The notes under the pieces are model-generated. The model had not been told where the DNA came from and did not search any database. It saw nothing but the letters and a program-made list of their open reading frames with translations. From Williamsia sp. DF01-3 (GTDB lineage: Bacteria; Actinomycetota; Actinomycetes; Mycobacteriales; Mycobacteriaceae), in assembly GCF_023051145.1 (NCBI RefSeq), contig NZ_JALKFS010000005.1, forward strand, positions 1,736,001 to 1,800,000: a stretch of DNA of 64,000 nt, read 5' to 3'. The translations under genes were made by a program, and so were the position numbers. Every line of letters begins with the position of its first letter. The first letter of the stretch is position 1. Below are positions 1 to 64,000 of this stretch, piece after piece.

Positions 1-1
1 C

Positions 2-277
2 CCGTTCACCGCGATGGCGGATGACGACGGCATCATCACCCATCGCCTGATCGGCTCGGACGGGACCACCGAACTGTGGACCGACCTCAACTTCTCGTGG
101 GTCCAGGCGTTCACCGCCGACCCGGGCCACGACCAGCCGTACCCCGGTCGCGGCAGAGCCGTGGCCATCGAACCGATGACCGCGCCGCCCAACGCGCTTG
201 CCACCGGAACCGATCTGATCGTGCTCGAACCGGGCCAGATCTGGACCGGCCGCTGGGGCCTGCGATTCCGGGAATGA
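2..277 (+). CDS. Aldose 1-epimerase (mutarotase) family protein, 3' fragment
   Basis: Only the last ~91 residues are in the window; the reading frame is open from base 2, so the gene begins upstream. The C-terminal text, with a run reading AIEPMTAPPNAL and an ending LEPGQIWTGRWGLRF, is typical of the closing strands of galactose-mutarotase-fold enzymes that interconvert alpha and beta anomers of free sugars. The protein ends ten bases before a PfkB sugar kinase start, so the two probably share a transcript for cytoplasmic sugar uptake or phosphorylation. The exact sugar cannot be read from this fragment. Confidence 0.75.
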   Translation, partial: PFTAMADDDGIITHRLIGSDGTTELWTDLNFSWVQAFTADPGHDQPYPGRGRAVAIEPMTAPPNALATGTDLIVLEPGQIWTGRWGLRFRE

Positions 278-287
278 GGGTGGCGCC

Positions 288-1216
288 GTGAGAGAAATCG
301 TCGTGTGTGGAGAAGCGCTGGTGGACCTGGTGCCGTCTGCACCCGGTGCGCTCAGTCCACTCACACCTGCCTTGGGCGGCGGCCCGTTCAACGCCGCGAT
401 CACCTTGGGCCGGCTCGGGTCCGCGGTGTCGTTGTGCTCGCGGGTGTCCACCGACGCGTTCGGCGATGCGCTCGCTGATGCACTTCGTTCCGCTGGCGTG
501 AACTCTCTCTGCTGCAACGTGGTCCGGAACCGACCACGCTTGCTCTCACCAGCATCGGCGACGACGGATCGGCGCAGTACAACTTCTATCTGCAGGGCAC
601 CGCCGACCGGTTGGTCACCGATCCGGGTGAGCTGCCACGCACGGTCGCCGCTCTCGCTTTCGGAACCTTGTCGATGGTCCTCGAGCCCGGCGCAAGCGCC
701 TACGAGAAGCTCCTGCACCGCAGTCATGGCGAGGGCCGCCTCACACTGCTCGACCCCAACATCCGCGCCGGTGTGATCGATGACCCCGACGCCTACCGCA
801 AGCGCTTTGCCTCGTGGTTGCCGTCGCTCGACATCGTCAAGGTGTCCGACGACGACGCCGAATGGCTGGCCGACGGCGCCGCCGGAACAGATCCGGACCG
901 CTGGATCGAAGCCGGCGTGGGCGCGGTTGTCATCACGCACGGCGGCGATGGACTCAGTGTTCGCACGCCCGACCTCACCGCGCATGTACCCGGCCGGAGA
1001 GTCGATGTGATCGACACCATAGGGGCAGGTGACACGATTTGTGGCGCCCTGCTGCACTGGCTGGGGACGCACCGCTTCCTCGACCCCGCGCTGCTCCGCA
1101 CGATGACCGAAAACGACTGGTCAGAGGCCCTGCAGTTCGCCGCCCGGGCAGCCGCGATCACCGTGTCGCGGCCCGGCGCGGACCCTCCGTGGGCGGGCGA
1201 GCTTGAAACCGACTAG
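288..1216 (+). pseudogene. PfkB-family sugar kinase with a 2-bp frameshift
   Basis: A ribokinase/fructokinase-like ATP-dependent sugar kinase is encoded in two frames. The first frame gives VVCGEALVDLVP and GGGPFNAAITLGRLG (substrate side, about residues 5-45). The second gives the DPNIR strand and the catalytic GAGDTICGALLHWLG motif (anion hole and base Asp). The frames join at a (CT)4 tract at 503-510. Removing one CT unit restores an uninterrupted kinase of about 308 aa, the normal family length, reading NSLLQRGPEPTTLAL across the join. As written, translation ends prematurely. It sits between a mutarotase and citrate synthase. It could be a true phase-variable or dead gene, or a read error. 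Confidence 0.85.
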
Positions 1217-1267
1217 GTTATTAACCGGGTCGCACGATCGTTACGACGACCCCGGAGGTAAAACACC

Positions 1268-1292
1268 TGCACCGGTTCACGAGATCGGTGCA
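1268..1292. promoter_or_regulatory. Inverted repeat in the gltA leader
   Basis: TGCACCG at 1268-1274 is matched by CGGTGCA at 1286-1292 with an 11-nt loop. It lies 25 nt before the citrate synthase GTG and just upstream of the AAAAGGGGAG ribosome-binding site. It may be an operator or a leader hairpin. No known binding-site consensus is recognised. Confidence 0.35.
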
Positions 1293-1316
1293 GCCCGTCG
1301 AAAAGGGGAGGACCAA

Positions 1317-2639
<1,323 letters not shown>

Positions 2640-2642
2640 ACC

Positions 2643-3002
2643 ATGACAAAACCTGAGATCGAATTCCCGCAAGGCCCCGCACCCACCGAACTGGTGAGCA
2701 CCGACCTGGTGATCGGTGACGGCGACGTCGCTGTCGCCGGCGGAGTGGTCGACGTCCACTACGTCGGCGTCGAGTACGAGACAGGCGAGGAGTTCGACTC
2801 CTCGTGGAATCGCGGCCAGTCAGCCAACTTCCCGCTCGACCGGCTGATCCCCGGCTGGCAGGAGGGTATCCCCGGCATGAAGGTCGGCGGTCGCCGCCAG
2901 CTCACCGTGCCGCCCGAGCTCGCTTACGGGCCCGAGGGCGCCGGACACCGGCTGTCGGGTAAGACGCTGATCTTTGTGATCGATCTGCTCGGCGTTTCCT
3001 AG
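2643..3002 (+). CDS. FKBP-type peptidyl-prolyl cis-trans isomerase
   Basis: A 119-aa single-domain cytoplasmic FKBP that catalyses proline isomerisation during protein folding. The core motifs are visible: VDVHYVGVEYETGEEFDSSW near residue 38, the LIPGWQEGIPGMKVGGRR loop near residue 75, and PPELAYGPEGAG with the closing LIFVIDLL strand. The ATG lies three bases after the citrate synthase stop, so the two are co-transcribed. A strong hairpin follows the stop codon. No signal peptide is present. Confidence 0.95.
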   Translation: MTKPEIEFPQGPAPTELVSTDLVIGDGDVAVAGGVVDVHYVGVEYETGEEFDSSWNRGQSANFPLDRLIPGWQEGIPGMKVGGRRQLTVPPELAYGPEGAGHRLSGKTLIFVIDLLGVS

Positions 3003-3025
3003 GTCCCGGTACGCATCTTTCGCAG

Positions 3026-3057
3026 CAGCCCCGCATGGTCACCGTGCGGGGCTGTTT
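3026..3057 (+). terminator. Rho-independent-like terminator after gltA-FKBP
   Basis: A perfect 10-bp stem, CAGCCCCGCA against TGCGGGGCTG, with a 9-nt loop, followed by a short TTT. It begins 24 bases after the FKBP stop and closes the citrate synthase operon. Confidence 0.75.
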
Positions 3058-3143
3058 GCTGTCTCCAGCACCTACCTGGTCTCCCTCGGTGAACGGGCGG
3101 TGATCTCCTGGGCGTTCACAGCCACTGACGGCTTTGTGCGCGA

Positions 3144-3149
3144 TAGGTT
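3144..3149 (+). promoter_or_regulatory. -10 box for leaderless GH13 mRNA
   Basis: TAGGTT matches TANNNT and ends six bases before the GTG of the downstream glycosidase, so transcription would start at or next to the start codon. Confidence 0.5.
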
Positions 3150-3155
3150 TACGGG

Positions 3156-4679
3156 GTGATCGCGCACCCGTTCATCTACGAGATCAACACGTGGCCGTGG
3201 CTCGACGAGCTCAGCAGGAGGTGCGGTCGGCGCGTCGAACTGGGTGATGTCCCCGGCGAGGTGTGGGACGCGATCGCGGCGTCCGGTGCTGATGTGGTGT
3301 GGCTGATGGGGGTGTGGCAGCGCAGCCCGGCCGGTGTCGCGATCGCCAGAGCGGACGAGTCCCTGGTGCAGCATTGCCGGGACATCCTGCCCGACTTCAC
3401 CATCGACGACATCGTCGGTTCGCCGTACTGCATCCGTGGATACGAGGTGGACCCGATGCTCGGCGGCCCCAACGGGCTGGCGTCGGCACGGCAGGCGCTT
3501 GCCGACCGCGGGATTCGCTTGATCTTGGACTTCGTGCCCAACCATGTTGCGCCCGACCACTCGTGGACCACCGCGCATCCGGAGTTCTTCGTCGGCGGCA
3601 CCGCCGATGACCTGCGCGAGGAACCGGCCTCCTTCATCGAGGTCGGCGGCAAGGTCCTCGCGAACGGCCGCGACCCCTACTTCCCGGCGTGGCCCGACGT
3701 CGTGCAACTCAACGCCTTCTCCACCGAATTGCGTGCGGCCGTCATCACCACCCTCACGCGAATCGCCGAACAGTGTGATGGCGTGCGGTGCGACATGGCG
3801 ATGCTGATGATGAACGACGTGTTCGCCAGAACCTGGGGTGAACGCGCGGGAGATGTTCCGTCACAAGAGTATTGGCCACTCGTGATCGGAGCTGTGAGGT
3901 CGGTACACCCCGACTTCACATTCATCGCGGAGGCGTACTGGGACCTCGAGGCCGCCCTGCAGGAGCAGGGATTCGACTATTGCTACGACAAGGGTCTGTA
4001 CGACCGCTTCGTCGAAGGCGGCGACGCTGCCGCGGTCAGAAGGCAACTCGATGCCGAGCCGGATCATCTCAGCCGGCTCGTCCGATTCCTCGAAAATCAC
4101 GACGAGCCCAGGGCTGCTTCGGTGTTCTCGCTCGAGGGGCACAAGATTGCGGCAGTCACGTCGTTCACCCAGCCCGGCGCGAGGTTGGTCTACGACGGCC
4201 AGTTCGAGGGCAGGCGCGTGCATCTCCCTGTGCAACTGGGCCGCAGCCCGGCTGAGGAGGTCGACAACGAGTTGCTCGACTTCTACGGACGGCTGACGAA
4301 CATCTTGCGCGACAACACTTTCCGTACCGGATCGTGGGCCGCGGCCGACATCACCGGATGGGACGACAACGCCACAACAGCGGATCTGCTGGCGTGGACC
4401 TGGCACGGTGACGCCCGCTGGCTCGTCGTGGTGAACCTCGGCGACCAGGTCGCCAGTGGCATGGTGCGAGCGCGATGGGACGGCCTTGGGGCACTGGACC
4501 CGCAGGTCGATGAGGTCGATCTCGTCGACGACACCCGCGACCTGCGATATCGCCGGAGCACCGCCGATCTGACCGACGGCCTGTTCGTCGAGCTGGGCCC
4601 CAGGCTGTGGCACCTGTTCCGTGTGGAGCCGGTCCCTGCTGAGGACACTTCCGATGATGCTGAACGCGAGGCGATCTGA
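3156..4679 (+). CDS. GH13 alpha-amylase-family glycosidase
   Basis: A 507-aa cytoplasmic (no signal peptide) retaining alpha-glycosidase of the amylase superfamily. The four conserved GH13 regions can be read: LILDFVPNHVAP (region I, near residue 130), GVRCDMAM with nucleophile Asp213, FIAEAYW with acid/base Glu259, and ENHDEPR with the transition-state Asp316. The start is GTG 3156, supported by a -10 box six bases upstream. The stop abuts the GTG of a GH63 enzyme, so the pair is co-translated. Substrate is unknown; an alpha-glucan, trehalose-like or glucosyl-conjugate substrate is possible. All catalytic residues are present. Confidence 0.88.
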   Translation: MIAHPFIYEINTWPWLDELSRRCGRRVELGDVPGEVWDAIAASGADVVWLMGVWQRSPAGVAIARADESLVQHCRDILPDFTIDDIVGSPYCIRGYEVDPMLGGPNGLASARQALADRGIRLILDFVPNHVAPDHSWTTAHPEFFVGGTADDLREEPASFIEVGGKVLANGRDPYFPAWPDVVQLNAFSTELRAAVITTLTRIAEQCDGVRCDMAMLMMNDVFARTWGERAGDVPSQEYWPLVIGAVRSVHPDFTFIAEAYWDLEAALQEQGFDYCYDKGLYDRFVEGGDAAAVRRQLDAEPDHLSRLVRFLENHDEPRAASVFSLEGHKIAAVTSFTQPGARLVYDGQFEGRRVHLPVQLGRSPAEEVDNELLDFYGRLTNILRDNTFRTGSWAAADITGWDDNATTADLLAWTWHGDARWLVVVNLGDQVASGMVRARWDGLGALDPQVDEVDLVDDTRDLRYRRSTADLTDGLFVELGPRLWHLFRVEPVPAEDTSDDAEREAI

Positions 4680-7352
4680 GTGAACCGGCAACACCGCCGG
4701 CCGGGTGGTACGGCCGAGCATCAGCGTCTCGCCGAAGCCACCGGTCGTCTCGAAGACGGGTTGCACGATGCGAACCCGTGGTACCTGTGGGGTCCGTACC
4801 TGTCCGAGCGGGCATGGGGGACGGTGCGCGAGGATTACAGCGACGACGGAAACGCATGGGACTATTTCCCTCACGAGCATGCGCGTTCCCGTGCCTACCG
4901 CTGGAACGAAGACGGTATGGCCGGGATCTCCGACATCGGGCACGAGTTCTGCCTGTCGTTGGCACTGTGGAACGGCGTCGACCCGATCCTCAAAGAGCGC
5001 ATGTTCGGACTCACCGGCCCGCAGGGCAATCACGGTGAAGACGTCAAAGAATATTGGTGGTATCTGCAGGGTTTGCCGAGTCATGCTCTGCTGCAATGGC
5101 GTTACCACTACCCGCAGGCGGCGTTCCCCTACGAACAACTGGTGGCGGAGAACGCCCGGCGTGGACGCGACGACTTCGAGTACGAACTGCTCGACACCGG
5201 GGTCTTCGACGACGGCCGCTACTGGGTTGTCGATGTCACCTATGCCAAAGCCGGTCCGACCGATATCCTGATGACCATCAGCGTCACCAACAACGGCGCG
5301 GTCGACGCGTCGATCGACGTGCTGCCCACCGGCTGGTTCCGGAACACCTGGCGCGCAGGGGGCGAGCAGAACATCCCGGGTTTGGCCGCCGACGGTGATG
5401 CGGTGGTCCTCGAACACGATCGGCTCAACGGCTACCGACTGCGGGCGGCGCCGGCAAGTGATGGGACCGAGCCACGGGTTCTGTTCTGCGACAACGAGAC
5501 CAACATACCCAAGATCTTCGGCGGCGACCCGATCACGCCGTACCCGAAAGACGGGATCAACGACCACGTGGTCGCGGGCGCCGCGACGGTCAATCCGGCG
5601 CAACACGGAAGCAAGGCAGCCTGGTGGTACCACCTGGACGTGCCCGCGGGACATACGGTGCAGGCGCGGGTGCGGTTGTCCGGACCGGACACCGCCGGCT
5701 CCAGTGGGAGTGACTGGGCGGGAGACGACTTCGGCAGAATCGCCGCGCTGCGGCAAAGCGAGGCGAACGAGTTCTATACCGCCATCGGCCCCGATCTCGA
5801 CACCGAGCAGATGCGGATCCTCACCCAGGCCGCCGCGGGTTTGATCTGGAGCAAGCAGATGTACTCCTATCAGGTCGCGCGATGGCTCGACGGTGATCCC
5901 GCGGAGCCGCCGCCCCCAGCGGGACATCAACACGGTCGCAACACCGATTGGCGACACCTCGATGCCTTCGACATCCTGGCGATGCCGGACCCGTGGGAAT
6001 ATCCGTGGTTTGCTGCCTGGGACCTGGCTTTTCACTCCATCTCTTGGGCGCATCTGGATCCGGCATTCGCGAAGTACCAGTTGATCGTGCTCCTGCGGGA
6101 GTGGTTCCTGCACCCCAATGGTGCTCTGCCCGCCTATGAGTGGAATTTCGACGACGTCAACCCGCCGGTGCATGCCCTCGCGGCGCTGCGGGTGTTCAAC
6201 ATCGACGGCGGCAACGACATCGAGTTCCTCGAACGGGTCTTCCAGAAGCTGCTGCTCAACTTCACCTGGTGGGTGAATCGACAGGATCCGCACGGCAACA
6301 ACGTTTTCGGTGGCGGGTTCCTCGGACTCGACAACATCAGCCCTGTCGACCGTTCACACCTGCCGCCGGGCACCACGCTCGAGCAGTCCGACGGAACGGG
6401 GTGGATGGCGTTCTATGCCGAGGCCATGCTGGGCATCGCGCTCGCACTGGCCGACCACGACCCGGTCTACGAGGACATGGTGATCAAGTTCCTCGAGCAC
6501 TTCACCCTGATTGCGCAGTCGCTCAAGGAATCCGGTCTGTACGACGTGGACGACGGCTTCTATTACGACCGGCTGACCGACCCTGACGGCACCTGCGAAT
6601 CCATCAAGGTGCAGAGTCTTGTCGGGCTGATCCCGGCGCTGGCCGCCGCGGAGATCCCGGCGCGCAATGCCACGCGGATGAGCAGATTACGGAAACGATT
6701 CACCCGGCGGTTCACGGCTCTGGGCATCGGGGGTGCGCAATCGTGGCGGATCCGCACCGACGACGACACACCGCGCATCCTGCTGTCGGTGCTGTCTGCC
6801 GACCAGTTGCGGTCGTTGATGCGCACGGTGTTCGACGAGGACGCAATGCTCTCCGACTACGGTCTCCGCTCGTTGTCGAAGAAGTACCGCGAGCCGTACA
6901 CGTTGCCCGGTGCCACCGGGGCGGTCATCGACTACGAGCCCGCGGAGTCGCGGACCGCCATGTACGGCGGCAACTCGAACTGGCGGGGACCGGTGTGGTT
7001 CCCGATCAACTACCTGGCGATCCGGGCGCTGGTGCAATACGGGCGCTTCTTCGGCACCGAGGCGACGATGGCTTACCCCACCGGCGCGGACGCCGAGTCC
7101 GACTTCTTCGAGATCGCCCAAGACCTGGCGGACCGACTGGTGTCGATCTGGTTGCCCGACGCGGACGGCCGCCGTCCTGTGTACGGGGGAACGGAGATCT
7201 TCCAGACCGATCCCGCGTGGAAAGACAACCTGTTGTTCAACGAGTACTTCCACGGAGACAACGGGGCCGGTCTCGGTGCGAGTCACCAAACGGGGTGGAC
7301 TGCGCTGGTCATCGACCTGCTGCTGCATCCGCCGAAGCATTCGCGACATTGA
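4680..7352 (+). CDS. GH63/MGH1-like glucosidase
   Basis: An 890-aa protein with an (alpha/alpha)6-barrel of the GH63/mannosylglycerate-hydrolase type in its C-terminal half. Recognisable blocks are WGPYLSERAWGTVREDY near the N-terminus, PWEYPWFAAWDLAFH in the centre, FGGGFLGLDNISP, and the hallmark GNSNWRGPVWFPINYLAI near residue 765. The GTG start directly follows the stop of the GH13 gene with no spacing. GH63 enzymes hydrolyse alpha-glucosides such as glucosylglycerate or kojibiose-type ends; the length here is far above the ~450 aa of mycobacterial glucosylglycerate hydrolase, so the substrate is not assigned. No signal peptide is evident. Confidence 0.82.
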   Translation: MNRQHRRPGGTAEHQRLAEATGRLEDGLHDANPWYLWGPYLSERAWGTVREDYSDDGNAWDYFPHEHARSRAYRWNEDGMAGISDIGHEFCLSLALWNGVDPILKERMFGLTGPQGNHGEDVKEYWWYLQGLPSHALLQWRYHYPQAAFPYEQLVAENARRGRDDFEYELLDTGVFDDGRYWVVDVTYAKAGPTDILMTISVTNNGAVDASIDVLPTGWFRNTWRAGGEQNIPGLAADGDAVVLEHDRLNGYRLRAAPASDGTEPRVLFCDNETNIPKIFGGDPITPYPKDGINDHVVAGAATVNPAQHGSKAAWWYHLDVPAGHTVQARVRLSGPDTAGSSGSDWAGDDFGRIAALRQSEANEFYTAIGPDLDTEQMRILTQAAAGLIWSKQMYSYQVARWLDGDPAEPPPPAGHQHGRNTDWRHLDAFDILAMPDPWEYPWFAAWDLAFHSISWAHLDPAFAKYQLIVLLREWFLHPNGALPAYEWNFDDVNPPVHALAALRVFNIDGGNDIEFLERVFQKLLLNFTWWVNRQDPHGNNVFGGGFLGLDNISPVDRSHLPPGTTLEQSDGTGWMAFYAEAMLGIALALADHDPVYEDMVIKFLEHFTLIAQSLKESGLYDVDDGFYYDRLTDPDGTCESIKVQSLVGLIPALAAAEIPARNATRMSRLRKRFTRRFTALGIGGAQSWRIRTDDDTPRILLSVLSADQLRSLMRTVFDEDAMLSDYGLRSLSKKYREPYTLPGATGAVIDYEPAESRTAMYGGNSNWRGPVWFPINYLAIRALVQYGRFFGTEATMAYPTGADAESDFFEIAQDLADRLVSIWLPDADGRRPVYGGTEIFQTDPAWKDNLLFNEYFHGDNGAGLGASHQTGWTALVIDLLLHPPKHSRH

Positions 7353-7391
7353 TGTACCACCCTTCGCTGTTGTTTTCGGCAGGATGGGTGA

Positions 7392-8741
7392 ATGGACCAA
7401 CAACCGATCCTGCTCTGGCTTCGTCGAGACCTGCGGCTGGGTGATCTGCCACCGCTGCTGGCCGCGGAGGGCAGGCGCGTCCTGGCCTGCTTTGTCCTCG
7501 ACCCCAAACTCGAGGCATCGTCGGGCGATCGACGACTGGCGTTCTTGTTCGAGTCGCTCCGTGATCTGCACAACCAGCTCGACGGCAGACTCCTCGTCGT
7601 CCGCGGTGCGCCCGAGGAACAGATTCCCGCCATCGCGAAAGCCATCGACGCCGAGGCGGTGCACATCACCGCCGACTTCGCCCCGTACGGCCGCCGCCGA
7701 GACCGCAAGGTGGCCGAAGCGCTGGGCGACGTGCCGCTACGCGCCGAAGGATCGCCCTACGCGGTGACGCCCGGTCGCGTCCGCAAAGACGACGGCGAGC
7801 CGTACCGGGTGTTCACCCCCTACTTCCGTACGTGGAAGGCACACGGATGGCGGGAGCCGGCCGACACCGGAGTGGAGTCCGCGGACTGGATCGACCCCGG
7901 TGACGTCGCAGGTGTCGAGTCCATCGACATTCCCGACCCGCCGGCCACACTCGACATCCCTGCCGGCGAGCACGCCGCGCACGAGCGTTTTGCCGAGTTC
8001 GTCGCCGATGGCGTGCTCGGATACGAGCAGGACCGCAACCGGCCCGATCTCGAGGCGTCCAGCCGGATGTCGGCGTATCTGAAGTACGGCAACATCCATC
8101 CGCGAGCGATGCTTGTCGAACTCGACAAGTCCGAGGGGGCCGGACAGGCCGCCTACGTCAGGGAATTGGCGTTCCGGGACTTCTATGCCGATGTGCTGTA
8201 CCAGCGACCGGACTCGGTGTGGTGGAACCTGAACAAGAAGTTCGATGCGATGGAGCACGACTCGGGATCGGACGCCGATGCGGACTTCGATGCGTGGCGC
8301 GAGGGAAAGACCGGATACCCGATCGTCGATGCCGGTATGCGTCAGCTCTCGGGGAGTGGGTTCATGCACAATCGGCTGCGCATGATCGTCGCCTCATTCC
8401 TGGTGAAGGACCTCCATCTGCCATGGCAGCGCGGCGCCGCATGGTTCCTCGATCAACTCATCGACGGCGACATGGCGAGCAACCAGCACGGTTGGCAATG
8501 GGTCGCGGGGTCGGGAACCGATGCGGCGCCGTACTTCCGGGTGTTCAACCCCACCACGCAGGGCAAGAAGTTCGATCCCTCCGGGGACTACGTACGCCGC
8601 TGGGTTCCCGAGCTCCGCTCCATTCCCGGTAGTGCTGTCCACGAACCCGGCGCGCTGCGGCCCGACGACTACCCCGAGCCGATCGTGGACCACTCGGCAC
8701 AGCGTCGGGTCGCGTTGGATCGCTACAACCAACTCGACTGA
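7392..8741 (+). CDS. phr: Deoxyribodipyrimidine photolyase
   Basis: A 449-aa light-dependent repair enzyme that splits cyclobutane pyrimidine dimers using FAD. The N-terminal antenna domain opens with ILLWLRRDLRLGDLPPL. The C-terminal FAD domain shows SRMSAYLKYGNIHPR, RELAFRDFYADVLYQRP and the signature block QHGWQWVAGSGTDAAPYFR, followed by FNPTTQGKKFDPSGDYVRRW. The length is normal for class I CPD photolyases. It begins 39 bases after the GH63 stop and converges on an ABC receptor gene. Cryptochrome function cannot be excluded from sequence alone. Confidence 0.93.
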   Translation: MDQQPILLWLRRDLRLGDLPPLLAAEGRRVLACFVLDPKLEASSGDRRLAFLFESLRDLHNQLDGRLLVVRGAPEEQIPAIAKAIDAEAVHITADFAPYGRRRDRKVAEALGDVPLRAEGSPYAVTPGRVRKDDGEPYRVFTPYFRTWKAHGWREPADTGVESADWIDPGDVAGVESIDIPDPPATLDIPAGEHAAHERFAEFVADGVLGYEQDRNRPDLEASSRMSAYLKYGNIHPRAMLVELDKSEGAGQAAYVRELAFRDFYADVLYQRPDSVWWNLNKKFDAMEHDSGSDADADFDAWREGKTGYPIVDAGMRQLSGSGFMHNRLRMIVASFLVKDLHLPWQRGAAWFLDQLIDGDMASNQHGWQWVAGSGTDAAPYFRVFNPTTQGKKFDPSGDYVRRWVPELRSIPGSAVHEPGALRPDDYPEPIVDHSAQRRVALDRYNQLD

Positions 8742-8761
8742 ATGCTGCCATCATTCGGGCC

Positions 8762-8784
8762 GACACTCCCTCCGCAGGAGTGTC
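8762..8784. terminator. Shared hairpin between convergent phr and ABC receptor genes
   Basis: GACACTCC and GGAGTGTC form an 8-bp stem with a 7-nt loop. It lies between the photolyase stop and the receptor gene and overlaps that gene's stop codon. A bidirectional terminator is likely. Confidence 0.55.
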
Positions 8785-9841
8785 AGATCGGCTTCTTCAG
8801 CTCCGGGTTTTCCGCGTAGATCTCGTTGACGATCGACATGTCGAAGATGTCGGCCGGTTTGATGTCGTAGCCCGCCTTGGCAAGCGCTTCGATGTTCAGC
8901 TCGATCAGCTCATCTGACATCGTCAGCAGGCCATTGGCTTTGGTCTCGTCCGACACCACCAGGGTGTTCTGGGCTTCGGCTTCCTTGATCTGCTCGCCGA
9001 GTTCGAGGCCGAGATCCTTGCCGTACTTGGTGACGGCCAGCTCGGCCGACTTGGCGGGGTCGGCCACCGCGTCGTACCAGCCCTGGATGTCGGCCTTGAT
9101 GAAGGCTTTGAGCTTGTCGCGCTCGTTGTCGATGGTCTCCTGCCGGACCACGAGTGTCTCGGCGACGAGGGGCAGATTGAAGTCGGCGAACAGGAAGTTC
9201 GCGTTGGGGAAACCGCCCTCCGCCAACGTGATCGGCTCGTTGGTGACGTACGAGACCCAGCCGTCGACCTCACCCTTGGTCAGTGGGGTCGGGTCGTACT
9301 GCACGGTGATCTTCTGAATGTCCGAGTCGGTCATGCCATTTGCGGTGAGCAGGGCCTTGAAGACGTTCTCGTTCGACGCCTGGACGCCGATCTTCTTGCC
9401 CTTCATCTCCTCGGGACTCAGGATCGGGCTACCCGCCGACGACACGATGCAGAAGGGGTTTTTCTGGAACGTCGCGGCGACGGTCTTGAGCTTGGCGCCC
9501 TGCAGGATGACGGGAGCGGTCAGCTGCGGGGCGGTCATGCCGATCCACACCTTGTTCGACGTCAGGCCCGTCTCGACGCCGGTGCCCGGTCCGCCGCCGG
9601 TGATCAGTTCAGGGGTGCCGAGTCCGGCGGCTTCGTAGTAACCGTTTTCGATGGCGAAGTACTCGCCGGCGAACTCGATGTTCTTCTGCCACGACAACTG
9701 CACCTTGGGATTGGTGGTGCTGTCTCCGCCACTGTCGCTGCTGCCGGAGCTGCAGGCAGCGAGAACACTGGCGCTTCCGACAGCGCCACCGGCGATCAGG
9801 GAGTACCGAAGGAAAGATCGGCGGTCGAACGTGTAAGCCAT
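8783..9841 (-). CDS. ABC transporter substrate-binding lipoprotein (NMT1/SsuA/ThiY-like)
   Basis: A 352-aa periplasmic-type receptor that delivers substrate to the permeases encoded just downstream in position (9987-11683). The N-terminus has a twin-arginine motif (DRRSFLR) followed by a lipobox SVLAAC, so it should be a Tat-exported lipoprotein. The mature part has the NMT1/THI5-like fold (WQKNIEFAGEYFAIENGYY, ITGGGPGTGVETGLTS). The start at 9841 is supported by AGGAG seven bases upstream. The family serves taurine, alkanesulfonate, nitrate, or thiamine pyrimidine precursors; no TPP riboswitch was seen, so the substrate stays open. Confidence 0.88.
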   Translation of the reverse strand: MAYTFDRRSFLRYSLIAGGAVGSASVLAACSSGSSDSGGDSTTNPKVQLSWQKNIEFAGEYFAIENGYYEAAGLGTPELITGGGPGTGVETGLTSNKVWIGMTAPQLTAPVILQGAKLKTVAATFQKNPFCIVSSAGSPILSPEEMKGKKIGVQASNENVFKALLTANGMTDSDIQKITVQYDPTPLTKGEVDGWVSYVTNEPITLAEGGFPNANFLFADFNLPLVAETLVVRQETIDNERDKLKAFIKADIQGWYDAVADPAKSAELAVTKYGKDLGLELGEQIKEAEAQNTLVVSDETKANGLLTMSDELIELNIEALAKAGYDIKPADIFDMSIVNEIYAENPELKKPI

Positions 9842-9986
9842 GTGCAGACTCCTGTTTTCAGTGAACGTCGGCGGTACTTCAGATCGAGATCCGCCTTCGG
9901 CAGAACTTAAGGTGGCGCGGTTTCGGCCACATTGCGCACGTGCGTTTGTTTGTAACGAGTTGTGAATCTGCCCACCGGCAGCTGAT

Positions 9987-10862
9987 CTACGTCGGTGTGG
10001 TGCCCATCTGCGCCAGCACGAGCTTCTCGGCGACACCGACAAACGCATAGAGCACGATGGACGCGACCGTGATGACCAGCACCGACGCCCACAGCTCGTT
10101 GTAGGCCGCCGCGGGCAACGCCTGCTGGAGGGTGGCGCCCAAACCCTTGTTGGTGCCGAGCCATTCGGCAACGGTGGCTCCGATCATGGCGCCGGGCACC
10201 GAGACCTTGGCCGCGGCGAACAGTGCTGGAACAGCCGAGGGCAACGCCGCCATCCTCATCGCCGTCAGGCGGGTTCCGCCGTAGGCCACGATCACGTCGT
10301 TGATCTGCCGCGGCGCATTGGCCAGACCGGTCATGATCATCACCAATGCGGGGAAGAACACGACGATCCCGCCCATCACCGCGACGACGGCCACACCGCG
10401 CCCCACCACAAGAGTGATCAGCGGGGTCATCGCCACCAGCGGTACCGACCGCAGCAACATGGCGATCGGCATGAACGTCTGGGCAACCGGGCGGAACATC
10501 ACGAACAGTGCGGCGGCGACCACTGCTGCGCCCATGCCGCACACGAACCCGATCCCGGCGTCTTTCAGCGTGATCCACAAATTGTCGAGGATCGCGCTGC
10601 GGTCGGCCGAGGCCGTCGGGTCGGTGAACAGGTAGTGGAACACATCCACCGGGGTCTTCCCGATGATCGGACCGATGTCCGGGTACGCCAGCAAAAACAA
10701 CCACCAGATGGCCAGGATCAGGAAGAACGAGATCACGAGCGAGCCGATGAACTTGGCGATCTCCCAGGCGATCGCCTTGCCGTTGCCGGCGTTCGCCCGG
10801 GCCGCTGCCGCCGCGGGAACCGGTGCGGTCGGTGGAGCTTGGGACGTGGTGGTGGCGGTCAT
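9987..10862 (-). CDS. ABC transporter permease (SsuC/TauC-like)
   Basis: A 291-aa inner-membrane permease with about six hydrophobic segments after an Ala/Pro-rich cytoplasmic N-terminus. The EAA-type coupling loop is near IVAYGGTRLTAMRMAALPSA, contacting the ATPase. The ATG at 10862 overlaps the stop of the upstream permease by four bases, which fixes the start. The receptor gene follows 145 bases downstream. It forms a heterodimeric channel with the neighbouring permease. Confidence 0.9.
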   Translation of the reverse strand: MTATTTSQAPPTAPVPAAAAARANAGNGKAIAWEIAKFIGSLVISFFLILAIWWLFLLAYPDIGPIIGKTPVDVFHYLFTDPTASADRSAILDNLWITLKDAGIGFVCGMGAAVVAAALFVMFRPVAQTFMPIAMLLRSVPLVAMTPLITLVVGRGVAVVAVMGGIVVFFPALVMIMTGLANAPRQINDVIVAYGGTRLTAMRMAALPSAVPALFAAAKVSVPGAMIGATVAEWLGTNKGLGATLQQALPAAAYNELWASVLVITVASIVLYAFVGVAEKLVLAQMGTTPT

Positions 10863-11683
10863 TTGCTGCCTGCCATTCCGGTGCTGTAGCGGGTGACGAA
10901 GACCGAGAAGAACGCCACGATGCCGTAGCCGATCCCGGCGACTGCTCCCGCGACGAGAGCGATCGCCCACACGGCCGGTATGTCGCCGCTCTGCTGGGCG
11001 ATGATGAGCGCCGGCCCCGCACCCTTTTCCGGCATCGCCAGGAACTCGCCGAGCACGGCACCGAGAACCGCTGCCGGTGCGGCGATCTTCAACGCGCCGA
11101 AGGTGCTCGGCAGAGCTGAGATGATGCGTACCCGTACCAGCTGCGAAAAGGTGCCTCCGCCATAGACTTTGACGAGGTCGAGGCTGGCTTGGTGTGGCGA
11201 GCGCAGGCCCGACAACGTTCCGATCATGGTGGTGAAGAACACCGAGATCGCCGCGAGGAACACGATCATGGTCTGTACCTCGGCGAACGCCACCTGCACG
11301 ATGGGTGCCACCGCGATGATCGGCGTGCAGTAGCTGATGATGGCCAGCTGCGTGGCGACGCCCTCGATCAACGGGATGATCACCACCAGCAGCGCCAGGA
11401 CGATGGCGAGTACGTTGCCCCACAGAAACCCTCGTAGGGACAGCTCGATCGTGGGTGTGAAGTTGTTGATGTAGTAGTCCCAACCCTCGTCCCCAATGGC
11501 GTCGATGACGGCCAGCGGGGTGGGGATGGTGCCTTTGAACCACTCGAAGTACCCGGCCATCGTCCAGATGATGAGGACCGCGACAATGCCGATTGCTCCT
11601 GCACCCCAGCGCTTCCCGGCCAGTTGCGCCCGCCCGGTGAACTGCGCACCGCCTATCCCTTTGCCTGCGGTCAGGGTGGTCAC
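10859..11683 (-). CDS. ABC transporter permease (SsuC/TauC-like), second subunit
   Basis: A 274-aa membrane protein of the same binding-protein-dependent permease family, with a coupling loop around [19 protein letters not shown]. Both ends overlap neighbours by four bases (ATGA with the ATPase upstream and with the next permease downstream), showing tight translational coupling. It pairs with the permease at 9987-10862. Confidence 0.9.
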
Positions 11684-12543
11684 GCGACGCCCGCCGATCC
11701 CTTGTTGCCGAACAGCAGGCCGCTGAGGTGGTCGTGCAGGGCGTGGAACTCCGGCGTCCGCATCATGTCGGGTACCCGCGGGCGGGGCAGGTCGATGGTG
11801 ACCGTCTCCAGGACCCGTCCTGGCCGGGGGCTCATCACGGCGACGACATCGGAGAGGAAGACCGCCTCGGCGATGCCGTGGGTGACCATGAGTGTGGTGG
11901 CCGGTTTCTCGGTCCAGATGCGCAGCAGCTCGATGTTCAGGCGCTGGCGGGTCATGTCATCGAGGGCGCCGAACGGTTCGTCGAGCAACAGTGCTGTGGG
12001 TTTGACGACCAGAGCGCGGGCGATGGATACGCGCTGTCGCATACCTCCGGACAGGGTGGCCGGCTTGGCCTTCTCGAAGCCCTTGAGGCCGACCAGGTCG
12101 ATCAGCTCGTCGATGAAACCTTTGTCGACGGAGATTCCCGCGACCTGCAACGGCAGCTTGATGTTCGATTCGACACTGCGCCACGGCAGCAGCGCGGAGT
12201 CCTGGAAGGCGATGCCCAGCCCGTGTTGCGACTGGAGTTCTTTCGGTGAGCGCCCATTCATCAGTGCCGTGCCGGCGGTGGCATCCTCGAGACCCGCCAG
12301 GATGCGCAGGACCGTGGATTTCCCGCATCCCGATGGCCCGAGAAGCGACAGGAACGCGCCTTCCGAGGTCTGCAGGTCGACGTTGTCGAGTGCGGTCACC
12401 GACGACCCGCCCCGCAGTCCCGCGGACTTGAACTCCTTGGTCAGCCCGGAGATGTTGATACCGGTGCCCAGCGGCCGGGCAGCCTTGGGTGCGGTGGGCG
12501 ATTCGTCCGTAACACTCATCGACGGAGAGTCAGCGTGGGTCAT
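11680..12543 (-). CDS. ABC transporter ATP-binding protein (SsuB/TauB-like)
   Basis: A 287-aa nucleotide-binding subunit that powers the importer. Walker A is [10 protein letters not shown], the signature is [15 protein letters not shown], Walker B is [16 protein letters not shown] and the switch His lies in [14 protein letters not shown]. It is the first gene of the operon ATPase-permease-permease-receptor. The start at 12543 is preceded by TAGCGT eight bases upstream, consistent with a leaderless message; an internal ATG at 12519 is the alternative. Confidence 0.92.
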
Positions 12544-12551
12544 ATCGGGCG

Positions 12552-12557
12552 ACGCTA
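12552..12557 (-). promoter_or_regulatory. -10 box for the ABC importer operon
   Basis: On the minus strand TAGCGT matches TANNNT and ends eight bases before the ATPase ATG at 12543. A leaderless start is likely, though the spacing is slightly longer than elsewhere in the window. Confidence 0.4.
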
Positions 12558-12667
12558 GGCGTCTGGAGTTTCTTCGCGGTTACACCCGCGTTACCGCGCT
12601 CGTCCGGACCTCGCCGTGGGCCTCATTCCGCGCAGCGACAACGCTTTTCGTTGTCTATCGTGCGGGA

Positions 12668-12774
12668 ATGAGATTGGCGGGTCTGGCCTTCGGGCTCGAA
12701 CTGCAGCGTCGCGGCCATGACGTCAGGATGGTCGTGCCGCCGAACTACGTCCCCCTCGCCCGGGGTCTCGGTCA
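12668..12774 (+). pseudogene. Relic of an MGT/UGT-type glycosyltransferase (5' end only)
   Basis: About 36 codons read GLELQRRGHDVRMVVPPN and YVPLARGLG, the N-terminal Rossmann strand of nucleotide-sugar glycosyltransferases of the YjiC/UGT type. The family is normally about 400 aa and starts with a GTRGDVQP-like loop that is missing here. The similarity stops where the neighbouring ABC-2 permease gene ends on the other strand. It is a truncated remnant, not an expressed enzyme. Confidence 0.55.
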
Positions 12775-14004
12775 GCCCTTGATGGCTTCCTTCCACTTCA
12801 CGCGGGCCCCTGTGCGCAGGATGTTCCGCTGGTAGATGCGGGCGGCGAGCCACGCTGCCACCGCGCAAGCGATCATCATCAGAACGATGGTGACGATCAC
12901 CTGGACCAGCGTTGCGTCCCCGGTTGCAATCCGCACCGGCATGATCGACGCCGAGAACGGCGGTATCCATGCCAGGGTCTGCATCAACGTGCTGTCGAGG
13001 GAGCCGATGCCGAAGTAGGCCGAGTACACAACCGCCATCGCGAGGATGGTGAGCGGGGCCGAACTCGAGCCGAGCTCTTCCTGTCGCGACACCACTGCGC
13101 CCGTTGCGGCGTACAGGGTTGCGAAGAAGACGAATCCCAGCACGAACCAGATGACAACCGCGGCGAACATCGAGCCTGCCGCCGTGGGCACGTCGAGAAT
13201 GCCGGTGGCAAGGGCGGCTACGAGAGCGGTACCGCCCAACAGGACCACCTGCGCAAAGGCCATCAATCCGATGCCGACGATCTTGCCCCACAACAGATGT
13301 AGCGGTTTGATCGTTGCCAGCAGCAGCTCGACCACCCGAGATGTCTTCTCTTCGACGACTCCGGCCGCGACCATCGAACCGCCTTGCAGTACAGCGAACA
13401 TCAGCAGTGAGACGCCGACGAGCGCCACAGCAATACGTTGACCCTCATTGGGTTTGGCGGGGTCTGTCTCGCTGACGGTGAGTGTGGAGTCGGCGCTGAT
13501 GGCCGAAAGGTCCACGTTCTCCGCGGCCAGGGCCTTGGTCAGACCGTCCTGACTGACGGCCGTTCGCAACACACCTTCGAGGCTGCCGTCGAGGTCGTCT
13601 TTGGTGACGGCTTCGTAGTTGTTGGTTCCGGCGTCGCCGGGGACCAACGCCACCTTCACGTCGCCTTCCTTCGCCTGGGCGCGCGCCTCGTCGGCGTTGC
13701 CGATGGGCACGATCTCGATGTTCTCCCCGGATGCGTCGCCAACCGCCACGATTGTTTCCGACAGCTGCGAGTTGTCGCCTACCAGTCCGACTTTCGTCGC
13801 TTTGTCGTCGCCGGTGAAAATCGAGAGAACGATGATGCCCGCAACGATGACGACCAGCAGGATCACGTTGGTGATGAGAAACGACTTGGTGGCCGCGCGG
13901 GTGGTGATCTCGCGCCTGGCCACCAGGTTGATGGCCCGCCACGCGCTCATCCGGCCCGAGCCGGACTTCGGGTGCTTGTTCGGATCGGAAGCGTTCACAC
14001 TCAT
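12772..14004 (-). CDS. ABC-2 family exporter permease (NatB-like)
   Basis: A 410-aa membrane protein. One transmembrane segment follows a basic N-terminus (SFLITNVILLVVIVAGIIV). A ~150-residue extracytoplasmic domain comes next, then five or six transmembrane helices with the VVEEKTSRVVELLLATI motif typical of NatB/YhaP-type permeases. It overlaps the ATPase gene by four bases and ends the operon of regulator, membrane protein, ATPase and permease. Substrate is unknown; relatives export sodium, drugs or peptides. Confidence 0.88.
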   Translation of the reverse strand: MSVNASDPNKHPKSGSGRMSAWRAINLVARREITTRAATKSFLITNVILLVVIVAGIIVLSIFTGDDKATKVGLVGDNSQLSETIVAVGDASGENIEIVPIGNADEARAQAKEGDVKVALVPGDAGTNNYEAVTKDDLDGSLEGVLRTAVSQDGLTKALAAENVDLSAISADSTLTVSETDPAKPNEGQRIAVALVGVSLLMFAVLQGGSMVAAGVVEEKTSRVVELLLATIKPLHLLWGKIVGIGLMAFAQVVLLGGTALVAALATGILDVPTAAGSMFAAVVIWFVLGFVFFATLYAATGAVVSRQEELGSSSAPLTILAMAVVYSAYFGIGSLDSTLMQTLAWIPPFSASIMPVRIATGDATLVQVIVTIVLMMIACAVAAWLAARIYQRNILRTGARVKWKEAIKG

Positions 14005-14897
14005 GCGGATACAACCTCTCGGAAGAGTTCGGTCAGGTCGGGTCGGGATTGGGCGAAGTGTGTGACCGGCCCCGTGGCGAGGGCAGCGGTCAGAATTGCC
14101 TGCTCATCGGTTCCAGGCGTCATGCTGACGGTGGTGATCGACCCGTTCTGGATGGTGCCGAGTACCCCTGGCAGGTGGTCGGCCCATCCGGCCGGGGCCT
14201 GTGGCGCGCCGACGTCGAGCCGGATCTCGCCGGCCGACCGTAGTTCATCCACAGTTCCCAGTGCCCGCATCGTGCCGGAGGAGATGATGCCGACCCGGTC
14301 ACACAGGCGCTGCACGAGTTCCAGTTGGTGGCTGGAGAAGATGACCGGAACACCCTGGGCGGCTTTTTCTTTGAGCACGTCGCTCATCACGTCGACGGCG
14401 ACGGGGTCTAAGCCCGAGAACGGTTCGTCGAGCACCAGCACATCGGGGCTGTGAACCAGGGCGGCCGCCAGCTGCACACGCTGCTGATTGCCCAGGCTCA
14501 GGCTGTTCACGTCGTCGTTGATCCGCTCGTACACACCCAGCCGTCGTACCCAGGTCTCCACTTGGTCGTCGGCTTCGGCGCGAGACAGGCCGTGCAGCTG
14601 GGCGAGGAACGAGAGCTGTTTGCCCACTTTCATCTTGGGATACAGGCCGCGTTCTTCAGGCATGTATCCGATGCGACGTCGCGTGTCGAGGTCGATGGGG
14701 GAGTCGCCGAGAAGTACTCGACCCGAATCGGCCGACAGCACACCGAGGATGATGCGCATCGTGGTGGATTTTCCGGCGCCGTTCGAACCGACGAATCCGA
14801 AGATCTCGCCGGGGGCGACGGTGAAGGACATGTTGTCGAGGGCCTTGAGGGAGCCGTATCTCTTACTCAGACCGTCGACGATGAGGGGAGCGGTCAC
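14001..14897 (-). CDS. ABC exporter ATP-binding protein (NatA-like)
   Basis: A 298-aa ATPase. Walker A is FVGSNGAGKSTTMRI, the signature region is SLSLGNQQRVQLAAALVH (LSLGN in place of LSGGQ, common in this subfamily), Walker B is VLVLDEPFSGLDP and the switch is VIFSSHQLELVQRLC. A C-terminal ~75-residue extension is usual in the DUF4162 group. It overlaps both neighbours by four bases and energises the permease encoded downstream. Confidence 0.92.
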   Translation of the reverse strand: MTAPLIVDGLSKRYGSLKALDNMSFTVAPGEIFGFVGSNGAGKSTTMRIILGVLSADSGRVLLGDSPIDLDTRRRIGYMPEERGLYPKMKVGKQLSFLAQLHGLSRAEADDQVETWVRRLGVYERINDDVNSLSLGNQQRVQLAAALVHSPDVLVLDEPFSGLDPVAVDVMSDVLKEKAAQGVPVIFSSHQLELVQRLCDRVGIISSGTMRALGTVDELRSAGEIRLDVGAPQAPAGWADHLPGVLGTIQNGSITTVSMTPGTDEQAILTAALATGPVTHFAQSRPDLTELFREVVSA

Positions 14898-15523
14898 TGT
14901 TCGAATCCTCCTGATTGGCTGACGTTTTCATTGGCCACCACCTGGGGATAGGTGGCGAAATCCTCTGGATCGGGGTCGGGCAACCACCATCCGATCAGAC
15001 AGGTGGGAATGCAGGTGGCCCCGGTGACCAGCACGATGAGGAGCACCGCGCTGCCGTAGATCACCTGGCCATCGACGCTGTTGTCGCCTCCGCCCGACAG
15101 GATGATGAGCACGAGGTACGGGACGAACATCGAGACCCACAGGGCGGTGTAAGCGATCGATCGGGCGGCATTGCGGCTGGCGAGTTCGAACTCGTCGAGG
15201 GCCGAGGCCGGTGCATCGCTGACATTGCGTGTCACGGCCCGCAGCACGTAGACGAGCGGGAGCATGACAAACGAGATGAGGACGATGAACGCCGGGGCCG
15301 CCCACATGGTGAAGAACATGACGATTGCACTGGCGATCACCAGGATCACCGAAATGACAAGCGCGACCACGAGCTTGCGGGCACTGCGCCGATTCCGCAG
15401 ACGGGGGAACCGGTGGCCATAACGACGCAGGAACTTCTCGTGCCTACGTACCTGCCATTCTTCGTATCCACGCCACCACGCCGGTTTCGCGGACTCGGGG
15501 ATCACGCTGTTCGGATCGTTCAC
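14894..15523 (-). CDS. Four-helix membrane protein of the ABC/regulator operon
   Basis: A 209-aa integral membrane protein with no catalytic motif. A basic cytoplasmic N-terminal ~50 residues (WWRGYEEWQVRRHEKFLRR) precedes two helices near 52-95, a soluble stretch, and two further helices near 122-180. It overlaps the XRE regulator and the ATPase genes by four bases on each side. A role as an accessory or sensor subunit of the exporter is inference from the operon only. Confidence 0.7.
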   Translation of the reverse strand: MNDPNSVIPESAKPAWWRGYEEWQVRRHEKFLRRYGHRFPRLRNRRSARKLVVALVISVILVIASAIVMFFTMWAAPAFIVLISFVMLPLVYVLRAVTRNVSDAPASALDEFELASRNAARSIAYTALWVSMFVPYLVLIILSGGGDNSVDGQVIYGSAVLLIVLVTGATCIPTCLIGWWLPDPDPEDFATYPQVVANENVSQSGGFEQ

Positions 15524-15795
15524 GACGGCCCTCCATTCGTGCGATACAACTGCGTCGACATCGCCCCGAACTCGCGGCGACTGAAGACAGCCTCCACCGG
15601 GAGCCCGAACACATCGCAGATGCGAAAGGCCAGGTCGAGGCTGGGATAGTTGTCACCCCGTTCGAGCGAGCCGATGGACTGGACGTTCACGCCCACCAGC
15701 TCGGCAAGTTGCGCGCGTGACATCCGGCGCTCGGCGCGTAGTACGCCGATGCGGTTGTAGATCGGCAGGTGGCCTGCCTTCTTGACCGGACTCAC
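15520..15795 (-). CDS. Small XRE-family transcriptional regulator
   Basis: A 91-aa protein built around one helix-turn-helix (RMSRAQLAELVGVNVQSIGSLE, about residues 22-44), followed by a short tail with YPSLDLAFRICDVFGLPVE. It heads a four-gene operon with every junction overlapping by four bases and most likely controls it. The GTG at 15795 is chosen because a -35/-10 pair sits directly upstream; the more upstream TTG at 15831 falls inside the -35 hexamer itself and cannot be the start. A repressor role is inferred from the promoter-overlapping inverted repeat. Confidence 0.82.
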   Translation of the reverse strand: MSPVKKAGHLPIYNRIGVLRAERRMSRAQLAELVGVNVQSIGSLERGDNYPSLDLAFRICDVFGLPVEAVFSRREFGAMSTQLYRTNGGPS

Positions 15796-15802
15796 AGGGT
15801 TA

Positions 15803-15831
15803 AGTGTTGGGAAAACACAACAGAATGTCAA
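15803..15831 (-). promoter_or_regulatory. Promoter and probable auto-operator of the XRE operon
   Basis: On the minus strand the -35 TTGACA (15831-15826) and the -10 AACACT (15808-15803) are 17 bp apart, and seven bases separate the -10 from the GTG at 15795, so the mRNA is probably leaderless. An inverted repeat GTGTT-N5-AACAC (15804-15818) covers the -10 box, the expected position for a repressor such as the small XRE protein itself. Confidence 0.65.
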
Positions 15832-15870
15832 TGTTTGCCATACATGGAGGGCGCTTTGTGATCGCCAGCC

Positions 15871-16938
15871 TCACGAATTCTCTGCGATCACCATCTCGAG
15901 GATGTCCGTGCCCAGCGCGACCGGCCTGCAGGTGGGTGCCGCCGAGGCCGGATCGAGGGCATTGAGTACAAGCCCGACGGCGTAGTCGTCGTACGGCAGG
16001 CGGAAATGGCCGCTCAGATCGGCCGGGCAGCGATCCTGGATGAACAGATTTGTTGCGCCGGCACCTTTGAGTGCAACGGTCGCCGCCGGCTGGATCACTT
16101 CGTCCACCTGCGTGCCGATGGTGGTGTACTCGACGCTGGGGACCGTGTCCTTGCCACCGTTGTTGAGTTCGGCGAGCAGCGGTGAGCCCTGAACCTGCTG
16201 CCACAGTGCGGTGGAGACCAGCTCAGGTGGGATCACGGTGGCCGCGACGTCGAGCGCGCCGGGGATCTGGGTGGCAATCGGCACCAAGCCGTACAGGGAG
16301 CTGCCGTACGACGGGGATGCCAGACCCACCCAATGCCCGACCATCGTCGACCCACCCAGCCTGTTGACGAAGTACCGGCCGACCGTTGCGCCCTGCGAAT
16401 ACCCGACGATGTCCAGCCTGGTGGCTCCGGTTTCGTCCAGTACCTCGGCCGCGAAGCCGCCGACCTGCCGAGCGCTCTCCACGATGTCTTCGGTCCCGAA
16501 GTTGTCGCCACCCGCACGTCCGCCGAAGTTCACGGCGAACACGCAGAAGCCCTCGGCAGCGAGCCGGGGCCCGATCTTCGCCCAGTCGGAGTACGCGCTC
16601 GAATCCGTGCCGTGGAGTAGAAGAACCGGCCGCGGGTGTGTCGGTGATGGGGTGCAGGCGAAGTCGTTGACGCCCGGCGGCACCGAACCCGGGTGATCGC
16701 CGGCATGACGGGAGGCCTCATGATGAGTGTTCTGCGCCGGCCCGGGAAGGGCGGGTACTTCCCACAGTGACGCCGTTGAACTTTGGACGCTGCCTGATCC
16801 CTGGATGTTGTCTGATCCCTGGCTGCTGTCGGCCGCCGCCGGGGAAATCGAGATGAAGGCGAGAAGCACGGAAATCGTTGCCGCCGCGCACAAACTCCGG
16901 CGTCGACCCGGGCCACGTCTGCTGTCCGTGTATCGCAT
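15871..16938 (-). CDS. Secreted alpha/beta-hydrolase, lipase class 2 family
   Basis: A 355-aa exported esterase or triacylglycerol lipase. The ATG at 16938 is backed by GAGGTGAGG upstream and gives a Sec signal peptide (basic start, LCAAATISVLLAFISIS, cleavage near PAAA-DS). A Ser/Gly/Gln-rich linker with a short repeat (QGSDNIQGSGSVQSS) precedes the catalytic domain. That domain has RPVLLLHGTDSSAYSDW and the nucleophile elbow GYSQG (GxSxG), and ends in a region with DYAVGLVLNALDP. Close relatives occur in Mycobacteriales and act on lipids outside the cell. It stands alone between two minus-strand genes. Confidence 0.88.
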   Translation of the reverse strand: MRYTDSRRGPGRRRSLCAAATISVLLAFISISPAAADSSQGSDNIQGSGSVQSSTASLWEVPALPGPAQNTHHEASRHAGDHPGSVPPGVNDFACTPSPTHPRPVLLLHGTDSSAYSDWAKIGPRLAAEGFCVFAVNFGGRAGGDNFGTEDIVESARQVGGFAAEVLDETGATRLDIVGYSQGATVGRYFVNRLGGSTMVGHWVGLASPSYGSSLYGLVPIATQIPGALDVAATVIPPELVSTALWQQVQGSPLLAELNNGGKDTVPSVEYTTIGTQVDEVIQPAATVALKGAGATNLFIQDRCPADLSGHFRLPYDDYAVGLVLNALDPASAAPTCRPVALGTDILEMVIAENS

Positions 16939-17081
16939 CGCACACCTCACCTCGGCCCGACCTGCTGTAGATCGATTTGACCATCTCAGCTGATGAGTAG
17001 CCGGATTTCGGGCGGAATGTGGTCTGAACGTTGCAGTGCACGGCCACTGTGTTGCGGCCGCGGCACCAGCCGGCGGGGCGG

Positions 17082-18203
17082 TCAGGCGAGAATGTCCTGC
17101 ACCACCCGGGCTGCCTCGCGGCCCGCGCGGTTGGCGCCGATGGTGGACGCTGACGGGCCATAGCCCAGTAGTTGCAGACGAGGAGTGGATGCCACGACGG
17201 TCGCCAGTCGGCCGGTCATCACGATTCCGCCGCCCGGAGCCCGCAACTTCAGTGGCGCCAGATGGTCCAGGGCGCTCCGAAAACCGGTGCACCACAGGAT
17301 GACGTCGACATCCAGATGATCACCACCGCCACCTACGCCCTCGGGTGTCCCACAGTCCCAGCACACTCCCGTCGGTGTGATGCGGGTGAACATCGGTCGC
17401 CACGCGAGGATGCCGTCTGCGCGTGCGGCGCGTATCGCGTCGTTCTCGGGCAGCCCCGTCACCGACACCACCGACCCGGGCGGTAGCCCGGCACGCACCC
17501 GTTCCTCGACGCGCGCCACTGCGGCGCGGCCATGTTCGGGGGTGAACGGTGCACTGCTGAAATGGGGTTCGGTGCGACTGCACCAGAAGGTCTGTGCGCC
17601 TTCGGCATTGCGCGCGATCTCGATCAGCAGCTGGATGGCCGAGATTCCGGCCCCCACCACGAGAACGCGCTTGCCGTCGAAATCGGTCGGCCTGTTGTAG
17701 TCGTGGGTGTGCAGTTGTGTCCCGGTGAACGTTTCGATACCCGGCACATACGGGATGAACGGCCGATCCCAGGTCCCGGTTGCGTTGATCGCGGTGCGCG
17801 CCATCAGCTGTGAGCCATCAGAGGCCGAGACCAGGAAGTCGTCGCCGTCGAGCGACACCGACCGGACGTCGACAGGTCGACGCACGTCGAGCCCGAACCG
17901 CTGTTCGTACTGATCGAAGTAATCGGGCACCGCCGTGGACGCCGGCCACTGGTCGCATTCGACGCCGAGCGCTTCCGACAGGCCGAAGCCGGGAAGGTCG
18001 TGCACGTTGTTGGCTCCGGCCAAAGTCAATGTCGGCCAACGGAACTGCCACGCACCTCCGGGTCCGGGGGAGTGGTCGACCATCATGGTTCGATCACCGA
18101 GGCCGTATTTGCCCAGGTAATACCCGGCCGACAGGCCCGCCTGCCCCGCACCGATGACGAGTACATCGGTACGCGCCCGGTCTCCGAAGGCGTTGGAGTT
18201 CAC
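17082..18203 (-). CDS. Flavin-containing monooxygenase / NAD(P)-binding flavoprotein
   Basis: A 373-aa FAD- and NADPH-dependent oxidoreductase of the FMO/CzcO type. The FAD Rossmann motif GAGQAGLSAGYYLGKYG is at residues 18-34 and the second dinucleotide motif RVLVVGAGISAIQLL lies near residue 170. The C-terminal block VDVILWCTGFRSALDHL matches family members. The GTG start at 18203 is seven bases behind a TATTGT -10 box, so it is probably leaderless. It diverges from echA6 with only 30 bases between the start codons. The substrate is unknown. Confidence 0.85.
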   Translation of the reverse strand: MNSNAFGDRARTDVLVIGAGQAGLSAGYYLGKYGLGDRTMMVDHSPGPGGAWQFRWPTLTLAGANNVHDLPGFGLSEALGVECDQWPASTAVPDYFDQYEQRFGLDVRRPVDVRSVSLDGDDFLVSASDGSQLMARTAINATGTWDRPFIPYVPGIETFTGTQLHTHDYNRPTDFDGKRVLVVGAGISAIQLLIEIARNAEGAQTFWCSRTEPHFSSAPFTPEHGRAAVARVEERVRAGLPPGSVVSVTGLPENDAIRAARADGILAWRPMFTRITPTGVCWDCGTPEGVGGGGDHLDVDVILWCTGFRSALDHLAPLKLRAPGGGIVMTGRLATVVASTPRLQLLGYGPSASTIGANRAGREAARVVQDILA

Positions 18204-18210
18204 CTGTTGA

Positions 18211-18226
18211 ACAATAGCGGTACGCT
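18211..18226. promoter_or_regulatory. Divergent back-to-back -10 boxes (FMO and echA6)
   Basis: On the plus strand TACGCT (18221-18226) ends seven bases before the echA6 ATG. On the minus strand TATTGT (18216-18211) ends seven bases before the FMO GTG. The two boxes are four bases apart, so both genes appear leaderless and their polymerases would compete. Confidence 0.6.
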
Positions 18227-18233
18227 GACGCCC

Positions 18234-18965
18234 ATGATTGGGACCAGCCGGGATGGCGATGTGCTGACCATCGAACTGCAGCGGGAGCGGCAGCGGAACG
18301 CACTCAATTACGAACTGGTGGAAGCGCTGTCGGTGGCGATGACCGACGCGGCAGGCGCGGGTGTGCGGGCCATCGTCCTCACCGGTCAGGGAACCGTTTT
18401 CTGTGCGGGCGCGGATCTGTCCGGACCGGTCTACGAACAGTCTTTCCTCGACGAACTGCTGGCGATGCTCCGAGTTGTCGAGAGCATCCCGGTGCCGGTG
18501 ATCGCCGCGCTGAACGGCGCCGCGTTGGGGGCCGGACTCCAGCTGGCGATGGCCGCTGATCTGCGGGTGATGTCGCCATCGGCATGGTGTGGCATCCCCG
18601 CTGCAAAGATCGGTGTGACAGTTGACGAATGGACCATCAAGCGTCTCGTCTCGCTGGTCGGTGCGGGTGATGCGGCGGGCATCCTGATCGGTTGTGACTC
18701 ACTCAGTGCCGACCGGGCTGCTGCCGTCGGTTTTGCCAATCGGATCGGCGACCTGGCCGAGGCGCAGCAGTGGGCCGCGAGCATCGCCGCGCTGGCCCCG
18801 CTGACCCTGCAGCACTACAAGCTGGTTCTCGGCGACGATGGCGCTCGCGACGAGGCCGCGCCTGACCACGTGGCAGCGATGCTCAGGGCCTGGCAGAGCC
18901 AGGACGTGGCCGAAGGGCGCGCCGCTCGGGCCGAGCGACGTCAGCCGAACTTCATCGGGAAGTAA
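18234..18965 (+). CDS. echA6: EchA6-like crotonase-fold acyl-CoA-binding protein
   Basis: A 243-aa crotonase, the same length as mycobacterial EchA6 and with strong block similarity (VLTIELQR, RNALN, RAIVLTGQGT-FCAGADLSG, GAGLQLAMAADLRVMSP). The usual catalytic Glu of enoyl-CoA hydratases, in a PE motif after the DLR strand, is replaced: the text reads IPAAKIGVTVDEWTIKRL. Mycobacterial EchA6 likewise lacks hydratase activity and carries acyl chains to mycolate synthesis (established for M. tuberculosis). The AccD3-type gene nearby mirrors the mycobacterial echA6/accD3 neighbourhood. The ATG is leaderless. Confidence 0.82.
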   Translation: MIGTSRDGDVLTIELQRERQRNALNYELVEALSVAMTDAAGAGVRAIVLTGQGTVFCAGADLSGPVYEQSFLDELLAMLRVVESIPVPVIAALNGAALGAGLQLAMAADLRVMSPSAWCGIPAAKIGVTVDEWTIKRLVSLVGAGDAAGILIGCDSLSADRAAAVGFANRIGDLAEAQQWAASIAALAPLTLQHYKLVLGDDGARDEAAPDHVAAMLRAWQSQDVAEGRAARAERRQPNFIGK

Positions 18966-19137
18966 GGCTTCCCCGGCCTACCCCAACCCGGTGCTGGGCA
19001 CGACCCCTCGACGATACCCGCGCTCAAGTGGGTTTTCGTGGTGGTAACACGGCTGCAGCCTCCCAGATACACGGCGGCCTTACGTTCCTCGCAGTCTCTG
19101 GTTCAGAGGAAACGTGGGCATGACGCGAGGGAGAGAT

Positions 19138-20817
19138 ATGTCTGCAGACAAAACGGTGGACCCGATAGCCGCGGGGGAATTGCCGACCAACATCAACGCG
19201 ATGAGCGAGACACTGGAGGACTACACCCTTCGTTTCGCGCCCCGCAGCTATCGCAAGTGGGGCCCCGCGGTGGTCGCCACCTCGGCTCTGGGTGGCATCG
19301 CCTACCTGGCCGACTTCGCCATCGGCGCCAACATCGGCATCGCCAACGGCACGGGAAACGCGTTGTGGGGCATTCTCATCTTCGCGGTGGTCATCGTCCT
19401 CACCGGCTACCCGCTGGCGTACTACGCCGCCCGGTACAACATCGACCTCGACCTGATCACCCGTGGCAGCGGCTTCGGCTACTACGGCTCGGTGGTCACC
19501 AACGTCATCTTCGCGTCGTTCACGTTCATCTTCTTTGCCCTCGAGGGCTCGATCATGGCGCAGGGCCTCAAACTGGGTCTCCACATCCCGCTGTGGTTGG
19601 GCTACCTCATCTCATCGGTGATGGTGATCCCGTTGGTCATCTACGGCATGAACACACTGGCAAAACTGCAGGTGTGGACCACTCCGTTGTGGCTGGTGAT
19701 GATGGTGCTGCCGTTTGTCTACCTCGTGATCAAGCACCCTGACGCGATCGGAGACTTCCTGGCATTCAGTGGTGGCACCGACGCCCAGGGCGGACACGGC
19801 GTGAACTTCGCCGGCATCATGCTCGCGGCCGGTGTGTGTCTGTCGCTGATCGCCCAGATCGCCGAGCAGATCGACTACTTGCGGTTCATGCCTCCCAAGA
19901 CGCCGGAGAACTCGCGCCGCTGGTGGATCGCGGTGATCACCGCCGGCCCGGGCTGGGTGTTCTTCGGCGCGATCAAACAGATCGTGGGCCTGTTCCTGGC
20001 CGTCTACCTGATCATGAACTTCGCCGACCAGGCCGGCGTCGCCAACGAACCCGTGGAGCAGTTCCTCGCGGTCTACGAGGAGTTCATGCCGCACTGGCTG
20101 GCGATGACCCTCGCCGTCATCCTCGTGGTCATCTCGCAGATCAAGATCAACGTGACCAATGCGTATTCGGGATCGCTGGCCTGGACCAACAGCTTCACCC
20201 GCATCACCAAGACCTACCCGGGTCGGCTGTTCTTCGTCTTCTTCAACGTCGCGATCGCTCTGGTGTTGATGGAAGCCAACATGTTCAGCTTCTTGAACAA
20301 CATCCTCAACTTCTACGCGAACATCGCCATCGCATGGATCGTCGTGGTGGCATCGGACATCGTGTTCAACAAGTACGTCCTGAAGCTCTCGCCCAAGGTG
20401 CCCGAGTTCCGCAGGGGCATGCTGTACAACTTCAACCCGGTCGGGTTCATCAGCGTGATCCTCGCCGGCGGATTGTCGGTGCTGGTGTACTTCCACGCTT
20501 TCGGTGACGCCATCCAGCCGTACTCGCCGATCGTCGCAACCATCCTCGCGCTGGTGTTGCCGCCGATCATCGCGGTCATCACCAAGGGCAAGTACTACCT
20601 GCGACGCACCGACGACGGTATCGACCTGCCGATGTTCGACGAATACGGCAACCCTTCCGACGCCAAGTTGCTGTGTTCGGTGACCGGTATCGAGTTCGAG
20701 CGCCCCGACATGCTCGCCTCGAACAAACCCGGCCCGAACGGGGAGAAGCAGTACATCAGCTCGCTGGCTCTGTCCTGCGACAAGACCGGTGAGCACGTGT
20801 TGCCTGCCCAGAAGTAG
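19138..20817 (+). CDS. NCS1-family nucleobase:cation symporter
   Basis: A 559-aa inner-membrane transporter with about twelve helices, of the purine/cytosine/allantoin permease family. Helix 1 contains GGIAYLADFAIGANIGIANG, later helices carry GFGYYGSVVTNVIFASFTF and the LALVLPPIIAVITKGKYY end. A ~70-residue cytoplasmic tail with two Cys follows (LLCSVTGIEFERPDML, LALSCDKTGEH). The ATG at 19138 is preferred over an upstream ATG at 19114 because GAGGGAGAG lies just before it. No catabolic genes for purines are adjacent, so the substrate is open. A strong terminator follows. Confidence 0.88.
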   Translation: MSADKTVDPIAAGELPTNINAMSETLEDYTLRFAPRSYRKWGPAVVATSALGGIAYLADFAIGANIGIANGTGNALWGILIFAVVIVLTGYPLAYYAARYNIDLDLITRGSGFGYYGSVVTNVIFASFTFIFFALEGSIMAQGLKLGLHIPLWLGYLISSVMVIPLVIYGMNTLAKLQVWTTPLWLVMMVLPFVYLVIKHPDAIGDFLAFSGGTDAQGGHGVNFAGIMLAAGVCLSLIAQIAEQIDYLRFMPPKTPENSRRWWIAVITAGPGWVFFGAIKQIVGLFLAVYLIMNFADQAGVANEPVEQFLAVYEEFMPHWLAMTLAVILVVISQIKINVTNAYSGSLAWTNSFTRITKTYPGRLFFVFFNVAIALVLMEANMFSFLNNILNFYANIAIAWIVVVASDIVFNKYVLKLSPKVPEFRRGMLYNFNPVGFISVILAGGLSVLVYFHAFGDAIQPYSPIVATILALVLPPIIAVITKGKYYLRRTDDGIDLPMFDEYGNPSDAKLLCSVTGIEFERPDMLASNKPGPNGEKQYISSLALSCDKTGEHVLPAQK

Positions 20818-20836
20818 CGCGCCTGCTCTGACCCGT

Positions 20837-20874
20837 CAGCTCCACCCGTTCTGCGACAAGGGCGGGTGGAGCTG
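20837..20874 (+). terminator. Terminator after the NCS1 permease gene
   Basis: A perfect 12-bp stem, CAGCTCCACCCG against CGGGTGGAGCTG, with a 14-nt loop and a T-containing tail, 20 bases after the permease stop. Confidence 0.75.
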
Positions 20875-20977
20875 TCGGTCTTCCTGTCGCAACCATCGGA
20901 ATGCCTCGGCTCCTCTTCTTGTTGTGCTCCTAAGTGCTCCAACACGCAGGGCCCATCAACGACGAAGGGAACGATGC

Positions 20978-21634
20978 ATGTCACGAATCGCCATCATCGG
21001 AGGCCACGGCAAGATCGCGCTCAAGCTGGCCAAGATCTTGACCGGTCAGGGACATCAGGTCAGCTCCCTGATCCGTAATCCCGACCAGTCGGACGACATC
21101 ACGCAGACCGGGGCCACTCCGGTCATCGCAGATGTGGAAAACCTCTCGACCGACGAGATCGCCGAAGCCATCAAGGGCCACGACGCCGTGGTGTTCTCTG
21201 CCGGTGCCGGGGGTGGCAGCCCCGAGCGCACATACGCCGTCGACCGTGACGCCGCCATCCGCAGCATCGACGCGGCGCAGCAGGCCGGTATCACCCGCTA
21301 CGTCCAGGTGTCGTACTTCGGTGCCGGACCGGATCATGGTGTTCCCGAGGACAATTCGTTCCACGCCTACGCCGAGGCCAAGGCGGCAGCCGATGAGCAT
21401 CTCCGTAAGACCACACTTCTCTGGACGATCGTGGGACCAAGCGCCCTCACCGATGAGCCCGGCACGGGCCGTATCGCCACCAAGGAACGCGGCGCCGAAG
21501 CCGGAACCAGCGTGTCGCGCGACGATGTGGCAGAGGTGCTGGCTGCGGTCCTCGAGACGCAGTCCAGCGTTGGAACCACGGTGGAGTTCACCCGTGGTCA
21601 GACGCCGATCGCCGACGCCGTGAAAGGCGTCTGA
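20978..21634 (+). CDS. NAD(P)-binding SDR-like protein (NmrA/YwnB type)
   Basis: A 218-aa atypical short-chain dehydrogenase-fold protein. The N-terminal dinucleotide motif IAIIGGHGKIALKLAKIL is followed by AVVFSAGAGG and TRYVQVSYFGA; the usual YxxxK is seen as YAEAKAAAD. The ATG at 20978 has GAAGGGA upstream. Members act as NADPH sensors or reductases of unknown substrates. It stands alone, converging with a PfkB kinase gene. Confidence 0.82.
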   Translation: MSRIAIIGGHGKIALKLAKILTGQGHQVSSLIRNPDQSDDITQTGATPVIADVENLSTDEIAEAIKGHDAVVFSAGAGGGSPERTYAVDRDAAIRSIDAAQQAGITRYVQVSYFGAGPDHGVPEDNSFHAYAEAKAAADEHLRKTTLLWTIVGPSALTDEPGTGRIATKERGAEAGTSVSRDDVAEVLAAVLETQSSVGTTVEFTRGQTPIADAVKGV

Positions 21635-21644
21635 CGGACCTGCC

Positions 21645-21695
21645 GGGGGAACCTCAGGCCGGTAGGCCGGGGGCAACTTCAGGCTGGTAGGCCGG
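21645..21695. repeat. 25-bp tandem duplication over the PfkB stop codon
   Basis: Two near-identical copies of a ~25-bp unit (each containing CAGG-C-GGTAGGCCGG, starting near 21645 and 21670) lie head to tail. The gene-proximal copy contains the end and stop codon of the minus-strand kinase; the outer copy repeats that end with a few substitutions. Confidence 0.7.
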
Positions 21696-22593
21696 CGGTT
21701 GCCGATTCCCAGTCGAAGTCGCCGTGATCGCTGCCGAGCCCGGCGGCGACCACTCCGGCCACCGCGCAACCGAGTTGCGCTGACCGCAGCAGGCTGAAGT
21801 CGTGGAGACGACCCGCGATGAATCCGGCCGAGAACGCATCCCCGCAGCCACTGGTGTCCACAACCTGGACCTCGGTGGCTGCGGCGTGTTCGGCACCGTC
21901 GCCGGTGACAACCCAGGCGCCGTCCGCGCCGGCAGTGGCGGCGACGCAGGCAACACCCCGGTCGATGAGGGCGCGACAACCGTCGACCAGGTCGGTGGCA
22001 CCCGTGAAGCCCAGCACCTGCTCGTCGTTCGGCAGCAGGTAATCCAGGTGTGGCAGAACGGGTTCGATCCACGACAACACCCCGGGATCACCTGGCGCCA
22101 GGATGTCGGCCGAGACGCGGACGCCCGCAGCCCGGATCCGTTCGAGCACGCCCGCCAGTTCCGATGGGTTGAGTAGCTCGGGCGCGCCGATGTGCACGTG
22201 ATCCGCGGACGTGAGAAGGTCCAGCGGCACACGATCGAGCGGGTAGGCAAGGTTGGCTCCGGGCATGTGCAATGCGGGCCGGTCGCCGTTGCTGCGGATG
22301 GGCAACACGCTCATCGAGGTCGGCTGATCATCAACTCGCAGAAGGTGTTCGGTGACCACACCGTGACGCTGCAGCATGGTGGTGAGCAGGTCGGCGGAGT
22401 CGTCGCGACCTACGGCGCCGACCGTCGACACCGCCGCTCCGAGTTTGGCCAGCGTGATGGCGGTGCCGCCGGCAGGGCCCGCGGGCACCAACCGGATGTG
22501 GGGGACAAGGGCTGCGCCCTGGCCGTCAGGTATCGAATCAACCGGGTGGACAACCACATCGAGCACATGGGCACCGAACGTCACGACCTGCAT
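21679..22593 (-). CDS. PfkB-family sugar kinase
   Basis: A 304-aa ribokinase-fold kinase. Substrate-side block is GPAGGTAITLAKLGAAVSTV near residue 40, then LLPNDEQVLG and the catalytic DTSGCGDAFSAGFIAGRL (GxGD, anion hole and base) near residue 255. It starts three bases after the class II aldolase stop, so both are made from one transcript. That pairing suggests kinase plus aldolase of a minor sugar or ketose route, with the kinase making the phosphorylated substrate. The sugar is unknown. Confidence 0.9.
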   Translation of the reverse strand: MQVVTFGAHVLDVVVHPVDSIPDGQGAALVPHIRLVPAGPAGGTAITLAKLGAAVSTVGAVGRDDSADLLTTMLQRHGVVTEHLLRVDDQPTSMSVLPIRSNGDRPALHMPGANLAYPLDRVPLDLLTSADHVHIGAPELLNPSELAGVLERIRAAGVRVSADILAPGDPGVLSWIEPVLPHLDYLLPNDEQVLGFTGATDLVDGCRALIDRGVACVAATAGADGAWVVTGDGAEHAAATEVQVVDTSGCGDAFSAGFIAGRLHDFSLLRSAQLGCAVAGVVAAGLGSDHGDFDWESATAGLPA

Positions 22594-22596
22594 GCA

Positions 22597-23247
22597 TCAT
22601 CTCCTGGGTAGCGGTGAGTAGCCGCGGTTCGCCGCGGCGACGGCCACCGCGATCAGCTGGTCTCGGCTGAGCACGGCGCCATTGCCGACGGCGGCTGTTC
22701 GTAGGTAGATCTCGGCCAGCCATTCCACCAATTCGATGCGCTCACAAGCTGCTTCGACTGTAGGGCCATAGGCGACCGAACCGTGGTTGCGCATCAGGGC
22801 GGCAGTCCGCTCGGTCAGAGCCTCGGCCACCGCATCGGTGAGCTCCTGGGTGCCGAAGATCTCGTGGGGCGCCACGCGCACCGCGCCACCGACCAACGCA
22901 GCGGTGTAGTGCACCGCGGGCAGTTCATCGACGAGGTTGGCCACCGCGATGGAAGCCACCGGATGGGCGTGCGCCACCGCGGTCGCGTCAGTGGAGCGGT
23001 AGATTTCCAGGTGCAGGAGCAGCTCGGACGTCGGGACGTGATCGGTGTCCTCGACCATATGTCCGTCGAGGTCGGTCACCACCAACTGGTCGGCGGTGAG
23101 TGATTCGAGAACGGCGCCGCTGGCTGTGACGACCACCTGGTCGCCGACCCTCGTCGACAGGTTGCCGCCCGTGCTGATCACCAGGCGCCGTGCGGCGAGA
23201 CGGTGCGCGGCGTCGACCAGATCCGCTCGCCGCTCTTCGACAGTCAT
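22597..23247 (-). CDS. Class II aldolase/adducin-family protein
   Basis: A 216-aa zinc-dependent aldolase or epimerase of the fuculose-phosphate/ribulose-phosphate type. ISTGGNLSTRV near residue 25 binds phosphate, TSELLLHLEIY carries the catalytic Glu, AVAHAHPVASIAV supplies the HxH zinc ligands, and NHGSVAYG the third His region. The ATG at 23247 is selected because TATTGT lies seven bases upstream; a 17-codon longer frame would start inside a terminator hairpin. Operon partner is the PfkB kinase. Confidence 0.88.
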   Translation of the reverse strand: MTVEERRADLVDAAHRLAARRLVISTGGNLSTRVGDQVVVTASGAVLESLTADQLVVTDLDGHMVEDTDHVPTSELLLHLEIYRSTDATAVAHAHPVASIAVANLVDELPAVHYTAALVGGAVRVAPHEIFGTQELTDAVAEALTERTAALMRNHGSVAYGPTVEAACERIELVEWLAEIYLRTAAVGNGAVLSRDQLIAVAVAAANRGYSPLPRR

Positions 23248-23254
23248 GGTGCTG

Positions 23255-23260
23255 ACAATA
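23255..23260 (-). promoter_or_regulatory. -10 box of the aldolase-kinase operon
   Basis: Minus-strand TATTGT, identical to the FMO box, ends seven bases before the aldolase ATG at 23247. A leaderless transcript is likely. Confidence 0.6.
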
Positions 23261-23306
23261 ACGGGCGATGGCGACGATCCATCACGGATCGCCGCCATCG
23301 CCCGTT
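23260..23306 (-). terminator. Long hairpin between StyA-like gene and aldolase promoter
   Basis: A 14-bp perfect stem (23260-23273 with 23293-23306), one mismatch, then six more pairs (23275-23280 with 23286-23291) and a 5-nt loop. It starts 12 bases past the StyA-like stop and touches the aldolase -10 box, so it insulates the two units. Confidence 0.75.
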
Positions 23307-23317
23307 GGTTCAGGTGT

Positions 23318-24691
23318 TCATCCGACCGGGGTCAGCGAACGGTACGTCGACCGTGAGAACCTCCCTGCCGGTTCGAACTTCGCGAGGATGGAGTCGGCGT
23401 CCTCGCCGGTCACCTGGGTGATCAGCGACTTGGCGTCGTCCACGGAGTTGATGGAGAGCACCGGCGACGGATCCGAGAGCAGGCCGAACAGCGCTGAGCC
23501 GAACTTCGGATTGGTTGCTGCGGCAGGGAACAGCACCGCGGCGTATTCCTGGAACACCGGGTCGCGCAGGAAGATCCGGGTCGCAAGGTTGGCGGCGTCT
23601 ACGCGGCTGGTCAGGAAGTTGTTGTAGGTAGCGGTGATCCAGGCGTCGTCGAACTCGCCCTCGTGGTCCTTGGCGGCGGCCACGAACTGTGCGGCCTGGA
23701 TGAACCCGCTCTGCGCGCCCTGGCCCGTGATGGGGTCGTAGGCCACGGCCGTATCGCCCAGCGCAACCACGCGGTGTCCGCTTGCGGTGTGCCCGAGCGC
23801 GTTTCGCACGGTGGGCGTGACCGCTCCCTGGAGCCATGAGTGCGGGTCCTCTTCGATGACCTGGGTGCTGAGCACCTCGGGCAGGTCCCAATCGAAGTAT
23901 TCGCGATGCAAGTCGATCACTACTTTGTGGGCAGAATGCGCGTCGGTGACCGACTGGAACCGGCGTTCCCATTCACTGCCGGGTTGCGCCCACCCGAGGA
24001 ACGACCATGACGGCCCGGCGTCTTTGTGCAGGTAGGGGCCCCACCAGCCCTCGCCCTGGTCGGCGAAGTTGAACGCCTGGTGCTTCGGGCCCGCGGGGCT
24101 GCGGTGGGCGAACACATCTGGGTCGTGACCAAGCCCGGCCACGGTGAGCAGGAGGACGCTGCGTTGTGGGCTCTTGTAGGGGGATCGTGATTCGTCGACG
24201 GTGAACAGGCTGGACAGTCCGGCCTTGCCGGTGGCGACGAAGGTCAGGTCGTTCTCGGCTGCGATGGAGTCGAGGCGGCCCGGATCGACGTTCTCGACCA
24301 CGAAGCGACCACCCTTTTCGAGGAACAGGGTGAGACGCTCGTCGACCTTGAGCCTGGTGTCGACACCGATCGCCTCGAATCCGGGGAACTCGGCGTCGAA
24401 GTCGAGGAGCTCTGTGTAGTCGTGCCCGCTGCCCGTGATGGTGCGAGCGCTGATCCCGGTGACCTGCGGCGCCCGGCCGGCGAAGTTGTCGACACCCAAG
24501 GCCGTCTCGGATTGCTGCGAAAGGCCGAACGTCACCGCGGTACCGGTGGCGGATACGTCGTGCAGCAGGCTTCGCTGATCACGCTCGCTGTAGACGGTCA
24601 CGTCGAATCCTGCGTTGAGGAAGCCGACGGCCGCCGAGACGCCTGTTTGGCCTGCTCCGATGATGGCGACGGAACGGTTGGTGTTGCTCAT
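23318..24691 (-). CDS. Styrene/indole monooxygenase StyA-type oxygenase component
   Basis: A 457-aa FAD-dependent epoxidase of the two-component styrene/indole monooxygenase group. The N-terminal dinucleotide fold reads VAIIGAGQTGVSAAVGFLNAG, and the group-specific C-terminal blocks include WWGPYLHKDAG and ALGDTAVAYDPITGQGAQSG (FAD ribityl site). Such oxygenases take reduced FAD from a small reductase StyB and insert one oxygen into styrene, indole or thioethers. No StyB-like reductase is encoded nearby. The start at 24691 has AGGAG eight bases upstream. Confidence 0.85.
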   Translation of the reverse strand: MSNTNRSVAIIGAGQTGVSAAVGFLNAGFDVTVYSERDQRSLLHDVSATGTAVTFGLSQQSETALGVDNFAGRAPQVTGISARTITGSGHDYTELLDFDAEFPGFEAIGVDTRLKVDERLTLFLEKGGRFVVENVDPGRLDSIAAENDLTFVATGKAGLSSLFTVDESRSPYKSPQRSVLLLTVAGLGHDPDVFAHRSPAGPKHQAFNFADQGEGWWGPYLHKDAGPSWSFLGWAQPGSEWERRFQSVTDAHSAHKVVIDLHREYFDWDLPEVLSTQVIEEDPHSWLQGAVTPTVRNALGHTASGHRVVALGDTAVAYDPITGQGAQSGFIQAAQFVAAAKDHEGEFDDAWITATYNNFLTSRVDAANLATRIFLRDPVFQEYAAVLFPAAATNPKFGSALFGLLSDPSPVLSINSVDDAKSLITQVTGEDADSILAKFEPAGRFSRSTYRSLTPVG

Positions 24692-25052
24692 GCAACGATC
24701 TCCTGTGTTTGTGCGAATGATGTTGTTCGAGAATCGAATACGGAATGACTACGATGCGGCGACGTCATGACTGTCCGGCAGTCGCGCAGGTACATCGCCG
24801 TGTTCCGGCACCCCAGGGGACCTCGGTGGAAATAGTCAGGCCGTCGAATCTCATGCCGGTGAGCATTCGCCGATTCGCGATACCGCGGAAGGATTCGACT
24901 CAGGCCGAAGTTAAGTGCCTCTCAGCGAACACTGCATCTGAGCGAACACTGCATCTCAGCAAACACGGCGGCTCAGCTCATGCAGGCCAATTACAGTCGG
25001 TTCGAGCACTCGCGACGCGACGTGCCGCGGGAATCAACGATTGGTGGGCGTA
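24692..25052. other. 361-bp non-coding region between StyA-like and SDR genes
   Basis: Divergent intergenic region. A plus-strand reading frame here (24745-25053) has no recognisable family content and is not called. The region holds three 17-bp tandem repeats (24923-24973) and is the only place for both promoters, so it is probably regulatory. Confidence 0.5.
24923..24973. repeat. Three 17-bp tandem repeats, possible operator array
   Basis: Units start at 24923, 24940 and 24957. The first two read (C/G)AGCGAACACTGCATCT and the third is degenerate (CAGCAAACACGGCGGCT). The 17-bp period is about 1.6 helical turns. The array lies about 230 bp from the StyA-like start and 80 bp from the SDR start. 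Confidence 0.65.
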
Positions 25053-25864
25053 GTGACACAGCTGGCGAACAGGGTCGCATTCATCACGGGAGTGGCCCGC
25101 GGACAGGGTCGCGCGCATGCGGTGCGGCTGGCACGTGAAGGCGCCGACATCGTGGGTGTTGATCTTGCCGGGCCGTTGCCGGGTGTTCCGTACGACTCGG
25201 CGACGCCGGCCGATCTCGCCGAGACCGCGGGCTTGGTCGAGGCCGAGGGTCGCAGAGCACTTCTTCGTCAGGGCGACGTTCGCGATCTCGAGGGGCTACG
25301 GTCCCTCGCCGCCGATGCAGTGGCGCAGTTGGGTGGACTCGACATCGTGGTCGCCAACGCGGGCATCTGTATTCCGGCCACCTGGGACGAGGCGACCCCG
25401 GAGATGTTCCGCGATCACATGGACATCAACGTCACCGGCGTGTGGAACACCGTGATGGCGACGGCGCCTCATCTCGTCGAGCGCGGACGCGGGTCGATCA
25501 TTCTGATCAGCTCGTATGCCGGAAAAAAGGTGCAGCCATTCATGGTGCACTACACCACCAGCAAGCATGCCGTCACCGGCATGACCCGGGCGTTCGCTGC
25601 CGAATTGGGTGCGCACAATGTCAGGGTCAACAGCGTGCATCCGGGTGCCGTCGCCACTCCGATGGGGTCGGGCGACATGGTGGCCCGCATCGAGGAGACC
25701 AATGCGCCAATCCGCGATTGGCGCCCATGGGTACACCGTTTCTCAACCAGTACGCCGCCGACCCGGATGAGGTGTCCAACGTGGTCGCGTTCTTGGCGTC
25801 GGACGAGTCGTCGTTCATGACTGCCGAACACATCTCGGTCGATGGCGGTGCCCAGTACTTCTGA
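25053..25864 (+). pseudogene. Short-chain dehydrogenase, frameshifted near its C-terminus
   Basis: A classical SDR with FITGVARGQGRAHAVRLAREG (cofactor site), VANAGI, and the active-site triad block ending YTTSKHAVTGMTRAF (YxxxK). At about 25706-25715 the frame is lost; the correct C-terminus (APMGTPFLNQYAADP to the end SVDGGAQYF) continues in another frame. One added base there restores a ~270-aa enzyme. The sequence resembles mycofactocin-associated SDRs, which oxidise alcohols with a tightly bound nicotinamide. The GTG at 25053 is the most likely start; TTG 25041 and GTG 25044 are alternatives. Confidence 0.75.
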
Positions 25865-25915
25865 CCGTGGTTCGAGGAATCTGCCATCTGCCCTAGCAAT
25901 CGTGGGCAGGGGTTC

Positions 25916-25921
25916 TACGGT
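25916..25921 (+). promoter_or_regulatory. -10 box for leaderless accD3 mRNA
   Basis: TACGGT (TANNNT) ends six bases before the GTG start of the carboxyltransferase gene. Confidence 0.5.
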
Positions 25922-25927
25922 TGATGG

Positions 25928-27460
25928 GTGACTGATCGGACGGATCGACCCGAGCGCATCTCGGCGACGCAATTGCTGGCCAAGCTCGCTGACGAGGGCA
26001 GTTGGCACCCGTGGGACTCGCAGATCACCGCGCTTCCCGACGATGCCGGGTACGCCGAGGACATTGGACGGGCCCGCGAGAAGACCGGACTCGACGAGTC
26101 GATCATCTGTGGTGAAGCGGACGTCAACGGCGTGCGGGTGGCCGTTGTTGTCAGTGAGTTCGGTTTTCTGGGCGGGTCGATCGGCCGGGATGCAGGACGT
26201 CGCGTGGTCACGGCGATCCGCCGAGCGACTGCTGAAGGTCTGCCGTTGCTCGCCCTTCCGGCGTCGGGCGGGACGCGGATGCAGGAGGGGACTGCGGCTT
26301 TTCTGCAGATGGTGAACATCACGGCGGCAGTCGTGGATCACAAGGCCGCGCATCTTCCATACGTGGTGTATTTGCGTCATCCGACCACCGGTGGGGTGTT
26401 CGCGTCGTGGGGCTCGCTGGGACATGTGACGTTGGCCGAGCCGGGCGCTCTTGTCGGTTTTCTCGGCCCGCGAGTGTACGAGGGCTTGTACGGCGAGGCG
26501 TTTCCCGAGGGCGTCCAGGTGTCGGAGAACCTGCGTTCACACGGTCTGGTGGATCTTGTTGTGGCTGTGGATGGATTGGGATCAACCGCATCACGCATCA
26601 TCAGACTTCTGGTCGACCCGCTGGTGGACGCCGAGCACTCGCGACGTGAGCCGGCCGGGCCGTCTTCTGCGCCGGGGCTGTCCGGGGCGACGGTTGTTGA
26701 GTCGTCGGCCTGGGATGTGGTGGAGCAGTCGAGGGTTCCCGGCCGACCAGGCGTGAGTCAGTTGCTGCGCGAGTCGGCCGACGAGGCGGTGGAACTGGCC
26801 GGTGGCGGCGAACTGGATTCGCGCAGCGGCATCATTCTCGCCTTGGCACGCTTTGGTGGGCATTCGGTAGTGGTGGTCGGGCAGGACCGCAACCGTCAGG
26901 TGCCCGGATCGCTGGTGGGACCTGCCGACCTGCGGCTTGCCCGCCGGGGTATGAGGTTGGCGCAGAGTTTGCATCTGCCCCTGGTGACGGTGATCGACAC
27001 TCCGGGCGCCGATCTGTCCGCTGACGCCGAAGAGTCGGGCCTGGCCAACGAGATCGCTCATTGCATCGCGGAGCTGACTGCGTTGACGGTGCCGACTGTG
27101 GCGGTGCTGCTGGGTCAGGGAGCTGGGGGAGCCGCGCTGGCACTGTTCCCTGCGGATCGGGTGGTGGCCATGGAGAACTCGTGGTTGTCTCCGCTGCCGC
27201 CGGAGGGCGCCAGCCTGATCGTCTATCGGGACACCGACCATGCAGCCGACATGGCACGGAGCCAGGGAATCCGTGCGACTGATCTGCACGCCGCCGGCAT
27301 CGTGGATGTGGTGGTCCCCGAGGCCGCGTTGGGCGGCTTTCTGCCGGAGCTGGGTGACCGGCTCGCCGCCGAGATCGATGCGTTGGACGACAGCACGGTT
27401 GAAGCCCGCGCCGGGTGGCGGACGGAACGCCTCCGGCGTATCGGTGGTGTCGAGATCTGA
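25928..27460 (+). CDS. accD3: AccD3-like acyl-CoA carboxylase carboxyltransferase
   Basis: A 510-aa protein carrying both halves of the carboxyltransferase. The N-terminal beta-like domain has FGFLGGSIGRDAGRRVV and the oxyanion-hole block LPASGGTRMQEG; the C-terminal alpha-like domain has VTVIDTPGADLSADAEESG and LLGQGAGGAALALFPADRVV. The layout and length fit mycobacterial AccD3 (about 495 aa). No biotin-binding MKM motif or Cys4 zinc finger is visible, so it must work with a separate biotinylated alpha subunit. The exact acyl-CoA substrate is unknown even in mycobacteria. The GTG at 25928 is leaderless. Confidence 0.85.
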   Translation: MTDRTDRPERISATQLLAKLADEGSWHPWDSQITALPDDAGYAEDIGRAREKTGLDESIICGEADVNGVRVAVVVSEFGFLGGSIGRDAGRRVVTAIRRATAEGLPLLALPASGGTRMQEGTAAFLQMVNITAAVVDHKAAHLPYVVYLRHPTTGGVFASWGSLGHVTLAEPGALVGFLGPRVYEGLYGEAFPEGVQVSENLRSHGLVDLVVAVDGLGSTASRIIRLLVDPLVDAEHSRREPAGPSSAPGLSGATVVESSAWDVVEQSRVPGRPGVSQLLRESADEAVELAGGGELDSRSGIILALARFGGHSVVVVGQDRNRQVPGSLVGPADLRLARRGMRLAQSLHLPLVTVIDTPGADLSADAEESGLANEIAHCIAELTALTVPTVAVLLGQGAGGAALALFPADRVVAMENSWLSPLPPEGASLIVYRDTDHAADMARSQGIRATDLHAAGIVDVVVPEAALGGFLPELGDRLAAEIDALDDSTVEARAGWRTERLRRIGGVEI

Positions 27461-27488
27461 ACTGGTTGACCCAGTTTCGGCCAGCCGT

Positions 27489-29102
27489 CTATGCGACATC
27501 CTCGTACCAACTCTCCGGAGGTGGGCAGGGGTCGGGTAGCTGTGCCACCTCGTCGAGCCAGCGTCGTTCTTCTCGATGCCAGATCGGGTGCTCGATCCGC
27601 CATTGTTGCTCGGCGATTTCATCTTTCGCTCGCTGGCGAAACCATGCGGCGTGAGCTTCTTCTTTTTCGCGCCGTTCGTCCACCATTCGCTGGTATCGCC
27701 GGTCGGGGAAATGCGTGTCGTTCGGAGTCAGCGCGTCGTCGGTGCCGCGTTGCCTCCACCCGACGCGTCCAACCCATTCTGGGGGTCCGTTTCCGGAGGT
27801 GATGATCTCGGTGATCCAGCCACCGTCGCCGTCGTGGACCTGTGCGTGGTCGCCGTCGCATACGAGGGTCAGGACGGTGATGTCTGTGCGTCCACCGTCT
27901 TTCCATTCGTGCATGTGATGCACTGCGGTGCGGGTGGCAGGCTGATCGCAGCCGGGTCGCGAACATCCGCGTTCGGCCGCGATCAAGGCAATTCGCTGAA
28001 TCGCCGATGCCAGACGTTTTTCGCGGCCGAGGAACAGCGGCCGGTGTGCGTTGTCGAGCAGTGCAAGGAACTTCCGGTTGCTACCTGCCAGCGCGAGTGC
28101 ATCCCGGACGGGGAGAGTGCCTCCCGATGCGGTGGTGGCAATACCGGTTTCGGTCTCCAGCTCGTCGAGTGTCATGGTTGCCACGACGATGGCCGGCTGT
28201 CCGCGGTGCTTTCCGAGGGTGCCCGACCCGACGACCGTCTCCAGCATCTTCTTGAACGCGTCATGGTTGCGCTGACCCTGTGTGCGGTTGTCTCGTTCAG
28301 CGGCGGCAGCGAGAACCGTACTGTCAGCGAGATCGGAGTCGCCCATCGGCGATTCGGGATCCTCGGGGTTGTTCATGCCTGGCTGCGCCCATTTCGCCGC
28401 GACAACGTCCCAGAGTGCACGGGTCGCGGGATCCAGCGTCCCGGAGATCCCACTCATGTGGTCGACGTCTTGGCGTCCCGGCATCAGGTCGCGACGGCGG
28501 GCCCGGTCGGCGTCGTCCGTGTATTCGCCATCGGGGTTGAGGTAGGCGAGTAACCGCTGCGCAACGCTTTCCAGCTGATCTGGCGACAGCGCGCAGGCCT
28601 GGTTCGCCAGATCCGATTCGATGGTCGACCAGTGTTCTGGCGTCCGTAGAGAAGTGGGCAACTTGGCCAGTGCGCGATGAATCACCCGGTAGTGCGCAAA
28701 CTCCATGTGACCGGCGTCCATCGCCGCCGCGGCGGCCGGATACGCGGCGGGCCGCAGTTCTCCATTGAGTTCGTGCCAATACCCCACTCGCTCAGCGGCT
28801 TTGCTGCGCGCACTGGCTTCGGAGGGGGTGAGCCGCAGCAGTGTCGACAGAAACCTGGCCGGCTTGAGTCCGCGCTTTGCCGCGACACCACGCTCACGCA
28901 GTTCCACAGCCCACCGAATCTTCACCGCATCATCTCGGCGCGCGCCCGTCTCGACCATGGCGGTGGCCGCGACCACCTCGTCGTCGGTCATCGACGACAA
29001 CGGCACCGTCAGCATTTGCCGCGAGACGGCTTCGCGAACAGCCACCAACGCACCGGCATCCAGTTGCTGGATGGCGGCGATCAGATCGGCCGTTTCGCTC
29101 AT
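27489..29102 (-). CDS. DUF222 / 13E12-repeat family HNH endonuclease-like protein
   Basis: A 537-aa member of the actinobacterial 13E12 family: a long helical DUF222 domain (residues ~20-330) and a C-terminal HNH domain at about 380-430 (CSRPGCDQ, TAVHHMHEWKDGG, LVCDGDHAQVH), followed by a charged helical tail. All HNH ligands appear present. These genes are multicopy and variable between strains; their function is unproven. The ATG at 29102 is chosen because a perfect TATAAT lies seven bases upstream, while a TTG ten codons earlier has no support. Confidence 0.88.
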   Translation of the reverse strand: MSETADLIAAIQQLDAGALVAVREAVSRQMLTVPLSSMTDDEVVAATAMVETGARRDDAVKIRWAVELRERGVAAKRGLKPARFLSTLLRLTPSEASARSKAAERVGYWHELNGELRPAAYPAAAAAMDAGHMEFAHYRVIHRALAKLPTSLRTPEHWSTIESDLANQACALSPDQLESVAQRLLAYLNPDGEYTDDADRARRRDLMPGRQDVDHMSGISGTLDPATRALWDVVAAKWAQPGMNNPEDPESPMGDSDLADSTVLAAAAERDNRTQGQRNHDAFKKMLETVVGSGTLGKHRGQPAIVVATMTLDELETETGIATTASGGTLPVRDALALAGSNRKFLALLDNAHRPLFLGREKRLASAIQRIALIAAERGCSRPGCDQPATRTAVHHMHEWKDGGRTDITVLTLVCDGDHAQVHDGDGGWITEIITSGNGPPEWVGRVGWRQRGTDDALTPNDTHFPDRRYQRMVDERREKEEAHAAWFRQRAKDEIAEQQWRIEHPIWHREERRWLDEVAQLPDPCPPPESWYEDVA

Positions 29103-29109
29103 GTGTTCG

Positions 29110-29115
29110 ATTATA
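29110..29115 (-). promoter_or_regulatory. Consensus -10 box of the HNH gene
   Basis: A perfect minus-strand TATAAT ends seven bases before the ATG at 29102, the best -10 match in the window. No good -35 is seen at 16-18 bp; a TTGTCA lies only 11 bp upstream. Confidence 0.65.
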
Positions 29116-29160
29116 AAAGAGGGGTCTGACAATCACCCGAGCTCGACCCACTGACCGAAT

Positions 29161-29222
29161 TCGCTCCACCTACTTGCGTTCGAGCCCGGTGCAACCGGAT
29201 CGAACGCAGGCGAGTGGAGCGA
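29161..29222 (-). terminator. Interrupted 62-nt hairpin after the PPOx gene
   Basis: Three nested stems: TCGCTCCAC with GTGGAGCGA (9 bp), TGCGTTCGA with TCGAACGCA (9 bp) and CCGGT with ACCGG. It lies just past the stop of the minus-strand PPOx gene and upstream of the HNH promoter, so it likely ends the former transcript. Confidence 0.65.
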
Positions 29223-29234
29223 TTGGCCGCCCCG

Positions 29235-29831
29235 TCACCCCAGCCGCCGCACCGACTCGGGAACGTCACCGGCGGTATGGGTGACGGGCTCGCCGTAGAC
29301 CACTCGCATCGGCACCTCGCCGGTCCAGCCGGCAGCATCGTCGTCACCGGGGCCGCCCTTGCGCGCCTTCGTGATCCATTGCCCATCGATGATGGGAAGT
29401 GACAGCACCAGTGTGGCGGCGAGTTGTTTGTTCGTGTGCGGTGGGACCTCGGCACTGCGGCCCGGGAGAATGCTGTCGCTGAGGGCGGTCAGGGCCTGCG
29501 CCGGGTCGAGCGACGACTTCTTGATGACACCGCGAACAACGGCCGACCGGTAGTTCATGGAGTGATCGAAGAGCGTGTCGGCCACCACGAGTCCATCGGC
29601 GATGAACGCTGACAGCGCCACCGGGGCACCTGCCGCGATGTGTCGCAGAGCGCCCGCTCCCGTGGAACCGTGCAGGAGGATCTCGTCACCGTGCCGAGCG
29701 AAGAGCATGGGAACAGACCACGGCAGGCCGTCGACCACTGTGGTCACGGTGGCCACCTTGGCTTCGTCGAGAATCTGATCGAGCAGTGCGCGATCGCCCT
29801 GACGTTCTTTGCGGCGATTGAGTTGGTCCAC
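29235..29831 (-). CDS. Pyridoxamine 5'-phosphate oxidase-fold flavoprotein
   Basis: A 198-aa split-barrel protein with VATVTTVVDGLPWSVPMLFA near residue 28 and the cofactor block YRSAVVRGVIKK near residue 93. It is longer than the F420-only PPOx group and similar to flavin-nucleotide-binding NimA-like proteins. A GTG at 29831 with AAGGGA upstream is taken as the start; a longer frame to 29984 would overlap the divergent SNF2 gene. Cofactor (FMN, F420 or haem) cannot be decided here. Confidence 0.78.
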   Translation of the reverse strand: MDQLNRRKERQGDRALLDQILDEAKVATVTTVVDGLPWSVPMLFARHGDEILLHGSTGAGALRHIAAGAPVALSAFIADGLVVADTLFDHSMNYRSAVVRGVIKKSSLDPAQALTALSDSILPGRSAEVPPHTNKQLAATLVLSLPIIDGQWITKARKGGPGDDDAAGWTGEVPMRVVYGEPVTHTAGDVPESVRRLG

Positions 29832-29942
29832 GGTGAGTCCCTTTGTCGTCGGTGCACGCACAACTTCCCAGGAGCGCCCCGCCGCGTCAACCCGATTTGC
29901 AGGCTTGACCCCGGCCGGCCTGGTTGTGTCTGCGTGCGGCGA

Positions 29943-29948
29943 TAACCT
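29943..29948 (+). promoter_or_regulatory. -10 box for leaderless SNF2 mRNA
   Basis: TAACCT (TANNNT) ends seven bases before the ATG at 29956. Confidence 0.55.
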
Positions 29949-29955
29949 GCAACCA

Positions 29956-32900
29956 ATGACCACCGAGTGGGCGCACACCATCACCCCGGAAGCGTTGAAG
30001 GACGACTTCGATGCCGGGGCGATTCAGCGTGGGTCGGCGTATGCGCGACAACGCCGTGTCGCTGCCGTGCAATGGGACGACGACAAACGCAGACTCACTG
30101 GGCGCTGTCAGGGCACGGGCGTCGCCACGTATTCGGTGCGCGTCGCCTTCAGCCACCTCGGTCCCGGCTGGAAGCTCGCCGATGCCGGGTGCACGTGTCC
30201 GGTCGGCTATTTCTGTAAGCATGCCGTCGCGCTACTGCTGACCTTCGCGGATGAGGCCGCCACCGCAGCCACTCCGCCGGTCCAGCGTTCGCCGCAATGG
30301 GAGCGCACGCTGCAGGTGCTCTATTCTGAAAATCACCCGAAACCTCCCGAAAAGCTTGCGCTGCAGGCGTTCCTCAGCTCGCCTTCGCTGTTCGCATCGC
30401 GCGCTCGCCGGGCCCAGCTCGCGTTGCGTCCGATGCGACCGGGCACCCGGAGCGCCTGGATCAAGTCCGGTGTCGACTGGCCGGCCATCGTCGATCTCAA
30501 GCCTGGAACATTTGCGGCACAGCAGCTCTCGGTGTTGCAGTCGATGGCGCGCGACTCCATGCGCACCACCCCGTACGGACTTCCGCACGGGCTGATCCTC
30601 GCCGACGCGCCTGCCACCATCTGGCAACAACTCGACGCGGCGGCAGCAGCGGGTATCCCTCTGCTCGGCGATCCGGCCTCGGGGATCAGTATCGTGCAGG
30701 TCGCCAAACGGGCTGGGCTCACCGTCTCGGTCAGCGGAGAGGTCGGTGCCGATGCCCACGTCTCGGTCGAGGTGACCATCGACGGCAACGTGGTGCCGAT
30801 GTCTGAGGTGACCATTCTCGGAAAGGCCGATCCACATGGGATCAGTTATCTCGATGCCGAGGGCGTCCTGACCCTCGCCCCGTTCGACTCGGCCGACGCG
30901 CCTGCCGCGGCGTTGCTGCAAGGTGATCAACCGATTGTCATCCCCGCCGCGGACGTTTCCAGATTCGCCGATGTGGTGTTGCCTCGGCTCCGCGAGTCGG
31001 TACCGATCCGAGTCGACGACTCGGTGTTCGTGGCGCCCAGCATCTCTGGCCCGACGCCTGTGCTGACCGTCCGTTTCACCGGCGATGTCGCGCATACCCA
31101 TTGGGCGATGCGCTATCTGGTCAACAACACACCCCGCGACCTCGACGACGCCATCGGCACACAGCCGTCGTGGCGAGACCGCGTAATCGAGGAGCAGATC
31201 TGGGAGTCGATTCGCGATGCGCTGGCTGCGGTCGCCCTCACATCGGGCGCGGCGGGCCGGCGACTGATCGCGGCCTTCGACGCACAGCGGGGCTCTGGCC
31301 GGGTCCGGCAGGCAGACGAGGTGGAACCTACCGACTACGAGGAGGCCCTCAACGGTGTCACCACGCATTTCTTGCGACACGACGTACACCTGAACCCCCT
31401 TGAAACAGCGCGGCTGTGCGCCGAGGTATTACCGGCACTCGCGGGCCGCGACGACCTGATCGTCGAGGTCGCCGAGGTGGCGCAGCGGTACCGGCAGGTC
31501 ACCGAGCGGGCACGGCTGCGCATCGCGGGCTCGCAATCTGCCGACACCGATTGGCTTGATCTCGACATCACCATGGACGTCGACGGTGAGCAGGTGCCGA
31601 TTTCGGAGGTGCTGGCCGAATTGTCCACCGGCGCAACGCACATGTTGTTGCCATCGGGCGTCTACTTCCCGCTGGACTCGCCCGAACTCGTGAAGCTGCG
31701 GCAGCTGATGGACGAAGCGGAGGTCCTCGGTGAAGCCGAGTCAGGGAGGGTGCCCGCGGTACCCTCAAACGTCACACTGTGGGAGGAACTGCTCGAACTC
31801 GGCGTGGTCGATGAACAGCTGCAGGTATGGCAGGAGCGCATCGCGACGCTCAGTGCGGCACGGCCACCGGAACCGGTCCAACCACCGGCGATGCTTCACG
31901 CGACTTTGCGTGACTACCAGCTGGACGGGCTCAACTGGCTGTCCTTTTTGTGGGACAACGGCTTCGGAGGCGTACTGGCCGACGACATGGGGCTGGGCAA
32001 GACACTGCAGACGCTCGCCCTGTTCGGCCGGGCCCGGGAGAGCGGTGAGACCGGCCGGTTCCTTGTGGTCGCACCCACGAGTGTGGTGAACAACTGGGCG
32101 TCCGAATGCCACCGGTTCACGGATCTGCATGCGGTCACCGTCACAGCGACGCAAGCGCGTGGGCGTACACCTCTGGCCGAGATCATTGCCGACTCCGATG
32201 TTGTGATCACCACCTACGCATTGCTGCGTATCGATTTCCCCGCCTACGACGAACAGCAGTGGGCGGCACTGGTGCTCGATGAGGCCCAGTTCGTCAAGAA
32301 TCGCAACTCGAAAGCGCATCTGTGTGCGCGGCGCTTGAACACACCGTTCAAACTGGCCATCACCGGTACGCCGATGGAGAACAGCCTGATGGAACTGTGG
32401 TCACTGCTGTCGATCACCGTGCCGGGACTGTTCCCCGATCCCAAGGCATTCGCAGACTATTTCCGCAAACCCATCGAGAAGGGCGAAGACCCCGAACGTC
32501 TCCCGGTGCTGCGCAAGCGGATCAAACCGGTGATGTTGCGACGTACCAAAGATCAGGTGGCCCGCGATCTTCCTGCCAAGCAGGAGCAGATACTGCACGT
32601 CGAGCTGTCGGCAAGGCACCGCAAGATCTACGACACCCGTCTGGTGCGCGAACGCGAGATCGTCCTCGGGCTGCTGGGCGACCTCGAGAAGAACCGCTTC
32701 CAGATCTTCCGCTCGTTGACCATGCTCCGGCAGCTGAGTCTGCACGCCGGGCTCGTCGATCCGGCCGACGCCGAGGTTGCGTCGGCGAAGGTCGACTTCA
32801 TCCGAGAGCAGCTTCCCGAGCTCATCGCCGAGGGGCACAGTGCCCTGATCTTCAGTTCGTTCACCGGCTTCCTGGACGTGCTGCGGCGCGGACTCGACGG

Positions 32901-33291
32901 TGACGGCATCACCTACAGCTACCTTGACGGCTCACTGTCCTCGCGTGAACGCACCGAAGCGGTCAGCGCGTTCACCGAGGGCACCACCCAGGTCTTCCTG
33001 ATCAGCCTCAAAGCGGGCGGTTTCGGACTCAACCTGACCGAAGCCGACTACTGCTTCGTGTGCGACCCCTGGTGGAATCCGGCAGCCGAGGCGCAGGCCG
33101 TCGACCGCACCCATCGAATCGGCCAGACCCGGCCGGTCACCGTGTACCGGCTGGTGTCGGCAGACACCATCGAAGCGAAAGTCGTTGCGCTACAGAACCG
33201 AAAACGGGAGCTGTTCAGCGCCGTCGTCGACGACGGGAACACGTTCTCCTCGACCGTCAGCGCAGACGACATCCGGCACATGCTCGACTGA
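29956..33291 (+). CDS. SWIM zinc-finger SNF2-family ATPase
   Basis: An 1111-aa DNA-dependent ATPase/translocase of the HepA/RapA-like group. An N-terminal SWIM finger (C79-x-C81-x5-C87-x-H89) may bind DNA or protein. A long middle region of unknown fold precedes the SNF2 motor: ADDMGLGKTLQT (Walker A, Lys near 681), LDEAQFVKN (DEAQ box from residue 775), ITGTPMENSLMELWSLL, and helicase C-terminal motif AVDRTHRIGQTRPV near the end. The ATG at 29956 is supported by the -10 box. It stands alone; a role in transcription recycling, repair or phage defence is possible but not shown. Confidence 0.9.
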   Translation: MTTEWAHTITPEALKDDFDAGAIQRGSAYARQRRVAAVQWDDDKRRLTGRCQGTGVATYSVRVAFSHLGPGWKLADAGCTCPVGYFCKHAVALLLTFADEAATAATPPVQRSPQWERTLQVLYSENHPKPPEKLALQAFLSSPSLFASRARRAQLALRPMRPGTRSAWIKSGVDWPAIVDLKPGTFAAQQLSVLQSMARDSMRTTPYGLPHGLILADAPATIWQQLDAAAAAGIPLLGDPASGISIVQVAKRAGLTVSVSGEVGADAHVSVEVTIDGNVVPMSEVTILGKADPHGISYLDAEGVLTLAPFDSADAPAAALLQGDQPIVIPAADVSRFADVVLPRLRESVPIRVDDSVFVAPSISGPTPVLTVRFTGDVAHTHWAMRYLVNNTPRDLDDAIGTQPSWRDRVIEEQIWESIRDALAAVALTSGAAGRRLIAAFDAQRGSGRVRQADEVEPTDYEEALNGVTTHFLRHDVHLNPLETARLCAEVLPALAGRDDLIVEVAEVAQRYRQVTERARLRIAGSQSADTDWLDLDITMDVDGEQVPISEVLAELSTGATHMLLPSGVYFPLDSPELVKLRQLMDEAEVLGEAESGRVPAVPSNVTLWEELLELGVVDEQLQVWQERIATLSAARPPEPVQPPAMLHATLRDYQLDGLNWLSFLWDNGFGGVLADDMGLGKTLQTLALFGRARESGETGRFLVVAPTSVVNNWASECHRFTDLHAVTVTATQARGRTPLAEIIADSDVVITTYALLRIDFPAYDEQQWAALVLDEAQFVKNRNSKAHLCARRLNTPFKLAITGTPMENSLMELWSLLSITVPGLFPDPKAFADYFRKPIEKGEDPERLPVLRKRIKPVMLRRTKDQVARDLPAKQEQILHVELSARHRKIYDTRLVREREIVLGLLGDLEKNRFQIFRSLTMLRQLSLHAGLVDPADAEVASAKVDFIREQLPELIAEGHSALIFSSFTGFLDVLRRGLDGDGITYSYLDGSLSSRERTEAVSAFTEGTTQVFLISLKAGGFGLNLTEADYCFVCDPWWNPAAEAQAVDRTHRIGQTRPVTVYRLVSADTIEAKVVALQNRKRELFSAVVDDGNTFSSTVSADDIRHMLD

Positions 33292-33318
33292 TCACCACTT
33301 CGCTGGCACGCTGTAGTG

Positions 33319-33738
33319 ATGGCAAATGTTGATGAACTACACGGCGAAGCGCACGTCCAGCGTTATCTCGAGACGAATGGGGAAGAAGGCTTCCACTGGA
33401 AGGGGACCGAGATCCTCATCCTGTTCACCAAGGGTCGAAAGTCCGGCGACGAGCGACGACATGCCTTGATCTTCCGCACCTGGGAAGACAATGGCTATCT
33501 GGTTGTGGCATCAAAGGGTGGGGCAGACGCGCCGCCTGCCTGGTTCCTCAATTTGCAGGACAACCCCGAAGCGGAGATCCAGGTCAAAGACGAGCGGATT
33601 CCCGTTCGGGCGCGAGTGGCCACCGACGAGGAGAAGCCGGCGATGTGGTCCCGCATGGTCGAGGTGTGGCCAGACTACGACGATTACCAGACCAAGACGT
33701 CGCGTCCTATCCCCGTGGTGGTTCTCGAGCGCGTCTGA
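33319..33738 (+). CDS. Deazaflavin (F420)-dependent nitroreductase-family protein
   Basis: A 139-aa Ddn-like split-barrel reductase. The family text is clear: LILFTKGRKSG, RHALIFRTWEDNGYLVVASKGGA, PAWFLNLQDNPEAEIQ and the ending RPIPVVVLERV. Ddn relatives use reduced F420 to reduce quinones or nitro compounds and are typical of Mycobacteriales. ATG 33319 is taken; GTG 33316 immediately before is equally possible. It follows the SNF2 gene by 27 bases. Confidence 0.88.
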   Translation: MANVDELHGEAHVQRYLETNGEEGFHWKGTEILILFTKGRKSGDERRHALIFRTWEDNGYLVVASKGGADAPPAWFLNLQDNPEAEIQVKDERIPVRARVATDEEKPAMWSRMVEVWPDYDDYQTKTSRPIPVVVLERV

Positions 33739-33763
33739 CCTGAAATCACCGGCCGCCGCCTGG

Positions 33764-34510
33764 TCAGCCCTTGGCGATCAGGCGGCGTTCGCCGGCCCGT
33801 ACCGGGAAGTCGAACCGGTTGTTCTGCGGCGGCAGCGGACACAGGTAGTGATCGGTGAACGTGCAGGGCGGCAGGTAAGCCCGGTTGAAGTCCACCACCA
33901 CGCGGCCGTCCGCATCCGCCGGTTCGACGTCGAGAAATCGGAACCGCTGTGTTTCGCTGCCGTTTGTCGAGTCGGCGAACACGAGTTGAGCGCCCCCGTC
34001 CGGCCTTGCGATGCCCGACAACGTCAGCGCCGCCCCATCCACTGTGACCCGTATGGTCGCGGTGGCCTTGGATCCGACAAACCCGTCGACGTGATCGAAC
34101 GGCAATTCGTCACTGTCGAGTTCGATGGTCCCATCCAGAACCCACGACGGATTCGGGTCAAAAGCGTCGATGCCTGACAGTGCCAGGCGGGTGGGCGCCT
34201 GCGGGTCGAAGACCCGGACTGCCACGTGTCCTGCCCGGGCGAGCACAGCCACCGTCACGTCATCGAATTCCTGCTTTGATCCGGGCTCGAGGGAGGCATC
34301 GGACTCGCCGGGACGGCTGACAACGGCCGTGCCGTCGACGGCGGTCCACGAGCCGGGAAGCGGATTGATGGTCTGCGGTTGATCATCGAGCCAGTACGTG
34401 CCGGTGACCGAAGCCAGACCGTGGGGTGCGGTCGCGGCGACGTCGCGGTCGGCGCGCCAGAGATTCCACTGGTCGAGCCAGTGATCTGTTGTGGTGGCGG
34501 AAGTGGTCAC
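33764..34510 (-). CDS. DUF1684 domain protein at the end of the sulfur/ABC operon
   Basis: A 248-aa soluble protein of the DUF1684 family, recognised by VVDFNRAYLPPCTFTD and YLCPLPPQNNRFDFPV near the C-terminus, with an N-terminal part reading LDQWNLWRADRD. Function is unknown; the conserved Cys residues (CTFTD, LCPLP) and Asn/Arg could form an active site. It follows the fused ATPase gene by 51 bases on the same strand, so it probably shares the operon. The GTG at 34510 has AAAGG upstream. Confidence 0.8.
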   Translation of the reverse strand: MTTSATTTDHWLDQWNLWRADRDVAATAPHGLASVTGTYWLDDQPQTINPLPGSWTAVDGTAVVSRPGESDASLEPGSKQEFDDVTVAVLARAGHVAVRVFDPQAPTRLALSGIDAFDPNPSWVLDGTIELDSDELPFDHVDGFVGSKATATIRVTVDGAALTLSGIARPDGGAQLVFADSTNGSETQRFRFLDVEPADADGRVVVDFNRAYLPPCTFTDHYLCPLPPQNNRFDFPVRAGERRLIAKG

Positions 34511-34561
34511 CGTGATGCCTTTCGGTTCGGGTCGGTATCGCGAGAGTGGACGTTCTGTTGA

Positions 34562-36235
34562 TCAGTGGGTCAGCGAAGCGGTGCGTGCGGCTGCGCGTTT
34601 GCCTGGGATGGCGTCGAGCAGGCGCTGGGTGTACGGGTTCGACGGATGCTGGAATACGTCTGCGACGGAGCCTGATTCGACGATATTGCCCTTCTCGAAC
34701 AAGGACACGGTGTGCGCCACCTGAGCGACGACGGCGAGGTCGTGGGAGATGAACAGATAGGTCAGGCCGAGACGCTCCTGCAGTTCGGCGAGCAGTTCGA
34801 GGATCTGTTCCTGCACCGAGACGTCGAGCGCCGACACGGGTTCGTCGAGGAGTACCACTTCCGGTTCGAGCACCAGGGAACGGGCGATGGCCACACGTTG
34901 GCGTTGGCCACCCGACAACTCGACCGGCAACCGATCGAGGTGGTCGCGGGGCAGTCCCACCTGGTCGAGCAGTTCCGCGGCCTTGTGATGGCGGGAGCGA
35001 CGATCACCGATCCGGAACGACACCAGCGGCTCGATGATGCTGTCGCGCACGGTGAAGCGTGGATCGAGTGAGGCGAACGGATCCTGGTGAACCAGCTGGA
35101 ATCGTCGGCGCAGCGGTCGCAGTTCACGCCAGGAAAGATCGGTGATGTCGGTGCCGTCGAAGCGAACCCGGCCTGATGTCGGCTTCTCCAGGCCCATGGC
35201 CACCCGCAGAGTGGTGGTTTTGCCCGATCCGGACTCTCCGACGAGGGCGTGGGTTCGGCCGGCGGCTACGCGAACGGAGATGTCGTCGAGGGCAGTGAAC
35301 GGCTCGCCCCCGCTGACGGGGAATCGCTTGGTCACCGAGGCGAGTTCGATGACGGGGTTGTCGACCTCGACCTGGTCAGGAGCGACCACAAAGCGGGGTG
35401 TGATGACGCCGCCCTGGGCGAGGGCGGGTGCCGCGGCGATCAGCCGGCGGGTATACGAGTTGTCGGGCTCGACGAGAATGGTTGCCGGCGAACCCTCTTC
35501 GACGATGTGCCCGTGCTGCATGACGATCACCCGGTCGGCACGGTCCGCGGCGACCGCCAGATCGTGGGTGATGATCAACAGGGCGGTGCCGGTGTCGCGT
35601 ACGAGTGACTCGAGGTGGTCGAGGATGCGGGCCTGCACGGTGACGTCGAGCGCGCTGGTCGGTTCATCGGCGATGATCAGGTCGGGTTTGCCCGCGAGCG
35701 CGATCGCGATCAGAACACGCTGACGTTGACCTCCGGAGAGTTCGTGTGGGTAGCGGCGGATGCGCTCGGCGGGGTCGTCGAGGCCCGCCTTGGTGAGAGC
35801 GTCGATCACCTCGTCACCGATCTCGGCTCCGCGGACACCACGCAGTTTCACGGCTTCGGCGACCTGGACCCCGATGCGCTGAGTGGGGTTCAGCCCCACC
35901 ATCGGGTCCTGCGGGATGAGTCCGACCACCGAACCACGCAGTCGCCGAACCACTTTCTCCTTGGCGCCGGCGATCTCCACACCGCCGACCTTGATCGATC
36001 CAGACGTCACTCGCCCGTTGGCGGGCAACAACCCGATGATCGCGTTCGCGGTGGTGGTCTTGCCGGAACCCGACTCGCCGACGACCGCAACCACCTCGCC
36101 GGGATTCACCTGCAGATCCAGGCCGTGGACGGCGGGCGTCACCTGCCGGTTCCGTCGGTAACCGATGTTCAGGCCACGGATGTCGACGATCGGGACGCGA
36201 GCATCAGATGCCGACTTGCTGAGGTTGGTGGTCAT
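34562..36235 (-). CDS. Peptide/opine-type ABC transporter, fused double ATPase (DppD-DppF)
   Basis: A 557-aa protein with two complete nucleotide-binding domains. Domain 1 (residues ~15-260) has VVGESGSGKTTTANAI, ELSGGQRQRVLIAIAL and LIIADEPTSALDVT. Domain 2 (~300-545) has ALVGESGSGKTTTLRV, ELSGGQRQRVAIARSL and VVLLDEPVSALDVSVQ, and ends with the oligopeptide-type HPSNPYTQRLLDAIPG. The ATG at 36235 overlaps the permease stop by four bases. It drives the importer formed with the two permeases and receptor upstream. Confidence 0.95.
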   Translation of the reverse strand: MTTNLSKSASDARVPIVDIRGLNIGYRRNRQVTPAVHGLDLQVNPGEVVAVVGESGSGKTTTANAIIGLLPANGRVTSGSIKVGGVEIAGAKEKVVRRLRGSVVGLIPQDPMVGLNPTQRIGVQVAEAVKLRGVRGAEIGDEVIDALTKAGLDDPAERIRRYPHELSGGQRQRVLIAIALAGKPDLIIADEPTSALDVTVQARILDHLESLVRDTGTALLIITHDLAVAADRADRVIVMQHGHIVEEGSPATILVEPDNSYTRRLIAAAPALAQGGVITPRFVVAPDQVEVDNPVIELASVTKRFPVSGGEPFTALDDISVRVAAGRTHALVGESGSGKTTTLRVAMGLEKPTSGRVRFDGTDITDLSWRELRPLRRRFQLVHQDPFASLDPRFTVRDSIIEPLVSFRIGDRRSRHHKAAELLDQVGLPRDHLDRLPVELSGGQRQRVAIARSLVLEPEVVLLDEPVSALDVSVQEQILELLAELQERLGLTYLFISHDLAVVAQVAHTVSLFEKGNIVESGSVADVFQHPSNPYTQRLLDAIPGKRAAARTASLTH

Positions 36236-37230
36236 CGTTCGAGTTCCTGAAGGGTCTTGGAGATGTGGTTGAGCGAAAGCACTGTGATCGCGATGAACAG
36301 ACCAGGCATCAGCGAGACCCACGGGGCGGTGACAAGGAAGTTGCGTCCGGTGGAGACGAGGGTGCCCCACTCGGCCTGCGGTGGTGCGGCACCGAAGCCG
36401 AGGAAGCTCAGTGCGGCGATCGCGATGATCGCAACACCGAAGTCGAGGACGGCGAGAACCGCGACCGGACCCCACGAGTTGGGCAAGATGTGCCGCAACA
36501 GGACCCGCGTCCACGAGGCGCCACCCGCACGGGCCGCCTCCACGTAGGGGAGGGTCTTGACCCTCAGCACCTCGGCGCGGGTCGTCCGGGCGAAACCGGG
36601 GACGATGCCGATACCCACGGCGATGGCGACGGGGACGGTGCCGAAGCCGAGCGCGGTGACGATCGCCAAGGCCAGCAGCAGACCGGGAATGGCCAGCAGC
36701 ACATCGACGAACCGCATGATCACCGAATCGGTGACGCCGCTGAAGAACCCCGAGATCACGCCGAGCGTGAGGCCGGCCACGACTGCGATGGCCAGGGCGA
36801 TCAGAGCCGCTTCGATCGTCAAGGTCGATCCGTACAGTGTCCGCGTCCACAGGTCGCGGCCCATCTCGTCGGTACCGAACAGGTGCGTTGTGCTCGGCGC
36901 CAACAGTCGGTCGGCGGGGGCGGTGCGGTAGGGGTCGTAGGAAGTGAACCAGGACGGAAAGAACGCCGACACCCCGACAAACGCGATGAACAGCACGGTG
37001 AGGACGAATAGAGGCCGCCTGACAGCTTTCGCAGTGGTTGCCCGCAACGGACCCCAGCGTCCTCCGGGTTCGGTTGCGCCCGGCGGAGTCAGCGAATGGT
37101 CGGGTTTCGCGACAGGCCGCTCCACCGGCAGGTCGATCCCCAGTGCACTGGCACTCGAGCTGGATGTGTCGGAGACGGAGCGAAGCGGAGCTCGACCATT
37201 CTCGATGCGGTCTTTCAGCGTCTCGGTCAT
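36232..37230 (-). CDS. Peptide/opine-type ABC permease (DppC-like)
   Basis: A 332-aa permease with a ~70-residue cytoplasmic N-terminus rich in Ser and Pro, then six transmembrane helices. LFGTDEMGRDLWTRTLYGS is the DppC hallmark, and TLPYVEAARAGGASWTRVLLRHILPN is split by the EAA coupling loop (YVEAARAGGA). It starts one base before the previous permease stop region ends (gap one base) and overlaps the ATPase gene by four bases. Partner of the DppB-like subunit. Confidence 0.93.
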   Translation of the reverse strand: MTETLKDRIENGRAPLRSVSDTSSSSASALGIDLPVERPVAKPDHSLTPPGATEPGGRWGPLRATTAKAVRRPLFVLTVLFIAFVGVSAFFPSWFTSYDPYRTAPADRLLAPSTTHLFGTDEMGRDLWTRTLYGSTLTIEAALIALAIAVVAGLTLGVISGFFSGVTDSVIMRFVDVLLAIPGLLLALAIVTALGFGTVPVAIAVGIGIVPGFARTTRAEVLRVKTLPYVEAARAGGASWTRVLLRHILPNSWGPVAVLAVLDFGVAIIAIAALSFLGFGAAPPQAEWGTLVSTGRNFLVTAPWVSLMPGLFIAITVLSLNHISKTLQELER

Positions 37231-37231
37231 G

Positions 37232-38200
37232 TCAGCTCACCTTTGTCTTCGTGCGGACTTTCGTCGTGTGGGCGATGCGCGGATCCAGCAGCGGGTAGAG
37301 GAGATCGACGATCAGGTTGACCAGGACGAACGCGGCGGCGGCCAGCGTCACGATGGCCAGTACCACCGGGATGTCCTGGGCGAGAACCGCTTCCTGTGCC
37401 AGCTTGCCGATCCCGTTGCGGTTGAACACGGTCTCGGTCACGATCGCGCTCGTCACCGTCACCCCGACGAGCAGACCGAAGATGGTCAGCGCCGGCAGGG
37501 CGGCGTTGCGGAACGCATGCTTGCGCTGGACGGCACCGCGGGACAGGCCCTTGGCCCTGGCGGTCACGATGTACTGCTCGCTCAGCGTTTCGTTGAAACT
37601 CCGGGTCAGCACCTGCGCCAACGCCGCCGTGGTGGGGATGGCCATCGTGATCACCGGCAAGATGAGGTACTCGGCACCACCTGATCCCTGCGAGGGCAAC
37701 CAGCCGAGGTTGAATGCGAAGACCTGGATGAGGATCAGGGCGATCAGGAAGGACGGAACCGCAACGCCGAACGCGGGCAAGCGGTCCAGCAGGATCCGGA
37801 CGGGCTTGAACTGGACGAAGGCGGCGAGGTACGCGAGGGCGGTCCCGGCGATGACTGCGAGTAGTCCGGCCAGCACACTGAGGGTCAGCGTGCCGCCGAG
37901 GCGTTCGGCAATCAGGTCGGATACCGGTGCCTGCTTGGAGATCGACAGGCCCCATTCTCCGCGGACGGCGCCGCTCAGCAGTGAGAAGTATTGGTCGATC
38001 ATGGATTTGTCGAGTCCGTACTTGGACTTGACCGCCAGCAACTCTTCCGGCGACATGGTGTCCGGGTCGAGTCCGGCCGCGCCCAGCTGGATGCCGACGG
38101 CATCGCTGGGCAGGAGATAGAGGATCACGAACGTCAACGTGAATGCTGCCCACAACACCACAACCGCCTGGGCGATTCGGCCTGCTATGTACCTGCGCAT
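37232..38200 (-). CDS. Peptide/opine-type ABC permease (DppB-like)
   Basis: A 322-aa membrane subunit starting MRRYIAGRIAQAVVVLWAAF, with six helices, a large extracytoplasmic loop after helix 1 (SKYGLDKSMIDQYFSLLSG), and the coupling loop QYIVTARAKGLSRGAVQRKH. The ATG at 38200 is the natural DppB start. It is separated from the receptor gene by a 12-bp-stem hairpin, which can lower permease expression relative to receptor. Confidence 0.93.
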   Translation of the reverse strand: MRRYIAGRIAQAVVVLWAAFTLTFVILYLLPSDAVGIQLGAAGLDPDTMSPEELLAVKSKYGLDKSMIDQYFSLLSGAVRGEWGLSISKQAPVSDLIAERLGGTLTLSVLAGLLAVIAGTALAYLAAFVQFKPVRILLDRLPAFGVAVPSFLIALILIQVFAFNLGWLPSQGSGGAEYLILPVITMAIPTTAALAQVLTRSFNETLSEQYIVTARAKGLSRGAVQRKHAFRNAALPALTIFGLLVGVTVTSAIVTETVFNRNGIGKLAQEAVLAQDIPVVLAIVTLAAAAFVLVNLIVDLLYPLLDPRIAHTTKVRTKTKVS

Positions 38201-38222
38201 GGCTGCGGTTCCTTCCTGTGGC

Positions 38223-38256
38223 GGTTGGCCCCGGTGGTCTTCACCCGGGGCCAACC
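38223..38256 (-). terminator. Intra-operon hairpin between receptor and permease genes
   Basis: GGTTGGCCCCGG (38223-38234) pairs with CCGGGGCCAACC (38245-38256), 10-nt loop. It follows the receptor stop by 27 bases on the minus strand and lacks a T-run, so it is more likely a partial terminator or mRNA stabiliser, as often found downstream of ABC receptor genes. Confidence 0.6.
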
Positions 38257-38283
38257 GGTCGAGCTCGGTTGATGCGTGGTCGA

Positions 38284-39966
38284 TTACGGCTGAAGGAACG
38301 TGTCGTTGAGTGCCAAGAAGCTCTCGGATGTGAACCGGAAGCCGTTGACCTTGTTGCTGACGCCGGCCAACTGCTGGCGTTCGAACAGCGGGAAGCTGAC
38401 ACCCTGATCGATCAGCAGGTTCTGCAGATCGTCGTAGGCCTGTTTGGTCTGGGCCTCGTCGGTGGTCTGCACGGCCTTGGTGAACAACTGCTGGATCTGC
38501 GCCGCCACCTCGGGGGTGGCCGCGTTCTTGGCGATTGCCTTCTGGTTGGCGAGCGCTTCGACCAGGATGAACTGCAGCGCACCGGGATCGGCGCGGGTGA
38601 AGTAGGTTCCGATCAGATCGTAGCCGCCACTCTTGAGTAGACCGATCGACTCGGCCTGAGTGACCACCTTCAACTGAAGGTCGATGCCGACCTGACGCCA
38701 CTGATCCTGCAGGAGCTCGTTACCGGCGGCGAACTGTCCGACGATGGTCAGGGTGAGGGTCAGCTGCTGACCGTTTTTGGACCGGTACTCACTGCCGGCG
38801 GGCTTGGTCCAGCCGGCGGCGTCGAGCAGCTTGCCGGCACCTTCGGGGTCGAAGCCCAGCATGTCGGCTTGTGACTGGAAGAACGGGGTGGTGGTGTCGA
38901 AGGCGCCTTCCACCACCGGGTAGTCGGGTCCGTACACGGTGGCGGCATTGGTCTTGAGGTCGGTCGCCTTGTAGAGGGCTTGGCGGACCTGCGGATCCGC
39001 CAGTGGCTTGCCGGCACTGACGTTGGGGAACAACGTGTTCGAGACACCGGGAAGTGACCGCGACTCGATGTAGCCGCCGGAGTTCTTGATCTGTTCCTGA
39101 TCTTCGACGGTCAGCGGATTGCGGGGCCAGGTGATGTCGACGGCGCCGCTGACGAGGTTGCCGGTGCGGACGCTGTCTTCGGCGACGTAGCTGTACTTGA
39201 CCGCGTCGAGGTACGCCTCGCCGGTGTTCTTGTTGAGGCTCGATCCCCAGGTGTATCCGGCCCTCCGGCTGAGCGAGATGCCCTGGCCGGGGGTGTAGTT
39301 GTCGAGCTTGAACAGACCGGAACCGCTGAACTGGCCGAGGCACCGCTCTTCCGGGGTCTTCTGGAACGACGCCGGCGAGATGAGGGCGAGATTTGTGGTG
39401 GACGTCGCCTGCAAGAAGGATGAGTTCGGCTGGGTGAAGTGGAACTTCACTGTCTGCGGATCGACGACGGTGGTCGATTCGAGTCCCAGGATGTAGCTGG
39501 CGCCGAAGGCAGTGCCGCCGCTGGTCTTGGCCAGGTCGATGAACCCGTCGAAGTTGGTCTTGACCGCTGCGGCGTCCAAGGGTGCTCCATCGGAGAAGGT
39601 CACGCCGTCGCGCAGGGTGAAGGTGTAGTCGAGGCCGTCCGGGCTGATCTCCCACTTGCTGGCCAGCCAGGGCACGATCTCACCTGTGTCCGGGTTCTGG
39701 TCGGTCAACGAGTCCGCGATGTTGCGGATCACCGAACGGTGCTCGATCCAGTAGGTCTGGAACGGGTCGACGCACGTGAAGGTGGGGTTGTCCGGGAAGT
39801 AGGCGATGTCGAGTGTGCCGCCCTTGACGGGATTGGCGGCGTCGCCGCTGGGGCCGGATTCGGCGTTTCCGCCGGCGCTGCACGCGGTCGCGACCAGAGT
39901 CGACATCAGGGCGAGCGCGCCTGCGACCTTCCAGCGGCCGGATCTCGTGCGGGTGTGTTGACGCAT
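38284..39966 (-). CDS. ABC transporter receptor, SBP family 5 lipoprotein
   Basis: A 560-aa extracytoplasmic solute receptor. A basic start, a hydrophobic stretch and the lipobox STLVATAC at residues ~22-29 mark a Sec lipoprotein. The SBP_bac_5 fold (peptide, nickel, opine, glutathione group) is indicated by VIRNIADSLTDQNPDTGEIVP in the first third (split here by RNIADSL), LASKWEISPDGLDYTFTLRD and DPQVRQALYKATD. In context with sulfonate-type monooxygenases, the ligand may be an organosulfur compound; this is inference. A 47-base gap separates it from the SfnB-like gene. Confidence 0.93.
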   Translation of the reverse strand: MRQHTRTRSGRWKVAGALALMSTLVATACSAGGNAESGPSGDAANPVKGGTLDIAYFPDNPTFTCVDPFQTYWIEHRSVIRNIADSLTDQNPDTGEIVPWLASKWEISPDGLDYTFTLRDGVTFSDGAPLDAAAVKTNFDGFIDLAKTSGGTAFGASYILGLESTTVVDPQTVKFHFTQPNSSFLQATSTTNLALISPASFQKTPEERCLGQFSGSGLFKLDNYTPGQGISLSRRAGYTWGSSLNKNTGEAYLDAVKYSYVAEDSVRTGNLVSGAVDITWPRNPLTVEDQEQIKNSGGYIESRSLPGVSNTLFPNVSAGKPLADPQVRQALYKATDLKTNAATVYGPDYPVVEGAFDTTTPFFQSQADMLGFDPEGAGKLLDAAGWTKPAGSEYRSKNGQQLTLTLTIVGQFAAGNELLQDQWRQVGIDLQLKVVTQAESIGLLKSGGYDLIGTYFTRADPGALQFILVEALANQKAIAKNAATPEVAAQIQQLFTKAVQTTDEAQTKQAYDDLQNLLIDQGVSFPLFERQQLAGVSNKVNGFRFTSESFLALNDTFLQP

Positions 39967-40013
39967 TGTCGTGGTTCTACTTTCGGGTGAGTTGATGAAG
40001 CGGTCGAGCAGGA

Positions 40014-41186
40014 TCAGGCGCGCAGGAGCGCGCGACCGGCGGCCAGCAGGGCGGTGTCTTCCTGGGGCGGATGCACGCGAACACAGAGCACATCGCGCAG
40101 GTGTCGTTCGAGCGGATTGTGCCGGGTCAGTGCGGCGTTGCCGAGTGCGGCGACCGCGGTCTGGACCGCGGCGATCACCGACCGGGCGATCTGGACCTTG
40201 ACCAGTGACAGGCCTGCCGCCGCGGCGGGATCGTCGGCGGCGACGCGCAGAAGTGTTCCGTAGAGCAGGGTTTCGGCCTGCACTATCTGGGCGTCGATCT
40301 CACCGGCGATGGCCTGGATGCGTTCGGTCTCGGCAATGGGACGGCCCAACGCGGTCGGTACGCGTTCACGGGCGTATGTCACGAATGCCGTACGGGCCGC
40401 CCGCGCAACTCCGACGTACAGCGCGGGATGGCCGAAACCCGTTGGGCCGGTGGCCACTGCGGGGTCGCGGTAGACGCCATCGGTCTTCGGGATCTCGAGG
40501 AAGTTCTCCTCGCCGACCTCGACACCTGCGTAGCTGACGTCATGGGTGTTGGAGGCGCGCAGCCCCAGGTGATCCCAGGTCTGGTGCCAGGTGATCCCGG
40601 CGGAGTCGGCGGGAACGATCACGTGCCCGACCCTCGGCTCCTCTTCATCGGTGATCGCCCAGACCAGGTGGTACGCCAGTGCCGTCCCTCCGGTGGCAAA
40701 GGTCTTGCGACCGGTGAGGGTCCAACCGTTCGCCGTCCGCCGCGCGATGGTCTTGGGCAGACCGCCGCGGGCCGGTGCGCCCAGTTCCGGCTCGGCGCGG
40801 ATCACGTTGACCGGGGCCGGTCCCTGCACCGACTGCCGGAGCAGGTTGTCGTAGAGGTCGGCGGGCCACGAGTTCGTGGCCGCCTGCATCTGGTGGATCG
40901 CCAGGTTGTTGGCGGCGATGAGTGCCACAGACGGGTCGCCTTCACCGAGCGCGGAGAGGATCTGCACAACCTCGAACGGTCCGGCCTCGGGACCGCCGAA
41001 TCGTGCCGCCACGGTGGCCGTGAGGTACCCGCCCCGATGGGCAGCAGCCAGGCCGGCCACCGGGATATCTCCACTTCGGTCGTATTGCTCAGCGGTGGAG
41101 GCGACTTCGGCGGTCAGCGCCTTGAGGCCCGACGGTGAGAGGTCGGGTGTTGGGAGCGTCACGCCCCGCACCGAGGTGACGGTCAT
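40014..41186 (-). CDS. SfnB/DszC-like flavin-dependent oxygenase (acyl-CoA dehydrogenase fold)
   Basis: A 390-aa flavoprotein of the acyl-CoA dehydrogenase superfamily, in the monooxygenase branch that includes SfnB and DszC used for sulfur release from organosulfur compounds. Visible blocks: GDPSVALIAANNLAIHQMQ, TLTGRKTFATGG, WDHLGLRASNTHDVSY, and a C-terminal HNPLERHLRDVL. The catalytic Glu of true dehydrogenases is not obvious. Start and the LLM stop overlap by four bases, so it is co-translated with the SsuD-like gene. It probably uses reduced FMN from an unlinked reductase. Confidence 0.85.
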   Translation of the reverse strand: MTVTSVRGVTLPTPDLSPSGLKALTAEVASTAEQYDRSGDIPVAGLAAAHRGGYLTATVAARFGGPEAGPFEVVQILSALGEGDPSVALIAANNLAIHQMQAATNSWPADLYDNLLRQSVQGPAPVNVIRAEPELGAPARGGLPKTIARRTANGWTLTGRKTFATGGTALAYHLVWAITDEEEPRVGHVIVPADSAGITWHQTWDHLGLRASNTHDVSYAGVEVGEENFLEIPKTDGVYRDPAVATGPTGFGHPALYVGVARAARTAFVTYARERVPTALGRPIAETERIQAIAGEIDAQIVQAETLLYGTLLRVAADDPAAAAGLSLVKVQIARSVIAAVQTAVAALGNAALTRHNPLERHLRDVLCVRVHPPQEDTALLAAGRALLRA

Positions 41187-42379
41187 GCCTGTCCGGCCGT
41201 CGCGAAGGCGCCGAGGTGATCGGACTGCAGGGTGCCGCGCTTGCCGGTCGCCTCGCGGTGGGCGAGTTCCTGACGGACCAGCGGCACCACATAACGGCCG
41301 TAGTCGATCGCGTCATTGAGGGTGTCGTATCCACGGATGGAGACCAGATCGGCGCCCAGGTCGATGTAGTCGAGGATGGCGGCCGCCACCGTCTCGGCGC
41401 TGCCGACCAGAGCCGTGGACGCGCCCGCGCCGTTGACGGCGGCTGCGGTCCGGGTCCACAGCGCTCGGTCGTAGATGTCTTTACGGTTCGCGAAGTCCAG
41501 TGCGCGCTGCGATCCGACGTTCTGCGGGGTGTTGCCGGCGATGGTCTTGTACACAGGGTTCTTCGAGAAGTTGGCCTCGATGCGGTCGACGTAGTCGTGG
41601 GCCTTGGCCCAGGCGAGATCGTCGGTGCGGTCGATGATGGGACGGAACGTGACCCAGATGCGCGGCCGGTCTGTGCGGCCGGACTCGGCGGCGATGCGGT
41701 GCACCCGCTCGATCTGACTCTTGATGTCCGCCAGCGGTTCTCCCCAGAAGCTGAAGATGTCGGCCTTGCGTCCGCCGATCTCGAAAGCGGCGTCGGACTG
41801 TCCGCCGATCGAGATCGGGATCTGGGCGCCGTAGGGGGCGAAGCCGGGACCGAAGTTGTCGAACTTGTAGTGGGTTCCACTGTGGGAGAACGGTTCTGTC
41901 TTGGTCCACGAGTCGCGCAGGATGTCGACGAACTCGTCGGTGCGGGTGTAGCGCTGCTCCTTGGTGAGGTAGTCACCCTGGCGGGCCTGCTCGGTGTCGT
42001 TGCCACCGGAGATCAGGTGGACCAGCGCGCGACCTTCGGTCAGCTGGTCGAGGGTAGCCAGCTGCTGCGCAGCCACCGTCGGGAACACGGTGTTGGGGCG
42101 CAGGGCGACGATCGGTTTGATCGTGTCGCTGAGCTGGCCTACGGCCGACGCCATCACGAACGAGTCGGCGGTGTTGGACCCGTACGGCAGCAGCGTCATG
42201 TCGAAGCCACCGTCCTCGAGGGACCGGACGTAGCGACGGAAGAACGGAAGGTCGATGCCACGAGACGGGATCGGGTTGAGCTCGGTGGACGGGTTCAGGT
42301 GCGTGAGGCTGATGAACTCGACCTTCGATGCGGCACTGGCCGGCACCGGCAACGACTCCTGGGACGGATCGGCGGTCAT
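41183..42379 (-). CDS. SsuD-like FMNH2-dependent alkanesulfonate monooxygenase family protein
   Basis: A 398-aa luciferase-like (LLM) TIM-barrel flavin monooxygenase. Family text includes VALRPNTVFPTVAAQQLATL, GRALVHLISGGNDTEQARQG, and QIPISIGGQSDAAFEIGGRKAD. SsuD and relatives cleave C-S bonds of sulfonates to sulfite using FMNH2 and oxygen. It is the first gene of the minus-strand operon with SfnB-like, ABC and DUF1684 genes. AGGAAGGA lies upstream of the ATG at 42379. Confidence 0.88.
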   Translation of the reverse strand: MTADPSQESLPVPASAASKVEFISLTHLNPSTELNPIPSRGIDLPFFRRYVRSLEDGGFDMTLLPYGSNTADSFVMASAVGQLSDTIKPIVALRPNTVFPTVAAQQLATLDQLTEGRALVHLISGGNDTEQARQGDYLTKEQRYTRTDEFVDILRDSWTKTEPFSHSGTHYKFDNFGPGFAPYGAQIPISIGGQSDAAFEIGGRKADIFSFWGEPLADIKSQIERVHRIAAESGRTDRPRIWVTFRPIIDRTDDLAWAKAHDYVDRIEANFSKNPVYKTIAGNTPQNVGSQRALDFANRKDIYDRALWTRTAAAVNGAGASTALVGSAETVAAAILDYIDLGADLVSIRGYDTLNDAIDYGRYVVPLVRQELAHREATGKRGTLQSDHLGAFATAGQA

Positions 42380-42709
42380 GTGGGGGGGTCCTTCCTGACG
42401 TGTCTGTGGCGAGCAGGACCGAAAGACCGGGCCTGGTTCGGAAATGGATGCTAGGGGCGTTCGGACCCCTGGACCAGGGTTGAGATCACCGATTCCGATT
42501 CGTATTGCCGATCGGAATCAATTGGTTGTACTGATCTCATCTGTGCAGGTCAGAGCATTCGCCGATGCCATCAGATAGCCCTACATCGGGCCGATGCGCC
42601 AGGGTTTTACGCGCTGCGAATCAAACTGCGCATCGTCGTCGCCGATAGGGGATTCTGTAGTCCATACCCAGATATCTCAGGCCAGGACTTTGCGGGAACA
42701 GGTGAGTGT
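42380..42709. promoter_or_regulatory. 330-bp divergent control region of the sulfur locus
   Basis: No gene is seen. It separates the SsuD-like operon from the LysR-sulfurtransferase operon and carries a perfect LysR-type palindrome at 42491-42519 and a second short palindrome CCCTGG-A-CCAGGG near 42464-42476. Confidence 0.6.
42491..42519. promoter_or_regulatory. LysR-type operator palindrome
   Basis: GATTCCGAT and ATCGGAATC form a perfect 9+9 inverted repeat with an 11-bp spacer, the classical geometry of LysR-family recognition sites. It lies about 110 bp from the SsuD-like start and about 190 bp from the LysR start. Confidence 0.7.
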
Positions 42710-42712
42710 GTG

Positions 42713-43610
42713 ATGGCGGATCCGTTGGACTTGGTGCATTTGCGCACCCTTGTCGCGATAGCCGAAACAGGGGGCTTTCGACGCGCGGCAGATTCTCTCC
42801 ATCTGAGTCAGCCGACGGTGAGCCAGCACGTCCGACTGCTCGAGAAGCGACTGAAGCAGTCCCTGGTGGTCAAGGACGGCCGCGGGTCCCGGTTCACCGC
42901 AGCCGGGGGAGCGCCTGGTCCTGGAGGCCCGGAAGTTGCTTGCGGCGCAAGACGAGGTGCTGCAACGGTTCTCGATGGCTGTACCGGACAAGCTCACCAT
43001 CGGTTCCACCGAACACGCCGCGGATGGTCTGCTGCCTGAACTGCTGACAGCGCTACGTGGCGCATACCCGGATGTCTGGTTGCAGTTCCGCATCGAGCGG
43101 TCCACCTCGCTGGCCGACTCGGTCGGCAAGGGCGCGATCGATCTCGCCGTGGTGCTGGGCGGCAACGCCGAGCCGATCGGCACCGAAGTCGGAGCGCTCG
43201 CGCTCCGGTGGGTGGCGGCGACGGGTTGGGACATCACTGAGGTCGACGGCTCGATCCCGTTGGTGGCCTTCGAAGAACCATGTGGACTGCGGCGCCGCGC
43301 GCTCGCCCAGCTCGACAACCTCGGCTACGCGGTGACGGTCAGTGCCGAGTCCGGGAATCTCGACGGGGTTCTCGCCGCCGCGCGTGCCGGTCTCGGAATC
43401 GCCCTGTTACCGTTTTCGGGCCCGGTTCCCGAAGGCCTCGTGGAGGTTGAAGCGTTGCCGGACATGGGCGACATCGACGTCCGGCTCGTCGCCCGGCGTG
43501 GCATCGACACCGATGTGGAGCAGGCTGCCGTCGAAGCGGTCACCGCGCACTACCGGACGATTGCCGACAAGGCCGGCGACGCCGGAACACACCTACAAGG
43601 AGTTGCCTGA
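42713..43610 (+). pseudogene. LysR-family regulator with a 1-bp frameshift
   Basis: The N-terminal winged helix is intact (LRTLVAIAETGGFRRAA, SLHLSQPTVSQHVRLLEKRL). At the GGGGG run 42905-42909 the frame is lost; deleting one G gives AGERLVLEARKLLAAQ and continues into an intact co-inducer domain (KLTIGSTEHAADGLLPELL, GLGIALLPF). The repaired protein would be about 298 aa, normal for the family. It diverges from the SsuD-like operon and is followed, with a 1-base overlap, by a sulfurtransferase, so it is the likely sulfur-source regulator. ATG 42713 or GTG 42710 is the start. Confidence 0.85.
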
Positions 43611-44470
43611 TGACCTCGCGCGACGAAATCCTGATCACCACAACCGAATTGGCGTCGCTGATTGCCGGCGACGCCCCGGTGACAGTGCTCGACGTCCGTT
43701 GGCGACTCGACCGTCCGGACGGCCGCGACGACTACGAGACGGGGCACATCCCCGGCGCGGTGTACGTCGACCTCGAGACGGAGCTGTCCGATCATTCGGT
43801 GACCGGCCGCGGCCGCCACCCCTTGCCCAGCGGTGACGTCTTGCAGACGGCCGCTCGCCGGTGGGGATTGCGTGACGACGTTCCTGTGGTGGTCTACGAC
43901 GACTGGAATCGTGCCGGGTCGGCCCGGGCGTGGTGGGTACTGAGAGCTGCCGGCATCACAGGCGTACGCATCCTCGACGGCGGATTGAGTGCGTGGGTGG
44001 CCGCCGGTGAGGAGCTGTCGAAGGGTGCTGAGTCACCGGCCGCCGGCGACGTCACGCTGGCCCATACCGATCTCCACAGCGGGGCCCTGGCCACCCTGAC
44101 CGCCGATGAAGTCGCCACGTTCACCGATTCGGGTGTTCTGGTGGACGCCCGCGCACCCGAACGGTTCCGCGGAGAGGTCGAACCCGTCGATCCGGTCGCC
44201 GGTCACATCCCCGGCGCCGGGAACGCGCCGAGCACCGCGACCCTGGGTGACGACGGAACCTTCCGTGACGCAGATGAATTGCGTGAGCTGTTCGCCTCCG
44301 CCGGTGCTGATGGTTCCGCGCCGGTTGGTGTCTACTGCGGCTCGGGAGTCACAGCGGCCGTCGACCTGGTCGCGCTGAAGGTCGCAGGCGTGGACGCGGC
44401 GCTGTTCCCGGGTTCGTGGTCGCAGTGGAGTGCTGACCCCGCCAACCCGGTCGCCACCGGGCCTGCCTGA
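43610..44470 (+). CDS. sseA: Two-domain rhodanese (thiosulfate/3-mercaptopyruvate sulfurtransferase)
   Basis: A 286-aa cytoplasmic sulfurtransferase. The N-terminal rhodanese domain (TVLDVRWRLDRPDGRDDYE, GHIPGAVYVDLE) is the inactive copy, with VVYDDWNRAG where the active Cys would be. The C-terminal domain carries the active-site loop VYCGSGVTAAV with the catalytic Cys near residue 243. It moves sulfane sulfur between thiosulfate or mercaptopyruvate and acceptors. Its ATG overlaps the LysR stop (TGATG), placing it in the sulfur locus. Confidence 0.92.
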   Translation: MTSRDEILITTTELASLIAGDAPVTVLDVRWRLDRPDGRDDYETGHIPGAVYVDLETELSDHSVTGRGRHPLPSGDVLQTAARRWGLRDDVPVVVYDDWNRAGSARAWWVLRAAGITGVRILDGGLSAWVAAGEELSKGAESPAAGDVTLAHTDLHSGALATLTADEVATFTDSGVLVDARAPERFRGEVEPVDPVAGHIPGAGNAPSTATLGDDGTFRDADELRELFASAGADGSAPVGVYCGSGVTAAVDLVALKVAGVDAALFPGSWSQWSADPANPVATGPA

Positions 44471-44499
44471 GCGCCCGACCTGGGCTGCCCGCCGGGCGA

Positions 44500-45852
44500 T
44501 CAGACCGTTTTGCCGGGGTTGAACAGCCCCGTCGGGTCGAGTGCCCGACGGATGGTCCGTTGTAGTTCGACACCGTCGGGCCCCAGCTCCCGTTCGAGCC
44601 ATCGCCGCTTGAGTACACCGACGCCGTGTTCGCCGGTGATGGTTCCGCCCAAAGCCAGTGCGGTACCAAAGATCTCGTCGGCAGCGGCGACGGCACGGTC
44701 ATACGCATCCGGGTCATCGCGGTCCACGACGATGATGGGGTGCAGGTTACCGTCGCCGGCGTGGCCGAACGTGTAAATGGCGGTGCGGTGGCGCGTGGCG
44801 ATCTCGGCGACCGCCCGAATCGCGTCGGCAATGCGGGTACGAGGTACCGCAATGTCTTCGATGAGCGCTCGGCCGTGGCGTTCCAGCGCAGGTAACGCCG
44901 CCCGGCGAATCGCCAGCAGCTCGTCGGAGACCTGCGGGTCGTCGCCTACGCTGACTCGAGAGCTGAACTGCCCGAACACTTCTTGCACGATGCGCGCCTC
45001 GGTGTGAGCTCCGAACCCGTCGGTCTGCGCGACCACAAAAGGGCCCGCGGCATCCGAGGGAAGACCGAGGAAGTCGCGGCTCTGCCGCAGCGACGCCTCG
45101 TCGAGCAGCTCCATGATCGAGGGACGAACACGCGCGGCCAGGACTGCAGTGGTGGCCGCCGCTGCCTGCTCGACATCGTCGAAGTATGCAGCGATGGTGA
45201 CCGTGTCGATGGGGGTCGGCTGCAGGCGGACCGTCGCCGAGACGATCACCCCGAGCGTTCCTTCCGAACCAGTGAACAGACTGGTGAGGTCGAGGCCTGC
45301 AACACCTTTGGCAGTGCGACGGCCGGTGTGGATCAACCGGCCATCGGCCAGCACAACGCTCAGACCCAAGACCGAATCACCGGTCACGCCGTATTTGACG
45401 CATCGGAGACCGCCTGCGTTGGTGGCGATGTTGCCGCCGATGGTGGAGATCGAGGCGCTGGCCGGGTCGGGGGCGTAACGCAATCCGTATCGACCCGCTT
45501 CGGCGTCCAATGCGGCCGTGATGACACCCGGTTCCACCACTGCGAGTTCGTCGGCGGGCGAGATATCGGTGATGCGGTTCAGGCCGCTGACGTCGAGGAC
45601 AAGTGAGCCCGATCCGGCACTGACGCCCCCGGCCAAACCTGTTCCGGCGCCCCGGATCACCACCGACAAGTCGGTGTCCGCCGCGTAGATCACCGCGTTC
45701 TGGACATCGTCGACGGTCTTCGCCTGCACCAGTACTTCTGGTGCTCCGACCGGGTTGAATCCCGAACGGTCGATGCGGTACTCGTCAGGGATCTGCGCGC
45801 CAGTGCGGACGGTACCGGTCAGCGATTGTTCCCACAGGGCAAAGGAGGTCAC
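44500..45852 (-). CDS. FAD-linked oxidase, GlcD/D-lactate dehydrogenase type
   Basis: A 450-aa flavoprotein with the PCMH-type FAD domain (VVIRGAGTGLAGG near residue 65, STIGGNIATNAGGLRCVKYG near 137, FTGSEGTLGVIVSATVRL near 190) and the C-terminal FAD-oxidase cap ending in YTFGHAGDGNLHPIIVVD and TGEHGVGVLKR. It oxidises a 2-hydroxyacid such as glycolate or D-lactate. No Fe-S partner (GlcF) is adjacent, so it is probably a single-subunit enzyme. The GTG start has no strong ribosome site and is less certain. Confidence 0.88.
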   Translation of the reverse strand: MTSFALWEQSLTGTVRTGAQIPDEYRIDRSGFNPVGAPEVLVQAKTVDDVQNAVIYAADTDLSVVIRGAGTGLAGGVSAGSGSLVLDVSGLNRITDISPADELAVVEPGVITAALDAEAGRYGLRYAPDPASASISTIGGNIATNAGGLRCVKYGVTGDSVLGLSVVLADGRLIHTGRRTAKGVAGLDLTSLFTGSEGTLGVIVSATVRLQPTPIDTVTIAAYFDDVEQAAAATTAVLAARVRPSIMELLDEASLRQSRDFLGLPSDAAGPFVVAQTDGFGAHTEARIVQEVFGQFSSRVSVGDDPQVSDELLAIRRAALPALERHGRALIEDIAVPRTRIADAIRAVAEIATRHRTAIYTFGHAGDGNLHPIIVVDRDDPDAYDRAVAAADEIFGTALALGGTITGEHGVGVLKRRWLERELGPDGVELQRTIRRALDPTGLFNPGKTV

Positions 45853-45873
45853 GCTTCATCATGTCCACCCCAG

Positions 45874-45887
45874 TGGTGTGATCACCA
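45874..45887. promoter_or_regulatory. Palindrome between the hydroxyacid oxidase and panE-like genes
   Basis: TGGTG-TGAT-CACCA, with a perfect GTGATCAC core at 45878-45885. The position 22 bp from the oxidase start fits a GntR/FCD-type operator such as those of lactate or glycolate genes, but the match is not diagnostic and no such regulator is nearby. Confidence 0.4.
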
Positions 45888-45980
45888 ATTCCGGATGATC
45901 GCAATGTCTGATCGGTCGGCCATATGGAACCGGATTGATCCGAAAGCGCTTGTCACCTGTCGATTCTGCGGGGCCGGCGG

Positions 45981-45986
45981 TAGCTT
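45981..45986 (+). promoter_or_regulatory. -10 box for leaderless ketopantoate-reductase family mRNA
   Basis: TAGCTT (TANNNT) ends six bases before the ATG at 45993. Confidence 0.5.
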
Positions 45987-45992
45987 CAGCTC

Positions 45993-47012
45993 ATGTCGAG
46001 ATACGTGATCGTCGGAGCCGGGGCAGTCGGAGCCAGCTTCGCTGCCGCCTTGAGTGACCGCGCCGATGTCGTGGTGGTGGCCCGAGGCACGAACCTCGAC
46101 CATCTGCGCGACAACCCGCTGACCTTCCGCACCTCTGCGGGCACCCGAAGTGTTCGACTCGACACCGTCGCGATCGACGAACTGCAGTTGCGCAGCGGTG
46201 ATGTGCTGCTGCTGGCCGTCAAGACCCAGCACGTGGGCGACGTCGCGGAAACTCTGGCGTGGAAGCCCGTTCACTCACCGGCCGGTGAGGTGGTCGGATC
46301 GGCCGCGGAGACGCTGCCGGTGGTGACCTTGCAGAACGGTCTCGACGCCGAGCGAGCCGTGGCGCGATGGTTCGCGCACATCATCGGTGCCACGGTCCTG
46401 ATCGCGGCGCGCTACACCGAGGTCGGCGAAGTGAGGGTCGGGGGCAGGCCCAGCCTGGGCGGCGTTCACCTGGGGGAGCCCTATCGCTCCACCGACATCG
46501 GTGCCGACGCCGCTCGGGGGTTCGCCGCAGATCTGCGGGCGGTGAACATCGACGTCTCGGAGACCGCCGACATCACCAAGATCAAGGCAACCAAGATTCT
46601 CCACAGTGTGAAGAACGGCCTCGAGGTGCTGGCGGGTGACGAGTCCGATCGGGTCCGGATCGGGGCAGCACTCGAGGCAGAGGCGCGCAGGGTGCTCACC
46701 GCAGCGGGAATCCAGTACGGAGCCACCCGCGACCTGGTCATCAACGCCGAACAGACCAGCTTCGATCCCGACATCGACGTGGTCGCGGGGCAGCAGTCCA
46801 CCTGGCAGAGTTTCGCGCGCGGTGCGGGCTCGCACGAGGTGGACCACCTCAACGGCGAGATTGCACTGCTCGCCCGATTGCACGGCGTGGACGCTCCCCT
46901 GAACACCAGATTGCAGGCGCTGCTGGGTACGGCATCGGAGCGAGGCGGTGGAACCGATCTGGCGGGTATCGACTTCCTGGTCGAACTCGCGGCGGCGTCG
47001 CCCGCACGCTGA
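45993..47012 (+). CDS. Ketopantoate reductase (PanE/ApbA) family protein
   Basis: A 339-aa NADPH-dependent reductase. The N-terminal Rossmann motif is YVIVGAGAVGASFAAAL, followed by LLLAVKTQHV; the catalytic Lys is expected in TKIKATKILHSVKNGLEV and the C-terminal helical domain has HEVDHLNGEIALLARLHGV with the substrate Glu. Housekeeping PanE makes pantoate for CoA; the adjacent oxidase genes suggest either PanE or a paralogue acting on another 2-oxoacid. It is slightly longer than the typical ~300 aa. Confidence 0.82.
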   Translation: MSRYVIVGAGAVGASFAAALSDRADVVVVARGTNLDHLRDNPLTFRTSAGTRSVRLDTVAIDELQLRSGDVLLLAVKTQHVGDVAETLAWKPVHSPAGEVVGSAAETLPVVTLQNGLDAERAVARWFAHIIGATVLIAARYTEVGEVRVGGRPSLGGVHLGEPYRSTDIGADAARGFAADLRAVNIDVSETADITKIKATKILHSVKNGLEVLAGDESDRVRIGAALEAEARRVLTAAGIQYGATRDLVINAEQTSFDPDIDVVAGQQSTWQSFARGAGSHEVDHLNGEIALLARLHGVDAPLNTRLQALLGTASERGGGTDLAGIDFLVELAAASPAR

Positions 47013-47032
47013 CTCCTCCGAACCTTCGGCAC

Positions 47033-47038
47033 TATCGT
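47033..47038 (+). promoter_or_regulatory. -10 box for the DadA-like oxidase gene
   Basis: TATCGT ends seven bases before GTG 47046 and overlaps the more upstream GTG at 47037, which rules that one out as the start. Confidence 0.6.
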
Positions 47039-47045
47039 GGACGAG

Positions 47046-48143
47046 GTGCAACCGACCTCAGACGTAGCTGTCATCGGAGCGGGCATTGTGGGCCTGTCCA
47101 CAGCGTACGCACTCCAGCGCAGCGGTCTGTCCGTCACCGTGTACGACAGCGGCCCGCCGGGTGGCGGCCAATCGGTGGGCGCATCACGACTTTTCCGGCA
47201 CGCGCATGACGATCCACGCATGGTGGATCTCGCGGTCGAGGCGCGGACGCTCTGGGACCGCTGGTCCGCTGATCTCGGCACCGAGCTCATCTCGGCAGAC
47301 GGGTCGATCGCACTCGGAGAGGTCGCAGCCGGCCGGGTCGACACGCTGCGGTCGCGTCCGGGCATCCCGGTACGGCATCTGTCCGGAGACGAATTGCGTT
47401 CGCTGATGCCCATTCTCGCGCCGTATGACGGCCCCGCCGTGTTCGACGAACGTGCGGGTGCGATCCGCACCCAGGCCGCCATCGGTGCACTGGCGAACAG
47501 CTTGGCCACACCCGTTGTCACAGACCACGTTCTGGCGGTGCGTCCGCTGGGTGAAGCCGGGGTCGAAGTACGCGCCGGCTCGAACGCGAGTGTCCACAGT
47601 GACGTGGTGGTGTGCGCCGGCCGCGGCACCGTCCAGTTGGCAGCCGGTATCGGACTCTCGCTGCCGGTGACGGTGAAGGCGCATGCCCGGGCGTCGTTCC
47701 GGGTGCGTGACGACACCCTTGCGGCCCTGCCGAATCTGCAAGATGGCAGTGGTGTGTTCGAGGAGGCCGGTATCTACGCGGCGGCGCACCCTGATCGGTC
47801 GGCGTTCGGACTGGGCATTGCGCGTGAGGTGGAAACGAGTGGGCCCGGTGGCGTGGCTGATCCGGATGCCTTGGCAGAGCTCATCGACCGCGCCGCGGTC
47901 TATGTGGCGAGGGCGCTCCCGGGCCTTGACCCGAAGCCGTTGCAGCCCATCAGTTGCTGGATCACCACCTTGCCCTGGGGTGATGACGGCGTTGCCATCT
48001 GGCAGGCCGATCACATCTTTGTCCTGGCCGGTCACAATCTCTTCAAACACGCGCCGGTGTTGGGTGAGACCCTGGCGCAGTCGGTGACGGCCGGTTCGGT
48101 GCCCGAGTTGTTCCGTCCGGAGTCGATGCTGGGCGGCGGCTGA
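47046..48143 (+). CDS. FAD-dependent amino-acid/sarcosine oxidase-like (DAO family)
   Basis: A 365-aa flavoprotein with VAVIGAGIVGLSTAYALQRSG at its N-terminus (FAD), QSVGASRLFRHAHDDPRM, and the DAO C-terminal block ending HIFVLAGHNLFKHAPVLGETLAQ. Relatives include monomeric sarcosine oxidase and N-methyltryptophan oxidase, which demethylate secondary amines giving peroxide. The start is set to GTG 47046 by the -10 box. FadD36-like gene follows after 29 bases. Substrate unknown. Confidence 0.8.
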   Translation: MQPTSDVAVIGAGIVGLSTAYALQRSGLSVTVYDSGPPGGGQSVGASRLFRHAHDDPRMVDLAVEARTLWDRWSADLGTELISADGSIALGEVAAGRVDTLRSRPGIPVRHLSGDELRSLMPILAPYDGPAVFDERAGAIRTQAAIGALANSLATPVVTDHVLAVRPLGEAGVEVRAGSNASVHSDVVVCAGRGTVQLAAGIGLSLPVTVKAHARASFRVRDDTLAALPNLQDGSGVFEEAGIYAAAHPDRSAFGLGIAREVETSGPGGVADPDALAELIDRAAVYVARALPGLDPKPLQPISCWITTLPWGDDGVAIWQADHIFVLAGHNLFKHAPVLGETLAQSVTAGSVPELFRPESMLGGG

Positions 48144-48172
48144 CCACTGGGGCCGCACACCGATGTGACAAG

Positions 48173-49582
48173 GTGAAACCCGTGGTTCTCTTCCCGACGC
48201 TGAATCAGTCTGCTCTCGCCAACGGCGCCGACAAACCTGCGGTGGTGACCGTAGGGGATGTGGTGTTGTCCCGCAGCGACCTCGTCGGTGCCGCGACGTC
48301 GGTCGCCGAACGTATCCGCGGTGCCCGGCGCGTCGCGGTACTCGCCGAACCCACCGCCCAGACGGTGGTCGCCATCGTTGGCGCCCTCATCGCGGGTGTT
48401 GCTGTGGTGCCGGTGCCGCCCGACTCAGGCACGGCCGAGCGTGAGCACATCCTCGCCGACTCCGGTGCGCAGGCGTGGCTGGGGGCCGCGCCCGCTGAAC
48501 CGGGTCTGCCGGTGGTTCCGGTTCGGATGTACGCGCGGTCGTGGCACAGCCATCCGGAGCCGCACCCGGACTCCACGGCCCTGATCATCTACACATCGGG
48601 AACAACAGGCTTGCCCAAAGGTGTGCCGGTGACCCGCCGTGCGATAGCGGCTGGGCTCGACGCCCTCATCGATGCCTGGGCCTGGACTGCGGATGATGTT
48701 CTTGTCCATGGTCTTCCGCTGTTTCACGTGCACGGTCTGGTACTGGGTGTTCTTGGCCCGCTCCGCGTCGGCGGTTCGCTGGTGCACACCGTGAAGCCGA
48801 CCCCCGAGGCCTACGCGGCGGCACACGGATCGATGTATTTCGGGGTCCCCACGGTGTGGGCTCGGATCGCCGCGGACGAGGTCTCGGCGCGAGCGCTCGC
48901 AACGGCCCGGCTCCTGGTGTCCGGGAGTGCCCCGCTTCCGGTCCCGGTGTTCACCACCATCAAAGACCTCACCGGCCACGAGATCGTCGAACGGTATGGC
49001 ATGACCGAAACACTGATCACCGTGAGCACTCGTGCCGACGGCGAGCGGCGACCCGGCTGGGTGGGTACCCCGGTGGCCGGCGTCGAGACGCGCCTGCGCG
49101 ACGACGACGGAGCAGACGTCCAGCACGATGGGGAAAGCATTGGCGCGCTTCAGCTTCGCGGGCCGATGGTGGCGGCCGGATACCTCAACCGGCCCGACGC
49201 CACCGCAGACTCGTGGTTGGAAGACGGGTGGTTTGCCACCGGCGACGTCGCGGTGATCGATGCGGACGGCATGCACCGAATCGTTGGTCGGTCATCCACA
49301 GATCTGATCAAAACCGGCGGCTACCGCGTCGGGGCAGGTGAGATCGAGACCGTGTTGCTGGGGCATCCGAGCGTGCGTGAGGCCGCGGTGATCGGCGTTC
49401 CGGACGATGACCTCGGTCAGCGGATCGTCGCCTGCGTGGTGGGTGAGGGCATCGTGGAGCAAGACCTCATCGACCTGGTTGCGACAGAGCTGTCGAACCA
49501 CAAGCGACCCAGAGAGATTCGGGTGCTCGAGTCGCTGCCACGCAATGCGATGGGCAAGGTGCAGAAGAAGTTGCTGTTGTGA
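48173..49582 (+). CDS. fadD36: Acyl-CoA ligase, FadD36-like
   Basis: A 469-aa adenylate-forming ligase. AMP-binding motifs are ALIIYTSGTTGLPKGVP, VERYGMTETLI, WFATGDVAVI and the C-terminal KTGGYRVGAGEIE with the Lys in GKVQKKLLL. The N-terminal text (VVLSRSDLVGAATSVAERI, AVLAEPTAQTV) closely follows mycobacterial FadD36, a short member of the FadD group. It activates a carboxylic acid to acyl-CoA through an acyl-AMP; the acid is unknown. Start GTG 48173, with GTG 48182 as alternative. Confidence 0.83.
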   Translation: MKPVVLFPTLNQSALANGADKPAVVTVGDVVLSRSDLVGAATSVAERIRGARRVAVLAEPTAQTVVAIVGALIAGVAVVPVPPDSGTAEREHILADSGAQAWLGAAPAEPGLPVVPVRMYARSWHSHPEPHPDSTALIIYTSGTTGLPKGVPVTRRAIAAGLDALIDAWAWTADDVLVHGLPLFHVHGLVLGVLGPLRVGGSLVHTVKPTPEAYAAAHGSMYFGVPTVWARIAADEVSARALATARLLVSGSAPLPVPVFTTIKDLTGHEIVERYGMTETLITVSTRADGERRPGWVGTPVAGVETRLRDDDGADVQHDGESIGALQLRGPMVAAGYLNRPDATADSWLEDGWFATGDVAVIDADGMHRIVGRSSTDLIKTGGYRVGAGEIETVLLGHPSVREAAVIGVPDDDLGQRIVACVVGEGIVEQDLIDLVATELSNHKRPREIRVLESLPRNAMGKVQKKLLL

Positions 49583-49690
49583 TCGCTGCGTAGCGCTTGT
49601 CGTGTGAACGCGGTCCTGTTTGCCGAATCCTGCCCGTCTGGCAGCACCTGCCGTTAGCGTGGTTGCACGGCGACGACGAGGAGGTTCCCT

Positions 49691-50071
49691 GTGCACGCAT
49701 TCCGTGCTGCAGTCGAGGCGAAGAACATCGACGACATCGAGTCACTGCTGTCCGAATCGGTCACCTTTCACAGTCCGGTGGCGTTTCATCCCTACGAAGG
49801 GCGCGAGACGGTGGCCGCCATCTTGCGCACCGCGTTCGAGACGTTCGAGGACTTCGAATACATCCGTGAGCTGGACTCACCGCTTGATGGCTACACCGGC
49901 CTGGTGTTCAAGGCGAAGGTCGACGGCCTCGACGTCCACGGGTGCGACTTCATCCACGAGAACCCCGACCGCGAGATAGACGAGTTCACGGTGATGCTGC
50001 GTCCGATGAAGGCCACGCACGCGTTCGCCGACAAGATGGGCGAGAAGTTGGAAGCGGTGCTCGGCAGCTGA
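49691..50071 (+). CDS. NTF2-like/SnoaL-fold small protein
   Basis: A 126-aa single-domain alpha+beta cone protein (AVEAKNIDDIESLLSESVTFHSPVAF is its opening, here split as NIDDIESLLSE and FHSPVAF; later FIHENPDREIDEFTVMLRP). Family members range from ketosteroid-isomerase-like enzymes to binding proteins; no specific function is assigned. GGAGG lies upstream of the GTG. Its stop abuts the stop of the convergent OYE gene (TGATCA). Confidence 0.8.
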   Translation: MHAFRAAVEAKNIDDIESLLSESVTFHSPVAFHPYEGRETVAAILRTAFETFEDFEYIRELDSPLDGYTGLVFKAKVDGLDVHGCDFIHENPDREIDEFTVMLRPMKATHAFADKMGEKLEAVLGS

Positions 50072-52146
<2,075 letters not shown>

Positions 52147-52150
52147 GTCT

Positions 52151-52603
52151 TCAGATGTTTCCGTCAGCGGCAGTCAGAGGCAACGGCTCGTTTGCACTGT
52201 CGAGGTGTTCGACTGTGGAGAAGACCAGGTCGGTGTCGCCGATGTTCTCGATGTCGTGGAGCAGGAACTCGCCCTCGGCGAAGTGGAAGTGCCGGGTTTC
52301 GCCTGCGGAGTACGAGACCTCGCGCACCGTACCGTCGTGGGTGTGCTGACGGCTTCGGCCGGCATTGATGGCCGTCCAGAAGTAATCGAGTACGTGCCGG
52401 TGCGCGTGCCAGCGTTCGCCCGGCGCGAGTCGGATCTCCCAGACCCGCACGCGGTCGTTCTCGCTGAGAAGCCGTGAGCCCACGTTGCCGTCGTGGGCGT
52501 TCTCGGCGAACTCGGTCTTGAGCCATTCGGGCCAGCCCTGGAAGTCTGTGGCCACGAGGTCGCCGGCCAGCGGCAGGTCGTTCAGAAAGCTGTTCTCGGT
52601 CAT
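52151..52603 (-). CDS. Cupin-domain protein of the catabolic cluster
   Basis: A 150-aa single-domain cupin. The first motif is APGERWHAHRHVLDYFWTAI (G-x5-HxH type), with the second around ETRHFHFAEGEFLLHDIEN. Metal-binding His residues are present, so it could be a dioxygenase, isomerase or ligand-binding accessory protein. It lies between the monooxygenase and the amidohydrolase genes on the same strand, which suggests one step in ring degradation. Confidence 0.78.
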   Translation of the reverse strand: MTENSFLNDLPLAGDLVATDFQGWPEWLKTEFAENAHDGNVGSRLLSENDRVRVWEIRLAPGERWHAHRHVLDYFWTAINAGRSRQHTHDGTVREVSYSAGETRHFHFAEGEFLLHDIENIGDTDLVFSTVEHLDSANEPLPLTAADGNI

Positions 52604-52645
52604 GGTGTTTGCTCTTTCGAAGATGGTGACGGGTGGTTGTCTGCG

Positions 52646-53836
52646 TTACCGGCCTGGGCCGTAGAGGCCGAACCGGAGGTCGGGGTCGCCGGGAACCCAG
52701 CTGTTGAGGAATTGGGAGCGCTCACCCATGTCGATGACCCGCCGCAGCAGTGACTCACTGAGCTCGAGTTGACCGGGTTCCCACTTGCGCAGTGCCGTGG
52801 CGATGTCGCCGTCGGCCGACTCGAGTGCAGCGGCCAGTGCCCAGGCGTCGGCAGCAGCTTTGGCCGTGCCGGCCGCGGCGTGCGGCCGGGCGCTGCATGC
52901 GGCGTCGCCGACCAGGGCCACGCGGCCCTGCGCCATCCGTGACGAGCGGGCGTCCGACACCACCTGCAGGTACGGCTGTTCGGTGGAGGTGACCACCTCG
53001 GCCGCGGCCGGTGCCAACATTCGGGCGGCGGTATCGCGCATCTCGTCGACGTAACGGTCTTGGACCTGGCCCGGATGGATGGACACCGATCCGCTGAAAC
53101 CGCGCTTGTCGACCAGCATTTCGCTCAGTTCGGGTCCAGGTGCGACGTTGCGGTACCAGACGTAGTTCATCAACCGGTGCTGTCGCTCGACGCCCTCCTC
53201 ACCGGGTATCGGGTAGAGGGTGATGTGTGAATTGGGGATCACGCAGTAGCTGATCGCGTCGTGCATCAGGTCTTGAGTGGGTCCGGACAGCGACGCCAGC
53301 AGAACGGTGCCCCGCCAGCCGACGTAGCCCGAATAGTGCAGCGAGGACTCGGGATCGAAGCGTTCGCGGGCCAACGAGGTGATGCCGTCGGCGAAGACCA
53401 CCAGATCAGCCGTTCCGACCCGTCCACTGACGAACCGAACTGTGACACTGTTGTCGGATTGGTCGAAGCCACAGGCCAACTCGCCGAGGTGGTAGTGGTC
53501 GGTGCCGAAGTCGGCGAGCAATGCCCGGTAGAACGTCCCCCACGATGTGTAGGTCCATGTTCGGTCTTCGCTGTAGACCACGTCGTTGCCATCGCCGAGA
53601 TACTGGACCTTGGACGTGGAGGTGCTCAATGCGGTGGGTTGCTGATCGCTCCGTTCGGTGAACCAGCGCATGGTGTCGGGTTGCAAGACGATTCCACTGC
53701 CCCGTCCGTCGAGGGCGGATGCGGTGCGCTCGTAGACGTCGACGGTGAATCCGAGGTCGCGCAGGAGCAGGGCGGTGGTGAGGCCACCGATGGATCCTCC
53801 GATGACGATTGCGGTGGCGTTGCGGTAACTACTCAT
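52646..53836 (-). CDS. FAD-dependent aromatic hydroxylase, 2,6-dihydroxypyridine 3-monooxygenase-like
   Basis: A 396-aa group A flavin monooxygenase. FAD motif VIGGSIGGLTTALLLRDLGF (residues ~11-30), GSGIVLQPDTMRWF, the DG-type motif around VFADGITSLAR, and ALVGDAACSARPHAAAGTAK. Blocks such as YSGYVGWRGTV, LYPIPGEEG and PGDPDLRFGLYGPG align in order with Arthrobacter nicotine-pathway DHP-hydroxylase as I recall it, better than with salicylate hydroxylases. It overlaps the transporter gene by four bases. Substrate is inferred, not shown. Confidence 0.82.
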   Translation of the reverse strand: MSSYRNATAIVIGGSIGGLTTALLLRDLGFTVDVYERTASALDGRGSGIVLQPDTMRWFTERSDQQPTALSTSTSKVQYLGDGNDVVYSEDRTWTYTSWGTFYRALLADFGTDHYHLGELACGFDQSDNSVTVRFVSGRVGTADLVVFADGITSLARERFDPESSLHYSGYVGWRGTVLLASLSGPTQDLMHDAISYCVIPNSHITLYPIPGEEGVERQHRLMNYVWYRNVAPGPELSEMLVDKRGFSGSVSIHPGQVQDRYVDEMRDTAARMLAPAAAEVVTSTEQPYLQVVSDARSSRMAQGRVALVGDAACSARPHAAAGTAKAAADAWALAAALESADGDIATALRKWEPGQLELSESLLRRVIDMGERSQFLNSWVPGDPDLRFGLYGPGR

Positions 53837-55242
53837 GAGTGGCTGTCCTCTCGGGTCAGGGCCGGCCGGGGTGGATCGGTGTGGGGAGGTTCAGTGGTGG
53901 CCGAGGTATCGGTGGGCATCGCCTTGCCGCGGGTTTCCGGAGCGAAGAGCAAGCCGATGGCCGCGATGAGCCCGACGGCGGCGATCGTCGCGGTTGCCAG
54001 GCCGAGGTTGCCGCTGAACCAGGAAGTGGCGATGACTCCTGCGATGAGGGGTCCCGACGCCGTGATTATCCGGCCGACGCTGTTGCTCAGCGCCAGGGCG
54101 GTGGCGCGAACGGTGGGTGGGAACAGTTCGGGACCGTAGATGAATGTTCCGGACAGGGCGCCGAACAACCCGAAGCCCAGGATGGGCATGGCGACAACGT
54201 ATTCGGTGTATGAGTGGCCGAAGGGGAACACGTAGGCGATGGCTGCAGCCGAGACGATGAAGCTCAACGCAAATGTCTTGCGGCGGCCCAGTGCATCGGC
54301 GAGAAAGCCCCAGGATGCGTACCCGATGATGCCGCCGGCGTTGAAGAGCATCGAGGCGACGGCGACACGGTGGTCAGCCAGAGAATCGGGGAGTGAGCTG
54401 TCCTCGGTCATGTTCCGGATGATCTGCGGGTACCAGGTGGACACACTCCAGAAGGCGATCAGCGATCCGGTGGCCAGCGCGGTGCAGACCAGGGTGGGTT
54501 TGAGGAGCGGAGGTGCGAACAGTCTGCGGAGCACGAAGCTGTCTTCGTGGGTGGCCTGCCCGCGCGCTTTCCGCTCTTTGCGTGCCTGGATGCCGGCTTC
54601 GATCTCGGGGGGTTCGGGAACGTAGCGGCGGATGAACCAGACCAGTAGTGCGGGAATGACGGCCAGTCCCATCATGAATCGCCAACCCAGGCTGCCCCAG
54701 AGCGCGTAGACCGCGGATGCGATGAAGAAGCCACCGGCGTACCCGGACATCATCACGCCGCCGGCGCGAGCCCGGTGTCGGTTGCGCCAGGTTTCGGCGA
54801 TGAGAGCGGCGCCCACCGGTGCCTCGACACCGGAGCCGAGGCCCGCGATGAATCGCAGGATGCCCAGTTGCCACCAGGTGTCGGCGAAGGCGGCCGCGGC
54901 GGTGAACACCGCATAGGTGAGGATGCCCAGCGAAAGTACCCGGGTGCGGCCGAAATAGTCGGCGAGTATGCCGAAGAGGATGGCGCCGAGTGCCCATCCG
55001 ACCAGGAACAGCGCAACGGTCAGACCGCCGTAGAAGCCGATGGCACTCGAGTCGGCGGCGATGTCGCTGTGCGGGAGCAGTTCCCGCATCGCGGGGCCCA
55101 AGACGAGGACGTAGAGACTGCCGGCGAAGCCGTCGAGTCCCCATCCGAGTGTGGTTCCGACAAGGACCAGCCATTGCATTCGGCTGATCTCGGTGCGCCA
55201 GCTCGGTCGGACCGGGTCGGGGGTGGTGTGTGGCGTCATCAT
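53833..55242 (-). CDS. MFS transporter, aromatic acid/sugar-type
   Basis: A 469-aa permease with twelve helices. MFS loop motifs are ILADYFGRTRVLSLG (2-3 loop) and LADALGRRKTFALSF (8-9 loop); GWGLDGFAGSLYVLVLGPA in helix 1 resembles the aromatic acid:H+ symporter group. A long central loop (IEAGIQARKERKARGQ) is cytoplasmic. The start ATG 55242 has AAAGGAG upstream; a frame extended to 55317 is unsupported. It probably imports the ring compound degraded by its neighbours. Confidence 0.85.
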   Translation of the reverse strand: MMTPHTTPDPVRPSWRTEISRMQWLVLVGTTLGWGLDGFAGSLYVLVLGPAMRELLPHSDIAADSSAIGFYGGLTVALFLVGWALGAILFGILADYFGRTRVLSLGILTYAVFTAAAAFADTWWQLGILRFIAGLGSGVEAPVGAALIAETWRNRHRARAGGVMMSGYAGGFFIASAVYALWGSLGWRFMMGLAVIPALLVWFIRRYVPEPPEIEAGIQARKERKARGQATHEDSFVLRRLFAPPLLKPTLVCTALATGSLIAFWSVSTWYPQIIRNMTEDSSLPDSLADHRVAVASMLFNAGGIIGYASWGFLADALGRRKTFALSFIVSAAAIAYVFPFGHSYTEYVVAMPILGFGLFGALSGTFIYGPELFPPTVRATALALSNSVGRIITASGPLIAGVIATSWFSGNLGLATATIAAVGLIAAIGLLFAPETRGKAMPTDTSATTEPPHTDPPRPALTREDSHS

Positions 55243-55353
55243 CGACGCTCCTTTCGGGTTCGGGTGGGCAGCGTTCAGCGCTGCAGCACCCACGTGCAAC
55301 AGGAGAAGTGTTGGCACCGAGACAAATCGCTGAGTCCCGGGCCGGCCGTTCGA

Positions 55354-56844
55354 CTAGTTGAGGCGCTGTTGCTCGGTGTCGCCGTACCAGTCGACGTGGT
55401 CGTCGGCGGTGCGCACGACAACCGTTTTGATCCAAGAGAAGTCGTCAAACGATTCGGTGCCAGCGTCCTTGCCGGTGCCCGATTCCTTCACGCCGCCCCA
55501 GGGGAGCGACGGTTCGAGCCGGTGGTGGTCGTTCACCCACACCATTCCGGCGACGATGCGGCTTGCCACCCGGTGTCCACGAGCGATGTCTCGGGTCCAG
55601 ACGCCTGCGCCGAGGCCGTAACGGTTGTTGTTGGCCATCGAGATTGCTTCGGCTTCGTCATCGAAGGGGACCACCACGGCGACGGGTCCGAAGATCTCTT
55701 GTTGTGCCACAGTCATCTCCATCGTGGCGTCGGCCAGGACGGTGGGCTGCAGGAAGTAGCCGTGCTGAAGGTCGGCGGTGAGGTCGGGGACTGATCCGCC
55801 GGCCGCCACGCGGGCGCCCTCTTCGATTCCGGTGGCGAGCAGTGCGGTGACCTTGCCGCGTTGCATCTCGCTGATGAGTGGGCCCATCTGGGTGGCCGGG
55901 TCGGTGGGGTCGCCGATGCGGATGGCGGTTGCACGAGCGCTCAACGCGGCGACGAAGTCGTCATAGATCCCGCGCTGGACGAGGAAGCGTGACCCTGCGA
56001 CACAGGATTGCCCGGCAGCGACGAATGCGGAGAAGGCCGCGCCTTCGGCCGCGACCACCGGGTCGACGTCGTCGAACACCAACACAGGGGTCTTGCCGCC
56101 CAATTCTGCTGTTACGCGGGCGAATCGGGAGGCGGTTGCCATTGCGGCCGCTCGGCCGGCCTCGGTGCCTCCGGTGAGGGTGATCTTGGCGACGTCGGGA
56201 TGGTTGGTGAGCCGGATGCCCGCTTCGCGGCCGCCGGTGACCACGGTGACCACCCCGTCCGGTACGCCGGCATCGGCGAGGATCCGGACCAGGGCCAACG
56301 TCGTCAATGGTGTGAGCTCAGATGGCTTGACCACCACCGTGTTGCCGTTGGCCAGTGCTGCGGACAGGCTGCGCGCCAGGATCAGCATCGGATGGTTGAA
56401 CGGGGTGATGATGCCGCACACACCGAGCGGGGTTCGCTCCTGGTAGGTCAGATAGGGTCCGTCGCTGGGCAAGACTGCATTGCGTTGCGCGCTGAGCAAG
56501 CCCGCGTTGTAACGAAACCACTCCGGCACCCGCGACAGCTGGGCGCGGGTCTCGGTGACCGGGCGACCGTTGTTCACCGTCTCGAGCCGAAAGAGGTTCT
56601 CGGAGGCTGCCTCGATCGCGTCGGCGCAACGCAGCAGTAGCCGGGCGCGTTCACTGCGCACCATCGTGGCCCACGGTCCGGACTCGAACGCCTTCAGTGC
56701 AGAGCGAACGGCGGCGTCGACCTCCGCGGCACCCTGCTCGGGCAGGATCTCGATCACCTGGCCGGTGGCCGGGTTGATGATCTCGCGTGTCGCTGCCTCG
56801 GTGGGGGCTGCGCCGGCGGGTGAGGTGGGGGCTGTCTGCGTCAT
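55354..56844 (-). CDS. Aldehyde dehydrogenase (NAD-dependent)
   Basis: A 496-aa ALDH. GIITPFNHPMLILARSL and VVVKPSELTPL are the Rossmann and NAD region, TAELGGKTPVLVFDD holds the Glu, FVAAGQSCVAGSRFLV the catalytic Cys (near residue 290), and QQEIFGPVAVVVPFDDEAEA the C-terminal motif. It is the first gene of the catabolic run and would oxidise an aldehyde intermediate such as a semialdehyde. The closing PWGGVKESGTGKDAG is typical of betaine/hydroxymuconate-type ALDHs. Confidence 0.9.
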   Translation of the reverse strand: MTQTAPTSPAGAAPTEAATREIINPATGQVIEILPEQGAAEVDAAVRSALKAFESGPWATMVRSERARLLLRCADAIEAASENLFRLETVNNGRPVTETRAQLSRVPEWFRYNAGLLSAQRNAVLPSDGPYLTYQERTPLGVCGIITPFNHPMLILARSLSAALANGNTVVVKPSELTPLTTLALVRILADAGVPDGVVTVVTGGREAGIRLTNHPDVAKITLTGGTEAGRAAAMATASRFARVTAELGGKTPVLVFDDVDPVVAAEGAAFSAFVAAGQSCVAGSRFLVQRGIYDDFVAALSARATAIRIGDPTDPATQMGPLISEMQRGKVTALLATGIEEGARVAAGGSVPDLTADLQHGYFLQPTVLADATMEMTVAQQEIFGPVAVVVPFDDEAEAISMANNNRYGLGAGVWTRDIARGHRVASRIVAGMVWVNDHHRLEPSLPWGGVKESGTGKDAGTESFDDFSWIKTVVVRTADDHVDWYGDTEQQRLN

Positions 56845-56970
56845 GCCTGATCCTTTGTCTCGACTGATCGTCCGGTCACCGGGTAGTTGCCACTGGTGGC
56901 GGGTTCGTCGGTGAACTGATCTGAGTCTGTCCGTGCAGTGTGATCTGGATCAATGTCGCGGTGGACACCA

Positions 56971-56999
56971 TTTCAATCGATGTATGTCCACTCGGGACA
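56971..56999. promoter_or_regulatory. Overlapping TGTCC/GGACA inverted repeats, candidate operator
   Basis: GTGGACA (56971-56977) and TGTCCAC (56985-56991) form one inverted repeat; TGTCC (56985-56989) and GGACA (56995-56999) form another. A fourth half-site is at 56928-56932. They sit between the ALDH operon and its divergent GAF-PucR regulator. Confidence 0.6.
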
Positions 57000-57024
57000 C
57001 TGCAGGTGGTGGCAATCTGGGGTG

Positions 57025-58866
57025 GTGACCACCGCACCCGGCAAACCGTCCACCGAGTTGGTGATGTGGCTGCGCGGACTGCGGGAACTGAGTTCGGCGG
57101 CCACATCGGCCGCTGACCTACGAGAAGTACTGGGTTTGGTCGCCTCGACCGCCCGGGCGCTCTTGGGCTTCGACTTCTGCGGCGTGCTCACTCCCAACGA
57201 TGCCGCGACCGAACTGGTGATCACGGGGTGGTCGGGGCTGTCCGAGGAATACGTCAACCGGGTCAATGCCGACCATCCCATCGGTCTCGACAGCACATCT
57301 CCGTCGGCGCGGGCTTTTCACACCGGAGAGCCCGTGCACATCCGTGACATCACGGCCGAGCCCGGCTTCACTCCCTGGGGGTGGCCGGCGCGCGAACAGG
57401 GCTACCGGGCGATAGTCGCGGTACCTCTGATCGCTCAGGACGAAGTGATCGGGACACTCAACGGTTACTACCAACCCATTCATACGTTCACCACTGCGGA
57501 AGTGGAGCGACTCGGGCTGCTCGCCAACCACGCGGCCATCGCCGTGACGTCGGCCCGGCGACTGGACGAACTGCGCAACCTCAACGAATCGCTGCGCGCA
57601 CAACGCGACCTGCTCACCCGCTCGGAGCAGATTCACGAGCAGTTGTTCGCGGTGACGCTGCGCTCTGGTGGAATCGACGGTGTTGCACAGGTTCTCACGG
57701 GTCTGATCGCCAGGCCCGTGCTGGTGGAAGACGCGCAGGGCAACGTCCTGGCGACCGCCGGCGAAGTCTCTGGTCTCCCGGACGCGCACAGCCGCGCCGC
57801 GACTCCGGTTGATGACGCCCAGTCAGCGAAACCGATACAGGTCCCTACTGGCGATGCGGCTGGGCGGCACTGCTGGGTATCGACTGTTCTGCTCGCAGGT
57901 GAGGTGGTGGCCCGCATCTGGTTTCCCGGCGCTCCGGGGCCGCTCGACCCCACGGGGGAGCGGGCGATCGAGCACGCGTCTCTGGTCATCTCGCTCGAGA
58001 TGTTCCGGTTCCAGACCGGCATCGAGGTGGAACACCGGCTGCGGGGCGAGTTGCTCGCCGATGTGCTGGCAGCAGGAGCGAGCGTGCCGGCACAGGTCAC
58101 CGCCCGGGCCGCGAGACTCGGCCATGATCTGACCCGGACACACGTGGCAATCGTCGCGTCGATCGCCGTGGACGACGATGCGCAGCGAACGCGGGTCTAC
58201 CGGCGAGCGTTGACCGCAGTGGCCGATGTGGCGCGCTCGAACCAGCCGCGCCCGCTGGCGGCGATGTATCGGGGAATGATCGTGGTGCTGTGGCCGATAC
58301 CCGAGCCCGATGCCGGAACAGGTGTGGATCAATCTGCTGGACAGACTGATTCGATCGCAGAGTCGGCTGCGGCCGTGCACCGGGCGGTGGCGCGTGTGGC
58401 GGGGGGCTCCGAGGCGACGGTAGCCGTGTCCGGCGCGGGGCACCGGACCCATCAGCAGGGCTACCGCGCCGCCCGCGGTGCGTTGGACATCGCGGTGCAT
58501 GCCGGTCGCGCCGGCGGCGTGGTGACGCTGCCCGCGCTGGGGATCAGCGGGCTGCTGCTGCAGCTGGACGACGCCGACCAGCTACTTGCTTTCGCCGACC
58601 GCACGCTCGGGGCCTTGGTGCGCTACGACCAGCTCCACGGCACCGAGCTGATGTCGACCCTGCGAGTGTTGCTGCAACGCAGGATGAATCGGACACTGGC
58701 TGCGACCGAACTGCACGTTCACCCCAACACGCTGAAACAGCGCGTCCGCCGGATCGAACAACTGGCCGGGGCGGATCTCGGCGACCCTGCGGCGCTGGCG
58801 GAGTTCAGCACTGCCCTCGTTGTCCGCGATGTTGCGACCCAGCAAGTGTCCCGACTGCAGGAATGA
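57025..58866 (+). CDS. GAF-domain PucR/CdaR-type transcriptional regulator
   Basis: A 613-aa regulator with an N-terminal GAF sensor domain (~residues 15-190: LLGFDFCGVLTPNDAATEL, REQGYRAIVAVPLIAQDEVIG, the latter split by AIVAV), a short coiled linker, a middle GGDEF-like PucR segment, and a C-terminal helix-turn-helix (LAATELHVHPNTLKQRVRRI). It diverges from the ALDH-led catabolic operon and is its likely activator, sensing a ring compound through GAF. The GTG 57025 is chosen because a weak -10 (CAATCT) lies six bases before; an upstream reading to 56953 would run through the operator. Confidence 0.82.
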   Translation: MTTAPGKPSTELVMWLRGLRELSSAATSAADLREVLGLVASTARALLGFDFCGVLTPNDAATELVITGWSGLSEEYVNRVNADHPIGLDSTSPSARAFHTGEPVHIRDITAEPGFTPWGWPAREQGYRAIVAVPLIAQDEVIGTLNGYYQPIHTFTTAEVERLGLLANHAAIAVTSARRLDELRNLNESLRAQRDLLTRSEQIHEQLFAVTLRSGGIDGVAQVLTGLIARPVLVEDAQGNVLATAGEVSGLPDAHSRAATPVDDAQSAKPIQVPTGDAAGRHCWVSTVLLAGEVVARIWFPGAPGPLDPTGERAIEHASLVISLEMFRFQTGIEVEHRLRGELLADVLAAGASVPAQVTARAARLGHDLTRTHVAIVASIAVDDDAQRTRVYRRALTAVADVARSNQPRPLAAMYRGMIVVLWPIPEPDAGTGVDQSAGQTDSIAESAAAVHRAVARVAGGSEATVAVSGAGHRTHQQGYRAARGALDIAVHAGRAGGVVTLPALGISGLLLQLDDADQLLAFADRTLGALVRYDQLHGTELMSTLRVLLQRRMNRTLAATELHVHPNTLKQRVRRIEQLAGADLGDPAALAEFSTALVVRDVATQQVSRLQE

Positions 58867-58924
58867 GCCCCGTTCCGTGGGTGTATACGCATACTCCCGG
58901 TGGCGCCGGGGTACCTCCCCGGTC

Positions 58925-59908
58925 ATGGGACTCACAGTTGCGGTCACAGGGCCGACAGGGGAAATCGGGATATCGGCAGTTACGGCCTTGGAGGCCGATC
59001 CGGGGGTGGATCGGATCCTCGGGATGGCACGGCGGGAGTTCGACCCGTCATCGCACGGCTGGACCAAAACCGAGTACCGCCAGGGTGACATCCTCGACCG
59101 CGACGCAGTTGACGCCCTGGTCGGTGACGCCGACGTGGTGGTGCACCTCGCGTTCCTCGTCCTGGGTTCGCGCAGCGAAGGGCAGCGCATCAACCTCGCC
59201 GGCACCCGCAACGTGTTCGAGGCGACCATTGCGGCCGAGCGCCCCAAACGGATCGTCTACACCTCGTCGGTCGCGGCGTACGGCTATCACTCCGACAACC
59301 CTGTGCCGCTGACCGAGGACGTACCCACGCGCGGCTCGAGTGAGCACTACTACTCCGAGCAGAAGGCTGAGGTCGAGAAGGTCATCGCGGAGATCACCAA
59401 GGGTTCGACGATCGAGCTCTTCATGCTTCGCCCGTGCATCGTTGCCGGGCCGAAGGCGACAGCCCTGGCAGACGCGATGCCGTGGAACTACATTCCCGAG
59501 CCCGTACGTAAAGTGGCCGGCTCGATCCCTTTTGCAAAGGTGCCGTTCCCGGACACCGGGGTGCCCGTGCAACTGGTCCACCACGACGACGTCGCGCGGG
59601 CCATCGCCTTGTGCGCGACCACCGATGCGCCTGCCGGTGCCTACAACATCGCCGGTTCGGGAACCGTCTCGCTCTCGGACATCGGCAGGGTCCTCGGTGC
59701 CCAACCGGTCAAGGTTCCGTCGTCGTCTATCAATGTGGTCGCGGAGGTGATCAACCGCCTTCCGGTGAAGCCCTCGGACGCCGAGTGGGTGAACATCTTG
59801 AAAACGTCGGTGGTGATGGACACCTCCAAGGCACGTGACGTACTCGGCTGGGAGCCCAAGTACTCCGCAGCCGAGACTCTCGCTGACCTGGCGACCGTTC
59901 TCGACTGA
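58925..59908 (+). CDS. NAD-dependent epimerase/dehydratase family protein
   Basis: A 327-aa extended SDR. VAVTGPTGEIGISAVTAL binds the cofactor; the catalytic Tyr/Lys is seen as YYSEQKAEVEKVI (YxxxK), preceded by VYTSSVAAYGYH with the Ser. LQHHDDV-like VQLVHHDDVARAIALC is near residue 225. The ATG at 58925 is preferred over an earlier frame that overlaps the regulator end. Substrate unknown; it may follow the regulator in one transcript. Confidence 0.83.
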   Translation: MGLTVAVTGPTGEIGISAVTALEADPGVDRILGMARREFDPSSHGWTKTEYRQGDILDRDAVDALVGDADVVVHLAFLVLGSRSEGQRINLAGTRNVFEATIAAERPKRIVYTSSVAAYGYHSDNPVPLTEDVPTRGSSEHYYSEQKAEVEKVIAEITKGSTIELFMLRPCIVAGPKATALADAMPWNYIPEPVRKVAGSIPFAKVPFPDTGVPVQLVHHDDVARAIALCATTDAPAGAYNIAGSGTVSLSDIGRVLGAQPVKVPSSSINVVAEVINRLPVKPSDAEWVNILKTSVVMDTSKARDVLGWEPKYSAAETLADLATVLD

Positions 59909-60000
59909 CTGCCATCGGCGGGTCGGTGCGCTCTCACACCCCGCCTGGTGATTGTCTTGTTCGCAGTTGGATGTGTCTTGAGGCAATCTGAGGAGCTGCG

Positions 60001-60840
60001 GTGGCAGAGGCGAAGTCGGAACCCGTTGTCGAACTGGAGCGCCGGGGTGAGATCGCGCTCGTCTGGCTGAACCGCCCGGATCGGCTCAACGCGTTCACCA
60101 GCGAGATGCATCGTCAAATCATCGACGTGTTCGACCAATGTGATGCCGACGATTCGATTCGGGCAGTGGTGATCACCGGGCGGGGGAGGGCGTTCTGTGC
60201 GGGCGCCGACCTGGGTGGCGGTGGTGACACCTTTGTTCTCGATGACGGGGGTACCGGCGAGGCCCCGCCGGATGAGGGTGGACGGGTGAGTTTGCGTATC
60301 TATCGGTCCACCAAGCCTGTGGTCGCGGCCATCAACGGCCCGGCGGCCGGTGTCGGAGTGACGATGAGTTTGCCGGCGGACATTCGAATCGCTTCGGAGA
60401 CAGCCAAATTCGGCTTTGTGTTCGTCCGTCGCGGTTTGGTGCCCGAAGCCTGTTCGAACTGGTTCCTGCCCCGCATCGTGGGTATCTCAACAGCTTTGGA
60501 GTGGGCGATGGGCGGCAAGATGGTCTCGGCCGCAGAGGCACTGGAACGCGGGCTGGTCCGTGAAGTGGTGCCAGTGGATCAAGTCTTGGACCGGGCCATC
60601 GAGGTCGCGACAAATCTGGTCACGGGTACCGCTCCTGTCTCGGTGGCGCTGACTCGTCAGTTGATGTGGGCGATGCTAGGTGCGGACAGCCCAGAGGTCG
60701 CTCATCGCGCCGAGTCGACGGCGATCTTTGTTCGCGGTACCTCCGACGACGTTCGCGAGGGCGTGAACTCATTTCTCGAGAAGCGTGCGCCGGAGTTCCC
60801 GATGAAAGTGTCCGACGGACTGCCGGATCTCCTCGGGTGA
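60001..60840 (+). CDS. Enoyl-CoA hydratase/isomerase (crotonase)
   Basis: A 279-aa crotonase with the canonical blocks: ALVWLNRPDRLNAFTSEM, GRAFCAGADLGG (oxyanion hole), KPVVAAINGPAAGVGVTMS, and FVFVRRGLVPEACSNWFLP containing a Glu at the catalytic position, unlike the EchA6-type protein at 18234. GAGGAG lies eight bases before the GTG. A Gly-rich insertion (GGGGDTFVLDDGGTGEAPP) after the oxyanion hole is longer than in typical members. It acts in fatty-acid or ring-derived acyl-CoA oxidation. Confidence 0.88.
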   Translation: MAEAKSEPVVELERRGEIALVWLNRPDRLNAFTSEMHRQIIDVFDQCDADDSIRAVVITGRGRAFCAGADLGGGGDTFVLDDGGTGEAPPDEGGRVSLRIYRSTKPVVAAINGPAAGVGVTMSLPADIRIASETAKFGFVFVRRGLVPEACSNWFLPRIVGISTALEWAMGGKMVSAAEALERGLVREVVPVDQVLDRAIEVATNLVTGTAPVSVALTRQLMWAMLGADSPEVAHRAESTAIFVRGTSDDVREGVNSFLEKRAPEFPMKVSDGLPDLLG

Positions 60841-60845
60841 GCCAC

Positions 60846-62453
60846 TCACGATGGGTCGATGATCATCAGTGCTGCGTGGAGCGACGTGCGCGACTCGGCG
60901 TCGTTGAGGTCGACACCGAGTAGTCGCGACAGCGTGTCCAGGCGGGCATAGAGGGTGGGCCGCGAAAGCCTCATCGATTTGGCGAGCTCGGCTTTGTTGC
61001 CGCCGAGGTCGAGGTAGCGACGCAGTAGCGCGAACAGTTCGTCACCATGTTTGGCGCGGTGTTCGAGCAGTCCCCGCAATTCCGTTTCAGCGAAAGCTTG
61101 CACGCGCGGATCGTCGCGGATCAAGGCGACCAGTCCACGAAGGCGGGTGTCGGATGATCGATGGAACGGGCGGTCGTCGGGGAGGGCGAGGGCAACGTCG
61201 GCAACGTGGCCGGATTCGTCGAATCCCTGTGACGCATCGGTGATCTGAGTTGACTCGGGGCCGACTCCGATCGCGCATCTCGTCACGCCTTCGACCCGCA
61301 TGATGGTCTGCCGGATCGCGACGCACACGTTGGTCAACTCTCCGAGACCCTGGGCGGCTGAAGCGGTGTGTCGCTGGGCCAGCAGCACGTCGATACGTCG
61401 CCCGCCCTCAGATGCCGTGGTGAGCGCGGTGTGCCGTTCGATCTTGATCGTATGCGTGACCGAGTCGAGGATGCGGGCTCGGCGTTGCTGCACCAGCACC
61501 TGATCGGCGCCACCGGCATCACGGAGTCGTATGGTCATTGCGATGTACGCGGGGGCGCGTCGAAGCCCCAGCGCGAACGCCCTGGCCGTTGCCTCTGCCT
61601 CGGTGCGAATGCGGTTGTGCCGCAGGTCGTCTATCAGGCCGCCCTGCGCACGAAGTTCTAGCGAGCTGCGGTCTTGTTCGGTCATCCGGTTGAGGGCGAT
61701 GGCCTGAGCGGCTCGTTCGACGATCACAACCGACCGGTTGTCGGCGTCGTGCGTCTGCGGCGCGATCAACCGGCCCCAGGTCTGTGGATGCGCGCCCACG
61801 GGCCGGGCCAGCCAAGCGTCGGGGTCGGCGTCGCGTTGGGCGCCGACCTCAGGGGTCAGGCGGGATCGACGGTCCCAGTCGGCCAACAGTGTTGCGGGCT
61901 CGGTGCCGGAGAAGGCGACAACCTGCCGGTTCAGATCTTCGAGCACCACTGGTGACCCGAGCATGTGCGCCGCAGCCGTAACGATTTCGTCGACAGTCGC
62001 ACGACGCATGCTGAGATCGGTGAAGGTCTCGTGAGCGCTGCGGGCGAACTCCAGTTCACCGTATTGATCGGCGACGATGGTGCGATGCACCTGCTCGGTG
62101 AGCTGCACGAACCGGATCTGCCGGTGCAGGGCGATGACAGGGAAGGCGAGTGAATGTCCCGCCTCGATGACTGATCTCGGCACCTCGTCGACGTGGACGC
62201 CCAGCTCGATGATCAGTCCGACGGCGCCCGCCGCAACCAGCCCGTGCAGGTAGGTGTCCCGCGTAGGCGTGTCGGTCAGCGCGCGGCCGGTGGTGAGTAC
62301 CAGCTCGCCGCCCTCGAGCAGATCGGACAGGTCGGCGAGGTCGCTGACGTGCACCCAGCGGACCGGCACATCAAGGGAGCCGTCGGAGATCAGTTCGGGC
62401 TGCCCGGCTTGCACCACCGGGAGTGCGAGGATGTCCGCGACGGTTGGCTGCAT
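60846..62453 (-). CDS. PucR-family transcriptional regulator
   Basis: A 535-aa regulator with an N-terminal PucR (purine catabolism-like) domain (PTVADILALPVVQAGQPELI; LLEGGELVLTTGRAL; AGAVGLIIELG), a GGDEF-like middle and a C-terminal HTH (LGGNKAELAKSMRLSRPTLY). It diverges from the mmsA-like gene and converges on the crotonase, and is the likely regulator of the former. The ATG 62453 is chosen over 62459 and a TTG at 62471 because TACACT lies six bases upstream. Confidence 0.87.
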   Translation of the reverse strand: MQPTVADILALPVVQAGQPELISDGSLDVPVRWVHVSDLADLSDLLEGGELVLTTGRALTDTPTRDTYLHGLVAAGAVGLIIELGVHVDEVPRSVIEAGHSLAFPVIALHRQIRFVQLTEQVHRTIVADQYGELEFARSAHETFTDLSMRRATVDEIVTAAAHMLGSPVVLEDLNRQVVAFSGTEPATLLADWDRRSRLTPEVGAQRDADPDAWLARPVGAHPQTWGRLIAPQTHDADNRSVVIVERAAQAIALNRMTEQDRSSLELRAQGGLIDDLRHNRIRTEAEATARAFALGLRRAPAYIAMTIRLRDAGGADQVLVQQRRARILDSVTHTIKIERHTALTTASEGGRRIDVLLAQRHTASAAQGLGELTNVCVAIRQTIMRVEGVTRCAIGVGPESTQITDASQGFDESGHVADVALALPDDRPFHRSSDTRLRGLVALIRDDPRVQAFAETELRGLLEHRAKHGDELFALLRRYLDLGGNKAELAKSMRLSRPTLYARLDTLSRLLGVDLNDAESRTSLHAALMIIDPS

Positions 62454-62459
62454 TGACAT

Positions 62460-62465
62460 AGTGTA
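62460..62465 (-). promoter_or_regulatory. -10 box of the PucR gene
   Basis: Minus-strand TACACT (TANNNT) ends six bases before ATG 62453; the intermediate ATG at 62459 would touch the box, so it is rejected as start. Confidence 0.5.
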
Positions 62466-62562
62466 AGGCAATCGCAGTTAAAAGATACATACTGTCGGAC
62501 TCGTAGGGGCTGGTCAGCGTGGATGCTGGAACCAGAGAAGTCCCTTTGACGATAGGACCCCC

Positions 62563-64000
62563 GTGACGCAGACCGTTGCCGACAAACCCGCCACCACCGC
62601 GTCGACCATCGGCCATTGGAGTGGGGGCCAAGCCTTCGCCGGCGCGGCCGACCGCACTGCCCCGGTCACCAATCCCGCGACCGGTGAGGTCACCGGGAAC
62701 GTGGCATTGGCGGATGTCGCCGACGCCCGTGCGGTGATCTATTCGGCGCGAGCGGCATTTCCGGACTGGCGGGACACATCACTGGCCAAGCGCACGTCGG
62801 TGCTCTTCGCCTTCCGTGAGCTGCTGAACTCGCGCAAGGGCGAGCTGGCCGAGATCATCACCGCCGAGCACGGCAAGGTGGTCAGTGATGCGCTCGGCGA
62901 GATCAGCCGTGGCCAGGAAGTGGTCGAGTTCGCTTGTGGCATAGCCCATCTGCTCAAGGGCGGGATGACCGAGAACGCCTCGACCAAGGTCGATGTCGCC
63001 TCGCTTCGTCAGCCGCTCGGACCGGTCGGCATCATCTCCCCGTTCAATTTCCCGGCCATGGTCCCGATGTGGTTCTTCCCGATCGCCATCGCCGCGGGAA
63101 ACACCGTGGTGCTCAAGCCGAGTGAGAAGGACCCGTCGGCGGCGTTGTGGCTCGCGGAATTGTGGGCCGAGGCAGGTCTGCCGGCGGGCGTGTTCAACGT
63201 GTTGCAGGGCGACACGGTCGCGGTCGATGAATTGCTGACCAATCCTGCGGTCAAAGCCATCTCGTTTGTCGGCTCCACTCCCATTGCGCAGTACGTGTAT
63301 TCGACGGCAACAGCTCACGGCAAGCGAGTGCAGGCGCTCGGCGGCGCCAAGAACCACGCCATCGTTCTTCCCGATGCAGATCTCGATCTGGCAGCCGACG
63401 CCATGGTGAACGCCGGGTTCGGCTCGGCGGGCGAGCGGTGTATGGCCATCTCCGCGCTCGTCGCCGTCGGCGGTATCGCCGATGAACTCGTCGCGAAGAT
63501 CGCAGACCGCACCGTGGGCCTGAAGATCGGCGACGGCACACGCGGCACCGACATGGGGCCGCTGGTCACCAAGGCCCACCGCGACAAGGTTGCCTCCTAC
63601 GTCGATGCCGGTGAAGCCGACGGCGCCACCATCGTGGTGGACGGACGCCAGGTGCAGGCCGACGGTGGCGAGGGCGGATTTTGGCTCGGCCCAACGCTCA
63701 TCGACCACGTGACCACCGACATGAGTGTGTACACCGACGAGATCTTCGGTCCCGTCCTGTCCGTTGTTCGCGTGGACACCTACGACGAGGCCATCGATCT
63801 GGTGAACTCCGGGCCGTTCGGCAACGGCACGGCCATCTTCACCAACGACGGTGGCGCGGCACGTCGGTTCCAGAACGAGATCGAGGTCGGCATGGTGGGC
63901 ATCAACGTTCCGATCCCGGTGCCCACCGCGTACTACAGCTTCGGCGGCTGGAAGAACTCGCTGTTCGGCGACACGCACGCCCACGGCACCGAAGGCGTGC
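62563..64000 (+). CDS. mmsA: Methylmalonate-semialdehyde dehydrogenase (CoA-acylating), 3' end missing
   Basis: The first ~479 residues of a CoA-dependent ALDH that turns methylmalonate or malonate semialdehyde into propionyl- or acetyl-CoA in valine and beta-alanine breakdown. GIISPFNFPAMVPMWFFPIA and VLKPSEKDPSAA are the NAD region, GAKNHAIVLPDADLD replaces the usual Glu motif as in MmsA, and GSAGERCMAISALVAVG has the catalytic Cys. The window ends in FGGWKNSLFGDTHAHGTEGV, about 20-30 residues from the expected end. AGGA five bases upstream supports GTG 62563. Confidence 0.92.
   Translation, partial: MTQTVADKPATTASTIGHWSGGQAFAGAADRTAPVTNPATGEVTGNVALADVADARAVIYSARAAFPDWRDTSLAKRTSVLFAFRELLNSRKGELAEIITAEHGKVVSDALGEISRGQEVVEFACGIAHLLKGGMTENASTKVDVASLRQPLGPVGIISPFNFPAMVPMWFFPIAIAAGNTVVLKPSEKDPSAALWLAELWAEAGLPAGVFNVLQGDTVAVDELLTNPAVKAISFVGSTPIAQYVYSTATAHGKRVQALGGAKNHAIVLPDADLDLAADAMVNAGFGSAGERCMAISALVAVGGIADELVAKIADRTVGLKIGDGTRGTDMGPLVTKAHRDKVASYVDAGEADGATIVVDGRQVQADGGEGGFWLGPTLIDHVTTDMSVYTDEIFGPVLSVVRVDTYDEAIDLVNSGPFGNGTAIFTNDGGAARRFQNEIEVGMVGINVPIPVPTAYYSFGGWKNSLFGDTHAHGTEGV

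What the first reader, a model, noticed from the sequence alone, without database searches (positions are those of the whole stretch)
33764..44470. Candidate organosulfur-scavenging locus with its own peptide-type ABC importer
One minus-strand run joins an SsuD-like FMNH2 monooxygenase, an SfnB/DszC-like flavoprotein (4-bp overlap), a family 5 receptor, two DppBC permeases, a fused DppDF ATPase and a DUF1684 protein. A LysR gene and a rhodanese diverge from it. Classical Ssu systems use an SsuABC importer; here a peptide/opine/glutathione-type importer takes that place and DUF1684 is added. The combination suggests uptake and oxidative desulfurisation of a bulkier organosulfur compound (sulfonated peptide, sulfone or thioether), with rhodanese handling released sulfur. 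The substrate and the DUF1684 role are undescribed to my knowledge. No flavin reductase is in the locus.
Basis: partly seen in the sequence, partly recalled or inferred. Interest (0 to 1): 0.75.

Follow-up and report, generated by a model that had tools for sequence, protein, structure and literature searches.

The report
Widespread uncharacterised organosulfur scavenging gene cluster
This Williamsia gene cluster pairs a peptide-type importer with two oxygen-using flavin enzymes and sulfur-handling helpers, recurs in many soil actinobacteria and on rhizobial plasmids, and probably frees sulfur from a still unknown organic compound that is unlikely to be an ordinary sulfonate.

Summary
The LysR frame is broken in this assembly. 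LLM–ACAD–SBP–permease–permease–fused ATPase is a conserved unit: 63 of 80 named loci collected by ACAD similarity carry a whole core; none of 20 control regions reaches the threshold for any member. Some relatives add a flavin reductase (annotated MsuE on four rhizobial plasmids) and a BisC-type S/N-oxide reductase. A sulfur role is well supported. The 'SsuD/SfnB' labels are not: scores fall far below curated cut-offs, better SsuD-, SfnG- and SfnB-type genes lie elsewhere in the genome, and the LLM lacks both arginines that bind the sulfonate in MsuD. A thioether, sulfoxide or sulfone fits better. The idea is not wholly new: the receptor is TIGR04028-like, and a similar monooxygenase/peptide-importer run is induced on benzothiophene in Gordonia terrae (PMC3868597). 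DUF1684 is accessory (17 of 80). Substrate unknown. New variant of a known kind.

The parts
41183..42379 (-). LLM: luciferase-like FMNH2 monooxygenase (SsuD superfamily, not SsuD proper)
   Evidence: PF00296 211 bits; TIGR03565 190 bits vs cut-off 518; W212 kept; MsuD R225 falls on T244, R296 on V315 (profile alignment) or G317 (MAFFT)
40014..41186 (-). ACAD: acyl-CoA-dehydrogenase-fold flavoprotein, probable group D monooxygenase; 4-bp overlap with LLM
   Evidence: Pfam Acyl-CoA_dh_N/M/1/2; TIGR04022 87 bits vs cut-off 431; nearest PDB chains 5gj7/5z8t; His372 invariant in 14 sequences
38284..39966 (-). SBP: family 5 solute receptor
   Evidence: PF00496 227 bits; best NCBIfam TIGR04028 288 bits vs cut-off 468.5
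37232..38200 (-). permease B
   Evidence: PF00528 and PF19300; start ATG
36232..37230 (-). permease C
   Evidence: PF00528
34562..36235 (-). fused ATPase (DppD-DppF type)
   Evidence: two ABC_tran domains and oligo_HPY; start ATG
33764..34510 (-). DUF1684 protein with Cx7C motif (accessory)
   Evidence: PF07920 115 bits; Cx7C in 16 of 18 aligned; model pLDDT 87.9 matches only solved DUF1684 proteins with confidence
42710..43610 (+). LysR regulator, reading frame broken in this assembly; intact in relatives
   Evidence: HTH_1 at 42710-43039 and LysR_substrate at 42936-43610 in different frames; two relatives intact
42491..42519 (.). 9-bp inverted repeat with 11-nt spacer between LysR and LLM; candidate LysR operator
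   Evidence: identical or one change in three close relatives, core partly kept in two more
43610..44470 (+). tandem rhodanese, 3-mercaptopyruvate sulfurtransferase type
   Evidence: PF00581; PRK11493 165 bits vs cut-off 250; CGSGVT loop in 56 of 56 linked homologues of at least 50% identity
44500..45852 (-). GlcD-like FAD oxidase (2-hydroxyacid oxidase family)
   Evidence: FAD_binding_4 and FAD-oxidase_C; TIGR00387 378 bits vs cut-off 568; linked in 49 of 80 loci
45993..47012 (+). ketopantoate-reductase-like protein (KPR)
   Evidence: PF02558 66 bits vs cut-off 22; TIGR00745 93 bits vs cut-off 141; linked in 31 of 80 loci; between ACAD and msuE on two Rhizobium plasmids

Best explanation
A sulfur-scavenging module. 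The family-5 receptor and the nickel/peptide-type permeases with the fused ATPase import a fairly bulky organosulfur compound. The acyl-CoA-dehydrogenase-fold flavoprotein oxygenates the sulfur (thioether to sulfoxide/sulfone, or sulfinate oxidation, as DszC and MsuC do). The luciferase-like monooxygenase then cleaves the C-S bond. Both would use reduced flavin from a reductase encoded elsewhere in this genome. The released sulfur leaves as sulfite or as a thiol/sulfenate; the 3-MST-type rhodanese moves sulfane sulfur on. The GlcD-like oxidase and the ketopantoate-reductase-like enzyme handle the carbon part, probably a 2-hydroxy or 2-oxo acid. LysR controls the divergent promoters; DUF1684 is an accessory, possibly redox, protein. 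Shown: families, linkage, motif states. Inferred: uptake, reactions, induction, substrate class.
For: Core conserved with order and strand: SBP (bits>=100) in 70 of 80 loci, all 70 on the ACAD strand, 62 within 500 nt downstream of ACAD; LLM within 120 nt of ACAD in 58 of 80. RHOD 57, FADox 49, KPR 31, LysR 59 of 80; controls 0 of 20. Four Rhizobium/Agrobacterium plasmids that I opened: SBP-permB-permC-ATPase-LLM(-LLM)-ACAD, then msuE, with KPR between ACAD and msuE in two, and a BisC/molybdopterin reductase upstream in three; the one msuE product scanned passes its model, 255 vs 212.5 bits. BisC in 12 and Flavin_Reduct in 15 of 80. CGSGVT in 56 of 56 linked rhodaneses. Gordonia terrae C-6 genes 13080-13100 (monooxygenase, peptide SBP, three ABC genes) rise 37-59-fold by RNA-seq on benzothiophene versus sulfate (PMC3868597 section 7). 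Gordonia alkanivorans raises an sseA 3-MST gene 2.9-fold on dibenzothiophene (PMC11852219 passage; orthology untested).
Against: No expression or substrate data exist for this locus. Orthology of the G. terrae genes was not tested. Two rhodanese-type proteins fall, not rise, on dibenzothiophene in Rhodococcus qingshengii (PMC8557817 Table 1; orthology untested). The MsuC analogy is weak: an msuC deletion had no significant growth defect in Acinetobacter (PMC13352529 passages). No flavin reductase in the window. 17 of 80 loci lack a complete core, 11 of them on stretches of at least 20.5 kb, and in 17 of 80 the receptor is a distant one (under 35% identity or short match), so the importer is not strictly co-inherited. 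17 of 80 have none of RHOD, FADox, KPR (16 without the coverage filter), 8 of them full-length. The LLM lacks the sulfonate-binding arginines, so its reaction cannot be copied from SsuD. The LysR frame is broken in this assembly.
Confidence: 0.62

Rival explanations
1. A classical sulfonate system: LLM works as SsuD on a bulky sulfonate (such as a sulfonated peptide) and only the importer has been exchanged.
For: Nearest solved relatives are MsuD and SsuD; best NCBIfam hit is the alkanesulfonate monooxygenase model; the flavin-stacking Trp is kept, and an Arg (R246) is invariant in 16 sequences two residues after the lost one and might substitute.
Against: R225 and R296 of MsuD, each needed for activity (PMC8234197 passages), are not Arg here; 83 of 84 homologues with a recognisable loop have no Arg in it, while the genome's own SsuD-like protein keeps both. 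190 bits vs cut-off 518.
Confidence: 0.14
2. Not a sulfur locus: import and flavin-dependent oxidation of a peptide- or amine-like carbon/nitrogen source.
For: LLM and ACAD-fold monooxygenases also act on nitrogen compounds (RutA, nitrososynthase among the PDB hits); family-5 receptors usually carry peptides, opines or metal complexes (recalled).
Against: Linkage to a 3-MST-type rhodanese in Actinomycetota, to msuE on rhizobial plasmids, and to BisC-type reductases in both phyla.
Confidence: 0.13
3. A metallophore or opine uptake locus (NikA/CntA-like receptor) with unrelated oxidoreductases beside it.
For: The receptor also scores against NikA and CntA models; KPR-type enzymes resemble some opine dehydrogenases (recalled).
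Against: TIGR04028 beats NikA (288 vs 198 bits) and all are below cut-off; the LLM/ACAD pair and rhodanese travel with the importer.
Confidence: 0.06
4. A detoxification locus that oxidises thiol conjugates of toxic electrophiles and exports the products.
For: A pair of fused ABC proteins, exporter-like by length, lies beside the core in 23-24 of 80 loci.
Against: That pair is absent from the window locus; a dedicated importer argues for nutrient uptake; the pair's Pfam domains were not scanned here.
Confidence: 0.05

Closest known systems
TIGR04028 / TIGR04027 (KPN_01854 / KPN_01858) gene set of NCBIfam
   Same: Family-5 receptor, two permeases, ATPase and an LLM in one run (Erwinia plasmid); window SBP scores best against TIGR04028; an LLM whose best model is TIGR04027 (94 bits vs 413 for the member scanned) has homologues near 17 of 80 module copies.
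   Different: Window SBP is below the TIGR04028 cut-off and no such LLM was found beside the window core; the Erwinia stretch viewed shows no ACAD, KPR or rhodanese. Both models are hypothetical equivalogs.
Gordonia terrae C-6 GTC6_13080-13100 (PMC3868597)
   Same: FMNH2-dependent monooxygenase, peptide-type receptor, then ABC genes under consecutive tags, induced on benzothiophene versus sulfate; same order as ACAD-SBP-perm-perm-ATPase.
   Different: Not treated as a unit by its authors in section 7, which I read; sequence orthology not tested; other linked genes unknown.
SfnG-MsuC-MsuD/SsuD pathway (dimethyl sulfone to sulfite)
   Same: Logic of an ACAD-fold sulfur oxygenase beside LLM C-S cleaving enzymes powered by a shared flavin reductase (PMC13352529 passages).
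   Different: Different importer; window LLM and ACAD far below the SfnG, SfnB, SsuD and DszC cut-offs; sulfonate-binding arginines missing.
CmoO/CmoJ S-alkylcysteine salvage (PMC10863075)
   Same: Two flavoenzymes oxidise then cleave a thioether to give a reduced sulfur product.
   Different: CmoJ is described as a homologue of YxeK and DszA; the window LLM scores 63 bits against the NtaA/DmoA subfamily cut-off of 280, a subfamily I recall as theirs. No acetyltransferase was seen among the proteins scanned in the locus.

Membership tests
SsuD/MsuD alkanesulfonate monooxygenase | Luciferase-like fold family (PF00296) | tested here: met
   211 bits, cut-off 27.9
SsuD/MsuD alkanesulfonate monooxygenase | Curated equivalog score (TIGR03565) | tested here: not met
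   190 bits vs 518; the genome's own SsuD-like protein scores 425, also below cut-off but far closer
SsuD/MsuD alkanesulfonate monooxygenase | Sulfonate-binding residues W195, R225, R296 and RGGA loop | tested here: not met
   W kept, both Arg and the loop changed whichever way the 2-residue insertion is placed; own-genome SsuD-like control keeps them; 83 of 84 homologues with a recognisable loop lack Arg in it
Ssu system | SsuABC-type importer | tested here: not met
   SBP_bac_5, BPD_transp_1 x2, fused ABC_tran
Ssu system | Dedicated flavin reductase in the locus | tested here: not met
   No PF01613 or PF03358 match inside the window; 5 and 9 elsewhere in the genome. Flavin_Reduct in 15 of 80 relatives; msuE annotated on four rhizobial plasmids opened, one checked
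SfnB (TIGR04022) | Curated equivalog score | tested here: not met
   87 bits vs 431; another protein in the genome scores 479
SfnG (TIGR04021) | Curated equivalog score | tested here: not met
   114 bits vs 383; another protein in the genome scores 622
DszC | Curated equivalog score (NF043015) | tested here: not met
   31 bits vs 850
Peptide/nickel-type ABC importer | Family-5 receptor, two BPD permeases, ATPases with oligo_HPY | tested here: met
TIGR04028 receptor | Curated hypoth_equivalog score | tested here: not met
   288 vs 468.5, though best of 10 NCBIfam matches
3-mercaptopyruvate sulfurtransferase | Active-site loop CGSGVT (motif assignment recalled) | tested here: met
   Window protein and 56 of 56 linked homologues of at least 50% identity
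3-mercaptopyruvate sulfurtransferase | Curated equivalog score PRK11493 | tested here: not met
   165 vs 250, best of three matches
CmoJ/DszA-type LLM | NtaA/DmoA subfamily score (TIGR03860) | tested here: not met
   63 vs 280
DUF1684 | PF07920 score and fold | tested here: met
   115 vs 25 bits; Foldseek E 4e-10 to 4dlh

The most novel reading that the evidence does not exclude
The module removes sulfur from S-substituted 2-hydroxy or 2-oxo acids. ACAD and LLM dealkylate an imported thioether of the 3-mercaptolactate/mercaptopyruvate kind (an SsuD-clade counterpart of CmoO/CmoJ), the Cx7C DUF1684 protein or cell thiols reduce the sulfenate where present, the GlcD-like oxidase and the KPR-like enzyme interconvert 3-mercaptolactate and 3-mercaptopyruvate, and the dedicated 3-MST-type rhodanese takes the sulfur off. 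That would be an undescribed route in which sulfur leaves as sulfane sulfur, not sulfite.
Probability: 0.12. Interest if true: 0.75.

Novelty: new variant of a known kind. Interest (0 to 1): 0.5.

Why it matters
Most soil sulfur is organic, and the known bacterial routes (Ssu, Tau, Sfn/Msu, Dsz, Cmo) cover few of the compounds. A module found in Nocardia, Frankia, Actinoplanes, Microbacterium and on rhizobial plasmids, usually with an importer of its own and with an LLM that has lost the sulfonate pocket, points to a natural sulfur source not yet named. Its defined gene set and a receptor that can be screened for ligands make that testable.

Tried and rejected
SsuD, SfnB, SfnG and DszC identity: rejected on curated cut-offs, own-genome paralogues and the binding-site comparison. 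DUF1684 as the key new part: reduced, because only 17 of 80 linked loci have it, although all nine Nocardia loci of the 80 do and in the nine genus genomes it is present and absent together with ACAD (six of nine for both). First DUF1684 model was poor (pLDDT 56); the second is good (87.9) but matches with confidence only DUF1684 structures, so the fold gives no function. ACAD catalytic residues: alignment to 5gj7 is ambiguous by one position, so no claim beyond an invariant His. Paper searches for 5GJ7/5Z8T found none; for KPN_01854/01858 and TIGR04022/04027/04028 one hit, known from the listing only and not opened; DUF1684 appears in one paper. In the listings of four searches for this gene combination and in the passages that I read from some of those papers I saw no description of the unit; most subscription papers are not in that library. 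Promoter/terminator scan at chance level. G. terrae C-6 genes could not be found by name; instead 59 genomes of the genus of Gordonia sp. ABSL1-1 were searched with the SBP: 29 match, and of 30 loci fetched 13 have a distant LLM or ACAD homologue (21–27% identity) within about 1.5 kb. The control count was doubted because it was zero everywhere; a recheck by tblastn showed the control DNA was read properly and gives only weak hits. The controls are 20 stretches at positions I chose, 400 kb in all, so a background of up to roughly one in seven regions is not excluded for a family.
Full report
What is there. The window lies in a 5.59-Mb genome (contig C5, 1736001–1800000); its closest named relatives are Williamsia muralis genomes. 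On the minus strand run LLM (41183–42379), ACAD (40014–41186, 4-bp overlap), a family-5 receptor, two permeases, a fused ATPase and DUF1684; on the plus strand LysR and a tandem rhodanese.

Is it a unit? Counting homologues at 35% identity or more over at least 60% of the query, of 80: LLM 75, permB 68, permC 67, ATPase 67, SBP 53 (70 at 100 bits or more), LysR 59, rhodanese 57, GlcD-like FAD oxidase 49, KPR 31, DUF1684 17, TIGR04027-like LLM 17, Flavin_Reduct 15, BisC-type 12, the two fused ABC proteins 23 and 24. Twenty arbitrarily placed 20-kb regions from eight genomes with the ACAD (G224 carries only part of the module) gave 0 of 20 for every family. Ten families re-counted at looser limits gave 0 of 20 too. 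A tblastn at E 1e-3 gave 39 weak alignments to the ATPase, exporter pair, LLM, LLM3 and ACAD only. By a looser count 63 of 80 have the complete core, and the SBP is on the ACAD strand in 70 of 70.

Limits of that count. 17 of 80 loci lack a complete core, 11 of them on stretches of at least 20.5 kb, such as four Nocardioides and two Gordonia loci; in 17 of 80 the receptor is only a distant relative, with permease and ATPase identities also lower in most of these. So the LLM–ACAD pair is the firm part and the importer is sometimes another family-5 system. One such distant receptor (L086) scores 338 bits against TIGR04028, more than the window's. 58 of 80 loci are at least 20.5 kb, relatives share ancestry, and the loci were chosen by ACAD similarity. 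The organisms span Nocardia, Frankia, Actinoplanes, Pseudonocardia, Nocardioides, Microbacterium and others, and one Solirubrobacter.

The GlcD-like FAD oxidase (44500–45852) and the KPR-like protein (45993–47012) recur beside the core with the rhodanese: 23 of 80 loci hold all three, a further 24 hold rhodanese and FAD oxidase, and 16 hold none (17 with the coverage filter, 8 of these full-length). On two Rhizobium plasmids KPR sits between ACAD and msuE.

Evidence for sulfur. I opened ten annotated plasmid regions, chosen from the rows; all ten have a family-5 receptor and an LLM. Four of them, of Rhizobium and Agrobacterium, show SBP–permB–permC–ATPase–LLM(–LLM)–ACAD, then KPR in two, then an annotated msuE in all four; a BisC-type or molybdopterin reductase precedes in three. 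The one msuE product I scanned passes its curated model (255 vs 212.5). In the named loci, 12 of 80 hold a homologue of a BisC-type S/N-oxide reductase (the fragment scanned scores 561 bits against a full-length cut-off of 1018). All 56 linked rhodaneses of at least 50% identity carry CGSGVT, a loop I recall as typical of 3-mercaptopyruvate sulfurtransferases; the best NCBIfam match is that family, below cut-off. In print, Gordonia terrae C-6 genes GTC6_13080 (monooxygenase) and 13085–13100 (peptide receptor and ABC genes) rise 37–59-fold by RNA-seq (10–37-fold by RT-qPCR) on benzothiophene versus sulfate (PMC3868597, section 7 read); their identity with this module is untested. Rhodococcus qingshengii raises a ketopantoate reductase on dibenzothiophene but lowers two rhodanese-type proteins (PMC8557817 Table 1, section 6 read); Gordonia alkanivorans raises sseA 2.9-fold (PMC11852219 passages). 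Orthology is untested in both. Pseudomonas putida PP3223, a dipeptide-type receptor, is induced 25–66-fold in the rhizosphere (PMC2375017 passage); that PP_3219–3223 includes an SsuD-like LLM is recalled.

What the enzymes are not. LLM scores 190 bits against an alkanesulfonate-monooxygenase cut-off of 518, and 114 against SfnG (383); ACAD scores 87 against SfnB (431) and 31 against DszC (850). The same genome encodes proteins that pass SfnG (622) and SfnB (479), and an SsuD-like protein at 438 (PRK00719) and 425 (TIGR03565), below its cut-offs but far closer. In MsuD the methanesulfonate is held by W195, R225, R296 and the RGGA loop, and alanine at W195, R225 or R296 left no measurable sulfite release (PMC8234197 passages). 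Aligned to MsuD and SsuD and to the genome's own SsuD-like protein as positive control, the window LLM keeps the Trp (W212) but has T244 at the first Arg position and V315 (profile alignment) or G317 (MAFFT; the loop has a 2-residue insertion) at the second, and no RGGA loop. Of 95 homologues of at least 45% identity in the named loci, 84 had a recognisable loop, 83 of them without Arg and 1 with; 91 of 95 had T/S at the first position with an Arg two residues later. That Arg (R246, invariant in the 16) might form a different anion site, so a sulfonate is unlikely but not excluded.

Mechanism. Uptake by the TIGR04028-like importer; sulfur oxygenation by ACAD; C–S cleavage by LLM; reduced flavin from one of five Flavin_Reduct and nine FMN_red matches elsewhere in the genome; sulfane sulfur handled by the rhodanese; the carbon acid handled by the GlcD-like and KPR-like enzymes. 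Precedents for ACAD-fold and LLM enzymes working in sequence are MsuC and MsuD/SsuD, although an msuC deletion had no significant defect in Acinetobacter (PMC13352529 passages). For oxidation followed by C–S cleavage of a thioether they are CmoO/CmoJ (PMC10863075 abstract and opening text). The rhodanese and the FAD oxidase have weaker relatives in the genome (two at 32–33%; three, the best at 44%).

DUF1684. Sixteen of 18 aligned members keep a Cx7C pair, the motif proposed as a thiol relay in Haloferax HVO_1043 (PMC9426492 passages). The predicted fold matches with confidence solved DUF1684 proteins only, one of them crystallised with mercury (4fj4). It follows the ATPase in the window and in the nine Nocardia loci, and in the nine genus genomes it is present or absent together with ACAD. 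It is an accessory of the Nocardia/Williamsia branch and a few others, role unknown.

Regulation. A 9-bp inverted repeat with an 11-nt spacer (42491–42519) lies in the divergent region; three close relatives keep it (one with a single change) and two more keep part of the core. The shape fits a LysR site (recalled). Generic promoter and terminator scans gave nothing above chance.

Verdict. It is a new variant of a known kind: flavin-monooxygenase desulfurisation with a peptide-type importer, already half-visible in NCBIfam's hypothetical models and in Gordonia expression data. The open and testable question is the substrate.

Noticed in passing
window 42710-43610: LysR reading frame is broken in this assembly; two close relatives have an intact gene. 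Could be a mutation or a sequencing error.
   Followed up: partly
L017 11005-12446: In another Williamsia genome (G003; contig length equals that of W. muralis NBRC 105860, L077) the ACAD gene itself is split over two frames.
   Followed up: no
L074: A record titled Kitasatospora arboriphila matches this Williamsia locus at 98%, and its contig length (756,951) equals a contig of genome G006 in the window's genus; the title is probably wrong.
   Followed up: partly
L020 5317-9007, L021 11935-15784, and 23-24 of 80 named loci: A pair of fused ABC proteins of about 600 aa (exporter-like by length) lies beside the core ATPase in many relatives and is absent from the window locus.
   Followed up: partly
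L086, L090, L096, L101 and others; L155, L226: BisC-type molybdenum S/N-oxide reductase linked to the module in 12 of 80 loci and on Rhizobium plasmids.
   Followed up: partly
L189 8636-12373 (G000:C5 about 5155600-5159400): Separate SsuD-like, SfnG and SfnB cluster in the same genome.
   Followed up: partly
plasmids collection: 186 plasmid records hold an ACAD homologue at E 1e-30 (Rhizobium 66, Sinorhizobium 47, also Klebsiella 5 and Pantoea 5), 95 of them predicted conjugative, so the module or parts of it may travel.
   Followed up: partly
window 33316-33738: F420H2-dependent quinone reductase family protein (PF04075) just past the DUF1684 gene, on the other strand; kept next to it in three close relatives.
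   Followed up: no
L139 11407-17567: The Leucobacter locus has three rhodanese homologues near ACAD and a DUF1684 gene but no LLM match.
   Followed up: no
L086, L101, L102, L108, L115 and others: In 17 of 80 loci the importer beside LLM-ACAD is a distant family-5 system, so importers seem to be exchanged between otherwise similar loci.
   Followed up: partly
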